Source: Fragilariopsis cylindrus CCMP1102 (taxonomy: Eukaryota > Bacillariophyta > Bacillariophyceae > Bacillariales > Bacillariaceae). Taken from it: 64,000 nt of DNA. The stretch is from assembly GCA_900095095.1 (NCBI GenBank), contig FMBT01000304.1, forward strand, positions 515,828-579,827, read 5' to 3'. A model generated the notes under the pieces. The model was not told the DNA's origin, searched no databases, and was given only the letters and a program-made list of their open reading frames with translations. How positions within the stretch are numbered: the stretch's first letter is position 1; the number at the start of each line of letters is the position of its first letter. Both the position numbers and the translations under genes were made by a program. Positions 1-64,000 of this stretch are shown piece by piece.

Positions 1-200
1 ACAACAACAACGGCGACAAAACAACAACGACAACACAACAACAAAAACCGAGCAACGACGACAGCGGCAGACCAAATAAATCAATCAATAGGAAGATAAG
101 AAGAAGAAGAAGAAGAAGACGAAGACAAGTCGGTGTGAGAGTGAACGCAGTGGTAAAAGGAAAGAGAAAGAAAGAAAAGCCTAAAGAAAAAAATATAATT

Positions 201-2118
201 ATGGCACCAAAAACAAAATCAGCTACGAAAGGTGGTTCAAAACGTGATAAACCACCACCATTAGATCAATATATAAAACCAATTATTGGTGTAGTAGTAG
301 CTGTATTAGGTTATTACATCTTCCGTGGTATGATTGCCAAAGAAATATTAAGAGTTGATATCTCATCAGAATCTAATAATAGTATTAATGAATTAGAATT
401 ACGTGAATTATTATTTGGTGAAGATATCACGACTGGTACCAATACAAACTATGCCACACTGTGTTATCCATCCAATGCAATCTATCCCATCTCTTCTGTT
501 TTTCAAGATGCTGCAAATGATGGATCAGCACCTTGTCAATTTCGTCTACTGGATTGTGATACAGCTATGTTATTTACTGAAGAAAAGAAGACAGTAATGG
601 AACGTTTTTCTAAATCCTTAACTAAAAAAACAAAACCAATTATTTTTGTTTCTGGATCCATTGGTCCACCCAAACAGGTACGTTTAATTACGTTTGTGAT
701 ACGTTTCGTTTCGTGTTTACTACGTTGTGAATTGCGTATTGCGGTTGTGGTTGTGATTGTGATTGTATTCGTGGATCTATGATTGTGATTGATTTGTCTA
801 GTAGTAGAATTTGAATTATAAAAAGGAATATGATGGAATACGATGGCGATGACGATAGGCGAGAAGTAGACAAGAAGAGGATGGCACGTGATTGATCCAA
901 TTCGACAGTTTTGTTGGTGTTGGTGTTGGTGTTGGTGTTGTTGTTTGGTGTTGGTGGTGTTCGACACAATCCATCAAATCAATCCACAAAGATTTTTATT
1001 TTATAATTCGTGTACTACTACTACCCAAAACCACAAATCACAACAAACCCTCAATTCAATTCAACTCAATTCAATACCTATTGTATGGAATTTTATTTTA
1101 CTCAATCATTCGTTCTGCCGATTCTCACCCACTTTTATAAAACTATATACAATTCCTTTCTCTTTATACCCTCTCAAATTTATGATTGCAATACTAAACT
1201 TACTCTATTGTATAGGTACCAGCGAAATTTTTAAAAACTGGTAAGATGTTAACCAAGGCATTAAAAAATTTATTAGAACCACGATCTGAAAAAATTGAAA
1301 CTACACAAGATTTACGTTCAAAATGTCTAGATAAGGACGTATGTGCCTTATTATTAAAAGGATCCAAGGTATCACCAAAATATGTCAAAGATGCGATTAC
1401 TAAATTAGTGGTCGAATATCCAGCCGTGACCTTTGCGGCAGTCGATACATCGGTATTGTATGTCAAAGGATTAGAGGCAGAATTTTTACCAGAATTAATA
1501 CCTGGTATGCCACGATTTATTGTCTTTAAAAAAACAAGTGGTACCACCGATAAATCGAAAACTGAAAATTCACGATTAAAAACAACAGCAATTGCATTAG
1601 ATGTTGATGTTGCCTATGGTCCAATGTCCAATTTAGTGGCATCGGTTACTTCTGGTAGTAATCTGGATGATATTATGACGAAGGTCTCCACAACACCAAC
1701 AATTAAAACACGTACTAAAAAATTAGAAAAAGAAGAAAATGCCAAACGTCAACGTCGTAAGAATCGGGAAGAAGGTGGTAGTGGTTCTTCAAGTGGTGGT
1801 TCAAGTGGTGGTGGTGCATTTACTGGTGAAAATGATGGTAGTGCAGAGGGTAGAAAGGCAGAACGTGATCGACGTCGTGATGAACATCGAAAATCAAATC
1901 CAAATTATAAAGAAAAAACACCAGAAGAAATTAAAGAAATTGAACGTCAACGTCGTATTCGTATGGAAGCTGAAGCAGAAAAATGGAATATGTCACCAGA
2001 AGATGGTGACGATGAAGATGGTAGTAGTGGTAGTGGTGATTATATGGATGATAATGAAGATTGGGATCAAGATGAAAATGAAATGATTCAGATAATGATG
2101 ATGATGAAGAAGATTTAG
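201..2118 (+). CDS. Membrane-anchored thioredoxin-like protein, two exons
   Basis: Exon 1 is 201-677 and exon 2 is 1216-2118. The intron (678-1215) has a GTACGT donor and a TATAG acceptor, and joining in phase 0 keeps the frame. The start is the ATG at 201. Residues about 25-45 form one hydrophobic membrane segment. The following region (about 100-300) ends in a stretch resembling a thioredoxin-like fold: LLLKG, an EYPAVTFAAVDTS strand and a PGMPRFIVFKK strand, as in ER-membrane thioredoxin/DnaJ-associated proteins. No CxxC is seen there, so redox activity is not supported. The C-terminus is charged, with an R/K/E coiled segment and a Gly/Ser linker. The last codons (after about 2081) read an implausible Met/Lys run, while the -1 frame continues as an Asp/Glu tail to a TAA at 2151, so a one-base deletion near 2081 is likely. 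The fold assignment is inference. Confidence 0.7.
678..1215 (+). other. Intron of the thioredoxin-like gene with GTTGGT microsatellite
   Basis: This 538-base GT-AG intron is longer than most others here. It holds a (TTGGTG)n microsatellite at about 908-955 and AT-rich low-complexity DNA. Confidence 0.75.
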
Positions 2119-2449
2119 ATTTAGATGGAGAAGAAGTTCTTGATCTTGACTAATAGATAAATAAAATAGTAATACCTATTCATAATGTATATCTACAGTA
2201 TATATACAATTATAGTTATAGTAAACAACTAGCTACAAAGACCACACAAAATTAAAGATAAAACATTAACGTAAAATAAATTAAGTAACTGCCATTTTAA
2301 AAAATATTAGTACTTTTTGAGAAGTACATATATCTAACGTAACCCGACGATACCTTAGTTAGCTTAGCTAGTTCCATCATAATCTTCATTGCATGCGCAT
2401 GCATCGACGTTGTCGCCGTCGCCGTCTTCTACTCCACCATTGGATTCAA

Positions 2450-3286
2450 TTAACTGATGACGGCACGTAAGAAGGGTTTGGCGACATATTCTTCTGCAGT
2501 TTTCATCACTGATAATTGGACCGCTTCGAAGCGATTACCAAAGGCCGAGTACGCCGCACGCAAGGGTGTCGCGTAGAAATAATGATAATAGAATTCATTG
2601 TATGAATATGCGGAAACAATGACTGGATTTTCCTCGTTGGTACCGACATGTAACGCTGGTTCGTACGTCAAGACGTTCACAAGATCCAGAACGGCCACGG
2701 CTTTAATACCGGTCACAACCGAGGAACCCTGCAACGCCACGAGACGGTCACCGACCATCACACTTGCGGCACGGACGGCATGACGGTCTTTGTACGATTC
2801 ACCCACGTACACCATATGATTGGAAGAAACTTCTAGGGCAGCATCATGACCCTCCAGCTCAATGGCATACGCTGCATAGGCATGATTGGCTTTTTCGGTG
2901 TGTTGGTAGACATGGTACACTTCCGAACACGTCGGCACACCACCGACGGCCGCCATGGCACGCACCGCATCTCCTACCTTGATCGTGCGTGCGGCAACAT
3001 ACTCGTGTTGCGTGCATGAATAGAGCAGCGCGCTACCCGAGAAGCAATCATGAGAATGCCCGCCGCTCCATTCCGCCTTGGCATTCTCATATTTGCCGCA
3101 ACCCGCATCCGTTTTACAGAAGGCATCACATGCATCTTCACTGTTGATATTACTTACGTTGGTATTAGTAATTGAACAAGAATCATCGGAAGCACCGCCC
3201 GTACAGGTACATGTTCCGGCCGAAACCAACGCGGCCGAAGAGGAGAAGAATGCGAGGGAGTAAGCTGCGAGGTAGGAAATCTTCAC
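2450..3286 (-). CDS. Secreted Hint-domain (hedgehog C-terminal-like) protein
   Basis: 278 residues. Residues 1-23 are a typical signal peptide (hydrophobic core, VSA cleavage site). Residues 24-75 are a Cys-rich spacer with eight cysteines. From residue 80 the sequence matches a hedgehog/intein (Hint) module: HDCFSG with Cys81 in the autoprocessing position, an IKVGD turn (102-106), and SSNHMVYV with His157 as the conserved block-B His. The usual Thr of TxxH is Ser here. No hedge signalling domain precedes it. Hint modules self-cleave at the Cys; here cleavage would release only the short Cys-rich piece. The first codon of the signal-peptide frame is GTG (3284-3286) in an ACC-GTG-AAG context, no upstream in-frame ATG precedes the TAA, and the next in-frame ATG is codon 111. 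The gene looks visibly more GC-rich than its neighbours. Confidence 0.75.
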   Translation of the reverse strand: MKISYLAAYSLAFFSSSAALVSAGTCTCTGGASDDSCSITNTNVSNINSEDACDAFCKTDAGCGKYENAKAEWSGGHSHDCFSGSALLYSCTQHEYVAARTIKVGDAVRAMAAVGGVPTCSEVYHVYQHTEKANHAYAAYAIELEGHDAALEVSSNHMVYVGESYKDRHAVRAASVMVGDRLVALQGSSVVTGIKAVAVLDLVNVLTYEPALHVGTNEENPVIVSAYSYNEFYYHYFYATPLRAAYSAFGNRFEAVQLSVMKTAEEYVAKPFLRAVIS

Positions 3287-3743
3287 GGTGTTGTATTGCG
3301 TTTATTTTTGTTTTATGTGGAATGCCGGTTTCTTCAGAAATTAAAAAAAGTATGGCAGAACAAAAAGGGAAGAAACGAACAAAAATTGAGAGAGAGAGAG
3401 AGACCGGTGTGTTAGTAGTAGTATATATAGTCGGCGGTAATAAGCAAGGGTGGCCATCGACGACATCATCATCGTTCCACATCCTCGATTTGCAGATCTT
3501 TCTTCCTTCCTTACCTTGTTCGATATTTTTTGTAATGATTTTATGATTTTATTGATTTTATGTCGTCGGATAAAGATATTATTGTTCGTGGTCAAATCAA
3601 GGGCTCTAATGAATTATTGCCTTAAATATTACATGACGCTTCGTAATTCTGACATGCAAAGAACAATCCCATCATGCAAATGCAGCAGCAGCTCTCGCGC
3701 GAGATTCCACAAAGATTCTCTCGGCGAGACAAAAGAAAGCAAA

Positions 3744-4250
3744 TTACATAATTGAATTTTTAACATCACTAGGTAAGGTGCTAGGTGCAGCTGATGGCAA
3801 GTCACTCGGCAAGGTAGTAGGTTTAGAACTTGGTACAGTATATTACGTGGCAATTCACTAGGTCCGACAGGATGGAAATATACTTGGAATAGTATTTGGT
3901 GCATCACTTGGGTACGCACTTGGTAGATCACTTGGTAAGGTGCTAGGTAGGTTGAGCTGATGGCAAATCACTCGGCAAGGTACTCGGAGAAGTACTGGAA
4001 AAATCACTAGGATAAGCACTTGGTAGATCACTAGGTAGTGTGCTAGGTTGAATCGATGGCAAATCACTTGGAACTGTACTTGGAATAGTTCTCGGTGACT
4101 GCGTTGGACTATCTGTAGGATTAGTTGTAGGTGACTGCGTTGGACTCGTTGTAGGCGCTGAAGTAGATGACTGCGTTTGATAAGCTGTACGATAAGAACT
4201 TGGCAAATCACTAAGTACGAGTACTACTACCAACACAATGATTGCTGTTC
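3744..4250 (-). pseudogene. Decayed PSxxPS-repeat (Pro/Ser-rich) gene
   Basis: The minus strand encodes PTxSPT and LPSDLPSxxPST repeats typical of diatom cell-surface proteins, but in several frames. The first block runs 4236 to 3943 and stops. The repeats resume in a second frame down to 3858, pass briefly through a third (PSELP near 3850) and continue in the second frame from 3836 to a stop at 3744. No in-frame ATG opens the series: the plausible first codon at 4236 is GTG and a stop lies just upstream. Several frameshifts plus the missing start argue for a relic rather than one sequencing error. Confidence 0.55.
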
Positions 4251-4261
4251 ATGATCGTATA

Positions 4262-4300
4262 AAACTAGAACAGAACAGAACAGAACAGAACAGAACAGAT
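4262..4300. repeat. (GAACA)n microsatellite
   Basis: Short pentameric tandem (cagaa/gaaca) followed by AGATC/AGATT variants, just upstream of the PS-repeat relic. Confidence 0.8.
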
Positions 4301-4365
4301 CAGATTAGATCAGATCACAGAACAGTTAACGAAAATGAGATGAAATGAAACTGCAGTAATAATAG

Positions 4366-4508
4366 TATAGCAAACAATAGAGCGGAAACAAAATAAAAGT
4401 ATATAGTAGAAAAAATTAATTGGTACCTGCAGCTACTCTAGAATTAGTTAGAGAGAGAGACAGAGAGAGAGAGACAACGAAAAAAGAAGTTTATATATAT
4501 TATTAACG
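4366..4508. repeat. Left arm of a ~143-bp inverted repeat
   Basis: Its reverse complement matches 6333-6479 along the whole length. The match includes a GGTACCAATTAATTTTT block, the TAGAGTAGCTGCA block, a CT/GA tract and an AACTTCTTTTTTCG block, with scattered substitutions. The arms face each other across about 1.8 kb. Confidence 0.8.
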
Positions 4509-4557
4509 CAGTATTCTGGTTTAGCTACATTTAGTTAGTTAATTAGCTTTTCTATTA

Positions 4558-4878
4558 TTATAGTTTCTTGTTTCGATAATATGAAAATGTCTTTGTGATG
4601 TTATTATCACAGTCATCATCATAATCATCGTCGCAGTCATCATCACAGTCGTCATCATCGTCGTCATCAATAACATTATAATTGAATGATTCTACTACCC
4701 TGTGAAAATCGCTAGTGTTAATATTGCTACTGCTACTACTACTACTTGTATTGTTTGTATTCCCCGATGATAATGATGCTATTAGATGTTCTGATTCTTG
4801 AATGGTTGGTAATCTTGGCCGTGTAGGAAGTGGACTACAACGGCGTTGGCATTGATGATCATCATCTAGTGGATTCAT
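4558..4878 (-). CDS. Hypothetical Asp-rich small protein inside the inverted repeat
   Basis: 106-codon ATG-initiated frame: a Pro/Arg-containing N-terminus (PLPTRPRLPTIQESEHL), a Ser/Asn tract and an Asp/Cys-rich C-terminus from GAT/GAC microsatellite sequence. No known domain. It lies between the inverted-repeat arms, divergent from the ORF at 5550. Low-complexity composition makes it uncertain. Confidence 0.3.
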   Translation of the reverse strand: MNPLDDDHQCQRRCSPLPTRPRLPTIQESEHLIASLSSGNTNNTSSSSSSSNINTSDFHRVVESFNYNVIDDDDDDDCDDDCDDDYDDDCDNNITKTFSYYRNKKL

Positions 4879-5549
4879 TATTGACGAAGAATAGCATTTT
4901 GATTTTGATGGTTGTTCTTCTTCTTCTTGTTGGACTTATTCCGCCATCATCATAGTAGCAATAACTGAAGAAAGTAATGCCAAACGGTGGTATAAAATAC
5001 AGGATAGCAGGAGATGGTACATATGATGTGATACACTGTACATTATTTGCAGATAACTACTCGTTATTAGGGCCTAATGAATGATCTATACAGTAGTCAA
5101 TACCATTTTCAGTGTTCACTCGTTTGATATATAACTAATACAATGCACGCACGATGATTTTTTAAATCTAATTTTCATTGAGGAGTTCTTTTTAAAACAA
5201 TTATAATAAGTTAGTGATGTAAAAGAGGCCTCAAAATATGGCCTATAATATTAATATTGTGGTAGGCCGTTTTTTTTCTTAAATGAATTTGCTTCCACGA
5301 CTAACAATCACTACTGCGTAGTGTACTGCGTAGAGTAGTTGAATCAATCGAAGATTCTTGGATTTGATTCAAAAAGAAATCAGTTGCGGTGAAGTATGGT
5401 ACAGTAACGTTATAGGTGGATGCCTTTTTTGCATTCATACTGTACTAGGATCACTGAGGCATGCCATCGTTTTCTTTCCGAATATACAGTGCATATAAGT
5501 TCTACTAGTATAACATAAGAATAATTATATTCAAATCAATCATGACAAA

Positions 5550-6014
5550 ATGACAAGCCGTCGATCCTCAACGTCTTTATCTTCATCGCCGTGTTCTGAT
5601 GTTGCCACCGAATACGTCATCATTAATATTGCCGACCATAATTATGATTATGATTATGATTGTGATAATAATGTATTTTCCATCGATTCTTGCTATAATG
5701 ATGATGATGGGCGGAACAACAAGGATGAGAATAACGATAATAACAATGTGAATATAAATAAGGTCAATGACGACGACGACGACGACGACTACAATGGCAA
5801 TGGCAATGGCAAGGATAAGAAGACTATAAAATATCTTATAAATTGTTGTTGTTGTTGGTTCAAGTTTGAATACAAAAACACTACAGCAGCTATTATACAA
5901 CATGAACAACCGTCATTATTATTGCTAATATTAACAGAATCATCGTTTCTTCGAAGCTTGCGTATATATAATAAATCGGACATTATTGAAGTAAATAAAG
6001 TAACCGAAACATAG
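5550..6014 (+). CDS. Hypothetical N/D/Y-rich protein inside the inverted repeat
   Basis: 154 codons from the ATG at 5550 (an ATG at 5542 stops at once). It has a Ser-rich start, DYDYD and Asn/Asp tracts, a CCCCW patch and a Leu-rich hydrophobic stretch near the end. No family is recognised. It may be a genuine low-complexity protein or part of the element bounded by the arms at 4366 and 6479. Confidence 0.3.
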   Translation: MTSRRSSTSLSSSPCSDVATEYVIINIADHNYDYDYDCDNNVFSIDSCYNDDDGRNNKDENNDNNNVNINKVNDDDDDDDYNGNGNGKDKKTIKYLINCCCCWFKFEYKNTTAAIIQHEQPSLLLLILTESSFLRSLRIYNKSDIIEVNKVTET

Positions 6015-6332
6015 GGACCATAATTAAGAACAGCCTATAGTAAAGAAAACAGGCTGAATAAGACTGAGCATCAAGTGTTGAAAGATCTTGCTCGATGAGG
6101 AATTGGTGGCTACTCTAAAGTTGCATTTGACAGTACTAACACAACGCAGATGATGACGATGCTGTTACAATAAAGAATCACACAACGATCGTTCCCATCA
6201 AGATTCTAGTTCCATTCAAATTGGGTTGACTGCACACTGTCGTTGAAGATGGAAACAGTGTAAAACTACTTATGTCAGCAAAACATAGAAGTACAAAGTC
6301 ATTCATTAATATTTAAAATACAAAAGATCTTG

Positions 6333-6479
6333 GTTAATAATATATATAAACTTCTTTTTTCGTTCTCTCTCTCTCTCTCTCTGTGTGTGTCTCTCTCTAA
6401 CTAACTCTAGAGTAGCTGCAGGTACCAATTAATTTTTATAATATACTTTCATTTTGTTTTTGTTCTATTGTTTGCTATC
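6333..6479. repeat. Right arm of the ~143-bp inverted repeat
   Basis: Reverse-complement partner of 4366-4508. The CT/GT tract at 6364-6400 is part of the arm and is longer than in the left copy. Confidence 0.8.
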
Positions 6480-6620
6480 ATTCACTTTCGAATATTATAA
6501 CATTTACTTTTTTGTTTATTTTTAATGAGTTATTATCTATACCCTCGACCAAAGAACAATAAAGTAAATGAATTACAGTATGTGCGTTTTAGCGCAATTC
6601 GTCGACGTGATCATAATTGA

Positions 6621-6682
6621 TAGCGCGACGGTATTGACTCTGAATTTCAGAGGCACGATTAATAGCGCGACGGTATTGACTT
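6621..6682. repeat. GCGCGACGG repeat block, copy 1
   Basis: Contains two copies of a unit starting AGCGCGACGGTATTGACT, about 41 bases apart, joined by TGAATTTCAGAGGC. The same two-unit block recurs at 6879-6943. Confidence 0.8.
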
Positions 6683-6878
6683 GACGATTTAACGCCAACT
6701 GATCTTTTGGTATGCTTCGTCACTGCATTATTTGTTATTTTTTGCCACTTCAACCAAGTCAAGACGACGCCATCGCCACTATTATGTACGAAATTGATTC
6801 TATGAAATAGATTTTCCTGATTGTTAATTGAACAATGTATGACGTAGTGCAATAACAAAAGCACTTTGTTAATACTCA

Positions 6879-6943
6879 AGCGCGACGGTATTGACTCTGA
6901 ATTTCAGAAGCGCGATTAATAGCGCGACGATACTGACTCTGAG
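6879..6943. repeat. GCGCGACGG repeat block, copy 2
   Basis: Near-identical to 6621-6682 in the same orientation, about 200 bases downstream, just before the seven-helix gene. Confidence 0.8.
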
Positions 6944-7206
6944 CCGAATATCGATACAAGAAATTTCCTTAAAGATAAAGATCTATGTACACGTAACTTA
7001 CTGTAGAAAAAGCATATTCTCTGATTTACGTCAAGAATTCAAACTTCCAGATAAAAGATAAAAAAAATCTCGTTGAATGTATTTATTACATGCACAACAG
7101 TACATGAACAAATTGCTTTTAACTCGTATTACTAACCAACGAGTTGCACTGCTGTTAATAATTAGAATAGGCGCGTGATAGTTTCATCTATCAAACAATT
7201 TAAATT

Positions 7207-9217
7207 ATGACAAGTGAAGTAATGGCATCATCAGATGCAAGTTGCGACGAAAGCAAATGCGTCTCATATGCGCTTAGTGGTTTGTCTAACAGTGCTCCTA
7301 CGTATTCTTTTACATGTTTTTCTAATGACCTTGATCATCCTATGCAGTGTGCCCATGGATACACTCCACGTATTGTGGATACAGAACCTATTCTGACCCT
7401 TGTTGTTCTTCAGACTACTGAGAACATTCATGTTCCTTATCAGTATTACACGTGTTGTCCACAAGATCCACCACCCAATAATTTTATTGTAAGTCGACAC
7501 TGCTCAAATTCCTCAACAATCTTTATTAATGACGCTAACATTGCAGAAGAGAGAGATCTAATACACAACAGCACGACTATTTGTGAAGATGAAAAGCGAC
7601 CGTACCCCCGCAAAATGGCAAATTTTGGTAAAATGGAATCGTTTGTGTGTTGTGACTCTATTATTGAACCCAAGAATAATGAAACAATCAACTTTCTAGA
7701 TGAAACTGAATGTGTGCCCTTTAGTGATGAAAATTATCTTCCTTCCACCGTCTGGAATTTCTATGGTCTCATCATTCCAATCAGCTGCGACAATAAAGGC
7801 ATCTATGGTGAATTTCAGTTCCCAAGAATGCTCGATGAAACAAATGACTACGGTATTTACCACTACGAATGCTGCAAAACAGGATCCAAGACACCGCCTT
7901 TTCTTCAGAATGCTACATTCAATTGGTCAGTATACCCACAGATTGCTGTTTCGATAATTTCCGTGATTTCTTGTATGGTATTAATTATTGCTTTGTTAAT
8001 TCCTTTGTTGGTGCAAGCAGGAAAAGTTTACGAAGAATCGACAAATACAAATACCAGTACAAATACAGATACAAGATCGCATGTAGATAGATCTAGACCA
8101 ACAAACAAAAACACAAATGCAAGCACAGATCTGCCCTTTAGTGGCTACAATTTGTACCTGATCTATCTTGCTATTCCTGATATGATCCTCAATACTTATC
8201 TTCTTGGGATGTACAGTAGTTACGCCAATCAGAAATATAACCACCATTTCAGTGGATTAATTATTCATGATTGGACAATTGAACCATTTGAAGGTGCATT
8301 TGTGATAGCATGTTCAACTGCAAATCTGGTAAGAACATTGTCTGCTGAGGTTTGACTCTTCTCTTTTACTGTATTTTATGATGCGTCCTAGAATATACCA
8401 GTATATTACCACTTGAAATTAGAAATATTCACCAACATGTTTTCCTTTTCTAAATTTATATTGAATGCAATCCAAGTATTTAAATTGTGTCGTTTCCTAC
8501 GAAGTACTTATCTTACTTCGAAATTCCTACAATACAACCCGATGTGATCCACCAAGTCTAGTAAAGGTAACATTACAAGCAGCATCGGTATATAGCGTTG
8601 CTATTCTTGTTTTTATTATTTACTATTTCATAGGCACAGAACAACATAAATCATACTATCAGGGCAATTTTGACAGATTTTACTATTTAAGTAATGTAAA
8701 TTTATATTGGAGTCTGATGGTAACATACCTATTTCCAATTTTCATTTTTGGTTATGTGTGGATCACTATTTGGTTCTGTGGTTATATGCCATCTGCAACA
8801 GGAAGGATGAAAGAATTGGTAAGGGAACTCTTGTGCTTAAGTTCAACTAGAGCATTCATAACCCCAAAAATATACTCACCTTACAACTTCTTGTACCACA
8901 AACTCTTGCCATGTTTTCAGGTCTGGTACTTCTTTCGTATAGTTATCATTTTTTATGCAATTTGGCTTCCAGGATTGGCCCTCATAGTCATTGGAGCAAC
9001 AAAAAACTATGCGTTTTCCAAGTTTATCTGCATTGGTTACCTCTTCTGTGGTATACAGCCAATCATATCAACTTGCATGGCAATGACAAAATCTGATGTG
9101 AGGAAATACACACGAGATCTAATCACCCTTTCATATGTTAGGAAAACAAGTGCGCTAAAACAGTCCGGCACCGATGACGACAACGACAACGAGCGCGACG
9201 AAGAAGAGGAAAGATGA
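7207..9217 (+). CDS. Seven-helix (GPCR-like) receptor with Cys-rich ectodomain, two or three exons
   Basis: Exon 1 is 7207-8328 and exon 2 is 8477-9217. The intron 8329-8476 (GTAAGA...CCAAG) joins in phase 0. The first ~245 residues are an extracellular Cys-rich domain with many N-glycosylation sequons and CC pairs (YYTCC, FVCCDS, YECCK). Seven hydrophobic helices follow: about 246-272, about 312-336, one spanning the splice junction (VIACSTANL joined to YLNCVVSYEVLIL), then four in exon 2. The last helix is followed by TKSDVRKYTRDL, an amphipathic helix-8-like segment, then an acidic tail. The junction restoring helix 3 strongly supports the splice. A second possible intron at 8819-8920 (GTAAGG...TTTTCAG, 102 bases, in frame) would join KEL directly to the next helix. 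The architecture fits diatom receptor-like 7TM proteins. Ligand and G-protein coupling are unknown. Confidence 0.75.
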
Positions 9218-9605
9218 AAAGTTTTATCTAAACAGAGCTATTTCTTTCCATAACGTTACTGAGTGAAAGTCACTCAAGTCTCGAAATTGTATGTTTAAAG
9301 GAAGATAAACGAGTCAGTTAAATCTCTACATAAAATTCATAATAAATATAATATATATTGTACTGCACTGTAGGAACGATAATTCGATTTGAATTTTTTC
9401 ATTTTATTTAGTTATTATAAATATTACTACTAGACTTTAATAATTGCGAAGAAATATTTGTGATGGTCGTACATTGTATTGTATTTTATTGTATTCTCGC
9501 GTTCATTAAATGTTTGATTTTTCTGCACGTCATCGTCAATCGACGCGGCGCTTTTGACGTTGATGATTTAGACAGGTTTTTGCCATTATGTTGAGTATTA
9601 TATTA

Positions 9606-10525
9606 TTAATCTTCACCTTCTGATAATTCATCAAGTGCCGTCGACGATGAAGCAGCAGCAGCAGCAGCAGCACCCATACTACCACCATCAAAAAGACCGG
9701 CAGTAGTATCCATACCACCCATACCACCCATACCTGGTGGCATAGTACCTCCACTTCCACCAGCTTGTGCTTCCATCATTTTTATCATATCATCAGAATC
9801 CATGGATTTCATTATGGAGGCCGCAGCTGTCATGGCTTGTACCCATGCCTCCTTATCGTCTAATAATTCAGACATACCCGGCATGGAGGCCATCATACCT
9901 TTCATCATGGGATTAGTTAAAATCATTTGTCGTGCTTCTTCTAATTTAGTAGGATCCGACATATAGTCATCAAACATCGGACTATCGGTCAGTTGTTTTA
10001 ACATGGTCATAGATTCTTTCATATCCGGCATCTCACCAGGCTTACCACCCCCACCCATCATCATTTTTTGTATCATATCATCTAATCCACCACCACCACC
10101 AGGTGCTCCTCCTCCACCAGGCGCACCTCCACCTAGTCCTAATCCTTTCATCATATCGGCAAGACTATCTCCACCGGCAGGACCTGCACCGGCAGCACCT
10201 GCTGCTGGTGGAGCCACTGTTGACGCTGCTGCTGCAGCAGCACTACTACTTGCTGCTGCTGTCGAAGTAGTAGATGATTTCTTTTTCGTGGATGTGGATT
10301 TTTTGGATGGAACACAATTTAATTGATCACCTTCGGATACACCAGCTTCTGATAAACTTACTCCAGTAGATGAGGATGAATTTAATCGTTTCCCTTGATG
10401 TAAAATTTTACCTTGTTTGGATGGACTAATACCGCTTTGTTCTTCGAGTCGTTCTTGTAATTCTGCAACTGTTGTCACTGGTTCCTCAATTTGATATTTT
10501 TTACCTTTTAATGTCACTTGTACAT
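9606..10525 (-). CDS. Ubiquitin-like / STI1-like (UBL-domain) adaptor protein
   Basis: About 303 residues plus an uncertain start. Residues 1-70 form a ubiquitin-like fold (VTLKGKKYQIEE, TVAELQERLEEQSGI, GKILHQGKRL, GVSEGDQLNC). An Ala/Ser/Lys linker, Gly/Pro repeats, and an STI1-like helical segment rich in Met follow (SPMFDDYMSDPTKLEEARQ, NPMMKGMMASMPGM). The tail is acidic (LSEGED). The UBL+STI1 arrangement is that of ubiquilin-type shuttle and chaperone adaptors, but the C-terminal UBA is absent. The frame upstream of codon GTG at 10517 stays open with a Val/Ala-rich segment to a stop at 10596 but has no ATG. The only nearby ATG (10525) is one base out of frame, so the true start needs either a one-base indel (ATG-G-TACAAG) or an unseen upstream exon. 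Confidence 0.75.
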
Positions 10526-11476
10526 TGGATATAGGTGTTGGTGCAGCTGCCGTAACAACGCCGACTACTACTAAAGCAACTACTACAGCAGTCGTCTATT
10601 ATATCATATTATATATTTGTGTTTGTGTTTGTGTTGTATCAGTTAGTATCGAGTCGTTTCAAAGAAGAATGAAAGAAAGAAAGAAAGAAGAAGGGAAATT
10701 CGTATTAGCGCGTTCATTAGAGTACAGTTTCGGTGGGGTGACGAAAAAAAACACACAGCCTAACTCAAGCGATGCGATCATAAAAAGTGGAAAAGACGAC
10801 GGCGTATAGTGTATCGTGTATCAGTGTATCGCATGGATCCATGATCATAATCAATCGACCATCACATCAATCACTACTCACAAATTTAAAACACGAAAAT
10901 ATCTTCATCTTCTTTGCTATGTATTTCTTTTGTGTAAAGAACTGTTTGTCTATTTATTTTTCTTTCTTAATTCGTTCTGGTGTCTTGAGAATATGGAGCG
11001 ATGTGATGTGATTTTTAATAGTGGAGGAATGACATGCATGAGTGTGAGAAAAGCAACAAAGATTTATCTGTTCGTTCATGTGTCACGTCTGTTGTGAGGA
11101 TGTTTTCTCCGCGCCGAAATTTCATGCTCTTTCTTCTTATTTTACATCACGATTAATTGCCAACAAACCGCCACGCGGAAAGGCAAGGCAAGAAGTGAAA
11201 TGTTTGTTTGACGTACTAAAGGGCAGACTAAACGTGAGTCATGTGTGAGTGAGTCGAGTCGAGTCACGCGCCGTAAAAAGAATTTTGAAAGCACCATTTT
11301 TCAAATATGGAAAGATCGATCGAATTCTGAAAGTAAGCGCTATCAAACTTCACCGAAGAACCGGTGTATTTTATTTATAAAATAAATCGAAGTTTCTTTC
11401 TTTCTTGCTCATGACACATAAAATTTATTGACAAAACGAAGAAACACAAGATAGATAAAGGTAATAATATGATATA

Positions 11477-13073
11477 ATGAATGACGACATTTCTACAAAT
11501 GATACGTTAGTAGGTAGCATGCCTATCGGTAGGCAATCACCACTAGATAACGACAACGACGACAAAAACGACAACAATAACGAATGTGATACTGATAATG
11601 ATAATTTTAATGTTCCGTCCGATGATAATAATAATGATATTACGTCCGATAATAATAATAATAGTAGGACTAGTAGACGAAGTAAATGGAATATGTACAA
11701 AAATATATTTCTGTTAAGTGGTACGTGGGACTTGGTCTTGGTGCATCATTTGTACAAATTCCATCAGCACAAAATGTATTAACCACAACGGGACATGATT
11801 CAATATCAACAGTACCCTTAGGTCTTATTATACTATTGTCAGCACCGATGGCTGTTATAATTCCGAAACTTATGACTAAATATGGCGAAAAGAGTATATT
11901 TGTATTTGCAGCATTTTTAGGTTGTATAGGAGCAATACTACAAATGATCGGTTTATTGGTCTCTCCTCCTGGTAGTACATTTGAAATCGCTATGTTAATG
12001 GTAGGTGCTGCTGTCCAATCTTTTACATATGCATCGACTAATAACATACGATTTGCTGTCGCATATTTTTCCACAACAGAATTTTTATCTAAAGCAACAG
12101 CATTTGTGATTTTAGGTGGTACAGGTGGTGCATTCCTTGGTCCATTTTTATCCAATACTACACGATATATATTTCAGGATGCTGAGTATGCTGGAAATTT
12201 CTTACAAATTGCAATAATGTATTTATTCTATGGTATCCTGGCAATGTTTGTAGACTTTGCTCCTCCGCCACCATCATCGAATAATAAGACTGAAATATCC
12301 AGCAAGTTGGCAACAATGAAGACAATATAGACAAGAACAAAGATAACGATAAAAATAATAATAATGAACTTATTGTGTCGTCCATCGAAGAAGGATCTGC
12401 AGGAGAATGCGAGGTACCTTCATCTTCTCCGAAGGTAGTAATATTAGTAGAACGATCCATTGTTGAGATTTTACGTACCACGGACTTAGCATTATTGATT
12501 CTATGTCAATCATTTTCTTATAATATCATGGCATTATATATGAGTGATATACAACTTCCAATGGCATCATTTGGTTACGATGCTACTCAAAGAACGAATG
12601 CAATCTTTGCACATATGCTTGGTATGTTTTTACCATCATTATTTTCTGGTAGTGTAATCACTGCATTCGGAACATGGTCCAGTACTTGCATTGGATTTAT
12701 TATAATTCTGATAGGAGGAGGTTTATTTTATGTCAATAATTCGTTATGGATGTTTACTATTGGAATAACAGTTGTTGGAATTGGATGGAATATATCTTTT
12801 GTTGGTCCATCTGCAGCTGTATCAAAAGTGTACAATGCCAATAACGAGAAAGAAAAATCAAAAGTTCAAGGTTTTAATGATGGTATTATGTTATTTAGCA
12901 TTGGTGTATTTCAATTATCAGCAAGTTCAATATATGAAGCAACTGGATCCAATTGGAATATCTTCAACGCAATATTAATAGGTTTTTCAATCCTTGCTAT
13001 ATTGATGACGTTTGCGAAAGCGGCTGTTAATGTTAATAAGACCACTACTTCATTATTTTGTTTCAGCAGATAA
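11477..13073 (+). CDS. MFS transporter, bacterial MFS_1-type, with two apparent frameshifts
   Basis: Starts at the ATG at 11477 with an ~80-residue Asn/Asp-rich cytosolic N-terminus. Six helices follow (GLGLGASFVQIPSAQNVL onward), then an acidic N/D/K-rich central loop, then six more helices to the TAG at 13071-13073. The C-half carries HMLGMFLPSLFSG, followed by an FG turn, and a KVQGFNDG helix. Both are hallmarks of a bacterial MFS_1 subfamily, where the equivalents are HxLGMFxPSFxTG and QGxND. The reading frame shifts by one missing base near 11724 (between LLSGT and VGLGLGAS) and again near 12294 (entering the central loop); all three segments are otherwise coherent. The substrate cannot be inferred. 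Confidence 0.7.
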
Positions 13074-13188
13074 ATATAGAAAATATAACTTTGTACTATT
13101 CAATAGAATCTTTAAAGTGAGATGAATGTTGATATGCAATCGTTATCATCCGAAGTGGAGCTTTTTCGGTCCATTCTATTTCCCCATC

Positions 13189-13645
13189 TCATTTCTCATT
13201 CAAATTGATTAAAGCAACATAAAAATAATTTGTACGTATTTTACCGTTAATCTTTCCGGTTCCTCCTTTCAGATTTAGGACAAGTTGGACGGTGACCATG
13301 CCTTCAAACTTTTCCCCTATAGCATTGTATACATCATCCATCATCGTCATCATCAGCTCTAAGAGCCACTGTTGCCTTCTTCGTTGTGATACCATATTTG
13401 TCCTTGAAACAAAAATCTTCATCTCTACAGGTTTTTTTTTGTCGGAAGTGACAATCCGGCTTTTTTTGGAAGCCTTCCGGTTGATTTACGTCGAATATGA
13501 TGCCTTGCGAGTATCGGTGGATTGGATCTATAAAGTCGTGTCGGCCTTTAATGTAATGAAACCGATCGTTCAACGGTATCACAACCAGAACCAGAACAGT
13601 AACAGTAACAGTAAGCAAAAATGAATAAGGATCAAGAATACACAA
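13189..13645 (-). CDS. Hypothetical small protein with possible frameshift
   Basis: Two minus-strand frames abut: 13645-13334, beginning with a hydrophobic Leu/Val stretch (signal-like) and ending RADDDDDG; and a second frame reading DDVYNAIGEKF through NLKGGTGKINGKI to the stop at 13189. Removing one base near 13340 joins them. No ATG opens the first frame (the codon at 13645 is TTG), so the 5' end is unresolved. No domain recognised. Confidence 0.35.
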
Positions 13646-14695
13646 TCAGAACAGGAAGAGGAATGGGGTATTTGGTATAGAGCCCGACTAAACATTGCGA
13701 GATATAGAACATATATTGCTGGTGTAGACGTAATTTAAGTTTAAAAATTAACAGTTCTTTATACATCTCATAATTTGTACATAATTGTACCAATGTTTCT
13801 TAATTAATCTTCGATTCCAACATATATAGTCACGCAGTCTAGTTCCACGCCGATAAAAAACAAAAATATAAAAAAGACCAGCACACCACCGCGGGTTTAT
13901 AATTGCAGCATCGAATTCTCGTCTATCGCCGTCGTTCCAACCACCGTATACCCCTTGAACAGCTCGTTAGCAATGTAATACCAGAAGCAAACTAACTAAC
14001 GGTTCCATTTTTAGAGTTTTCTTCATGATTATATTGTATGCCCTTTTTAAAACGAATATCTCATTCACGCATGCATGGATCGATCTGAATTGATATTTGG
14101 ATACAGCATTGTATCGTTTTGACAGCTCGTGTACTATGACGTACAATAATACGTCCAAGGTAGGGATACCGGTGTGGCGCACCTGATTTGAAAAGGGTCA
14201 CTCCTCCATTTTTTGGAAAATTCAACTCCAAAAAAGAAGGTCGGTAGCATGCATCCTTTATGTATTACCTCTAATTGTATCTGATATCATAGACTGATCG
14301 GAGCATATTAAGGGATGATTAATAGAGACGGGCAAAAGGGTCACTCTTAACAACTCCGTTCAGTCCCGTGCCATCTGTTTCATTTTCCACTGTTACAGTA
14401 CAACTGTGTACAGTGTTTTGAAATTTTTCTTATTATTTCTATAGCCAATCAAAATGCACCCAACAATGAATCTGCAGGCTACACAAATTTACAAAAAAAT
14501 AGGGGGATAAAGTGTAGTGAACGCTGTGACTTTAGGTCAGGATTTCCTTTGTACCATTATTATTGTCAACTGAATAATGATGAAGCATCCATCGTCATAC
14601 TTCCAATACTGATACGACCATACCATTAAAAAAAAAGGAAATCACTCTAGTAGGCTAGAAGAAAATTCTTAGTTAGATCTATCTCGTTCGAAAGG
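13646..14695. other. Intergenic, no supported gene
   Basis: About 1 kb of AT-rich DNA. The phrase AAAAGGGTCACTC occurs at about 14190 and 14336. No coding frame, RNA gene or repeat element could be supported. Confidence 0.6.
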
Positions 14696-15808
14696 ATGGT
14701 ACCTTATGTTCCTCCGTCACGACGAGGGCGGCGAGGCCAAGTAGTAATCGCCTTTTACGCTGTTGGTTTGAATGATCTCTTACGAGACTTTGATATCTCG
14801 CCGCTACCTATATCTGACTCTTTTATTGTGAATCACTACTGTTTTTATGATGAATTTCAACGGTTGGCTGACATAGTTGGTATTTACGATGATGTACATG
14901 AAGACGTAAAAGCATTCAATAACGTCTTCTTTAAAAAAGATTCGAATTATCAAAAATATCAAACCAAATATTACGTAGCAGAATACGACGATGCGAAATC
15001 GGCCGAAGAAGTATCCGAAAGTGTGAATGCATATTTCAGAAAGCTATCTAAAGGGCTGGCTGCAAAACAATTACCTAACATGTCGGAACATCCTTTGCTT
15101 GCATCTTTTCCAATTGATGAAATTGTTGCAACGTCGCTTGGCGTTGGTTCCCTACAACTTGCTACATTTGTAACGAAAGATGTTTTGATAAAAACCAAGG
15201 AGGATTTTAAGGATGCAATGAAGGAAGAATACAGGCGGACCACCAATATTCAAAGTCGTTATGTTGCCGATTCAGTGTCACTTACCCTCTTCATGCGTCC
15301 TTCTGACAGAAAACCACCAACGCATGTTCTTACATTCCGTTCACAAAAACAGAAAAAATGCAGAGAGTTGGTGGGTGGGGGACACCTCAATATGAGCTTG
15401 AATGTTTTTCATGAAGATCAGGCATGCAAAAAGTTATATGAAGAGACATTTGGTGTGGCGTTATATCTTCCAGGTGGCATCAATCCAACTTTTATTTGGC
15501 AAGGAAACGAATTTGAAAATACTCGCCATCAGCAGCAATGGTATGCATGTAACTATGCAATGGTTATTACCGCTGGTGATGGGGAAATTGTAGAATCCTT
15601 ACCTGACATTCTTGAAGAAATTTCTACTGATCTTTGTATTGCTTTTGAGAATGATCCATTGTCAACATTGTACCCATCCGTGAAAGGCTACGAATGGACA
15701 CCTGTTGATCAATTTAGATCTGTATGCCGTCCTAATCAAAAGACATCGTGGAGGCATTTATATAATGCCGTAGTGAGAAGTGATAGGTTGTCCAGGAATT
15801 TTAAGTAA
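14696..15808 (+). CDS. Unrecognised 370-residue protein
   Basis: Single exon, ATG at 14696. N-terminus MVPYVPPSRRGRRGQ is basic and Pro-rich; the rest is a balanced soluble globular composition with no signal peptide or membrane helix. Segments such as GGGHLNMSLNVF, LPGGINPTFIWQG and TSWRHLYNAVV show no family I recognise. Base composition (about 40% GC by eye) and full-length openness support it as real. The preceding and following kilobases hold no obvious partner. Confidence 0.7.
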   Translation: MVPYVPPSRRGRRGQVVIAFYAVGLNDLLRDFDISPLPISDSFIVNHYCFYDEFQRLADIVGIYDDVHEDVKAFNNVFFKKDSNYQKYQTKYYVAEYDDAKSAEEVSESVNAYFRKLSKGLAAKQLPNMSEHPLLASFPIDEIVATSLGVGSLQLATFVTKDVLIKTKEDFKDAMKEEYRRTTNIQSRYVADSVSLTLFMRPSDRKPPTHVLTFRSQKQKKCRELVGGGHLNMSLNVFHEDQACKKLYEETFGVALYLPGGINPTFIWQGNEFENTRHQQQWYACNYAMVITAGDGEIVESLPDILEEISTDLCIAFENDPLSTLYPSVKGYEWTPVDQFRSVCRPNQKTSWRHLYNAVVRSDRLSRNFK

Positions 15809-16409
15809 ATGTATGTTTATTGAATTAGAGAGATGGTATCCAATTGCCTGCATTCATGTATACAAGTCAAATAATAACAGTAATAACGATTAATATTATA
15901 TCTTGTTCGTTCGTAACATATCACGTAGTGTGACGGATAGGTGTTGCAATGTGGATATTACAAAAGAACGTCGATCAATTCCAATGCCGTACCGGTCACG
16001 AAGCAAATCAATCCCCAACTCCATTTCAGAGTTGTGTAGTCAAGTTGTAAATACAATTCTAACTCCGACACATTTGCGGTTGCTTTTTCTCTTTTGGTCT
16101 ATTTTGTAGTCGCATTCTTCTTAGTATTCTGGATACCGTAGCTCCCTTTCTTATCTTTGAGGTAACACTCATCTTGTTTTGATTGTCTCTATTACTCTAT
16201 CTTTTGTTTTGGAAAAGGAAGGACGTATGCCTAATATTCTTTTTAGGATACTTTAAACACAGCCTAGAAGAAATTCTACTAACTAAATGTAGACTATTTA
16301 TATTGTTGGGATTGTTGACAGTGATAATTAAGTCAAACGTTATCATAATTTAGCTATTCCAATCATAGTTTTTAAATATTATTACGGTATGTATCGACGG
16401 AAGGAATGT
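15809..16409. other. Intergenic, no supported gene
   Basis: AT-rich DNA between the 370-residue gene and a dispersed repeat; only short unsupported frames. Confidence 0.5.
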
Positions 16410-16543
16410 TGTACTGTAGGATTTCAGGAATGGCGCGCAATGCGCTTTGTAAAAATGCGCTTTTAAGAAATAATGTCATAGCGCAATCGCGGGTCAAGAT
16501 CCAAAATTGAGAAGAAGCGAAAAGATGCCCTTTTCCAAAGTTT
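16410..16543 (+). repeat. Dispersed ~135-bp repeat, copy 1
   Basis: Contains TGTAGGATTTCAGGAATGGCGC, AATGCGCTTTGTAAAAATGCGC, CAATCGCGGGTC and GAAGCGAAAAGATGCCC. All recur in the same order and orientation at 18656-18803, with small indels. Confidence 0.85.
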
Positions 16544-17085
16544 TTGAATAATCTTGTGATGACCGGCGGTCTCACTCTGGCTGCCTGCGTCTCAAGTGTG
16601 AGTCAGCATACTTACTTCGAGAAGGAATGTACAAATTCTAAAAACTCGAGTGTCAGCATACTCTACATTGTACTTCAAAAGTACTTCGAGAATACAAATC
16701 CTAAAAACTAAAAATCCTTTTTAATAAAGTAGTCGTTGAAGTTGAGTAGATATCCTTCTCTCTTTTTCCTCGGAGTACCACAAGTCAAAACAAAGTCCAT
16801 TACAAATCGCTTCTCTTTGCGATTTTCACAATGCTTTGGAAGAAGTGTGAAAGTGAGATAGTGTGAAAGCGAGATAGTGTGACAGTGAGACAGTGAGACA
16901 GTGAGATACAGAAATACTGGAACGTTCCTGCATAAAGCGAAACAAACAACACACACCACAAGATCAGCAAAGAACTCGACAACGACACAAAAGCAAAAAG
17001 AACATAAGACAGAACAACACAAGGATCGACTAGGGATTACAGTAATTGTACACATACGGTAGTAAATACGAAAAAGAGTTAAGAG

Positions 17086-18226
17086 ATGGTATCTACTACT
17101 AGTAAGAGGAGATCGTCGAACTTACCGGCTCGTAATAGGTCATATAGAACTTCAGACATTGTCGTTGTTGATGCCGATAATAACGATGATAATAATGAAA
17201 ATACCGAATGCACTGAAAAACTAATTAGTGCAATGCACACATTAAGTGGAATTGCTGGGTTTGTACCATTAATCCTTACATTCGTTGTAAAAGATTATAA
17301 AATTATGTTTTTATCTGCATTTGTAGTTTCATTATTTAATATATTAGTTTTAAATTTAATTTTATACAAATTTGGTAAAACACGAACATGGTAAGTTTCT
17401 TAAGTTTTGGTCTAGCAGTGTGTTTTGTGTTGTATATTTTACGTGCAGCCATATGACGATTATTAGTCAGCTAATAAGAAAAAAATGCCCGACGAGAAAA
17501 TGGTACTACAGTACACTGTTGTAAAAATACAAATGTAACACCTCTGACACTTTCTATCTAATCTGATCTTATCTGTTCTTTATCATTTCATTATTGCATT
17601 ATTTATTATCTATTGATTTCACTTAGGCCAAAAGTTTTAGATGTTATTTTTGCAGTTATGTTTGGTATATTAATGATTATTACATATTCTTATCCACCAT
17701 CCACAGCCTTCTTAAAAAACTGGAGTGGTGTCATCATCTTAGGAGCAGTTGCATTCGGTGTCGGTATAATGTGGTTTGTATTTGGTCGACCATTCTGTCA
17801 AGACAATGCAGCAGATATGGTTGGTATTGAAGCATTAACACATCCACTTATTCGACTAAATGTTCGAATTAATACAGGATTTTGGCTTGGTTTATTTACA
17901 ATTTGTGCATTAGTTCAGTTACCATCTGGTATTATTCAATCAAATGGTGGTGATCCACAGAAAGCATTTACAATTACTAATATACTAGTCCAATTTTAAT
18001 TGTAGGTGGTTTCCTAATTAGTTTTTGGGTATTTCCAAGATATTTTCGTGCAAATGTGGAGAAATTTGCTGCTCCGTATGAAAAAGAAATTGATGAATGG
18101 ATGTTGAAACATCCTGATCATAAAATGTCAGATCCTGCCAATCGGGGTGATGGTTATGATGCAGATGGTAATAAAATTGTTGTTGCTGTTGCTTCAGAGG
18201 GCGAAGATGTCGAAGAATCTGCTTGA
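17086..18226 (+). CDS. Multi-pass membrane protein, two exons, one frameshift
   Basis: Exon 1 is 17086-17390 and exon 2 is 17627-18226. The intron 17391-17626 (GTAAGT...ACTTAG) is phase 2 and restores TG|G (Trp). The ~50-residue N-terminus is Arg/Asp-rich and hydrophilic. About five to six helices follow (SGIAGFVPLILTFVV, FLSAFVVSLFNILVLNLIL, VLDVIFAVMFGILMIITY, GVIILGAVAFGVGIMWFVF, FWLGLFTICALVQLPSG, LIVGGFLISFWVF). The tail is charged and ends EDVEESA. One base is missing near 17990: the frame ends at a TAA at 17997, but the -1 frame carries the last helix and tail to the TGA at 18224. No family is recognised. Its stop lies 22 bases from a copia relic. Confidence 0.65.
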
Positions 18227-18247
18227 GAAGAAAAACAAAACAAAAAA

Positions 18248-18352
18248 TGACAATACGTCATTGTCCAACGAAAGATCAGAAGGCTGACTTTCTAACAAAA
18301 CCCTTGACTCGAACTAACTTTGAAGCATGTCGCTTCTTATCAATGGGTTGAT
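18248..18352 (+). mobile_element. Ty1/copia pol 3'-terminal remnant (end of RNase H)
   Basis: A 35-residue frame reads IRHCPTKDQKADFLTKPL followed by TRTNFEACRFLSMGW and a double stop. KADFLTKPL...R..LGW is the standard C-terminal signature of copia-type RNase H. No upstream pol sequence remains, because the membrane-protein gene ends 22 bases earlier. A possible LTR start (TGTGAAGAG) follows at 18466 after an AACTCAAGGGAA purine-rich stretch. This remnant differs from the full element at 49.5-56.7 kb. Confidence 0.8.
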
Positions 18353-18655
18353 GACAATATCACTACTACATATTCAATCTATCACCACTACATATTCAAT
18401 CTATCACTACTTGCTTAATATTCATATTTCTTTCATTTTTATGAGTTCTAGCGAACTCAAGGGAATGTGAAGAGAATTTATAAACCAAGCGCACACAATT
18501 GTTATCATGCGCGATGTGACAACGTCACTCTGTTTACACTGATTAATATTATATATAATATTCATTCATCTTATAATTTACAATAATACATGCTTAAAAT
18601 ACCAACTAGGACTATCATTTTACTAATAGTATCACTTAGCTTTATTTTCCTTCGC

Positions 18656-18803
18656 AGTACTGTAGGATTTCAAGAATGGCGCGCATCGCAATGCGCTTTG
18701 TAAAAATGCGCTTCTAAGAGAAATATTGTCATAAGCAATCGCGGGTCTCTGATGAGATGAATGAATCCAAAATTGAAAAGAAGCGAAAAGATGCCCTTTC
18801 CAA
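18656..18803 (+). repeat. Dispersed ~135-bp repeat, copy 2
   Basis: Same-orientation copy of 16410-16543, with insertions of a CATCGCA hexa/heptamer and a TCTGATGAGATGAATG stretch. The two copies bracket the membrane gene and the copia remnant. Confidence 0.85.
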
Positions 18804-18894
18804 GCAGCAGCTAAGAATCACTTTAATTTTTCTTACTCGAACATGAGAGTCATTTTATGACAAAAATAAGCGTACATCTATACTCTGTCAGAAG

Positions 18895-19724
18895 CAGAGT
18901 ACGTGGTTGATCACGTATCATGTAATGGAATTCATAAGACCTCATATGGTATGGGTACATGATAAGGGCACTATATGCCAAAGGCGCAAACTTTATTCCA
19001 TTTGGAATGACATGTCATCGGTTATTGATCCTACCTCAATTGAAGCCATCGCACTTATCAACAACACACGGGGTGTATTGGATATGATGCGATATCCTTT
19101 GCTAATGTACTGTTCCATGCAGAAATTTAGATGAACAACGCCCGATGGACCGTGTCTTGTTGAGATTAACTATGCCGAACCTGTGGAATATATCAGGGAT
19201 GTGGATTTCTATATTGCCGAGGCGTTATAACTGGTGGCTATATACTTGCAAGTAGATATGGCTGTCGATGCATTTTTATTAGATCCTGCCGCCTTAATGA
19301 ATGTTCCTGACAAACTAGTATATCTATTCAAGTCATCTGGTCAAATTGTAGTGCCTGTCTCTTATAATGAAGGGACTATTGAATGAATCCATACCGGTTT
19401 TTGATAAGACCTAAAAATCTTCCTTCGTTTGGCGCTCTTGATGCATATTTTGAGGTTGGTGATAGTGTTCAAAAAACAAGAGATCTTGCCATAACGTTTG
19501 GCATTGTCACTTTGTGTAATGCCCATGCTAAAATGCTTGAAAGAGATGTACACAATTCATTCGTTCTATGGAAAAACAAAACGAATTCTTTATTTTTACC
19601 AATGGTTGTAAAGGAAGATGATGGGAAAGTAGAAGCACTAGTATCGAAAGAAATTCAGAACATTAAATCATGCAGGCGTCGAGTAAGTTTTCTCCTGAAT
19701 ACTATGCTCGTAAATAGTTACTAA
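18895..19724 (+). pseudogene. Unrecognised decayed gene with in-frame stops
   Basis: One frame reads through 18907-19380 with coherent protein-like segments (MVWVHDKGTICQRRKLYSIWN; TTPDGPCLVEINYAEPV; MNVPDKLVYLFKSSGQIVV) interrupted by TGA at 19132, TAA at 19228 and TGA at 19383. It then shifts to the frame of 19383-19724 (NPYRFLIRPKNLPSFGALDAY through CRRRVSFLLNTM). Three stops, one frameshift and no good start indicate a true pseudogene. The family is not recognised. Confidence 0.55.
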
Positions 19725-20137
19725 CTCAAATAATATTAGATCTATATGATTTTCAAAATTCCGTCGCGTGTGTATGATAGGAGAGATAATGATAAAGAGT
19801 AGAATTCTAAATACTGATAGCAAACACGATAACAAGATCTATACATGCAGCTAGCTAGTAGGCAGGACCTATGAATATTGATGTGCTACTATAGTCGAAC
19901 AGTAGTAGCTAGAGTACTATAGAGTGCATTCATTGGTATACAGTATGATAAAATAATGTGTATAGTCTTATTATAATACTGTAATATGTAAATTAAATAA
20001 TTAATATGGTTGCACAACTTGTTTTCGTAGGTCCTAATAGGTGCAGCAATACTATGTTGCGTAGCTTTTTGTTGCTATTGTTGTTAGATCTCGTTGATCG
20101 TTTTTGTTTTCATTTCGTTTTCTTCCATTTTGATAGA

Positions 20138-22175
20138 TTATTGGAAAAAGAAACCTGATTCGGAACTTGATTCAAGACTTGATTCTAAACTTGATGAGGA
20201 ACCTGATGAGGAACCTGATGAGAAACCTGATGAGGAACTTGATGAGGAACTTGATGAGGAACCAGTAGGCGATACAGTAGGAGAAGCAGTAGGAGATGCA
20301 GTAGGCGATGCGGTAGGAGATGCAGTAGGAGATGCAGTAGGAGATGCAGTATTATCTTCACAAAATGTTTCACATCTGATTGGACATAATTCTGATAATT
20401 TTTTACCATCTTTTCCTTTTTTATCACATTTATTTTTCTTCTCAATTTTCTTACAGGTAAGTTTACCTGATATACCCTCCACTTTAAATTTACCAGTTTT
20501 GTCCTCACAAGGTGCATCATCATCGTCATCGTCATCATCATCATCATCATCATCGTCACCGCCATTATTGTCGTCGCCAACTTCATTACAATCCTCATAC
20601 GTATCTTTAGATCCAAAATCAACTCCTTCTTTCACGCTAGTCCCATCTAAATATAATTCGTATCCTCCTTCTAAACCTTGAGTAAGGCCATCACCGAATG
20701 AATCCTTGATAGTGAATCTGAAGCAAGTTCCTGCTTTAATACAAACAGACTCCTGCAATCAATATTTTAAAGAAAAAATCATTTTTTATTTTGGTTGGTA
20801 AGAAGATGAAATAGATGATTAAAAATGATAAATAATGCAATGAAATCAAGCCAAATCAAATCGAATCAAGTCAAATCAAAGTAACAGTAAATGTATTTAA
20901 TACGTACCGTATCTAATTTGCATGCTTCCTCGAAATTTTTTCGTACAAGAAGCTTGTTGCCATTGCCTGAATCTTTTACAGTATAACTAGAGTCTTCTGG
21001 AAAGTCATCTGTAGTCAATTCGATTACTAATTCTTTTCCACCTTTACCATCGCAACCCTTAGTAGAAACGACAGGAGATGGTGTAGGTGCAGTTACAGGT
21101 GCAGTTACAGGAGTATCTCCACCACCACCATTACATAATATTGCATTCTTATCATTCTTTTCATTGAATGTATCACAAACAGTTGCTTTAATCCAATCAG
21201 CACGTGTACTAGTACGCGAATATACACCAGGCTTATTTCTACTACCACACCCTTCCCCCCAAGATACGGTACCAATATGATAATCTTGATTATTTGTAGT
21301 AAAGATTAATGGACCACCACTATCACCTGTATTTTTGTTGTTAGTTGTTGTTATAGTTGTTATAGATGCAGATTGAAAACGAATGAAAATGAGAATGTGA
21401 GATTTTTTTCAAAGATTTAAGATGAGATCGCGATTATTCACTATAGATTGAAATAAATAAAACGTTGATACTATTAGTTATCAGTACGTACCTTGACAGG
21501 AATCTTTATTTTTTGCTCCAGCACAAATATTTCCTGGTGTAAAGATCTCATCTTTACCATAATTGTTTTCACATACTTTATTTGATACGATAGGAACTTG
21601 TACAGTTTGAAGTTGTGATGGTGTATTACCACCAGATGTTAATGTACCAAGACCGATTGTTGTTAATTGTGTTGGACTACCATTCGTTTTTAATGGTGGC
21701 CAATTTGGATTTTCATTGATTGCAATAGTTTGTAATGTCGTAACTGGTTCATTTAAACGACATAATGCAAAATCATTATTATATGGTGGTACCCTACCAT
21801 CAGGATTATTATTATTTCCAACAAAATCAAAGGATGGATCTTCAATGTATTCAATACATTTTCTTTTAACAGCATCTGCCTGTTTAATATTCTTCTTATC
21901 ATTTGAATATAATGCACCAACAATAATATTTTCACCTTGTCTATTACCACAATGTGCTGCGGTCAAAAATACAGATGGTGAAATCAATGCACCACCACAT
22001 CCCTCTGTTTTGACTGTGATTATGATTGTAGAATGTGGAATATGAACAGGTAGAAAAGTACAAAAATAAGTAGGAATAAACGTTAACTATAAATTCCGAG
22101 ACGCATAACGTTAACTATAAATTCCGAGACGCATAACATAAATTGACAGTCTTAAATAGAAACAGCGACATCAAC

Positions 22176-22211
<36 letters not shown>

Positions 22212-22535
22212 CATCACTCCCTCTGCTTTTCAATCTCACTACCTTCTTTTCTCTTCTCTCCCTCTCCCTCTCTCTTTTTCTCTCTGTTTCTCTCATCTCT
22301 CACGCATACCCCCCGTCCCCTTCACACACAACACAACACAACACAACACATACAAGAAACGATACAAGCATACGCATACATACGTACCATAGTATGGATA
22401 TTGTCCTTTAGCAGCATTATTTCCTCCAACAATACGACTTTCTGCTTCCACTACTTGTACTACAACCGAAGAAAATACAGTTAATACTACGACGGCATTA
22501 ACAATCGTCGTTCGAAGCATCATCATCATCATCAT
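20138..22535 (-). CDS. Secreted trypsin-like (S1A) serine protease with C-terminal Cys-rich and Asp/PT/Ser-rich domains
   Basis: Four exons: 22535-22388, 22013-21492, 21326-20908, 20752-20138, with GTACGT-type donors; phases 1, 1, 0 agree and give 567 residues. A signal peptide (to about 31) and the RIVGG activation site (cleavage after Arg34) are followed by a full catalytic triad: His70 in TAAHC, Asp130 in NNDFAL, Ser226 in GDSGGP. Asp220, six before the Ser, predicts trypsin-like Lys/Arg specificity. A PTPSP linker leads to a glycine-rich CFRFTIKDSFGDG domain common in secreted stramenopile proteins. Then come a 14-Asp run, a Cys-rich ShK-like module (LTCKKI...CPIRCETFC), ASPT repeats and a Ser-rich tail. 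It probably acts outside the cell or at the wall. Intron 1 holds CT microsatellites and a 29-bp tandem. Confidence 0.88.
22082..22140. repeat. 29-bp tandem duplication in protease intron 1
   Basis: CGTTAACTATAAATTCCGAG plus ACGCATAA occurs twice in direct succession. Confidence 0.85.
22178..22300. repeat. CT microsatellite tract in protease intron 1
   Basis: Long (TC)n run (22181-22210) followed by interrupted pyrimidine tracts and a CACAA tandem near 22328-22350. Confidence 0.85.
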
Positions 22536-24344
22536 GATTTTGGATTGGATAATTTATCTAATTTTGAAAATAAACTATATGATTTTAATTTATGAGAACA
22601 ACAGAGATCTTACTGATATTTGTTGGTATGTCTTTTCTGCTTCCGACTTTCGTGTCTGCTGTATCATATACCGTTCAATGTGATAGTACCGAACCGATCG
22701 GAGGCGAAGCAAAGATGTAGAGTCGGAGTTCCAGGAATACCGTTATGAGAACGCAAACCATAAGTGAGTCTTGACCAACCAAGACTCCCGTTTAAATAAG
22801 TCTTGACCAACCAAGACTCCCTATAGATTTTCGGTTTTATTACTTTGTACCTGTAATCTGTAGGGCCTACTAGTTTATAACCTAACCGTAGGTTAATTTT
22901 GAAGGATAAGGATATTTGTTTTTCAGGCTTATCAAAAAGGAATTTTTAGATAGTCATTTTGAGTCGTAGGACGATTCGATTCAGTATATTATTATGAATT
23001 TTTTTAAATACGGTACTCCTTGGTAGTAGTGGAGATGCCTGTAAACTTTGAATGTAGTACACTGTCTCGTCAGAAGAGGAAAAAATATGGACGTACAGGT
23101 AAGGAGTGGAGGAATACGTTCAAATTAACACCCAAAATATGGAAATATGATAACTATTGTCGCGCGCCATAGAGGGGCGTCCAGTATTTGACTGGCGAAA
23201 GTCTTATATATATTATAATAATATGGATTTTTTTAATATATATTATAATATATATAGCGTTACAGTAAGACTCATGCAGTGATCGAGACCGATGTTGAAT
23301 TATGAGTCAAACAACAGTGAGTAATGAAGCAAAAAGACAAGAAGAAATCAAAAAGGTGAATTATTGAATCGAAGGAATCCGGGAATGGGAATAATTTTTT
23401 TTTTGCTCCACCACCACCCACGACACAGCCAGTGAATTTTTGCTCCACCACCACCCACGACACAGCCAGTGAAGAAATGCGTTTGGATGAGTGAGAGCGT
23501 ACAATTATTGCACGGTGCAATGGAAAAAGTGCTCCCCACAATGCAAGAGTTTAGAATACAGTAGCATATATAATATATTATTATACATATCATTATAATA
23601 TATTATGACTTGCACAAAATACTACTGCACTTGTTGCAGCATAGAATTCCTACAGTATTACACTTTTCATGCAATTATATGAAGGGGGAAATGTTACTAG
23701 GGAACTTATTTCCGTTACAACTACTGCTCTGTCAACCATAACTAGCTAGTAGAGTATTGGCATAAGTAGCTATCATTATTTTCCTGGGCTTTGCTGTAAA
23801 AGTATACCAGCATGATGTATGGTGTGGATATTATTTTCTAGTAAAAAAAAACTATGGTTGAAGGATGTTTCACAAATACTGGTTGGTATTAAGTATTATT
23901 ATTTACATCTTGATATAATATATAGATAGAGAGATAACTCCTCTCGTCGAATCGAACAACAACGTGTTGTCTATCGACTGAGTTTATTTTGTTTATTTGA
24001 TAGAATATGATATTGATTTATGGTGTGATGATTGATTGTGTCAAGAGTGAAAAGAGGAATTGTAGTTATGATCAAAGAACTCGAACAAAGAAATGCATTG
24101 GGGAGTGCTATACCCAATGAATCGATAAGCATTCTAAATCTCGTTTCATTTCATTTATTCGTTCATTCTTTCATTCTTCTTCCTTTTACTCTTTCACAGT
24201 TTCTTGTTGTTATTGTTATATTTAGTCTTCTTGTATAGCTAGCTCGCCGCTCCAAAGAAGTTACTTATACTCACGTGTCATATCATATTCTTTTTGTTTT
24301 GTTATGGATTGCTTTTATTGTATTTATCTTTTTAAGTTTGAAGT
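22536..24344. other. Intergenic, short tandem repeats only
   Basis: Upstream of the protease start and downstream of the LRR gene. Contains a tandem of AGTCTTGACCAACCAAGACT at about 22770-22822 and a 37-base tandem with TTTTGCTCCACCACCACCCA at about 23400-23472. No supported gene. Confidence 0.6.
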
Positions 24345-26526
24345 CTAAAAGCACTGCGTACAGCACTCGCAGATAACTAGAGGTGGAGATGGACGGTTTG
24401 GTGCACCCAAACAATCTGCCGTCAACACTTGCAAAAATGACAAGTCTGCTATGGATGTACATGGCATCGTACCACTAAGTTGATTATTATCCATGGTCGC
24501 AACCTCTGTTTTTTGGTTTGTTTGTTGTTTTGTTTGGGGGTGGAATGATAGAGTGATTGAAGCAATGGAAATGAAAAAAGAAACAGCGTATACGGGGTAT
24601 GTGAGTAGGAGGTAGGTTCTTCTTTTGAAAACTCGACTCTACAGGAAAATGCCAGTTGTGATGATGATACATCGAACAGTAGTAGTAGCAGAAGCAGCAG
24701 CAGCAGATATTATGCATGCATGTATAATAATGCCTGTGTACCCATTTTTCATACTACCGTCCTTTCCGTGAACGTAACGTAACGTAACGTAACGTAACGT
24801 AACGTAGAACGTACCTAATTGAACTAATGAACCCATTTGAGATGGGACCATACCTGTGAATAAATTATTTTCAATTTGAAAGAAACTCATCTGTAATAAA
24901 TTACCAATATTTTCACTAATTGTTCCTGTCAATTCATTATCATTTAAATCCATTTGACGTAAATTTTCTAAATTGTATAGTTCTTCTGGTATCGATCCTT
25001 GCAATAAATTAAAGTTTAAATCAATTTGTTCTAATGTTTGTATCTCACCTAATTCTTTTGGTATCGTTCCTGTTAATATACCTTCCTCTAATACTAAGTT
25101 ACGTAAATTTTGTAATCGACTTAATTCATGTGGCAATGTACCAGCAACACCATTTTGTTCTGTTATAATAAAATTTAAGGAGGAGAAAAAGAGAAAACAG
25201 CACGTATATAGTTAGTTAGTTAGTTTGTTTATTTATGTACATTCATTCTATTGTTGTTATACTGTAGCCTGAATCTATCAACCAAATTGTCTCTCAACAC
25301 AACTTACCCATTTCAATTCGTACAACATCATTATTTTCGTTACAAGCCAATCCACCCCATGAACATTCTGTTTCTGGTGTTAACCATGCATTTGAATCAG
25401 ATTCAACTGAACCTGTACCTGAGCTTGATGATTCTACTTCAATAGTACACATATCATTTGCTTCCTGTATATCATCTTCTGAATAATCTTCTGTGTCAGG
25501 TGCAGAACATTGTATCCATCTATCACCTCTTGTTGAGAAATAAAACACAGCTAATACGTATCGTTGTATTAAATGTGGATCCTGTGGACATAATTGCATT
25601 GGATCATCATTAATAATCCATTCTAATGCACGAACTTGTGGTGATCCTGGTGTATCCATATCAAGTGTATCTGATACAACACGTAAAAAAATATTAATTA
25701 ATGCAACACGACCTTCAGATGATAAATTACACCCGTTACTAAAACTTGGTGGTTCTGTTGGTGTTACTGGAGCAGGTGTTGGTGCTGGTAGTGGAACAAC
25801 AGGGAATGGTGTTGGAAGAGTAATAGTAACAGGAGAAGGTGTGGGTGCTACAACTGGTGCCCTTGATGGTGCTTTTGTTGTAGGACTAACCGTCGGAGAT
25901 TTCGTATCAGCAGGTAATATTGGAGCTTCAGTCGGATCTTCTGTAGGTGCTACTGTTGGTGTATCAGTTGGTGCTTCTGAAGGTGTATCAGTTGGTTCCT
26001 CTGATGGCGCATCGGTCGGTGATTTCGTTGGTGTATCCGTTGGTGATTTCGTTGGTGTATCCGTTGGTGAATTAGTTGGTTTGTCTGTCGGTTCATCGGT
26101 TGGTTTGTCTGTCGGTTCATCGGTCGGATTGTCAGTTGGACTCTCTGTAGTCCTATTCGACGGTTTGTCTGTTGGTGATTCTGTTGGTTGATTTGTTGCT
26201 GCGGGGGGTGGATTTGTTGGTGCGGCTGTTGGAAAACTATTAAGATCTTCTAAGTATTCATTAAAAAAAGATATATCTTCCTCCTTAATACCATTAACAA
26301 TATTACGTAGTCCTATTGTTTTTGTTGCTGCTGATAATTCATTCGGATTTTCTATACGTTTTGATCCTTTCAAAAGTTCCCTTTTATTATTATTATTACT
26401 TGCTCTTAAAAAATTCTCACCAGAACATTCGGTTACTTGTAGTAGTGTCACCGCTGCTACCAAGGTGACAACAAAAGTACGCCGTATTGTCAGCGACGAC
26501 GATGACGACGATGACGACGATTTCAT
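24345..26526 (-). CDS. Secreted PT-repeat leucine-rich-repeat protein (LRR paralogue A), three exons
   Basis: Exons 26526-25308, 25159-24815 and 24505-24345 give 574 residues; both introns are phase 1 GT-AG. A signal peptide (LVAAVTLLQVTECSG) is followed by a spacer, then about 150 residues of PTDxPT repeats. A conserved globular region (about 275-370) reads ALEWIINDDPMQLCP, QRYVLAVFYFSTRGDRW and CSWGGLACNENNDVVRIEM. About five plant-type LRRs follow (LxxNxLxGxIPxEL). The last exon adds MDNNQLSGTMP, LTADCLG and a C-terminal CECCTQCF, the same cap as the paralogue at 33,867 (DCCTVCF). It was found by splicing: intron 2 joins LVQL to EVATMDNN. Likely an extracellular or surface recognition or adhesion protein (inference). 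Confidence 0.85.
24771..24808. repeat. (CGTAA)n microsatellite beside a splice donor
   Basis: Seven CGTAA units, read ACGTT on the gene strand, begin a few bases inside intron 2 of the LRR gene, next to its GTACGTTC donor (24814-24807). Confidence 0.85.
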
Positions 26527-28899
26527 CTTTTTCCCGTACGTACTACTGTATTAGTGTTACTATTATTGTTGTTGTCTTCCTTTCGTCACCACCTGCCTTA
26601 TCTATCAAGAGTTGATACTACTGTATATAATTGGTGTACTGTATAATATTGGTTGTTCCGTGTTTTTCTCAATTCCCATCTGCCTTTTTTCTTGTTCTCC
26701 TTTATTTCCGAGGGTGACAAGTTACGTTATAATGAATGAATGTCTTTTATTTTCATTCAAAAGGTAAAGTTTACTACGGTTATAACAGTGTTATCTGTAA
26801 AAATCATGCGGTTAACAACGATGCGTTGATAGTGTGGTCGTCTGCTTGTTTTTGTTGTTGTTGTTATTGTTGTCGGAGACGGAAAATAGGAAACTGCTGT
26901 AGTTTACTTAGTAAAACTAGTAGTTAGACGTAAACAATACTTTACTAAAATCGCCTAACTACGTTAATGGAATTTTCTATTTTGTGGCGATTTTGTGAAT
27001 GGATGCGTTATGGATCTTGTGTAATTAACAATGAAACACAATTTAGCGAAGTGATTTGAATTAATGAGCGAATTTCATGATTGAGCCTTCATTTTTATTA
27101 TACCAACGGACGATCGTCTAAAAACGCGACAATAAATACTGTTTCATGCAGAAACCTGAAATAATGAGCGAATTCCGTGATTGAAACCTCATTTTTTATG
27201 ATACAACGGATGTTCGCCGTAATATTTTTTTCCAACATATATGCCCTTCAAAAAGACGGGGGATCAATTAAATTCGAGATTTTTTGCATACCTCTATACT
27301 TTAAAACAGTAAAACAGCTATGCCTGTCAGAAGTACTTCTTCGTGCACCTTCGTATCGCTATTCCAACCATCAATTAGAGCACAAACTTCTATCTCAACT
27401 CTCCAACTGACTTCACATACAGAAAATGACAACACATTACTATATTGAGTTTGATTTTAGTCTTTAAGTGTTCCGTTCAGATATCGATACACACACTACA
27501 CCGAACCGCTAGCTTTGACACCACATGTTCTCTACTAGTAGAGATTGACACACACTCCCACTAAATGTGAACAGATGGCATGAACAATTTTAAATATACC
27601 AGTAAGTGGATTGTGTTTCTTTGGGTCGGTTTGATATAAAATGCATTCATACCTAAAATTCGCCAAACAGCATACCGTACGGTTGTACATTTCACATTTC
27701 AAAGGAGATAGATAGATAGATAGATGACATGATACAACCTACCTTATCCCGTATCTGGACTAAAATGGAGCAACCGTAAACAATGGCAGCAACATATATA
27801 TATCTCTACTTGCGATTAAACTTGGATGTCTTGCTGCTGCCTTTTTTTTGTATTCAAATAATATCAAGGGTGAATTAATGTAGAATGCAAGTTGAAATGA
27901 AACTCTCGTATTTGCGGGAGGGAGGTCGACTTGAGTCGAGTCGAGTCGAGGATATCCAACAAACTCTTTTTTGTGAGTGGTAAAATGATTCATCTATCAA
28001 AACACGATGATGTACACTATGGGGACGCTGATGGCAGTATGTTGTCTACTTCTATAATTGAAATAGGGCTCTCTACATGTTATGATGCAAAATTGGGATG
28101 ACAACTTTCTATGGCATCATGGTATGAACATGACAAATGAAGAAGGAAAAATGAAAAGTGACAAATGATGCATAAAATAATAATGAAATCAAGAAGCAAA
28201 AAGTAGATATCTGGTAACAATGTGTTTATTATTGAATCCCTTAGATGCATTTCATTTTACATAGGTGTTTCATAATTTTCTTTTCTATAATTAGCTCGTA
28301 CACTGGGATTGCTGGCGGGCATATTTGACGAGCCAGCAAATGAATGGAACATTTTTCTATGTGGATTTCCTACCTAACATATCATTTCATTCATCAGATC
28401 GACAAAGAAGAGTAAGGCTGCGTAAGTTAGGTTGCCGCCAACCCTAACAAGCGCTGCAACAACAAAGAGGACCCAGATACTAAGAAAGAAGTGAAATTCT
28501 TTTTGCCGTGCCGAATGTGATTTGTGTGAGTGATTACGTCGGAAGGGTAAGAAGAAAGAACGGAAAGGATCATCATGTACTTCTCCTTTTCTTTTCGCTA
28601 CGATCGTACATTCGTGGAAAGATACATTCATAGTATTACAGTACTGTACTTTAATATGGTAGATTTTTGTGTCAAGAACACGAATAGCTTTCTGCTAGTT
28701 TTCGTTTCTCGAAATCGCAGTACAGTACTGTACTTCAAAAGTTTTCGTTCCGTTTCATTATTGCAGTATGTGCTAATAGTAGTAATAACAATAGTAGTTA
28801 GAAGTAGAAGTAGAAGTAGAATTACATTCTTATCTACTAATGACATTTATTACTTCTTCTCTAGACTAAATTTTGTTTGTAACCACGACTTGCCAATCC
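26527..28899. other. 2.3-kb intergenic region, no supported gene
   Basis: AT-rich. Holds two ~58-bp direct repeats (AATGAGCGAATT...CATTTTTTAT...ACGGA) at about 27062-27119 and 27163-27220, a GATA tract (27709-27725) and GTCGAGTCGAGTCGA (27933-27949). Confidence 0.55.
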
Positions 28900-29077
28900 T
28901 AATAGAAGTTCAATACGGGTGCCGAAGCGACCTTAAGACGTTGAAGGCGTGCACTAGGTTGACGGGAGGATACAATTCCATCAGTAGCACCACCCATTCC
29001 AAGAAATCCATCATTATTCCATTCGACACTATGTTCAAATTCAGAAGGGGCCATGATAGACATCATAAGGCTCTTTC

Positions 29078-30270
29078 TATTCTTGATGTTGTTCCACTTC
29101 TGTCTTCTTTTCGTCAAGAACAATAAGCTCATCACTTTTAATAATATCGCCAAAAGAATCACCAATGAGCTTACGGATTGTTTCTTCGGCCATGCCATAA
29201 GGAAGATGACAAACTAAGGTGCGTCATTAACTCTATCGCCAGTCATACCTGGACTGATATCCACGGCGGTGAGGATATCCGATACAGCCAAAAACAAAAC
29301 TAACCATTTAGGTGATCTCCGGTGATCATTTTCACACTGATACTTTAGCGTGATGAAGGGATACAATAGTTGCAGCTGTAGTATCTTCTCTTGGAGGATC
29401 CAGCATAGGCATAATATCGACAAACTTCCATGGGCCGTGATCTTCCTTCCGCGCATCTCCAAAACACATTGCGATTGCAATAGTCTTGTACCCAGCAGAA
29501 GACAATGCATCTCCTCACTTGCAATAATTTGTTCAACGAACTGTTTTTTGTCAGCACCCTCAACCTTCCACTAGCATTCATACACGTCAACGCCACCGGC
29601 TTCCGTGTCAATGATCTTAGCAGCCAAGCATAACCTTTAGCAACTGTCACCATTTGACCTTTCCAATCAACGAAAGCCACAACAAGTTTCATATATAGTT
29701 GGGTTGAAACCGATAATTTCTGTCTATACATAGTCTTTATCGTCTTCAGATATCTCGGATTCTTTGTATGTCTTCAGCACAGCCTTGTCAATAGGATCGT
29801 CCTTTTTATCTACATCTGAACATAGCTTTGCAGAGCGGATAACATCTTCCTTTATGAATAATCTGATCCGGGATGATACTCATCTTTGCGGTCGTCAAGG
29901 TTCCAGTTTTATCAGAACACAGCATACTCATGCTGTGCTGGCAATATCTTGCAATGCAGGTGTACTACTCGTTACAATTGCGTGATGTTGTACAGCCAAA
30001 AGGCGTGCACCAAGTGCTATGCATACTTGCAGGCCAAGAGGCAATGCGATGGGAATCGAATTGATGCAATGAGGATACTTAGAGCAGTAAGCATTGTGTG
30101 TGTGTGTTACGTTACCGCTAGCAAACAAGCCATCATCATAACAGAAGACTACAACAAGCAGCACAGCGATGACAAGTACAAGTACAAGTAAGTGCTGCCA
30201 AAACGAAGATTTCATTATTTTCTTTCTTTTGAAATACGCTAGTTACATTTTGACGGATTTTATCCTTGAA
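29078..30270 (-). pseudogene. Plasma-membrane H+-ATPase (P3A P-type) pseudogene fragment
   Basis: P-type ATPase landmarks appear in order on the minus strand but in shifting frames. They are a TM4 region with PIALPLGLQVCIALGARLLA (about 30045-29985), the phosphorylation motif CSDKTGTLT (29919-29893), a DPIDKAVLKTY segment (about 29795), DPPREDT (29400-29380), KMITGD (about 29333-29310) and TGDRVNDAP (29247-29219), where the family has TGDGVNDAP. Stops and frameshifts interrupt it, and only about 20 residues separate KMITGD from TGDxVNDAP where intact enzymes have roughly 70-100, so there is an internal deletion. The N-terminal third and the C-terminal membrane domain are missing. A 38-codon frame (29193-29078) starting MAEETIRKLIGDSF follows and is unexplained. 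Confidence 0.75.
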
Positions 30271-30451
30271 TTCATACATCCGCTTGAGTATTTCTAATCT
30301 CAAGTGTCAATACCAGTATTTGTGACCATTCCATTCCATAGCACTCTCCTTCAACTACGACTAAGAATAGTATCGTAATAAACGTGCTTCAGCGAGAAAA
30401 AAAATAGTCAATTGACTCGACTCAGTCGATTAACCTCAAAAAGTAGTTATA

Positions 30452-30681
30452 CTTCCTCCAGCGAGCGCTAACTGCAGGCGCGCTATCGTTTGAAAATTTA
30501 GCGTATAATTAAGACGTTCAACGACGAAATTTGGAAGGAGGATGAGGGAAACTTGTGACTTTAACCCTCTATTTTGTGAGTAGATTTTAATATTTTAAGG
30601 TTTTACTGTGCTTTTACGCCTTTTACACACCCTAAATTTTCAAACGATAGTGCGCCTGCAGTTAGCGCTCGCTGGAGGAAG
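30452..30681. mobile_element. Stowaway-like MITE 1 (230 bp), TA target duplication
   Basis: Terminal inverted repeats of about 48 bp, starting CTTCCTCCAGCGAGCGCTAA and ending with its complement, nearly perfect. TA flanks both ends (30450-30451 and 30682-30683). No coding capacity. TA duplication and a CTTCCTCC terminus fit Tc1/mariner-derived Stowaway-type MITEs. Confidence 0.85.
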
Positions 30682-31127
30682 TAGTCTTCAGGATTTTGGC
30701 GAACCCGAAGATTTTTTTTGTACAGCCTATTTTTTTTGTACAGCCTGTGAGGTGGTCTATTCGTGATAACGATAGTTAAAACACATTTATTTAGCTACGG
30801 GTATCATAAGAATACCGGTAAGAATACCGGTAATGTCTTCATGAATATAATATATATGTGGTTAGCTATGATCCATTCAATAGAGTCGATGATGGCAACA
30901 ATACTTGTGACTCACAGAAATCTTTTGCTGAATGATGCTCAGGCTGGATTAAATTACAGTACCGTACGGCGTTACAACACATCAAACATCAGACTTCGAA
31001 CACTCAGAATCAAAAGCTGAGAATGAATGAGGATATTCTTGGCTGCTGTAGCATAATTTCTTTTCAGATACTAGCATACACAGTAAGCATTATATGCACA
31101 TTAATAATACGGTAACTTTTATTAATC

Positions 31128-31703
31128 ATGATTATAATATCATTCTTACGAAAGTTACATCATCGTAATAAACGACATCGACAATTACAACAACAGCAAC
31201 GGCTACGGCAAAAACTACAGAAACAACAATCGGCAAAAACTACAGAAACAACAGCAACAGAAACAAAAGCAGGGGGACGACAAGAAGAATCAAATAATGA
31301 ATTGTTGTCATTAGAATTACCACTACCGGTACCGGTACGACGAGAAGCAGCAGTAGTAGCAGTAGCAGAATTTGAATCATCGTCATCATCAGAAGTGGTT
31401 CGATTAAAAGGAGGAGCATCAGCAGCAGACATAATACCTACTGATGAACATGAAATGTATTATACATTACGTTGTCATAGTAGTACATCGTCGTTGGTAT
31501 CAACAGCAGAAGAATCTATTTTAAGTACGAGTAATCATAGTAGTGGCAGTTATAATAGTTCTACCAATAATAAACAACAGCGACGACGACGACGACCATC
31601 ACGACAATCACGACGACAGACGGAGGATGCTTCAATTGAAATTCAATTCAGTAATGCAAAAAGAATCATGATGAAAAGTCAAGAAGAAGCACGCTTGACT
31701 TGA
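31128..31703 (+). CDS. Hypothetical Gln/Arg/Ser-rich protein
   Basis: 191 codons from the ATG at 31128. N-terminal FLRKLHHRNKRHRQLQQQQ segment, an LPVPVRREAAVVAVAEF middle, Ser tracts, and a QRRRRRPSRQSRRQTEDA nuclear-localisation-like segment before a moderately helical C-terminus ending SQEEARLT. No domain recognised. Low-complexity CAA/CAG content could be microsatellite-driven, but the long middle is non-repetitive. Confidence 0.45.
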   Translation: MIIISFLRKLHHRNKRHRQLQQQQRLRQKLQKQQSAKTTETTATETKAGGRQEESNNELLSLELPLPVPVRREAAVVAVAEFESSSSSEVVRLKGGASAADIIPTDEHEMYYTLRCHSSTSSLVSTAEESILSTSNHSSGSYNSSTNNKQQRRRRRPSRQSRRQTEDASIEIQFSNAKRIMMKSQEEARLT

Positions 31704-32700
31704 CTTTGACTTAACTTTGACTTTGACTTGATGATGTGTTAATATGTTGAAAAGACTCAACTCAACTCCATTTCCCTTGACTTAACTCAACTCAGTTCAA
31801 TGTATAATAGGACTCACTCGACTCCTATAATATACTGTACATGCAGTTTTATATAAGTGAAAGTTGTTTCTTCGCGTGAATGGAATCGAATGAAAATAAA
31901 TCGATTCGATTCGAATCCATGCATGTGAAGCAAAAGGAATACTAGTATTTATTATATCTAAACAAAAATAAAATATCAATATTAATATAATATAATGACC
32001 ACAATTATAGTATAGCACTTCTTTTTCTAGCTAGTACTGTAGCCTACTAGCAACAGTAGTTCTGGAATCACAGATGCTGCTCCACTAGGGGGCAGAGCTG
32101 GGTGTAAAGTCTGGAATCACAGATGGTGCTGGTGACGAACTGGTATAGCTTGAAGTGTATGCTGTTATAAAGTCTGGGATCACAGATGAGTCTGGAAATT
32201 ATAGATGTGCTGTTGAATCGGTATAGCTTGGAGTGTATGTTATGTTGTTGGTTCTGATGTTGGTGATGATGTCGGTGATGCTGTTGATGAAAGCTATCGC
32301 GTAAAACCTGAGAACTTTATCATGAACCAGAGGAAGTGCTGTAGGTCCTACTTGTAGTACTTGCGCCTAACAACTACGACGTGCAAAAAGTATGTGAATA
32401 TCGCGCCGTCAAGCCGCCGTAATAGGCTCTTGGAGAGCGACACTACTAGTTAGTAGGATCGTGCCCAAGATCGAAACGATAATAATATGCATCAAGATCA
32501 ATCAATCAATATCTTGCCCTAGATAGATTGAAATGAACAAGAATATCAATCAATAATTATTGAGTCGTGATCTTTCTTAGCACTTCTTCCTTACTACCAC
32601 AACAGGTCGAGGCAAATGTAAGGACGAAAAGTAAAGATAAATTCCTAATCGAAATTCATCGTCTTCATCAGCAACTCCTGTCCCATCAACGACTGCATGC
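31704..32700. other. Intergenic with degenerate ~40-80-bp repeats
   Basis: GTCTGGAATCACAGATG-type units occur at about 32060, 32109 and 32169, interleaved with GGTATAGCTTGRAGTGTATG at about 32141 and 32221. Otherwise no supported gene. Confidence 0.55.
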
Positions 32701-32739
32701 ACCCGTACCTGCACCCGTAACCTGTGTCATCAACGACTG

Positions 32740-33067
32740 AAGTACCACCATAGCAACTCCTGTACCATCAACTACGGCTGCACCCGTGCCTGCACCAGTA
32801 CCAGTAGCTATACCTGTGCCTGCACCACAAGGTATTGATGTAGTATCATCATCATTTGTCCCACAAATTATTTTGAATGGTCCAATTAATACTGAAGCTG
32901 ATACATGTCCATTTGAACCACCAAATAGTGATGATACTTGTTATGGCAGTTATGCATTTTCATGGAGACAAGGTATATATGCAATTGTAGGTGAATTAAA
33001 TATACAATTGGACATACAATTGTGGTGCCGACTCTTTATTTCACTGTGCAAAACGTGGATAAATTGA
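32740..33067 (+). pseudogene. Fragment of a VPAP-repeat surface protein
   Basis: An open frame after a TGA near 32738 reads PVPSTTAAPVPAPVPVAIPV and then a globular start (FVPQIILNGPINTEADTCPF, DDTCYGSYAFSWRQG), ending at a stop at 33067. No signal peptide or ATG precedes the repeats; the repeat continues upstream in other frames (32680-32735). It looks like the remnant of a secreted Pro-rich protein. Family unknown. Confidence 0.4.
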
Positions 33068-33866
33068 TCACATATGACAATTTGTATATGAATACGATAA
33101 GATGCACATAATAACACAGCTTAAACAGTTAGCATGGTTCTCGCTAGTACTATACCTACATAGTATTTGTTACTACGCACGTATTTAAACTTGTGATGTC
33201 AAGATTCAAAAAGATACTATCTTCACGCGACAAATCAATCAATCGATAGACCATGCCCATGAGACGAGAAGGAAAATGAAGGAAAACCTATCGCGGTGAA
33301 ACGTCGCGGAACTTTATCGTTGAGCAGAGGAAATTTTAGATACTATCTATATAACTTGTTATTTAAAAGCTGCAGCTTTGCTCCTCAACTTCTTAGAAAG
33401 AAGAAAAACAACAATCTACCCGCCTATGGATACTATCTAACTATTGAATACACGTAGCTAAAATATGAAAACTGATAAATAACACGTAAATTCTATATTT
33501 TTTGTTTGTTATTTTATTTTAATAGTCAAATTCACTACTACTACTGTTATTATTATTATCTTTCTTTTTCTCTCTGGTTAGTAGTTCTTCATTCTCCAAG
33601 AAGGAAGACCCCATCCCGTGTTTATTTAGTTAGTTAGTTTTTGCTTAGTTCAATACGTTCGTTATAAAATATCGTCAATCAATCAATACAATATCGACGA
33701 TACGAACATTTTCTTCTTTTATTGTTATAGTAACTCTTTTTTTTTTTTCGTTTTTCGTTCTTTTTTTTAAGTGTATTATTTGTTCTTTGTTACTTCATAT
33801 CCCCCCTCTTTTCGTTTGTTTCTTGCAGTGCATGCACCATCCAATTGGTTAATCTTTGTTTGACTT
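33068..33866. other. Intergenic, no supported gene
   Basis: AT-rich, homopolymer-rich DNA downstream of LRR paralogue B. Confidence 0.6.
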
Positions 33867-36583
33867 TTAAAAGCATACGGTACAGCAATCAGGTTGAGAA
33901 CATTGTAATTTAGGATTATCTCCTGCACAATCTGCTGTTAAAAAGTTTAATGCACCTGATGTACGTAGATCACAAATTTCTTGTGGCATTGTTCCTGTCA
34001 AATCAGTAAAGTGTAGAAACAAATTAACAAGTCCATCAAGTTGTCCAATCGAACTTGGCACGGTACCACTGATGCCGGTATCGAATAGACTTAATTGTTG
34101 CATATCAGTAAAGTCACCAATATATTCCGGTATTGTTCCTGTTATACCACCATTATTATTTAGAAACAATACACGTAACATTTGCATAGTTTCCCATTCA
34201 GCAGGAATTGCTCCACTTAATTCATTACGATCGAGTCGTAAGAATCGTAATCGATCCATCATACCCATTTCGGATGGTAATGTACCAAAGAATCCATTAT
34301 TGTCCATAAATAAAATTTGTAATCCACTTAAATTAGCAAAATTAGGACTTAACGTGCCAGTTAATTCATTAGAATCTAAATCAAGTATTGTTATACGTGA
34401 CGCATCAAACATTTCTTCTGGTATTGATCCAGTTAATTGGTTTGAATCTAAATCTAATGTAACTAATTTTTCCAGTAAACCAAATGTTGTTGGAATTGTT
34501 CCAGTTAAGAAATTTAAACCTTCTTCTAATTCACCATCAAAATCAATATCTTCAAGTTGTTCCATAAATCCTAATTCATCAGGAAGCTGTCCACGTAGAT
34601 TGTTTTCATCAATTGATATACTAGTAACACGTAATCGATTACAAGTAATACCAAACCAGAGACATACATCACTTGACGATAAGAATCTTGCATTTTCACC
34701 TTCTGGACATTGGTTTGGATTTGGGGACTGTAACGCGTTACATTCATTCCATTGATCACCTTCTGTACTAAAGTATAGTACAGCTAATATGTAACGTTGT
34801 TGGACATCTAAAAATTCGTCAGGACAAACCTGTTCCGAATCATCATTGATTAACCAATTAAATGCATCATTTTGGGGAGTACCAACCTGTGTAATCTTAG
34901 CTGCACCTGAGTACGTAGCAAGTTGTCCTTTAATCAACGTTTGGCGTTGTTCGGATGTTAGATCACCACAAGCATCTCCATCCCCACTATCAGGTAAAGG
35001 ATCTGGACCACCATCTGGACCTCCAGGATCATCTGGACCTCCAGGATCATCTGGACCACCAGGATCATCTGGACCACCAGGATCATCTGGACCACCAGGA
35101 TCATCTGGACCTCCAGGATCATCTGGACCTCCAGGATCATCTGGACCACCAGGATCATCTGGACCACCAGGATCATCTGGACCTCCAGGATCATCTGGAC
35201 CACCATTTGGATCATCTGGACCACCATTTGGATCATCTGGACCACCATTTGGATCATCTGGACCTCCAGGATCATCTGGACCACCATTTGGATCATCTGG
35301 ACCACCATTTGGATCAACTGGTGCAGGTGTTAGATTAACTGGTGCAGGTGTTGGATCGACCGGTGCAGGTGTTGGATCGACTGGTGCATTCGTTGGTGCA
35401 TTCGTTGGTGCATTCGTTGGTGCATTCGTTGGTGCATTCGTTGGTGCATTCGTTGGTGCATTCGTTGGTGCATTCGTTGGATTAACTGGTGCAGGTGTTG
35501 GATCATCGACCGGTGATGGTGTTGAATCGACCGGTGATGGTGTTGGATCAATATCTTCTACTGTTGGAACATCCGTAGGCGGTTGTAAAATAGGTGACAT
35601 AGTTGTTGGAACTACTGCTGGTACTGGTGGTTGTGTTACACCTCCAAGTGTTGGTTTGTCTGTTGGACTAATGGGTAAGGTGGGACGAACAGTAGGTTTG
35701 TTGGTTGAAGAAGAATCAACGGGTTTGTCTGTTGGAGGACGATTCGTTGGATTCTTTGTAGGTTTATTTGTCTAATAAAAACAGATAGAGGAAAGGGAAA
35801 GAGAGAGAGATAGAAGTGGTGTAAGGTTATAAGATATCATATGCAGAACACAAAGAACTGACGAATATAAAAGGAACAATATGAAACAAGAACAAATGAA
35901 TAGACTCCTTCCTTCCTTGTTCCTTCTTTCGTTTTATCATCCCGTATGCTCATCGATCGTCTTGAGAACATTTTGAACATTTGAAGGGAAAGAAAAAGAT
36001 AACTTACAGTTTCCATACTCATACTAAATTCATTATTACGAATAAGATTTGCCATATCTGTTGCATCATAGAATGCATTTGTTTCTTGTGCAATAGACTG
36101 ATGATTTGCTTCTCTCAACCAATCAGCCTGTAGTAAATTTCGATTAACATTTGCATTTGCAGTGTTTTTATTATTATTACTATTACTATTATTAGTCCTT
36201 GTTCGAGTTGCTGTTGTTGTTGTTGTTGATGATGATGCTTTCGTGGATGCCATTATTTGCATAATATTTGTTTCTTCTAATATACGATCAGCAACACTAT
36301 CAACTTTTTCTTGTTGTTTTTTATTAATTCTCGTATTGCTACTCGAATTCGAAGAGAATGATGGTGATGATTCTGATGATTTTGATTCTTCTGAGTCTAT
36401 TTTTAATAAAACTGCCGTCCTTCGTAATCCACCAGCACGACGATGACGACGAACATTATTATTGTTACTGTTGCTGCTATCATCTTTTGCTGCTGTCGCG
36501 ACTGTTGCTGTTGCTGCTGCTGTCCCGACGATCAATGTCGCACCGACGATGATATTGTAAATTCCCCCAGTAAATACTTTCAT
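33867..36583 (-). CDS. Secreted LRR protein with collagen-like GPDDPG and NAPT repeats (LRR paralogue B), two exons
   Basis: Exon 1 is 36583-36008 and exon 2 is 35771-33867; the GTAAGT-TTAG intron is phase 0; 826 residues. A signal peptide (residues 1-~26) is followed by a Ser/Asn/Thr-rich, partly basic spacer, PT repeats (TDKPT, NPTNRPP), an eightfold NAPT array, APVDPTP units and about 20 GGPDDP/GPDDPG units. The globular region reads AFNWLINDDSEQVCP, QRYILAVLYFSTEGDQW and VCLWFGITCNRLRV. About nine LRRs of the LxxNxLTGxIP type follow, then LTADCAGDNP and CSQPDCCTVCF. The order matches paralogue A at 24,345, and both share the ~100-residue INDD/QRY/GDxW module. Likely surface-exposed. Function unknown. 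Confidence 0.88.
35000..35330. repeat. 18-bp minisatellite encoding GPDDPG repeats
   Basis: About 20 tandem copies of ATCATCTGGACCWCCAGG and the longer CCATTTGG variant. Open in several frames on both strands. Confidence 0.9.
35385..35480. repeat. 12-bp minisatellite encoding NAPT
   Basis: Eight near-perfect copies of GGTGCATTCGTT on the plus strand. Confidence 0.9.
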
Positions 36584-37820
36584 TGTTTGGTCTTTATTAC
36601 TCTATTCTAGTAGAAATTGTGCAGTAAAATAGCTTTGTCTTTGATGACGGATCGTGATCGGATCAATGAACTTTGTTTGAGTATGGGAAATAATGAAAGT
36701 GAGGATGAGGCAGTTTGTCGGAAGTCTAACGCTCTGTCTAACGCTCTGAATGAGGGATGGGACCAAACAAGAATGAGTTGGTTGTTTATGTACTGTACAC
36801 GTATAACACAACTGAACTTGTCGTTAGGTTTTTGTTCGTGATGTCTGTCGGAAGCAACAACCCGTTTTATAATGGTGTGTCGTTATGATAAGCTAACTGC
36901 ACATACTAAATTATTATTTTAAAAAACGGTATGCATGTTTGTGTGAAAGAACGAAGATGACCGTCCAGCGTGAAATTTGAATTTATTCATCATAACGGTT
37001 TTCATTTAAGGGTTCATGCTTTCCTTTAACGGAGTTTAACATACCGTTTTAAACAAAAATGATGTATAACGATAATATCGCGCACTAATTCTGCTTACCG
37101 CGCGATTGACCGTTAGTAATGATCATAATGAGATTTAAATTGTTTTTTAGACAACGCCACGTAATTGAATTATCAACAGTACCACTTTGGTGCGTTACAA
37201 GTCTCTCAAACAGATTGAATTTTCGCGCTGGGGATCTGTCGAAAGCATTGAATAATCTCCGCGTGGAAATAGACATTAATATAAACACTAATTCATGCCA
37301 AGATTTTACTAGTATTTGTTAGTGTAGTATATAATAACAACTTTAGCATCAAGTATATCCACCTAAAGAGGGGTTTTTTTGAAATTATAAGCTGAGAAGT
37401 TTAAAATTGACCTATTGGATGGAGAAATATTACATTCCTTAGTCTTGTAAGCCTATTGATATCATACAATGTAGGCTCACACACAGCACACATCAAATAA
37501 CCCCCAAAAATGGCCCATTTGCAGTGTTTTGTGTGCATACAGTACATTCAAAAAGATGAATCATGCCAAAATATATGGATGGGGTGCACCATATATACCA
37601 AAGGGAACTTGCTCTTGGTACTTTGTGTTGATGATCCAGCTTAGGTGCGCACAAAAGTGGAAAACCCCGTTTTGGGGCCTAAATGGCCCATTTTGTGGTA
37701 AATGCCACCCTATACCTTCATAACCACCATAGACACCTAAATATTATGAGGACCTTGTAGGTATGGGTATGATAAATGCTAGTACACCCAAACCATCTAG
37801 TGTTATCCTCTGAAACCCTT
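36584..37820. other. Intergenic, no supported gene
   Basis: Upstream of LRR paralogue B. No supported gene, repeat or RNA. Confidence 0.5.
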
Positions 37821-38640
37821 CCAAATAAGATATTTTGTATTCATTTCTGATCCAAAATCTTGTTGTTTGTGTGCCTTCCACACCAGCAAATTGAATATCA
37901 TTCCGCAACCACAGGAACAGGAAAGTTGTAGGAGGCAAACACAATATTCTAATACTCTATGTGAATGCTTATGCAACCAACGCATCTGGAGTTGTCCTCT
38001 GAAATCCTTTCAAATAAGATATTTTGTATTCATTTCTGATCCAAAATCTTGTTGTTTGTGTGCCTTCCACACCAGCAAATTGAATATCATTCCGCAACCA
38101 CATGAACAAAAAAGTTGTAGGAGGGAAACACAATGTTCTAGTACTCTATTTGAATGCTAGTGCATATGACTCATCTGGAGTTGTCCTCTGCAACCCTTTC
38201 AAATGAGATATTTTGTGGTTCCTCTCTATTTGAAAATCTTGTTGTTTGTGTGCGTGCAACAACAGCAAGATAAATTTTATTCCTCAACCACATGAACAAA
38301 AAAGTTGTAGGAGGCAAACACAATGTTCTAGTACACTATGTGAATGTTTGTGCACATGACTCATCTGGTGTTGTCCTCTGAAACCCTTTCAAATAAGATA
38401 TGTTGTTGTTAGTTTTGATCCAAAATCTTGTTGTTTATGTGCCTTCCACACCAGCAAAATAAATTTCATTCTGCAACCACAAGAACAGAAAAGTTGTAGG
38501 AGGCAAACACTATGTTCTAGTAGACGATGTGGATGCTAGTGCACTAGTGCACCTGACCCATCTGGTGCTGTCCTATGGAACCCTTTTACTTGAGATATTT
38601 TGTGGTTCATTATTTCTGATCAAAATTTGTATGGTCTAAA
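37821..38640. repeat. ~189-bp tandem satellite, four to five degenerate units
   Basis: The unit starts near AAATAAGATATTTTGTATTC and includes CAAAATCTTGTTGTTTGTGTGC, CACCAGCAAA and AAAGTTGTAGGAGGCAAACA. AGATATTTTGT-type anchors occur at 37828, 38017, 38206, 38396 and 38593, i.e. 189-197-bp spacing. Divergence increases toward the end. Confidence 0.9.
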
Positions 38641-39838
38641 ATACATACATTTCATTATTTAAACATACCACCAGGTAGATTTGAACACATAATTGATTCA
38701 CTTTTCTCACTAGGACATATTACTTGTGAATGGGAAGCATTATCATCCCAACCCACCATTATTTTGAATGTAATTGCACTTTACCCCTGTTTTCCAAACG
38801 CGGCCATTAAAAACCAATTTTGACAGGAACATTTACACTTGGATCCACTCCTACGGATCCACTCCTACCTGAAATCAAAGAGTGAGTGTATGTGGGTTCT
38901 ATTCCTGTAAACAGTATCAACTCAATTCAACAACTAGGACTTTAGAGTGAGATTTTGTTATGCAATTCTTGTAAATTTGTCTATGTAAGAGGTAGGTAGG
39001 TTGCATTGAGTTAGAAGTAAGGGACAACAACAATATTGGTGTAGTACATCCCTGGTGGATCCACACCTGGTGCACCATGATGCCTCTATTCCTGTCAGCC
39101 AAACTGTATGAAACAATAAAAAGAACTGCTACTGCTGCTACTGTGTGAGAGTTTGCTGTGTATATTGTATCACTGGTGGATCTACAACATGTAGGTTCTG
39201 TTCTGTTCTTTCCTGTCAATCATGATACAACAACTGCTGATGTGTGAGGAAACTAGCTTTCTACTCCATGCAAGCTACACATGGCATAGCAATAATTGTC
39301 ACTTAGTTAGCCTCCTGTCTCATGTATAGGAGGTGGTACTAAAATAATATGACTGTGGTACATCCATTCCTCACACATGCTCTGGTTTTATCTATTCCCT
39401 GCCAACCAACCAAAGAATTGCTGCTACTGCTGTGTGCAAATTTTCTATTGCTCACTCCCTGTAGTTTTTTGCATGCCATGTAAAGGTGGTTAATGGTACA
39501 ATGATGATACTAAAAACTGGTGGTATATCAACTGATGGATCCACTTGTTGGTGCATGATGGTTTTTTTCTAAGATCTACTATTGTGTAAGAGTTTGTTGC
39601 ACACTTCCTGTAAACCCTCTACATACCATGTAGTATAAAGGTGGTGGTACACTGGTTGATCCACTCCTCCTGATGCATTTGAAACAGCAACAACAACAAG
39701 GAACACTCTGAAATTTGCATCCACTCCTTTTGTTTCACTTGGGCATATTATCTATTCCTGTCCACCAAACAGTATGAAAAAACAACAACAAGGAGAGGAA
39801 ATGCCCATCTCGTACACTGTTTTTTTACTGAATCACAT
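38641..39838. other. Non-coding, repeat-poor stretch within the satellite tract
   Basis: Recurring phrases such as GGTGGTACA, TGGATCCACTCCT and CTGCTACTGCT, but no clear tandem unit and no coding frame. Confidence 0.5.
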
Positions 39839-39839
39839 G

Positions 39840-40599
39840 TAAGGAGGTAGGATATTATGCACAACAAACCACACACTCAGTCTGATGGTGTACATTGTGG
39901 TACTACACACACACACACACACACAGACGTGCATACACTACTGCTGCTACTATTAGCACTGATCTAATCAGATCAATATAAATAGTTGAAGGACATAACC
40001 ACATTATAGTAGAGCAACAGGTAGGGTAGGTAGGTATCAACCAGTATCAACCAATGGGACCACATTTAGGTGGAGCACAAAAGGAATATGTAAGGAGGTA
40101 GGATATTATGCACAACAAACCACACACTCAGTCTGATGGTGTACATTGTGGTACTACACACACACACACACACACACACAGACGTGCATACACTACTGCT
40201 GCTACTATTAGCACTGATCTAATCAGATCAATATAAATAGTTGAAGGACATAACCACATTATAGTAGAGCAACAGGTAGGGTAGGTAGGTATCAACCAGT
40301 ATCAACCAATGGGACCACATTTAGGTGGAGCACAAAAGGAATATGTAAGGAGGTAGGATATTATGCACAACAAACCACACACTCAGTCTGATGGTGTACA
40401 TTGTGGTACTACACACACACACACACACACACAGACGTGCATACACTACTGCTGCTACTATTAGCACTGATCTAATCAGATCAATATAAATAGTTGAAGG
40501 ACATAACCACATTATAGTAGAGCAACAGGTAGGGTAGGTAGGTATCAACCAGTATCAACCAATGGGACCACATTTAGGTGGAGCACAAAAGGAATAACA
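39840..40599. repeat. ~251-255-bp near-identical tandem repeat, three units
   Basis: Units begin TAAGGAGGTAGGATATTATG at 39840, 40091 and 40346, each containing a (CA)n tract of differing length, GATCTAATCAGATC, and a block ending GGAGCACAAAAGGAAT. Apart from the CA length the units look identical, so expansion is recent. A diverged partial fourth unit lies at 40801-40952. Confidence 0.92.
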
Positions 40600-40717
40600 A
40601 CAGTATGACTTCAAAACTGTTGATTCATCTACCTGAAAGAAGGTGCAAAAATTGGAATGGTAATGTTGTTGCTGTTATTGAGATGAGAGGAAGAGAGAGA
40701 TGAGAGAGAGAGAGAGA

Positions 40718-40771
<54 letters not shown>

Positions 40772-41060
40772 GAGAGAGATTAGATGCCTACACAGTGGGT
40801 ACTGCTACTATTAGCACTGATCTAATCAGATCAATATATAAATAGTTGATGGACATGACCACATTATAGTAGAGCAACAGGTAGGGTAGGTAGGTAGGTA
40901 TCAACCAATGGGACCGCATTTAGGTGGAGCACAAAAGGAATAATAGCATGACCTCAAAACTGTTGATTCGTCTACCTGAAAGAGGGTGCAAAATTGGAAA
41001 GGTAATTTAGTTGCTGTTATTGAGATGAGAGATAGAGAGAGAAAGTGAGAGAGAGAGAGA

Positions 41061-41114
<54 letters not shown>

Positions 41115-41160
41115 TAAAGATTAGATGCCTACACTTACAGTGTGTGTGTGTGTGTGTGTT
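40600..41160. repeat. Partial higher-order duplication with GA/GT microsatellites
   Basis: The block ACTTCAAAACTGTTGATTCA to the GA/GT tract (40608-40780) recurs diverged at 40950-41110, together with the partial satellite unit at 40801-40952. The GA, GT and mixed runs are long. Confidence 0.85.
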
Positions 41161-42099
41161 GTGGACTTCTTCTCTTCCTATTTTTTTCCACCACCAGAGC
41201 AATCACTACCAATCATTATTAATCAGAGAAATAATAGTAGAGAGGAAAAGATACCACAACAAAATAAACAAAATGATAAAATGTATTTACAGTAACTTAC
41301 CGGTATGTTGTGGATGTGGAAGCAGAACACAAAGCAAGGCAGAGGATAAAGTTACGGTAGCGAAAGAACAATAGTGAAAATGAATGATAGTGGCAATAGC
41401 GATCATCAATCATCAATCATCAATCATCACGCTACTGTACTGTACAAGAAGATGTGTTGACGATGATGAGTTAGTTGTTGTAGATAAAAATTAAATTAAA
41501 CTAAATTCCGATTGATTCGATTCGTTACTGTTGTTGGTCATGTTGCTTTCATGCATGATTGCATGACGATGACGATGACTTGGGGTTGCATCAACAACAA
41601 TTAATAGCGGTCCGTGATGCGATGATGGCAAGGTGTTTATTAGTTTTTCTGTGGATAGTTTGTACAGTACGTAACAGCTCTAAAGTCTAAAATGTGCTAC
41701 TATAGCTAACTAGTAGCAATTCAGTACAGTACAGTACAGTAGACTAGTAGATCTATATAAAAGTTTGATGTGGTTTTTAAAAAGGCATTCTTAGGTAATT
41801 ACTGTAAATGCAGTTTATTTGTTGAATTATGTAGAATGGATCATATATATATATTCATAGTATTTCTGATTATGTATGTTTACGTTTACGTTTCTTCTTC
41901 TTTTGTGTTAAATATCTTCTACATCATCATCACGACGACGACGACGACGACGACGATAGTTGAAATCATCCACATCATCGTTGTCAACGATGCATTAGTA
42001 GTAGAACTACTTGAAGCATCAGGTACTAATACCATGATTAGAAGTATCAACACCGTACCGTCGTTATTGATTGTTGGTGTTCATTTCATACTTTATTCT
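41161..42099. other. Intergenic, no supported gene
   Basis: Between the satellite tract and the kelch-like gene. Contains ATCAATC tandems (41402-41426), ACAGT tandems (41725-41740) and a GAC/CGA tract (41931-41956). Open frames here appear to be noise. Confidence 0.5.
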
Positions 42100-43301
42100 T
42101 CACCATTGCTGCATAGTAATTTCATTACTTGTTGGGAAACAGTTACATGCTTCATCAAATAAATTGTGTCCACCGAATGCAAATTCGGTGGACACATGAT
42201 CATTCTCACTTGATGCTGGCCATGCTTCAGTAATAAAGCTAGGACGAAATCCTTGACGCATATCAACAAAATTATCACCTCTTGTAATTGTTGTAGTATC
42301 ATATACTTCAACATCAATGATACCAGTACCAGTAGTTAATTCGGTTGTTGTATCAAACATAAATGTTGTACTACTAAGAGAATCATTAGGAACAATTTCA
42401 ATATAAATTTTAGTTTTATCACCAGAATCATCAGTGGAAACAAAAATTGTCTCTGATGTTAAATATTCATTTGGTATAGTACCAACAGTTGTCCATGTAT
42501 TCATGATCGGATCATATACCTATTTGTATTTGTGTAATCATGTTGTTTGTTGTTATGATTGAAAAGGGGGGGGAGTTGAATCCATCGTTTTAAGTTAGTA
42601 GTGAAATAGACAAAAGTGAGAACACACACACACACACACACACACACGTGTACTGCATACAATACAATACAATATACTTTACTTACATCCACTTCAGGAA
42701 TAATTGTATCATCAGGTATAGCACGTCCACCAATTAACCAAAGTCTACCATCTGATGTTGCAACAGCCGAATGTTTATAACGTGGTCGTGGCATATCCGC
42801 TAACGTTTCAATTGCACCCGTAGTTTGTGTAGTAACATATCCTGTATTATCCATGGTAGTATCAGAGGATGGAATGAAACCATATAATTTGGAGGATATA
42901 GATTCACACTCTAATCCGAATAATATCGAATCCGCATCACATCCACCTGAGATATAAATCCTAGCTGGTACTTCCTCCACTTTAAAAAGACCTTCTCTAA
43001 TAAATGTTGTTGTACTTGTTGCAGTTGCACTTTCTTGTGTACGACGACGGCTTCTAGTACGAGCACCAATTTCTTCAGCAGAACCAGTAGATGTAATTGT
43101 ATCTTTAGTTGTAACAGATGCTGGAATATATGTAGCAGTATTATCTGCTAATGGTGTTGGTAAAGATACAGTATCCAATACTTTCCAATTGCTTTCTGCC
43201 TCACCACCCATTACTAGGCTACTAAGAAGAGCTACTAAAAGTGTAGCAGACATACTAGCGCCGGAAGAAGAAGAAGGAGAAAAGTTGACGAACAATTTCA
43301 T
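42100..43301 (-). CDS. Secreted kelch-like protein, two exons
   Basis: Exon 1 is 43301-42687 and exon 2 is 42519-42100, phase 0, 344 residues. The intron 42686-42520 contains a (CA)n tract. A signal peptide (about 18-36, LVALLSSLVMGGEAES) is followed by a basic SRRRT segment and a globular part with kelch-like features: IYISGG, MPRPRYKHSAV...GRLWLIGG and, across the splice, EVDVYDPIMNTW (kelch strand then W). The C-terminal half (TKIYIEIV, TFMFDTTT, EVYDTTT) continues a beta-rich pattern, ending AFGGHNLFDEACNCF...MQQW. A complete kelch propeller is not visible: two repeats at most are recognisable. Surface or secreted role inferred. Confidence 0.7.
42166..42195. repeat. Perfect 13-bp hairpin in kelch exon 2
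   Basis: GTGTCCACCGAAT, loop GCAA, then ATTCGGTGGACAC. Confidence 0.95.
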
Positions 43302-44842
43302 AGTGATGGATACGTTCAGTTGCTTGTTTTGCTTTTGTTTTGTTTTTAAAGACCAAAAGTTCTGAATGAGAGAGAATATATTAATATCGCGTTGAAAGAA
43401 TACTCGGGGAGAAAGGAACTCGAATTCGTTTTTGTTTTATCTGATAATACTACACAATGAATGATAATAATATGTGAATGTAGATAGTAGTTTCAGATGT
43501 TATTGGCTGTTATTGTATTAATAAAAGCAGCAACAGTAAGTTAATAGCTATGAATGAAAAAAGAGACTTTTTTTCTAGTGAATACCGTACAAAATTGTAG
43601 TTGAAAATCACAAGATCGTGGTGTGTGTACTAGTCAGTATGCGGTTTGGAAAATGATAAATACACTTCTATAAAAATGGTTGTGTCGTTGGTTGTGTAAA
43701 GTCAATTAAGAATAAAGAGTTCTCTTTTTTAATGGTTTTGTGAAGAAAAAAATACTTAAGGTAATGCATCGCGTCTAAGTTGAAGTTTGGATGAATGAAT
43801 GAAAATAGAAGAGAATCCATCGAAATCACACATCGTTACTTCTAACCATAACATAGATCACTATGAGTAAAATAATATACTTAGTAGAACATTATAGTAC
43901 GTTAAGTTAGGGTGGTTCGCGTCGCGAGTTGAAGGTTCTTTTGGTAAAGTGCTGGGGAAAAGAATGAATAATGAGGGAAGTCCCTTGTTTTTAATGGTTT
44001 GTTTGAAAAATAACAAATAACAAAGCGCCTATAAAAATGTGAGACTTTTTGGCTTGTTTTCGTCGCGCTTTGCTTGCTAAACTGACATAACCTGTGGTGA
44101 TTCCTGCTTACCGGTACCTTCATTTTTATCATGGAATGTGTACTACAGTACTAGTACCGTAGTAGAATAGAAGAAGAATTTGAATGAATGGTTCTTCTGC
44201 CTTGATGTTGGATCTTTGTTCAAGAAAACTCGAAGAAAGTTGTTTGAAAATGAATCGCGTGCGCTAGTAGCTGGGGGATGTGAATTTTCGCTGATTTTCG
44301 ATTTTTTTTCCAAATCGAGGATATTCCTGTGCAAAGCGCCCCAACGCAAAGCAAACGTTGCTTCAGTACAGTACAGTACAGTATCGGTGCTGCTATCAAG
44401 CGCAGATCTATGAATCTACCGTATGAACGATTGCTTGCAATGGACAATGATTTGAATTGAAGAAACGATTGATTGATTGATTCATTCGATTGACTCATTC
44501 ATTCCATTTTGAATAGCTTGTACTAGAAAGAACTATGTATGACTCATAGGTATGCAACTATAGTATCGTACGTATATCTCGTACAAGACATCATTTGCGG
44601 ACATTAGTATCATAAGAAAATTTGAAAATATTTTAAATTTTACCACTAGTAAATACACGTTGAAAATCTGAAAATATCTATCCACGAGTCAAGCAATGAC
44701 ATTTAAGATCACAAAAAAGAATAAAGAACAATTCAGATACAAACTATTACCACTACTACTCCTACCATTACCCAATTGCTTCATGTAATCATTGAATCAT
44801 TTTCTTTTAAAGTACAACATACAGTACAGAACAGGTACAATC
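43302..44842. other. Divergent intergenic region, no supported gene
   Basis: Separates the kelch-like gene (-) from the CDF-like gene (+). Promoter sequences must lie here, but no motif could be supported. Confidence 0.55.
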
Positions 44843-46255
44843 ATGATGAATATTACCGTCACTACCGCTACACTATTATTATTTACTATGACGTTGATTT
44901 CGGCGGTGCATGGTTGGACCATCAATCCTATTTCTACTGTGATATTACTACGACCACCGAGTTCGCGGTATTGTTCTACAATTAACAATAATAATAATAA
45001 TAATGCCGTTGATGTACTAGTCCGACGACAACGATCACAGCAACAACAACAACGTCAGTCACGACTGTTTGCTCTTTCTGCTTCTGCTTCTGCTTCTTCA
45101 ACTTCTTCTTCCACTGATACTTCTACTACTGATGTAGATTGCGATCAACAGCAGCAGCAGCAGGATGGCGATGGCGAGTATGATTATGACAAATGTATTA
45201 TTGATGAAGATATATTATTATCTAATTGTGCTGAACTAGAATCATTCATTAGTAGTGCAACAGCAAGTAGAACAGGTATTACTACTACTACTATTACCAC
45301 TACCACTACTGCTACTACTGCAACTATGAATATGAATATTCCCAACAACAACAACAATGACAATGCGAAGTCATCATCGTGTTTTTCCAGAAGCACGAGA
45401 GGTCTATCATCTACCGTGAAAGGTCTGATTATGTCGGCTGTTTTATTTTTCACTTTAAGTACGGCACAGATTGTTTTTGCTGTCATTGGTAACTCATTGG
45501 CATTGAGGGCTGATGCAGGAGCAATGTATGCTGATGTTGTTGTATATGTAATTGCAATTTATTGTGAATCAATCCCAGAATCGAAAGCAAGATATAAGCG
45601 TATCTTTACGCTAGTGGTATCATTCCTTTCTACTATCATATTATTAAGTATAACTATCAAATTCACTTACGAGGGATCGATCGGTATTTCAAATCGTATC
45701 GCCGTACACAACTCTATGGATGATGCATCTGCGAACGGCACAGTTATGATAATTTTTGGTGTACTCAATATGCTCATTGATTTATCGTGTCTATTCTACG
45801 GTGTTTTATTACCAAGACTTCGTAAAAAGAAGATGAAACACAACAATAATAATGATAATGATAACGATGTTATTGATGACGAGGATAATAGTGAATTGAA
45901 TGTTAATACGATGGCTGCATATGCACATGTTGCTGCCGATTTGATCCGTTCCACTGCAACAATTATTGCTGCTGTTATTATTTTATTGAAGGCACCATTT
46001 TATGAATTTGCGGATGATGTATCAAGTTTAGTTGCTAATATAACAATTATATTAGGTTGTACTGTCGGATTATGGGAATGGTGGTGTAAGCTACAACATC
46101 ATCATCATGTTAATAAGAATGATTGTTTATTATTAGAGGAACAACAAGAAAAAGACGCTACCGACAACACTGACGATAGCGATAACAATTTCAGTGACGA
46201 TGACATGTATGTTACCACCAAACTCCAACATAAATTTACAGCATTCAAAGAATAA
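44843..46255 (+). CDS. CDF-like (cation diffusion facilitator / ZnT-like) membrane protein
   Basis: 470 residues from the first ATG (44843; a second is at 44846). N-terminal hydrophobic MNITVTTATLLLFTMTLISA, then a low-complexity Gln/Ser/Thr/Asn region to about 190. Six helices follow, with a short DND loop after helix 4. Helix 2 reads RADAGAMYADVVVY (Asp224, Asp231), and helix 5 reads AYAHVAADLIRS with His362 and Asp366. This matches the CDF pattern (DAxHMxxD and HxxxD). The first ligand of the helix-2 pair, normally His or Asp at 227, is Ala, so metal transport may be altered. A His-rich HHHH follows the last helix. The last ~17 codons are an antisense copy of part of the seven-helix gene at 8.6 kb (46208-46293). 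Confidence 0.7.
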   Translation: MMNITVTTATLLLFTMTLISAVHGWTINPISTVILLRPPSSRYCSTINNNNNNNAVDVLVRRQRSQQQQQRQSRLFALSASASASSTSSSTDTSTTDVDCDQQQQQQDGDGEYDYDKCIIDEDILLSNCAELESFISSATASRTGITTTTITTTTTATTATMNMNIPNNNNNDNAKSSSCFSRSTRGLSSTVKGLIMSAVLFFTLSTAQIVFAVIGNSLALRADAGAMYADVVVYVIAIYCESIPESKARYKRIFTLVVSFLSTIILLSITIKFTYEGSIGISNRIAVHNSMDDASANGTVMIIFGVLNMLIDLSCLFYGVLLPRLRKKKMKHNNNNDNDNDVIDDEDNSELNVNTMAAYAHVAADLIRSTATIIAAVIILLKAPFYEFADDVSSLVANITIILGCTVGLWEWWCKLQHHHHVNKNDCLLLEEQQEKDATDNTDDSDNNFSDDDMYVTTKLQHKFTAFKE

Positions 46256-46293
46256 CATCTTTTGAAATTGCCCTGATCATATGATTTCTTTTG
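46208..46293 (-). repeat. 86-bp antisense copy of seven-helix gene exon 2 fragment
   Basis: The reverse complement of 46208-46293 aligns without gaps to 8642-8727 with about 80% identity counted by eye (CAGGGCAATTT, GTAAATTTAT, GGTAACATAC shared). Translated on the minus strand it reads SYDQGNFKRCYSLNAVNLCW, against SYYQGNFDRFYYLSNVNLYW in the receptor. It lies over the stop codon of the CDF-like gene. Confidence 0.85.
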
Positions 46294-46484
46294 AAGCAAG
46301 GCAGTCATAAAAAAGTGGAACTACAATATGCGTACCTATGCATACTTACATACCTATGAGACCTACACAGTCGTTCCAGCTAAATACTCGACTGAATACT
46401 AAGTGTCGATCTATCATATCGAGTCTCATTCTTCCCATCTCTAGATATTGTGTTACCGTTTTACCATCCCCTTCAGGCATACTA

Positions 46485-46569
46485 CTTCCTCCGTGCAACG
46501 CTTGACCCACAAAAAGCGAAATGTAGGAAAAAAATAATAGCGTACGAATCAAGCGTTGCACGGAGGAAG
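46485..46569. mobile_element. Stowaway-like MITE 2 (85 bp), TA target duplication
   Basis: Perfect 21-bp terminal inverted repeats starting CTTCCTCCGTGCAACGCTTG, TA on both sides (46483-46484, 46570-46571), no coding capacity. Shares the CTTCCTCC terminus with the 30452 element but differs inside. Confidence 0.85.
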
Positions 46570-47305
46570 TACTAGCTAGTACTTTCTACCTACCTCTAGT
46601 CAAAGTGTCAAGACAGGTTATATGTTATTCACCGCGCAAGTTAATTTAATTGCTCCCTAAAAAAGTAGCTACAATAGTATTGTAGTGTAAGTTTCCGCTC
46701 GTCACAAAATGCAACAGCTATATTTCCCTAGATCTTCTTTTCTTTGAATTAAATGTAGCTACTATTTAGATACGTCATACTTGTAGAGTTAAATGATGTA
46801 CATTCTATTATCACAAATCCCGCGTCATTACAAAGGAAGCGTGAGTAAAACGATGTTTGAGCGTGGAACTTATTTCCTCTGAGAGAGGCTGACGAAGGCG
46901 AGGTCGAGTCGAGTCAACACGGCACAGATAGTTCTACAACCGCGGACGACTCCATGTAGGGAATGTAGCAAGCTATCCATCGTGCTCTAGCTGGTAGTAG
47001 TCACCATTTGTCGATGACACTTAGATGAGGCGCATAGTTGGAGTAGTAACTATTTTTGTTACCATTAACGTCCCCACCCCACCGTAGCCATCCATATATG
47101 CTTTGTTTTATGACAAAATAGATAAAGAACAGTGTTGTGTGGCGTCGTCAGTGTACTACGTGTATCTATCTATTACAATAGAAGGAACGAAAACCTCATT
47201 TACGCCGAGCCATTTATTTCCTTATCATCCACAAACCATTATCATTTGTTTGTGCCAATTATTAGAAGGCCGCTTAAACATAATACATAATACAATTCAT
47301 TAACA

Positions 47306-48106
47306 ATGTTGTCAAGCCTCATGTCCTGGATTTCGCCTAATAATGATTCTGATGACAAGAAAGAAGAAGGGAATTCCGCCGCCGTTGCTGCTGCTAACCC
47401 CTGGATTTCGCCTAATGATAATCTTGATGATAAGAAAGGAGAAGGGTATTCCGCCGCCGTTGCTGCTGCTACTGCTGCTACCGGTGCCACCTCGAGTAGT
47501 AGTAGTGGGGTTGTTGCAGATGACAACAATAATAATAATGATGCAACAACTATGGCGGATAGCACAGTCTCAGTGAGTAGCGATGTTGCGGTGGATAAAG
47601 ATGGAGAAAAGCAGACAATGCACACTTCTTGGTCTGTCGGGGAAGCCGTCGAGATAAAAACGGATACTAACTTACCTGATTTTGGTATCATTGAAAAAAT
47701 CAACGGCGATGGTACTTACAACATTAAGAATTTAATTACAAAAGCTTCCATGAAATTGGTGCATTACGATCTACTTCAAGGGACGAATGATACCGAACTA
47801 TTATCTTCTTCTGCCACTAGTTCTTCTTCGTTTCCTCGGAGTTATGAAAAAAGATCTAAAAAAAAGGCTAGAAAATGCACTGTTATTTGTCAAGTGAAGG
47901 AAATAATTCTATCATCGATTCCTTGTTGGATAACAAAAGGAAATACAGATCACATCGCATTACTTGTTGATCAAGATGTGTTGGCATTGTTAGAACAGGG
48001 TTTTAGTCTGTCCGATGTACCACAAGAATCAAAGATCTGTATTGAGTGGCAATCTACGAAGAAAGAAGAACAGGTTCTAGTCTCATCTGTCAGTCTTGAA
48101 AGTTAA
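47306..48106 (+). CDS. Protein with Tudor/SH3-like domain
   Basis: 266 residues, ATG at 47306. Two N-terminal copies of WISPNxNxDDKKxEGxSAAV come from a 75-bp tandem duplication, followed by Ala/Thr/Ser/Asn linkers. A compact beta domain (about 107-155) reads SVGEAVEIKTDTNLPDFGII, GDGTYNIKNL and a strand ending KLVHYDLL, the pattern of Tudor/SH3-like and methyl-lysine-reader barrels. Then KRSKKKARK (nuclear-localisation-like) and a C-terminal helical region with VKEIILSSIPCWI. A nuclear or RNA-associated role is inference. Confidence 0.55.
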   Translation: MLSSLMSWISPNNDSDDKKEEGNSAAVAAANPWISPNDNLDDKKGEGYSAAVAAATAATGATSSSSSGVVADDNNNNNDATTMADSTVSVSSDVAVDKDGEKQTMHTSWSVGEAVEIKTDTNLPDFGIIEKINGDGTYNIKNLITKASMKLVHYDLLQGTNDTELLSSSATSSSSFPRSYEKRSKKKARKCTVICQVKEIILSSIPCWITKGNTDHIALLVDQDVLALLEQGFSLSDVPQESKICIEWQSTKKEEQVLVSSVSLES

Positions 48107-48646
48107 TAGTCAAGACGTGACGATCGAGAGATCGCTTCGATCGTCGACGATATAATAGTATATCATATCATGATGTTGATTGTTTCGTATACGTTACATA
48201 CGTGTACCTGATTATTCTTTCTAGGCACGATTTTACTCGCTTTGCAGTAAGGAATGAAACGTAAAATTATCAGTACTTTCCTACACGAAATGAAACAAAA
48301 TAACCGCTACTAGGAGTATAAAGCTGCTAATATGTTGTTATATATATATAGACCATCTTAATAAAGATATCATGCCCTTCTCGCCATCACCCTCGGGGGT
48401 TGTTTATGCTTTCACAATGTTAGGAACGATATCCGTTTACAACGACATACATACGTAGCTATGCGGATATAACTGAACGTAACTAAGCTTAAACTAATAT
48501 TTCCTTCAGACACAATATGAGCAAATTGGTATTTATTTAATATAAGCTAGTAAAATAAGTATCACATAATTGCATATTTAATTAATCTTATTTGCTGATG
48601 TTTCGATCTCTATCGATTATTGTTCTCTGATTGAAGGTCTTGTCTT
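48107..48646. other. Convergent intergenic region
   Basis: 3' flank between the Tudor-like gene (+) and the split TPR-like gene (-). No supported feature. Confidence 0.6.
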
Positions 48647-49503
48647 TCATGCGGCTGGTGCATACTGATATTTTCCAGATAGGTTGTGATGAAAACCATT
48701 TAAGTCAAAACTTGAATAATGTAGATAATCATTGCCATGACCATGATTTTGGTGGTTACGATTGCTGCTAATACTGCTACTATTACTGCTACAGTTGTTG
48801 AAATTAACTACCGTATGCATAATACAACTTAATACATGTTCTAAGCATCGAACGTGTTTCGTAGTATCATTTGAAATACGATGTATCTCACCTATATTAT
48901 TTGATATAATCATGACAAATCGTAAGTTACCAAGATTGTCAGAGTTGAACAACGATGTCGATGTCGTTGATGTTGACTCTTGTTGCTGCTGCTGTTGCTG
49001 CTCTTCGTATTCTGTGTGAAGTCGATAGGCCAACATATATAGATGTAACGATTGCTGTAATAATTTGGTAGTAGTAGTAGTAGTAGTAGAAGAAGTAGAA
49101 GTAGGTGCAGCAGCAGTAGCAGTGATAATTGATGTTGCAATTGCCTTTAAGTGATATGCCAAAGCAAGGTTGAATACGATGATCACTCTCAATGTAGATC
49201 CGGTGTAATAGTGCATCTGCTGTTCGATGGAACTACTCATGTTGACACGAAGTGCTTTTCGATACACAAACCCGTAACAATCATCATCATTTTTGTCAAT
49301 ACTGCTGTAACAATCCATTGAATAGTCTTGCTCTTCTTCTTCTTCTCGTTCCTCTCTTATTAAAAAACAGGATTGAAGACTGTAGCATGTACAGCAATCA
49401 AATGAGAGACTCTGCTTTAATCCCTTTGTTAAAAGGGCTATTGCTTCTTCGTAGTTACCATCTGATATTGACATGGATGCTATGCTATTGAGCCTATAAC
49501 ATT
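48647..49503 (-). pseudogene. TPR-like gene split by the copia element: 3' part
   Basis: 275 codons from the in-duplication ATG at 49474 to the stop at 48647. TPR-like pairs: DGNYEEAIALLTKGLKQSL, VIIVFNLALAYHLKAIA, LQQSLHLYMLAYRLHTE and NNIGEIHRIS, the layout of a widespread diatom TPR-like family. Poly-Thr, poly-Gln and Ser/Asn tracts separate them. The true N-terminus (56837-56786) is now 7.3 kb away. Without the element and one duplication copy the frame is continuous, 305 codons including stop (52+129+734 bases). The 3' part could still be expressed from the internal ATG. Confidence 0.75.
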
Positions 49504-49509
49504 CGTTTA
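49381..49509. repeat. 129-bp direct duplication flanking the copia element, left copy
   Basis: Identical to 56657-56785 over all 129 bases as read here. Starts TGTAGCATGTACAG and ends CATTCGTTTA. It is host TPR-gene sequence. Two extra bases (AA, 49510-49511) separate it from the LTR. Confidence 0.95.
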
Positions 49510-49511
49510 AA

Positions 49512-50092
49512 TGTTGGCGCGCACCAATTCAGTCGCGAGCGACATCTATTCAAGACGCGAATGGTCCCCAGTCCCAAAGGGATGCGACCTACAGGGGATG
49601 CAGGGATGCAGTTGAAGGGATGTACAATACCCAATCCATTCTAATACAGTATATTACAATATGGAAGTGTAATTACAGTATGCGCAGATGAGAGAGAATT
49701 ACAGTATCTATAGAGAACAGGGATGCAGGCGTCACTAGATGGAGTGCAGTGAGAGAGAGAATTACAGTATCTATAGAGAACAGGGATGCAGGCGTCACTA
49801 GATGGAGTGCAGTGAAAGCAGCTCCGATCTAGCAAGCAGCATCTCGTGCTAGTTAATACTGTATGAAAGAAAAGATGAAAAACGGTCGAAATTCCGGTAC
49901 TACTAGATAATACTAGTAGTGATGGAATTTGATCCGAAAACCACACCTCTCTCTCACAATATTGTTTTGAACAGATATTAAGAAGGAATGGAATAGAACG
50001 TAAGCTATACATTATAATAAGAAAGTTAATAAGATACTGACGTAAGACCACTTGTATTCACTCGAGCTAGTAATAAAAGACACAGTCTAACA
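49512..50092 (+). repeat. 5' LTR of the copia element (581 bp)
   Basis: TGTTGG...CTAACA ends (TG...CA), same length as the 3' LTR (56076-56656). No difference was seen and a 136-codon antisense frame inside is identical in both. Contains a 63-bp tandem (AATTACAGTATCTATAGAGA... near 49698 and 49761). Confidence 0.95.
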
Positions 50093-50128
50093 TAATTTAA
50101 ATTACGGGACTAGATCTGGTTACTAGGA

Positions 50129-52120
50129 ATGCAACAGCAAGACGCAGACGATCCAGAACTTTCAGAGGAAGGCAAGGAAGACACTCAAGACAAGCAAGCA
50201 CTTGAAGACGAAGTAGTCGAAGCCAAGGACGATACTGAAGACAAGCAAGATCTTGCAGAAGAAGCAATCGTCAAGAAGAAGCAAGCGACAATGAGTGACG
50301 AGAAGAATCACATCAAGTCTCGCTATGCGAAGATTCCAATCATGAAGGAAGGAATGACGGCCATCCAGTATGCGCTTAAAGAACCGCAACTGCGATCCGT
50401 CATGGATATTAGTGGATGCATTGAATGTTTCTCTGAAACACGACACAAGGATCTGCCGGCAAAAGCAGATGGTGCAACGACGAAGGAGGAGGAAGTAGCG
50501 GTCCTGAAGCACAGGAATTGTATCAGTATTATGATCCAATCCTTTGGTGAGAACACGAAACTAACTCTTGCATTACAGTCGACCGTAAATGAAGATTGGC
50601 CGACTGGCCAATCGCACTTGGTTATCAGGAAGATAAACATCAAGTTCAAACGACAAGGATCTGGGACTAATGACAGGCAGGCCTTAGCGGCTCGCAAGAA
50701 AGCATTTGAAGCAGTCAAGATGGAACAACGTGATAACCCGGCGGTTATGTTTCAGAGATTTGATGAACTGATTTTGCAGTACGGAACAAGTTCTAATAAA
50801 TTAACCGATGAAGAGATCATGGCAATGGTCCATGAAAAGATACCAGTGCACTACCTAAGCGTTCTCGCCAACCACGAGACGCGTCTGAAGATTACAGGTG
50901 ATATAATGACTTATGATATTATGCAAGACGTCATTAACGATTGGTACGAAGAGATTACTAACCATGATGGAAAACAATGGAAGTCGTCAAACTTGAAAGA
51001 GATCGCATTGTTGACAGCGTCGTACAAACAAGCATCGAACTCTTACAAGTCACCAGGAAGAGGTGGAGCCGGTAGGGGCGGGTACCAACGACGTCAGCAG
51101 AATCAAGCACACGGACGATTTGCCGCGAAGACCGACAAGGCATGTTACTACTGCCATAAAGTTGGCCACATGAAGAGAGATTGCAACAAGCACAAGGCCG
51201 ACAGACGTGACTTACAATGCAGCCATTGCAATATGAACGGTCATATTGCTGAAACGTGTTATAAGCTGCACCCAGAACTGAAGCCTGCTAATGGCGGCGC
51301 CAGGTTTGGTAAAGTCGCTGGCGAACATGCGAATGCTAATATTGATGATATCGATATATTCTTAGGAGCATTTTCTGATCATGACGACGACGAGGATTCA
51401 TTCAATGAAGATCCTCAAGATGAAATCGATGACGAATATGAACACGTAAATAATTATGATTCTGATGCTGAAATTATTTATGGTGAGAGACCAAGCATAA
51501 TGGATAACTGGGGTCAGGCAAGTGATCAAGAAGAACAAGCTGAGAAGTTCGCTATGGCAAGAATCCATCGAGATCGTCGAATGGAAGGAAAGGATCCGGT
51601 TGCTGCTCATCAACGAGAGCAAATTCGGGAACAAGCCAGGGAGTTACAGGCTGATCAGGCGCATTTGGAACGAGTTGAAATGTATGCTGAACGCGAACGA
51701 ATGGAGATGATAATGAACCCTGAACGTGAACAACATCAAGTAATAGATCTCACTGGTGACGTGGTTCTGATTACAACGGAAGATGATGATGATGACCTAA
51801 GTCAAGACACTCAAGTTATTGCAGCAAACCGTGCTGCACAGCTAGAAGAAAACGAAATGTTTGCAATTATTATCGACACTAGTATCACCATGCAGAAGAG
51901 ACAAAATCCAAGAGACTGGGCAGACTGTGTACTAAGTAAGTTTTTATTTATTGGTATTGAAACTAGGAGTCAGCTATTGAAGGCAATACATGAAGGTGTA
52001 TTGAATAGGAGATTAAGAAACCAAAACAAAAGTACTATGAATAAAGAAACGATTGATACGTTGAAGTTTGAACTGTTACGTGCAAGAGCACGTGAGAACA
52101 GAAACATCAGTGATGAATGA
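50129..52120 (+). CDS. Copia Gag with two CCHC zinc knuckles
   Basis: 663 residues. An acidic N-terminus, then a UBN2-like gag region (DNPAVMFQRFDELILQYGT, MTYDIMQDVINDWYEEI). Zinc knuckle 1 is CYYCHKVGHMKRDC (Cys339, Cys342, His347, Cys352) and knuckle 2 is CSHCNMNGHIAETC (Cys364, Cys367, His372, Cys377). A long acidic, Glu/Arg-rich C-terminal half follows. The stop is UGA at 52118-52120; the same frame then stays open into pol. Confidence 0.93.
   Translation: MQQQDADDPELSEEGKEDTQDKQALEDEVVEAKDDTEDKQDLAEEAIVKKKQATMSDEKNHIKSRYAKIPIMKEGMTAIQYALKEPQLRSVMDISGCIECFSETRHKDLPAKADGATTKEEEVAVLKHRNCISIMIQSFGENTKLTLALQSTVNEDWPTGQSHLVIRKINIKFKRQGSGTNDRQALAARKKAFEAVKMEQRDNPAVMFQRFDELILQYGTSSNKLTDEEIMAMVHEKIPVHYLSVLANHETRLKITGDIMTYDIMQDVINDWYEEITNHDGKQWKSSNLKEIALLTASYKQASNSYKSPGRGGAGRGGYQRRQQNQAHGRFAAKTDKACYYCHKVGHMKRDCNKHKADRRDLQCSHCNMNGHIAETCYKLHPELKPANGGARFGKVAGEHANANIDDIDIFLGAFSDHDDDEDSFNEDPQDEIDDEYEHVNNYDSDAEIIYGERPSIMDNWGQASDQEEQAEKFAMARIHRDRRMEGKDPVAAHQREQIREQARELQADQAHLERVEMYAERERMEMIMNPEREQHQVIDLTGDVVLITTEDDDDDLSQDTQVIAANRAAQLEENEMFAIIIDTSITMQKRQNPRDWADCVLSKFLFIGIETRSQLLKAIHEGVLNRRLRNQNKSTMNKETIDTLKFELLRARARENRNISDE
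52118..52120 (+). promoter_or_regulatory. Single in-frame UGA between gag and pol (candidate readthrough site)
   Basis: Gag and the first pol ATG (52217) are in the same frame, and only this UGA lies between 50129 and 55984. The 32 codons after it contain no stop although the DNA is about 70% A+T. Context is GAA-UGA-CAU. Alternatives are reinitiation at 52217 or an inactivating mutation. Confidence 0.6.
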
Positions 52121-52216
52121 CATTCACCTGATGCGGTAGCTGTAAGAGAATTAATAAATAATACATATATATATAATGATAACGAAAATTGCACAACAAA
52201 ACTTATATACGAATAC

Positions 52217-55200
52217 ATGAATTACACAACAACTACACATCAGTTCAAATTACATATTTTATTAAACAACAACAAAGAAAAGCAACAGTATTATGGCGAT
52301 TATATATTTACAAATATAATGTCGTTTCCTTCGACATCAGAGATGTTGCTAGATGACAACATCGCTGTATGTGATACAGGAAGTACAGCTCATTTTAGCG
52401 GCAGTGACCGAGGAGCTGAAAATGAAATAACGTGGATGAATCATTCAACTACGGATGCCAGTGGTAACAATATGAAGGTTACGAAAGTATTCGATTTGAA
52501 TGTCATGCTCACTGACAGATACGGTAACGAATTAAGTAAAGCAAAGATAACAAGAATTCGTTATGCGAAAGATAAACCGTTTACATTACTGGCAACAAAC
52601 AAGTATATGGAGAAAGGTTTTGTAATGAATGGAAATAAAGAAGTTGGTATTAGATTAACAAAAGGAAACGTCAGTGTGACGTTTGACATACCAATTAGAA
52701 CAAATGAAGGAGTTCTATGGTGTTTGCATATGAAAAGATTAGCACCTGATGGCTTAGACCAAGTAGCGGAAGTGTCTTGTTTTGTAACCAATATAGTCAA
52801 AGCACACGGATTGCTGGGTCACAGTAATGAAGCCTACACGAGAAAGACAGCAGAACATTTGGGCTGGAAAGTTACCAGAGGAACACTTGGTAACTGTGAG
52901 AGTTGTGCAATAGGAAAAGCACGACAAAAGAATTTGGGAAAGGGAGAATCAAACCCACCAAATGAAATTGGAGAAATGTACTACATAGATGGTATGAGTC
53001 TTAAGAAAACAAAGAAAACAGTTGGACCGTTTCCGTCGCAAAACTGTATGGTAATGATGACAGAGTATCATACTGGTCATGGATTTGTAAACTGGTTTGA
53101 AAGTAAGGACGGTTTTATAAATGATTTTTGTAAGAACATAAGTATTTTACAATCTAAGCATAAGTATGTAATAAAGCGACTTAGAGGTGACGGGGCTGGA
53201 GAAAACAATTCATTTTTACAAGAAATGAATTCAGCAAGATGGAAATTTAACGTTACACCGGAATGGACACCAAGAGATACTCCTCAACAGAATCGAGTTG
53301 AGAATCCTATCTTTGTGTGTTGTATGAGGGCACGAACATTGCAGGCTAGTGCAAACGTGCCAAATGATATGAAGAATGTACTGTTTCCTTATGCATACAA
53401 GTGTGCATTCGATTGCAGATCATTAGAAGTTATAAATGTGCATGGAGTCATGAAGACAAGAGCGGAGCATTTTAACAAGGAACTTCCAAATTTTAGTAGA
53501 TATCTAAGAAGATGGGGTGAAGCAGGTACAGTCAAAACAACACCAGTAAATGCAGCCAAGTCAAGAGAACGTGGAGTAACTTGTATTTTTGTTGGTTATG
53601 CTGATAAACGTCCAGGTGATTGTTATGTAATGATTGACCCGAAGAGCAAGAATTATAGACCTTATTTCTCAAGAGATGTTATATTTCTAAATAGAAATTA
53701 CTATACCAAGTCAAACGTACCAAGAAATGGCAGCGTAATACAAGTACAAGGAATTAATCATATATTTGATACAAGTGCTGATCAGGGTAGTGTAGTAGTG
53801 AATGAAATTGAAAACGAAATTGACAATGAAAGCAATACAGATGATCAAGACTTTAATCAAATGGAAGATGAGAGTAATAATGACCAAGATGATAACAGCA
53901 ATAACAACAATGAAGACCAAGAAAATGATGATGATGAAGTTGAAACTGCTGAAGAAGAAGAACCTCCAACAAGAACAAGAACTGGAAGAAAAGTAAAACC
54001 AAGAGTTAGATTGGACGGATCCTCAATAACTAATTATGGCGTGGCAGCACTAATACAGGAAGAAAGAAATCCTCAAGATGTCATAGCTGTAATGATTGAT
54101 ATCGAAGATGAATTACTAAGTAATACATATGATCTGGGCGATGGAGAAATCAATCATATAGCAGAAAGTGTACTAGAATGTCCATCAATGACCCAAGAAG
54201 AATTAATATTATCAACATTAGGTGAAGAAGAATGCTATGAAGAAATAGATCAAGCATACGGTATCAACAATGAGCAAGGCGAATTCATGCTGGTAGCAGC
54301 AGTATTGAAGAAAGAAGAAGACTATTTTCTAGTCGGCGCGACTGGACACAATTATGGAAACACAGCAGAGCTAAGTGTAATGAACTACAAGCAAGCAATG
54401 GAAACTATCAACAAGGAAGAATGGCTAAAAGCAATTAAGATAGAACATGCAAAGATGCAGAAATACAATGTGTTTGAAGTAGTACATCCAAAAGATGTAC
54501 CGAAGGGAACAAAGCTTATGAATTTTACATGGGCAATGAAGAAGAAAGCAAGTGGAGTTTATAGAGCCAGACTTGCGGCTCGAGGATTCCAACAGAAAGT
54601 GAATTCTCAATATCGCGAAGATGATAAATCCTCACCAGTAATTAATGATGTATCAATCAAGATTGTACTAACACTAATTGTACTGGCTGGGTGGAGTACA
54701 CGTATAACTGATGTTGAAGGAGCATTTCTGAATGGTTCTTTTGAAAGAAAACATGAAAAGTTGTATACAGAAGTACCAGAAGGATTAAAAGATTGCTATC
54801 CATGGTGGGCAATATTATTGATGTTGAAATCAATGTATGGAACAATTCAAGGCGCATTGCAATGGTTCAGAGAAATATGCATGGCGTTGAAGTACTTATC
54901 ATGGGAAAGAAATAAATCAGACCCGTGTTTATTCTATAAGTGGACTGATGATAAGTTGGTAGTATTTTTGTTATGGGTTGATGACTGTCTAGTAGCCGGG
55001 CCTGAACAACTGGTAACAGAAAATACAACGGAGTTTCGAAAACTATATGATACTACCGATGAAGGAGAAATGACTGAGTACGTTGGATGCAAGGTTGAAC
55101 GTACATTTGAACAGATCAGATTAACACAACCAGTGAAAATTAAGAGGTTGATGGATGAGTTTGGCTATGATGGAAAGGTAAAACCAAACACACCTGCGAA

Positions 55201-55984
55201 GCCGGGTAGTGTACTATCAGTGGATTCAATAGGTAGCGAATCTGTGAGTCCAGAAGAAGCAACAAAGTTTAAAAGTGTCATAGGTATGACAAATCATATG
55301 GTGAGATGGAGCCGTGTTGATTGTCAAAATCCGAACAGAGAATGTTCACAACAGGTAAAAGATCCAACTAAAATGGGAATGTTACACATGGACAGAATGT
55401 GTGAATTTATGGTGGCAACAGGAGATCGAGGATATACTGTCAAGCCAGACCTGCCCGGAAGCTGGGACAGCACAAAGAATTATAAATTCAAGATATCAGG
55501 TGAAAGCGATAGTGAATACGCAAAAGACCCAACAAGAAGAAGTGTGAACTGTGGAGCAACTTTCTTGTGCGGTGCTTTAATAAAGATGTTTTGCAAAATG
55601 ATGCCAATTGTGGCACTATCTACAACAGAGGCTGAATTGTATTCAGCAGTGTTGACAGCACAGGATATGATGTTTGCCTACTATATTATGATTGGAATGG
55701 GACTGACAGTCGAGCTTCCAATGGTACTTTACATAGATAACCGAGGAGCGGTTGATCTGGCAAATAATTGGTCTGTAGGTGGTAGAACACGACATATGGA
55801 CGTAAAACAGAACTACCTGAGAGAATTGAAAGAATCAGGAATGATTAGATCAATGTGGAAGAGTGGAGAAGAAATTACTACGGATATGAATACCAAGAAT
55901 ACGCAAGTTAAAACATTTTGGTATCATTCAGATAAAGTAATGTCATTTCCCTCAGAGGAAGAATTGAAAACAAGAAAAGAGTAA
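52217..55984 (+). CDS. Copia Pol: protease, integrase, reverse transcriptase, RNase H
   Basis: 1255 residues from the ATG at 52217, and possibly longer by UGA readthrough. The protease motif is CDTGSTAH (Asp53). The GAG-pre-integrase zinc region is HGLLGHSN...CESCAIGKA. The integrase triad is Asp258 (YIDGM), Asp325 (LRGDGAGEN) and Glu362 (QQNRVEN), spacing about DD36E. RT has TDVEGAFLNG and a WVDD catalytic box (Trp920-Val-Asp922-Asp923), where YVDD is usual. RNase H carries IVALSTTEAEL, YIDNRGAVDLANNWSVGG and RTRHMDVK. An acidic N/D/E hinge separates integrase from RT. The frame is intact throughout, supporting a functional copy. Confidence 0.95.
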   Translation: MNYTTTTHQFKLHILLNNNKEKQQYYGDYIFTNIMSFPSTSEMLLDDNIAVCDTGSTAHFSGSDRGAENEITWMNHSTTDASGNNMKVTKVFDLNVMLTDRYGNELSKAKITRIRYAKDKPFTLLATNKYMEKGFVMNGNKEVGIRLTKGNVSVTFDIPIRTNEGVLWCLHMKRLAPDGLDQVAEVSCFVTNIVKAHGLLGHSNEAYTRKTAEHLGWKVTRGTLGNCESCAIGKARQKNLGKGESNPPNEIGEMYYIDGMSLKKTKKTVGPFPSQNCMVMMTEYHTGHGFVNWFESKDGFINDFCKNISILQSKHKYVIKRLRGDGAGENNSFLQEMNSARWKFNVTPEWTPRDTPQQNRVENPIFVCCMRARTLQASANVPNDMKNVLFPYAYKCAFDCRSLEVINVHGVMKTRAEHFNKELPNFSRYLRRWGEAGTVKTTPVNAAKSRERGVTCIFVGYADKRPGDCYVMIDPKSKNYRPYFSRDVIFLNRNYYTKSNVPRNGSVIQVQGINHIFDTSADQGSVVVNEIENEIDNESNTDDQDFNQMEDESNNDQDDNSNNNNEDQENDDDEVETAEEEEPPTRTRTGRKVKPRVRLDGSSITNYGVAALIQEERNPQDVIAVMIDIEDELLSNTYDLGDGEINHIAESVLECPSMTQEELILSTLGEEECYEEIDQAYGINNEQGEFMLVAAVLKKEEDYFLVGATGHNYGNTAELSVMNYKQAMETINKEEWLKAIKIEHAKMQKYNVFEVVHPKDVPKGTKLMNFTWAMKKKASGVYRARLAARGFQQKVNSQYREDDKSSPVINDVSIKIVLTLIVLAGWSTRITDVEGAFLNGSFERKHEKLYTEVPEGLKDCYPWWAILLMLKSMYGTIQGALQWFREICMALKYLSWERNKSDPCLFYKWTDDKLVVFLLWVDDCLVAGPEQLVTENTTEFRKLYDTTDEGEMTEYVGCKVERTFEQIRLTQPVKIKRLMDEFGYDGKVKPNTPAKPGSVLSVDSIGSESVSPEEATKFKSVIGMTNHMVRWSRVDCQNPNRECSQQVKDPTKMGMLHMDRMCEFMVATGDRGYTVKPDLPGSWDSTKNYKFKISGESDSEYAKDPTRRSVNCGATFLCGALIKMFCKMMPIVALSTTEAELYSAVLTAQDMMFAYYIMIGMGLTVELPMVLYIDNRGAVDLANNWSVGGRTRHMDVKQNYLRELKESGMIRSMWKSGEEITTDMNTKNTQVKTFWYHSDKVMSFPSEEELKTRKE

Positions 55985-56075
55985 ATTGGTTTAGACAAGT
56001 GGTCGAATCAAGATAATAATAATAATGCATATAAATATGAAGTATATATATATATATAATACGACCAGGGTAGTG

Positions 56076-56656
56076 TGTTGGCGCGCACCAATTCAGTCGC
56101 GAGCGACATCTATTCAAGACGCGAATGGTCCCCAGTCCCAAAGGGATGCGACCTACAGGGGATGCAGGGATGCAGTTGAAGGGATGTACAATACCCAATC
56201 CATTCTAATACAGTATATTACAATATGGAAGTGTAATTACAGTATGCGCAGATGAGAGAGAATTACAGTATCTATAGAGAACAGGGATGCAGGCGTCACT
56301 AGATGGAGTGCAGTGAGAGAGAGAATTACAGTATCTATAGAGAACAGGGATGCAGGCGTCACTAGATGGAGTGCAGTGAAAGCAGCTCCGATCTAGCAAG
56401 CAGCATCTCGTGCTAGTTAATACTGTATGAAAGAAAAGATGAAAAACGGTCGAAATTCCGGTACTACTAGATAATACTAGTAGTGATGGAATTTGATCCG
56501 AAAACCACACCTCTCTCTCACAATATTGTTTTGAACAGATATTAAGAAGGAATGGAATAGAACGTAAGCTATACATTATAATAAGAAAGTTAATAAGATA
56601 CTGACGTAAGACCACTTGTATTCACTCGAGCTAGTAATAAAAGACACAGTCTAACA
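56076..56656 (+). repeat. 3' LTR of the copia element (581 bp)
   Basis: Starts TGTTGGCGCGCACC after CAGGGTAGTG and ends CTAACA. Offset exactly 6564 bases from the 5' LTR. Confidence 0.95.
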
Positions 56657-56785
56657 TGTAGCATGTACAGCAATCAAATGAGAGACTCTGCTTTAATCCC
56701 TTTGTTAAAAGGGCTATTGCTTCTTCGTAGTTACCATCTGATATTGACATGGATGCTATGCTATTGAGCCTATAACATTCGTTTA
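56657..56785. repeat. 129-bp direct duplication, right copy
   Basis: Directly abuts the 3' LTR. Identical to 49381-49509. Confidence 0.95.
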
Positions 56786-56837
56786 TTACCTTTCTGTTGA
56801 TGAGATCTACACCCCCATGGTGCTGGTGCTCTGACAT
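56657..56837 (-). pseudogene. TPR-like gene split by the copia element: 5' part
   Basis: Begins MSEHQHHGGVDLINRKVINE at the ATG at 56837, enters the duplication (RLNSIASMSISDGNYEEAI...) and then runs into LTR sequence and stops. The native promoter remains with this part. Confidence 0.75.
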
Positions 56838-57470
56838 GATGATGATGATGGTTGCAGAGTGTTGTGTTGTGATTTGAAATCGATTATCGATCAGTATTAT
56901 TTTATGTCACAATTGCAATTGTATTGAGTTTTAATGGAATAGTGCAATTATATCTTTATTGTAGAAGTCAAGTACCTTGTATGTTCGGGACGAGCGATGA
57001 AATTATATACGATTGATTGTAATTGTATTGAGTTCATGCATGGAATAGTGCATGCAATTGTTATCGTCAAGTATCATATGTTCGGGACGAGCGATGAAAT
57101 AGCTTCGAATAATGGATAATGATACTATATTATAGTGCGGTGTATATAAAAACTGTATACAGAAAAGTATTTGTGACTCAATGCACTTAAGTAATGAGTC
57201 TTTTTCGGTACAATTGTACAACAATTTTGAACATTCGGAAAATACTTTTCTGTATGTTGAAAACAAAAACAAGAGGGGGCTGTTGAAACGATATTGAACC
57301 CACTTAACAACAATTAAGAGTTTTGTATCACACATACGAAAACCACGATCAAAACTGTAACACAATAATTACAGAAGGAAAAGTTAGGACATACAGTATT
57401 ATCAGCGACAAGTCCTACACAGCTACTTCAAGTAGGTATATATACCACGAATACATGATGTATCGTACTG

Positions 57471-57538
57471 GGCCTTCCGTTAGTTTAAAAAAAAGCACGA
57501 GGTTTTGCGCGTTAAAACAAGGGAACTAACGGAAGGCC
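57471..57538. repeat. 68-bp inverted-repeat element
   Basis: GGCCTTCCGTTAGTT and its exact complement bracket ~38 bases with an A-rich centre. No TA duplication is visible, so class unknown. Confidence 0.85.
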
Positions 57539-57918
57539 TGCCTTGTAAAATTAGCGAAAAATTTCAAATACCTGAAACGATCAACGAGACACAAAATAGA
57601 AGTACAATTACCACTTACTTACATAATATTTACTCTAATATGTACCAACAAGAAGCCTCATAATTCCATTGAATTATTAGTAGTAATGTAACCTACTGAA
57701 ACCATTATTTATTAATACTACAGATTCTATCAATTGTAAAAAAACTTTTTCAACAAAAACTTTTTTTTTTAATTGTTATCGTATCTGTAGTATCTCTTAT
57801 CTCTCTATTTTCTTGCGCATTATCCTGGTCCCCCGCCCCCACACCCCACACCCCACATCCACTGGTGGGCTTGGACAGTGCAGAGGACCTGATAAAAGAA
57901 TTATAATAGGGGAGACAT

Positions 57919-57920
<2 letters not shown>

Positions 57921-57955
<35 letters not shown>
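57921..57955. repeat. (CT)n tract abutting the methyltransferase ATG
   Basis: An uninterrupted run of CT dinucleotides ends one base before the start codon. Confidence 0.9.
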
Positions 57956-57956
<1 letters not shown>

Positions 57957-57958
<2 letters not shown>

Positions 57959-59454
57959 GCAGCTTATCGACGCCTGGACCCATCTAAATCACGGTCTAAC
58001 AGTGTTCGAATCCGTGTGGCGTCCCCAGCCCTTCCGCCTCGCTGTTGCGTCCTCGTCCTCTCCTTCCTGGCAGCATCCACTTCACCAGAAAGCAGCAGAT
58101 TTGGACGATGCCACATTTCGTGATATAAATTCCAGTAATGAAGTACTTCGTGATTGGGTGACGGATTGCTTATCGGACCTTGCTACGGACAACAACGACG
58201 ACACGTACGATGAAAATGGGAACACCTATCAATTGCAATCGGAAGCATTTCAATCAATGCTAGACGTTCTACAAGAGTTCCCTACTCCCAACACCTCACA
58301 ACAGGCAAATGAAAAAAACAACCTACTCAGGACGGACACAGCCACGAGAAGCCAATGGAATACCAGGACGTAAATGGGAACAAGTGGAAGCATTCACAAA
58401 GCTTGTACCAAAGGGAGATAACAACCAGTATCCAATTATCGACTGGTGTTCGGGTAAAGGCCATCTCGCACGGTGGATGCATCATTCCAGTAATACAAAC
58501 GAGAGTAGCTGCGGCTGCGGCTATCGTGGCCGGCCGGTACACTGCCTAGAAATTGATTCGAAATTATGCCGTGCCGGGGAACGACTCACCAAGAAACAAC
58601 CAACCATACCAACAAACAATGGAGTGATGTTTTACGAACACGATGTACTCAATGATGCATTGCCATCGACACTGCAAGGCGAGAATTTTACGTATACGGC
58701 CCTGCATGCGTGTGGAGAACTGCACCGTACGGCTCTTCGAGTAGCCGTCCAGAATCGAGTGAGGGACGTTGTGATTGCACCCTGCTGCTACGAGAAGCAC
58801 TTTGGAAAGCATGATACTGCCGATAATGACAATGATGGATTGTTGTTCCAGCCGCTATCGACGGTTGTGAAGGACCGCACGTCCCTTTCGATCCATCGAG
58901 AGGATTTATTCTTGGCGGTTGCTGACGGGGTTGTTACATCCAATGCCAAAGAGGCAAACGTGAGGGAGAAGGAACAGGCCTGGCGGTTGGCATTTGAGTT
59001 ATGGCGGAGAGATCAGGAGGTGAGTCACAGTCAGTCGTCGTCCGAACAACACCTTGCCGTCCCATCCGCACCCTATCGCATACTCGCCGAAGACAATTTC
59101 CCTCTATTTGTACACCACTGCATCACATCCAAAGGCCGAAACTCAGTAGAACGAAGCAGTCTACAGCCTGCCTTTACGGCAGCGCTGCTCAATAACGCAA
59201 AGAAATCATCTACTACTCGGCTAGCCGACAACCACCACCACCTCGACGAGTATGCCGTGAAAGGTGAAGCACTTCAACGGCTAGTGGAACGTCAGGAACT
59301 GATCCGTCGTGCCTTCCAACGGTCGTTTGAATTGTGGCTTACGATGGATTGTGGATTATTTCTAGAAGAGAGTGGGTATACTGTGGAACTGCAGCAACTT
59401 TGTGATCGGTCTATTACGCCGCGTAATGTTGTTATTGTGGCGCATCATTTGTAA
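57957..59454 (+). CDS. SAM-dependent methyltransferase, bacterial-like, with one A-run frameshift
   Basis: Starts at the ATG at 57957, directly after a (CT)n tract (57921-57955). Frame 1 runs to about 58310; the frame then shifts at a seven-A run (58312-58318), where dropping one A gives NEKTTYSG and continues to the TAA before 59455, about 498 residues. Motifs: GIPGRKWEQVEAF, IIDWCSGKGHLARW (SAM motif I), VHCLEIDSKLCRAGERL (post-I acidic Glu), ALHACGELHRTAL and IAPCCYEKHFG. These match Methyltransf_32-type enzymes found in proteobacteria and eukaryotes (METTL25/RRNAD1-like). The gene is visibly more GC-rich than its neighbours. Substrate unknown; RNA is possible. Confidence 0.82.
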
Positions 59455-59793
59455 TTGGTGTATGTGTTGGACGCCAGTTGTTAAACACGATGACACCCTG
59501 CTTTTCGAGAATAGTTTGTTTTGTGGTGCAACCACTCATTACAAAAGTAAGATGGAGGGGTGAATAGGAAACCCGACCACCGGACTTGATCTTACTATCG
59601 AAAGTACTACTATTAGCTGGTGGGAGTGGGGCAGTAATAGGATAAACTGAAGTACTGCTTGTCGATAAACTCGAAGCCACGAATCCATTTTGCTTTGATC
59701 GCTTGAGGACGAATATCTGCCATTTACTTCTTCAGCACTGTTTCGGGCTGCTGTACCGGAATCCGTACTCAACACGTCGGTAGGTTCCGGCAT
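59432..59793 (-). CDS. Hypothetical small protein overlapping the methyltransferase 3' end
   Basis: ATG at 59793. Ser/Thr-rich MPEPTDVLSTDSGTAARNSA, then a one-base deletion in an A-run near 59686 leads to the frame SSLSTSSTSVYPITAPLPPA through VMSGCTTKQTILEKQGVIVF to the stop at 59432. About 120 residues, tail-to-tail overlap of ~23 bases with the methyltransferase. No domain recognised. Confidence 0.4.
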
Positions 59794-60521
59794 TGATCAT
59801 TTACGATACTAGCGGAAGGAGATGATGCTAAGAACAACATCACCGCAGATCTGACGAATCTAATCATAGATCCCCCATATAATATGATAGTTGTTCAGTT
59901 CTAATATAACGATTGCTTAGTTATCTAAAAATATTAAATAATCTATATCTGTATGGGATTATGCTGCGAAAGTTCTAAGGTACATTGAAGATGATTAGTT
60001 TCTTAGTGACATAAACAAGATATCTGACCAACCAAAAAATCTGTCATCATCTAGTAGAATGAATACACATGCATTACAATTTGAGTTGACTCTACCCAAT
60101 TTTTCAACTCGCCATTACTTGGATTACTCATGGTAGAATGTCACTAATTAGGTACTGGATAAGAGTGTTGAACTGTCTCTTACAATACCTACATGTTGCA
60201 TCTCGTCTCTTGAAGGAGGGGAGGAAATTAATGGTTGTATAATAGAATCTAGGAATATATCATACCTTAATCTGTGGTGTATAATCAGTACAAAATATCA
60301 TAAAGAAGGCAATATACAAATATTGTACTAGGAATATGATGTTCTATGGGAAAAGCTTTTCGTTGTAAAATGTGTATATTATTATGTATTAATTGATAGA
60401 GAAGGTTATCTGCGTACTATATTATATGACCGCGCTGGAATGTATATATCAATCCTGCTGCGTTTATACGTGCCTGCCCCCTCCCCCACCTCAATTCGTT
60501 TCTCGTTATTTTTAAGAAGAA
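59794..60521. other. Intergenic, no supported gene
   Basis: AT-rich 0.7 kb; no coding or repeat structure recognised. Confidence 0.6.
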
Positions 60522-61668
60522 TTAGATTTGTTCGACATCATCATCATCAGTGCTCAAAAAGAATAGATCATTAGAGATATCAACTTTCGTTTTTGGTTTG
60601 ACGGGTTGTACGTACGAATCAGATACCATGTACGGTTCCACGATTGCAGATAAAGGGAAGACTGTGGATGGTGCAGTATTCACGATACGGACGGTAGCAC
60701 CAGCACTCATGTCAAACATGGCTGGTGTATCAATCACAGCAAAGAATGGTTGTTCTAATCCATTCTCTGAGAAGATATCAACAACCTGTTTGTTATCATT
60801 CGTACCTTGAACGAGTTCAACACGTGCATGTAAGGGACGGCCATCAGTTTGTAATAGGATCTGGATCGATTCGACGGTATTTTCAAATTGGAATGATTCC
60901 ATACCATTGTCACCATCGACCTTGTATGGTTCACCAAGATCAGCTAATGCTTGTACGACTGCACCCTGTCCAGCTTGTTTATTACCACCGGCCTTTACAT
61001 CCTCGACGTCCGCAACGACACAGGCACCAATAGGGAATTCCATCGGAGACATATTACGAACGGCAATAGAATTGTGCTTGTTGGGTGTTTCTAATACAGC
61101 TGAAAATGGATAGGTGTTACCATCATCAGAGGCAATTTGAAGTCTCATTGGTGTCGAGTTGGGTCCCTGCCATACTTCAACATTCGCCGATAATGGAACA
61201 CCTTCGTTGTTGATCATCACAGAAACACGATCGACGCTGTCATTGCTGATGTTCCATGTCTTTAAACATTTACCTCCTTGGATACTCTTAACAGATTGTG
61301 TACCAGCCAATGATTTGAATGCACCACGGACAGCTCCTGTATGACGGACAACACGGACTTTCTTCGCCGCTGATAAATCAAATTTCTTTGATCCACCGAC
61401 CTCTGGCTTAGGTTGTTGTTGTTGTTGTTGTTGTGGTGCAAGCGGTTGGGCATTGTTCTTCTTCTTTTTGGGAGCAAAACCCTTCGCAACCTTTTGCAAA
61501 ATCCTTGAGGTCATGATTGACAAGTTTCTCTTGTTGAAATTTTTCACCTTCGTTTCTTTGGTAGTTCAAAGCTGTATTCTTGAAGGCAACATTCTTAGGA
61601 GCGAAAGCCGAAACGGATAGTACTTGTTGGGTGATGAAAAGAGCGAATAGTTGGTTAGTAATCTTCAT
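60522..61668 (-). CDS. Plastid-targeted protein with internally duplicated beta domain, one frameshift
   Basis: Starts at the ATG at 61668 with a signal peptide (MKITNQLFALFITQQVLSVS) directly followed by AFAP, the diatom plastid-import motif. One extra base near 61547 shifts the frame; it then continues NFNKRNLSIMTSR and runs to 60522. After a Lys/Gln-rich linker and FDLSAAKKVRVVRHTGAV, two related ~85-residue beta domains follow. Repeat 1 has RVSVMINNEGVPL, VEVWQGPNSTPM, PFSAVLETP and FPIGACV. Repeat 2 has SIQILLQTDGRPL, VELVQGTNDNKQ, PFFAVIDTP and FPLSAIV. This family appears to be ochrophyte-specific with no known function. The tail is acidic (DDDDVEQI). Stromal or thylakoid location inferred. 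Confidence 0.75.
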
Positions 61669-62536
61669 GGTAGTATTGATTTGTTTTGGAGAGAAGGTGA
61701 ATATATGAAGTGTTTGTTGATTTGTTCTTTTTCGATGTGAAAGAAAATTAGATTATGAGTACAATACGGTATAAATTGCGGGAGAAACGATACGAACAAA
61801 TGGAATAAAAAAAATTAATTCGATAACATTTCGAAAATTTCGAAAAACAGCGATAGGAAAGAAAAGATATGAATTTTAATTTACAAACTGACACACAACG
61901 ACTATAAACGAATTGTATATTTTTACGCGCGCGAATGAAAAAATGAGTGAATTGGACTCGTTACGCTCGATTTATTTAATAAATAGAAAGAGAGAAAGCA
62001 AAAAATGAGATACAGTAACGACTTCTTCTTAAGAGTCCGCCAGTACAACGATTTATTTTAGTCGATTGAGTCGAATCAAATAAATTCATTTCACGACTGG
62101 CTTGATTCCGTAAAAACAAACAAACAACAAGAGGAATACGATCACATTTTTATTGCCTCAAACTTAATATGTATTTGCACATGGGCATACTTCGGACGAC
62201 ATGACTTGATATATGAGAACACATAGCTAATGAGAACACTGAAATGAGAAGTGTAACAATGAAGTGAGAAGTGTTGCTGTATCACACATTTGAGCTCCAT
62301 TATGAAGAACAATTGCATACGGAAAAGAACACAATTGTATTCGTAAAGAACAATACTATACAAGGAATGTACTCGTATTTGATCGAGCATTTTTCTGTTC
62401 GTGCATGCATTTCTCATCATCATCACACAGATTAAAAAACCCATCTACTATCACATCACATCACACAAATACACACAAACACACACATACAAACCACACA
62501 CGCATATACACGACAATAAAATATAGGTATACAATC
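61669..62536. other. Divergent promoter region
   Basis: Lies between the plastid gene (-) and the gene at 62537 (+). Contains a CACA-rich tract (62455-62505). No other supported feature. Confidence 0.5.
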
Positions 62537-63245
62537 ATGTCACTGATCCACAACGCACAAGTAACGTATTCGGGTGATCACGAACTCGCAATACTTCATT
62601 TTGCTACTAGTAGTATAGGCAGATACAAAGCACCTTTTGATTGAATTTCTTATTACCGGTACTATATATCAAATCAATATGGATTCTTTCATGCAAAAGT
62701 TACTTCTTGATAAATTGTTATCGGCAGAATGGAACGATATCAATGAAGTTGTAGACATTATTTGTCCTCTACCTGTATCATCAGACGATGATGTAATCTC
62801 TACCAGTGTGAATGCAAAGGAGAAACTTATTGCTGCTACCATCACTGCTCCTGATGCTGATATTGGTACCTGTCGTGCTTCAATAAGTTTGTATCATCGT
62901 CCTCATCGGCTTCTTTTTGTTGATATTCTGACTGACAATGCTCTTGTTTTTGCAGAAGCACGTCCAAATGTATTTCGTCAAACGGAAGATAATCGATGGG
63001 ATGCCATCCATGATACTCATAATGATAACAATGACAATGACAATGACAATGACAATGACAATGATAACAACAATAACAATGACAATGGTAATAATAATAA
63101 TAGTAATGTAAGTGATCTTATAAGGCGAGAAATAAGTGATTCAAGGTTGGTAATAGCGGATAGGAGATGGAAACAACAACATCGTGATTTTAGGCGGGGA
63201 GAGAGTGACTCAATGTTGGTGATACCGACAAGGCGTTGTTCTTGA
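62537..63245 (+). CDS. Hypothetical protein with N/D repeat, one T-run frameshift
   Basis: ATG at 62537 (MSLIHNAQVTYSGDHELAIL). The first frame stops at 62644, but removing one T from the four-T run at 62635-62638 gives KAPLIEFLITGTIYQ and continues to 63245. About 235 residues: a helical-looking core (FMQKLLLDKLLSAEW, VVDIICPLPV), beta-like SLYHRPHRLLFVDIL, an Asn/Asp tandem from an AATGAC microsatellite, and a basic C-terminus. No family recognised. Confidence 0.5.
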
Positions 63246-63611
63246 TTTGATGGTGGGGCTTGCAATCAAAAAAGATGAAGGGCACAACGATGTAAGTACT
63301 AATGGTCTCAGACCGATCCTTGAATAGTTCATCGACAACGACAGTAGTAGAGCAAAATCTTAATGACGATAATATCTACGATGACGACATTAACGTCAAT
63401 AAAGCTTCTCTATCATTTTAAATATACAAGTTACTCTATTAGATGTGCTATTATGTAGTAGTATCAGCAGTAGTGCTTAGATAGTGAAATCATCTCCAAT
63501 AGATATCATATCGCATTCAATCAATGGCGAACATAGTAAATAGTCGAGCTCATCCAGATCAATCATTAATTACGGGATATTTGATATTGTGTCTTCTGCT
63601 GCATTTCCTGT
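63246..63611. other. Intergenic, no supported gene
   Basis: Convergent gap between the N/D-rich gene and the DUF6824-like gene. Confidence 0.6.
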
Positions 63612-64000
63612 TCACGTACACGTTGATGTTGCTGTTGCTGTTGCTGTTGATCCTGATGCTGCCGTTGGATCTTTTTTTGCTGTTTTACTTTTACTGCTAG
63701 ATAGATAATTGCTTGCAAGTAAGTCACGAAAAATATATCCGACCTTTTCACGTGCTACGTTGTTACTAACCTCAAACCATTGCCCGTTCTTAGTTTGACG
63801 GACAAATGCAATTCGTCGACAACGTTTTCCACCACAGTTACAGTCGCCTTCTTGACATGCTGTCCTAATAAGAGCCATTACTTTGTCCACCAATCGTGTT
63901 TTAATAGCTTTTTTTCTTTTGCTGTTGAATATTCTGGTAAAAACGAACTAGCAATAACACGCAGTCTTTGATTGCCAACCGTTTCTCTGATCTTTTTCCG
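63612..64000 (-). CDS. DUF6824-like domain protein, C-terminal part (5' end outside window)
   Basis: Reading from the window end, VGNQRLRVIASSFLPEYSTA leads into KAIKTRLVDKVMALIRTA, FVRQTKNGQWFEVSNNVARE and KVGYIFRDLL, then a Ser/Lys/Thr tail. GN-x-R-hR, a K-rich helix, the W-x-EV pair and ReKvGxxxRDL match the diatom-abundant DUF6824 domain of unknown function. A seven-A run at 63911-63917 is one base short of keeping the frame. An unusual CQEGDCNCGGKRCRR insertion sits in the middle of the domain. Confidence 0.7.

Follow-up and report, generated by a model that had tools for sequence, protein, structure and literature searches.

The window analysed here, a 64,000-nucleotide stretch of the Fragilariopsis cylindrus CCMP1102 genome, contains a copia-type element bounded by long terminal repeats (LTRs) with TG...CA ends and no mismatch between them (0/581), set between two copies of a 129-bp host sequence (Table 1). 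Its gag-like frame holds one CCHC zinc knuckle, which scores below the Pfam cut-off, and its pol frame holds an integrase-like region, an SH3-like domain, a copia reverse transcriptase (RVT_2) and an RNase H-like end. The reverse transcriptase is matched in Pfam with an E-value of 2.8e-29 (102.9 bits, cut-off 31.6), and the SH3_retrovirus domain upstream of it with 29.6 bits (cut-off 27); the Pfam integrase core (rve) has no match in the element, and a PDB search with the integrase-like region matched no solved structure. The integrase and RNase H parts of the pol frame are putative assignments made from characteristic motifs, and the zinc-binding and acidic motifs that we name in the integrase-like region are likewise putative. 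One in-frame TGA stands between the gag-like and pol frames, while the frame of the nearest relative of the element, on contig C478, is unbroken over 1703 aa; this TGA may be a read-through signal, a mutation or a sequencing error. Judged by its sequence, the element is a young Ty1/copia-type LTR retrotransposon in a polar diatom genome, and the identity of its LTRs indicates that the insertion is recent. In this genome, 53 rows hit the ice-binding family PF11999, with some rows being fragments of a single gene.

Table 1. Position, strand and description of the features at the insertion locus (window coordinates)
Feature	Position	Strand	Remarks
Host open frame	48647..56837	-	interrupted near its start by the insertion; compared with C117
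Left copy of the 129-bp host duplication	49381..49509	.	exact repeat; single copy in C117
AA	49510..49511	.	left junction only; absent from the empty allele C117
Copia-type element	49512..56656	+	7,145 bp
5' LTR	49512..50092	+	581 bp, TGTTGG...CTAACA
gag-like frame, from first ATG	50129..52120	+	ends at TGA 52118-52120
pol frame	52121..55984	+	1287 aa; same reading frame as gag after one TGA
RVT_2 reverse transcriptase match	54464..55195	+	
3' LTR	56076..56656	+	581 bp, identical to 5' LTR
Right copy of the 129-bp host duplication	56657..56785	.	exact repeat

The direct duplication around the element, pointed out in the initial annotation, was confirmed by exact comparison within the window: the two flanking 129-mers agree at every base, and the agreement stops at their ends on both sides. 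Apart from parts of the LTR pair, the 129-mer is the only far-apart exact repeat of at least 60 bp in the window, all remaining exact repeats of at least that length being local tandem repeats. An exact match of 129 bp that abuts the element on the right and the AA dinucleotide on the left lies far beyond chance. Tandem arrays are found at 39837-40596 (253-bp unit, about three copies, 98% alike), at 37806-38543 (188/189-bp unit, 86% alike) and at 35012-35307 (18-bp unit). The structure of the locus is that of one assembly, in which the window has no N runs.

At the left junction the sequence is CATTCGTTTA-AA-TGTTGGCGCG, at the right one CAGTCTAACA-TGTAGCATGT. No base is missing from either LTR terminus, and the right LTR-host junction (CTAACA/TGTAG) is normal, without an added base, barring one ambiguity: the 5' LTR is followed by a T, and base 56657 is also a T, so that the duplication may be one of 128 bp plus one element-derived T. 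The first five bases of the right copy, TGTAG, would be the target duplication expected of a normal insertion at this site. At the left junction the AA does stand at one side only, as had been claimed, and since the dinucleotide before the 3' LTR is TG and that after the 5' LTR is TA, it was not simply carried over from adjacent element bases; read-through into the bases beside the LTRs is ruled out as its source. No homology of the AA with the host bases TTACC beyond the break was found at this junction. A concerted insertion is marked by a target duplication of 4-6 bp and no added bases, and this locus departs from it in both respects, with 129 bp (or 128 bp and one T) duplicated and AA added at 49510-49511.

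The genome of the same organism (67.9 Mb, 818 contigs) holds three matches to the 129-mer, two in the window and one on the minus strand of contig C117 (105416-105544), which differs at 1/129 positions (C at window position 49485, T in C117). Within the C117 stretch that we fetched, the 129-mer occurs once, without the AA and without the element, and is directly followed by TTACC, the same bases that follow the right copy in the window. This third copy, lying in an element-free collinear region, bears out the earlier proposal that the duplicated segment is host sequence, and the empty allele, which had been named as a check, carries one 129-bp copy and not two. The 9,901-base C117 stretch aligns to window positions 44501-61470 in five main blocks, in order and with 92-96% identity, with some 0.5 kb present only in C117 near window position 48.36 kb, and some 0.27 kb present only in the window around 57.7-57.9 kb. 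Window segments 1-4000, 20000-24000 and 61000-64000 also match C117:98457-158174 in the same order and orientation, with 82-96% identity by piece. All of the sampled parts of C117 being collinear with the window, this contig almost certainly represents the second haplotype and hence the empty allele; a segmental copy is a formal but improbable alternative. At 173 kb, C117 is longer than the longest alternate contig (127 kb) of the published assembly (PMC5634323), if that is the same assembly. The window ends at position 64000 together with its contig, C464, and the C117 haplotype continues for 98 kb beyond.

The single difference between the alleles in this segment is informative. Both 129-bp copies in the window carry C (at 49485 in the left copy) where C117 has T, so that neither derives from the C117 haplotype as assembled; the DNA copied would have belonged to this chromosome or to its sister, and not to the assembled C117 homologue. 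The suggestion in the initial annotation that two haplotypes had been mis-joined is weakened by the same observation. The insertion also interrupts a host open frame: the C117 allele has an unbroken 312-aa open frame across the insertion site, with weak TPR-like matches, all below the Pfam cut-offs, and in the window the start of this frame was placed at 56837 by comparing the sequence with C117.

We compared the duplication with those of other copia elements in the same genome. The RVT_2 profile gave 264 candidate matches, of which 150 were scored and 100 chosen; 10-kb stretches were taken for the first 20 of these (L016-L035), near the top of the ranking, and an LTR pair was seen in 19 of the 20. 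With the relative on C478 (L036) and five elements of which the junctions alone were read, 25 other elements were examined, a non-random sample whose LTR termini were picked by family resemblance, which leaves some freedom in the counts that follow. Duplications of 5 bp flank 18 of the 25 elements (14 found by script, L033 by eye, its end word having been missed by the script, and C218, C478:24-31 kb and C251 read at the junctions), duplications of 4 bp flank two (L018 and L023), and four have none (L017, L029, L034 and C506). The duplication of the remaining element (1/25), on C522, is unreadable because the element lies within a run of C, present on both its sides (C522:54234 and C522:61280). 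At the 19 loci with an LTR pair, the longest exact match between upstream and downstream flanks was 12 bp (flanks of up to 600 bp, shorter where the locus ends). The 129-bp duplication is abnormal for this genome, where the norm is 4-5 bp (20/25), and the comparison with sibling copies, which the initial annotation had proposed, agrees with the short duplications (4-6 bp) that it had expected of integrase.

The integrase-like region has one other match in the genome, that of L036 on C478 (64%, gap-free over 159 residues), and the acidic positions, which are presumably catalytic, are the same in both. The reverse-transcriptase piece finds the same relative at 65%, and the other 44 of the 46 reverse-transcriptase matches are at 30% or below, except one 46% fragment (56 residues, with five stops). 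L036 has identical LTR copies (337 bp aligned) in addition to its unbroken frame, and it is flanked by a clean 5-bp duplication, TGTAG/TGTAG. The same five bases start the right flank of the element in the window, and since the empty site of L036 and the right-hand site of the window element share ACTGTAGC, the common target word suggests that the right junction was made by integrase. The agreement may also be a coincidence: among 10 LTR relatives of L036 read at the start of the 3' flank, none has TGTAG and one starts with TGTAC. A fixed preference of the lineage for TGTAG is not supported by these relatives, nor is a habit of long duplications, the sole other near relative found having 5 bp. 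The LTR relatives of the element are partial and diverged, and searches with the LTR, the integrase and the reverse transcriptase found no other close copy of its lineage in the assembly; in view of the identical LTRs, the source copy would be missing from the assembly or lost. Among marine viral contigs, none was confirmed to encode a relative of the integrase piece.

We consider that the locus is best explained by a one-ended, aberrant integration of copia cDNA that was completed by host repair, and we give this reading a probability of about 0.55. Integrase would have attached the right end of the cDNA (CTAACA-3') to the top strand between GAAGAC and TGTAG, a point at which regular integration would produce a 5-bp duplication (TGTAG), and the left LTR end would have stayed unjoined. 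A host polymerase, primed from the freed 3' end at GAAGAC, would then have copied 129 bases of the flanking target, or else the sister chromatid (same haplotype) may have served as the template, and host end joining would have sealed the copied DNA to the free left LTR end with the untemplated AA. The joining of the right end by integrase, which we infer from the junction sequence, is consistent with the clean right and untidy left junctions, with the duplication relative to a C117 allele that has a single copy and no AA, and with the gap-free alignment of the integrase-like region to that of its C478 relative. The lack of mismatches between the LTRs (0/581) and between the host copies (0/129) would fit a single recent event, 129 bp being too short to date the event by itself.

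The outcome proposed for this locus has been described in retroviruses. Integration sites in earlier surveys had the correct duplication length throughout (HIV 15/15, MLV 8/8 and spleen necrosis virus 7/7 sites), as quoted in one report (PMC2857682). When the HIV integrase is weakened or inhibited by drugs, the aberrant proviruses mostly keep one normal end, and the commonest change at the other is a duplication of host DNA, often of hundreds or thousands of bp, the viral end there being often truncated and usually sharing short homology with the added DNA (PMC5041404). In the window element, the left LTR end is complete and shows no such homology, which counts against one-ended integration, although that source describes truncation and homology as frequent or usual and not as obligatory (PMC5041404). 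It also counts against this reading that there is one event only and that the junctions alone cannot separate it from capture at a 129-nt staggered break.

Such a capture had been favoured in the initial annotation: the linear cDNA would have been end-joined, without integrase, into a break whose 5' overhangs, about 129 nt long, were then filled in, with AA at one joint. It predicts an identical duplication, fully filled in, with a single untemplated addition, and the capture of retroelement sequences at breaks is documented (PMC4516963). Nevertheless, the element has both LTR termini complete, whereas the captured elements described in mouse zygotes are truncated at both ends (PMC4516963), its integrase-like region looks intact when compared with that of the C478 relative, and in HIV a complete block of integration almost abolishes insertion (PMC5041404). 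Because both LTR ends are complete, we regard capture as less likely than one-ended integration, the latter accounting for a clean and an untidy end together, and the claim of integrase-independent insertion is not supported in the form given. That copia cDNA entered a 129-nt-overhang break with both LTR ends intact, as a natural full-length insertion free of integrase, appears improbable to us. An error of assembly seems equally unlikely; here the true duplication would be the 5-bp TGTAG, and the left 129 bp and the AA would stem from the merging of long reads from filled and empty alleles. There is a single assembly, the expected TGTAG duplication can be read directly from the right junction, and C464 ends 7.2 kb past the element, at a place where the other haplotype continues, so that the assembler had trouble nearby. 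Against such a merger, the left copy has C at 49485, where C117 has T, and is thus not C117 sequence, the window is free of N runs, and a 20-kb library was among the data of the PacBio/FALCON assembly of F. cylindrus, if that is the same assembly (PMC5634323).

Still less probable is the other alternative raised in the initial annotation, an insertion into a tandem duplication that pre-existed on this haplotype only. About three copies of a 253-bp unit lie close by, near 39.8-40.6 kb, and tandem duplications between haplotypes are noted in the paper on the F. cylindrus genome (PMC5634323), but the single copy in C117 disfavours this origin. The element would, moreover, have had to land exactly at the repeat boundary without making a duplication, or, if it made a 5-bp duplication, at the precise centre of a 253-bp tract with a period of 124, and neither placement explains the AA.

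If reads confirm the locus, it offers a natural insertion and its apparent empty allele in the same genome, from which the rare one-ended route could be read base by base in an LTR retrotransposon. It would also suggest that an accident of HIV and of avian retroviral vectors befalls copia elements as well, and that duplications of this size flanking an LTR element need not mean an assembly error or older tandem repeats. Our literature search, made on titles and the starts of abstracts, recognised no paper on a duplication of at least 100 bp around an LTR retrotransposon, and the only match on unusual duplications concerned L1.

Among diatom elements, the Ty1/copia CoDi elements resemble the one described here in their TG/CA LTRs and copia reverse transcriptase (PMC2806351). 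Duplicates of Phaeodactylum tricornutum CoDi5 'consistently differ in a few A/T insertions', so that there is a precedent for added A or T bases among diatom elements, and for the Blackbeard element an empty allele and a 4-bp duplication have been described (PMC2806351). Unlike in our case, no duplication of such a size is described for CoDi elements in the available text of that work (PMC2806351). Break repair by captured retroelements in mouse zygotes is similar in that retroelement DNA is joined to the host by repair, but those captures are truncated at both ends and mostly joined by microhomology (PMC4516963), whereas the diatom element is full length with both LTR ends. The closest likeness is to aberrant retroviral integration, known from HIV-1 with a weakened integrase and from avian vectors with a defective DNA end, which likewise combines one clean end with an extensive duplication of the flanking host DNA at the opposite end and with extra bases or an untidy joint made by the host (PMC5041404). 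The present case differs from these in that the untidy LTR end is complete and without short homology, and in being a single, natural insertion of a diatom copia element; it represents a known type of accident encountered in nature and not a novel system.
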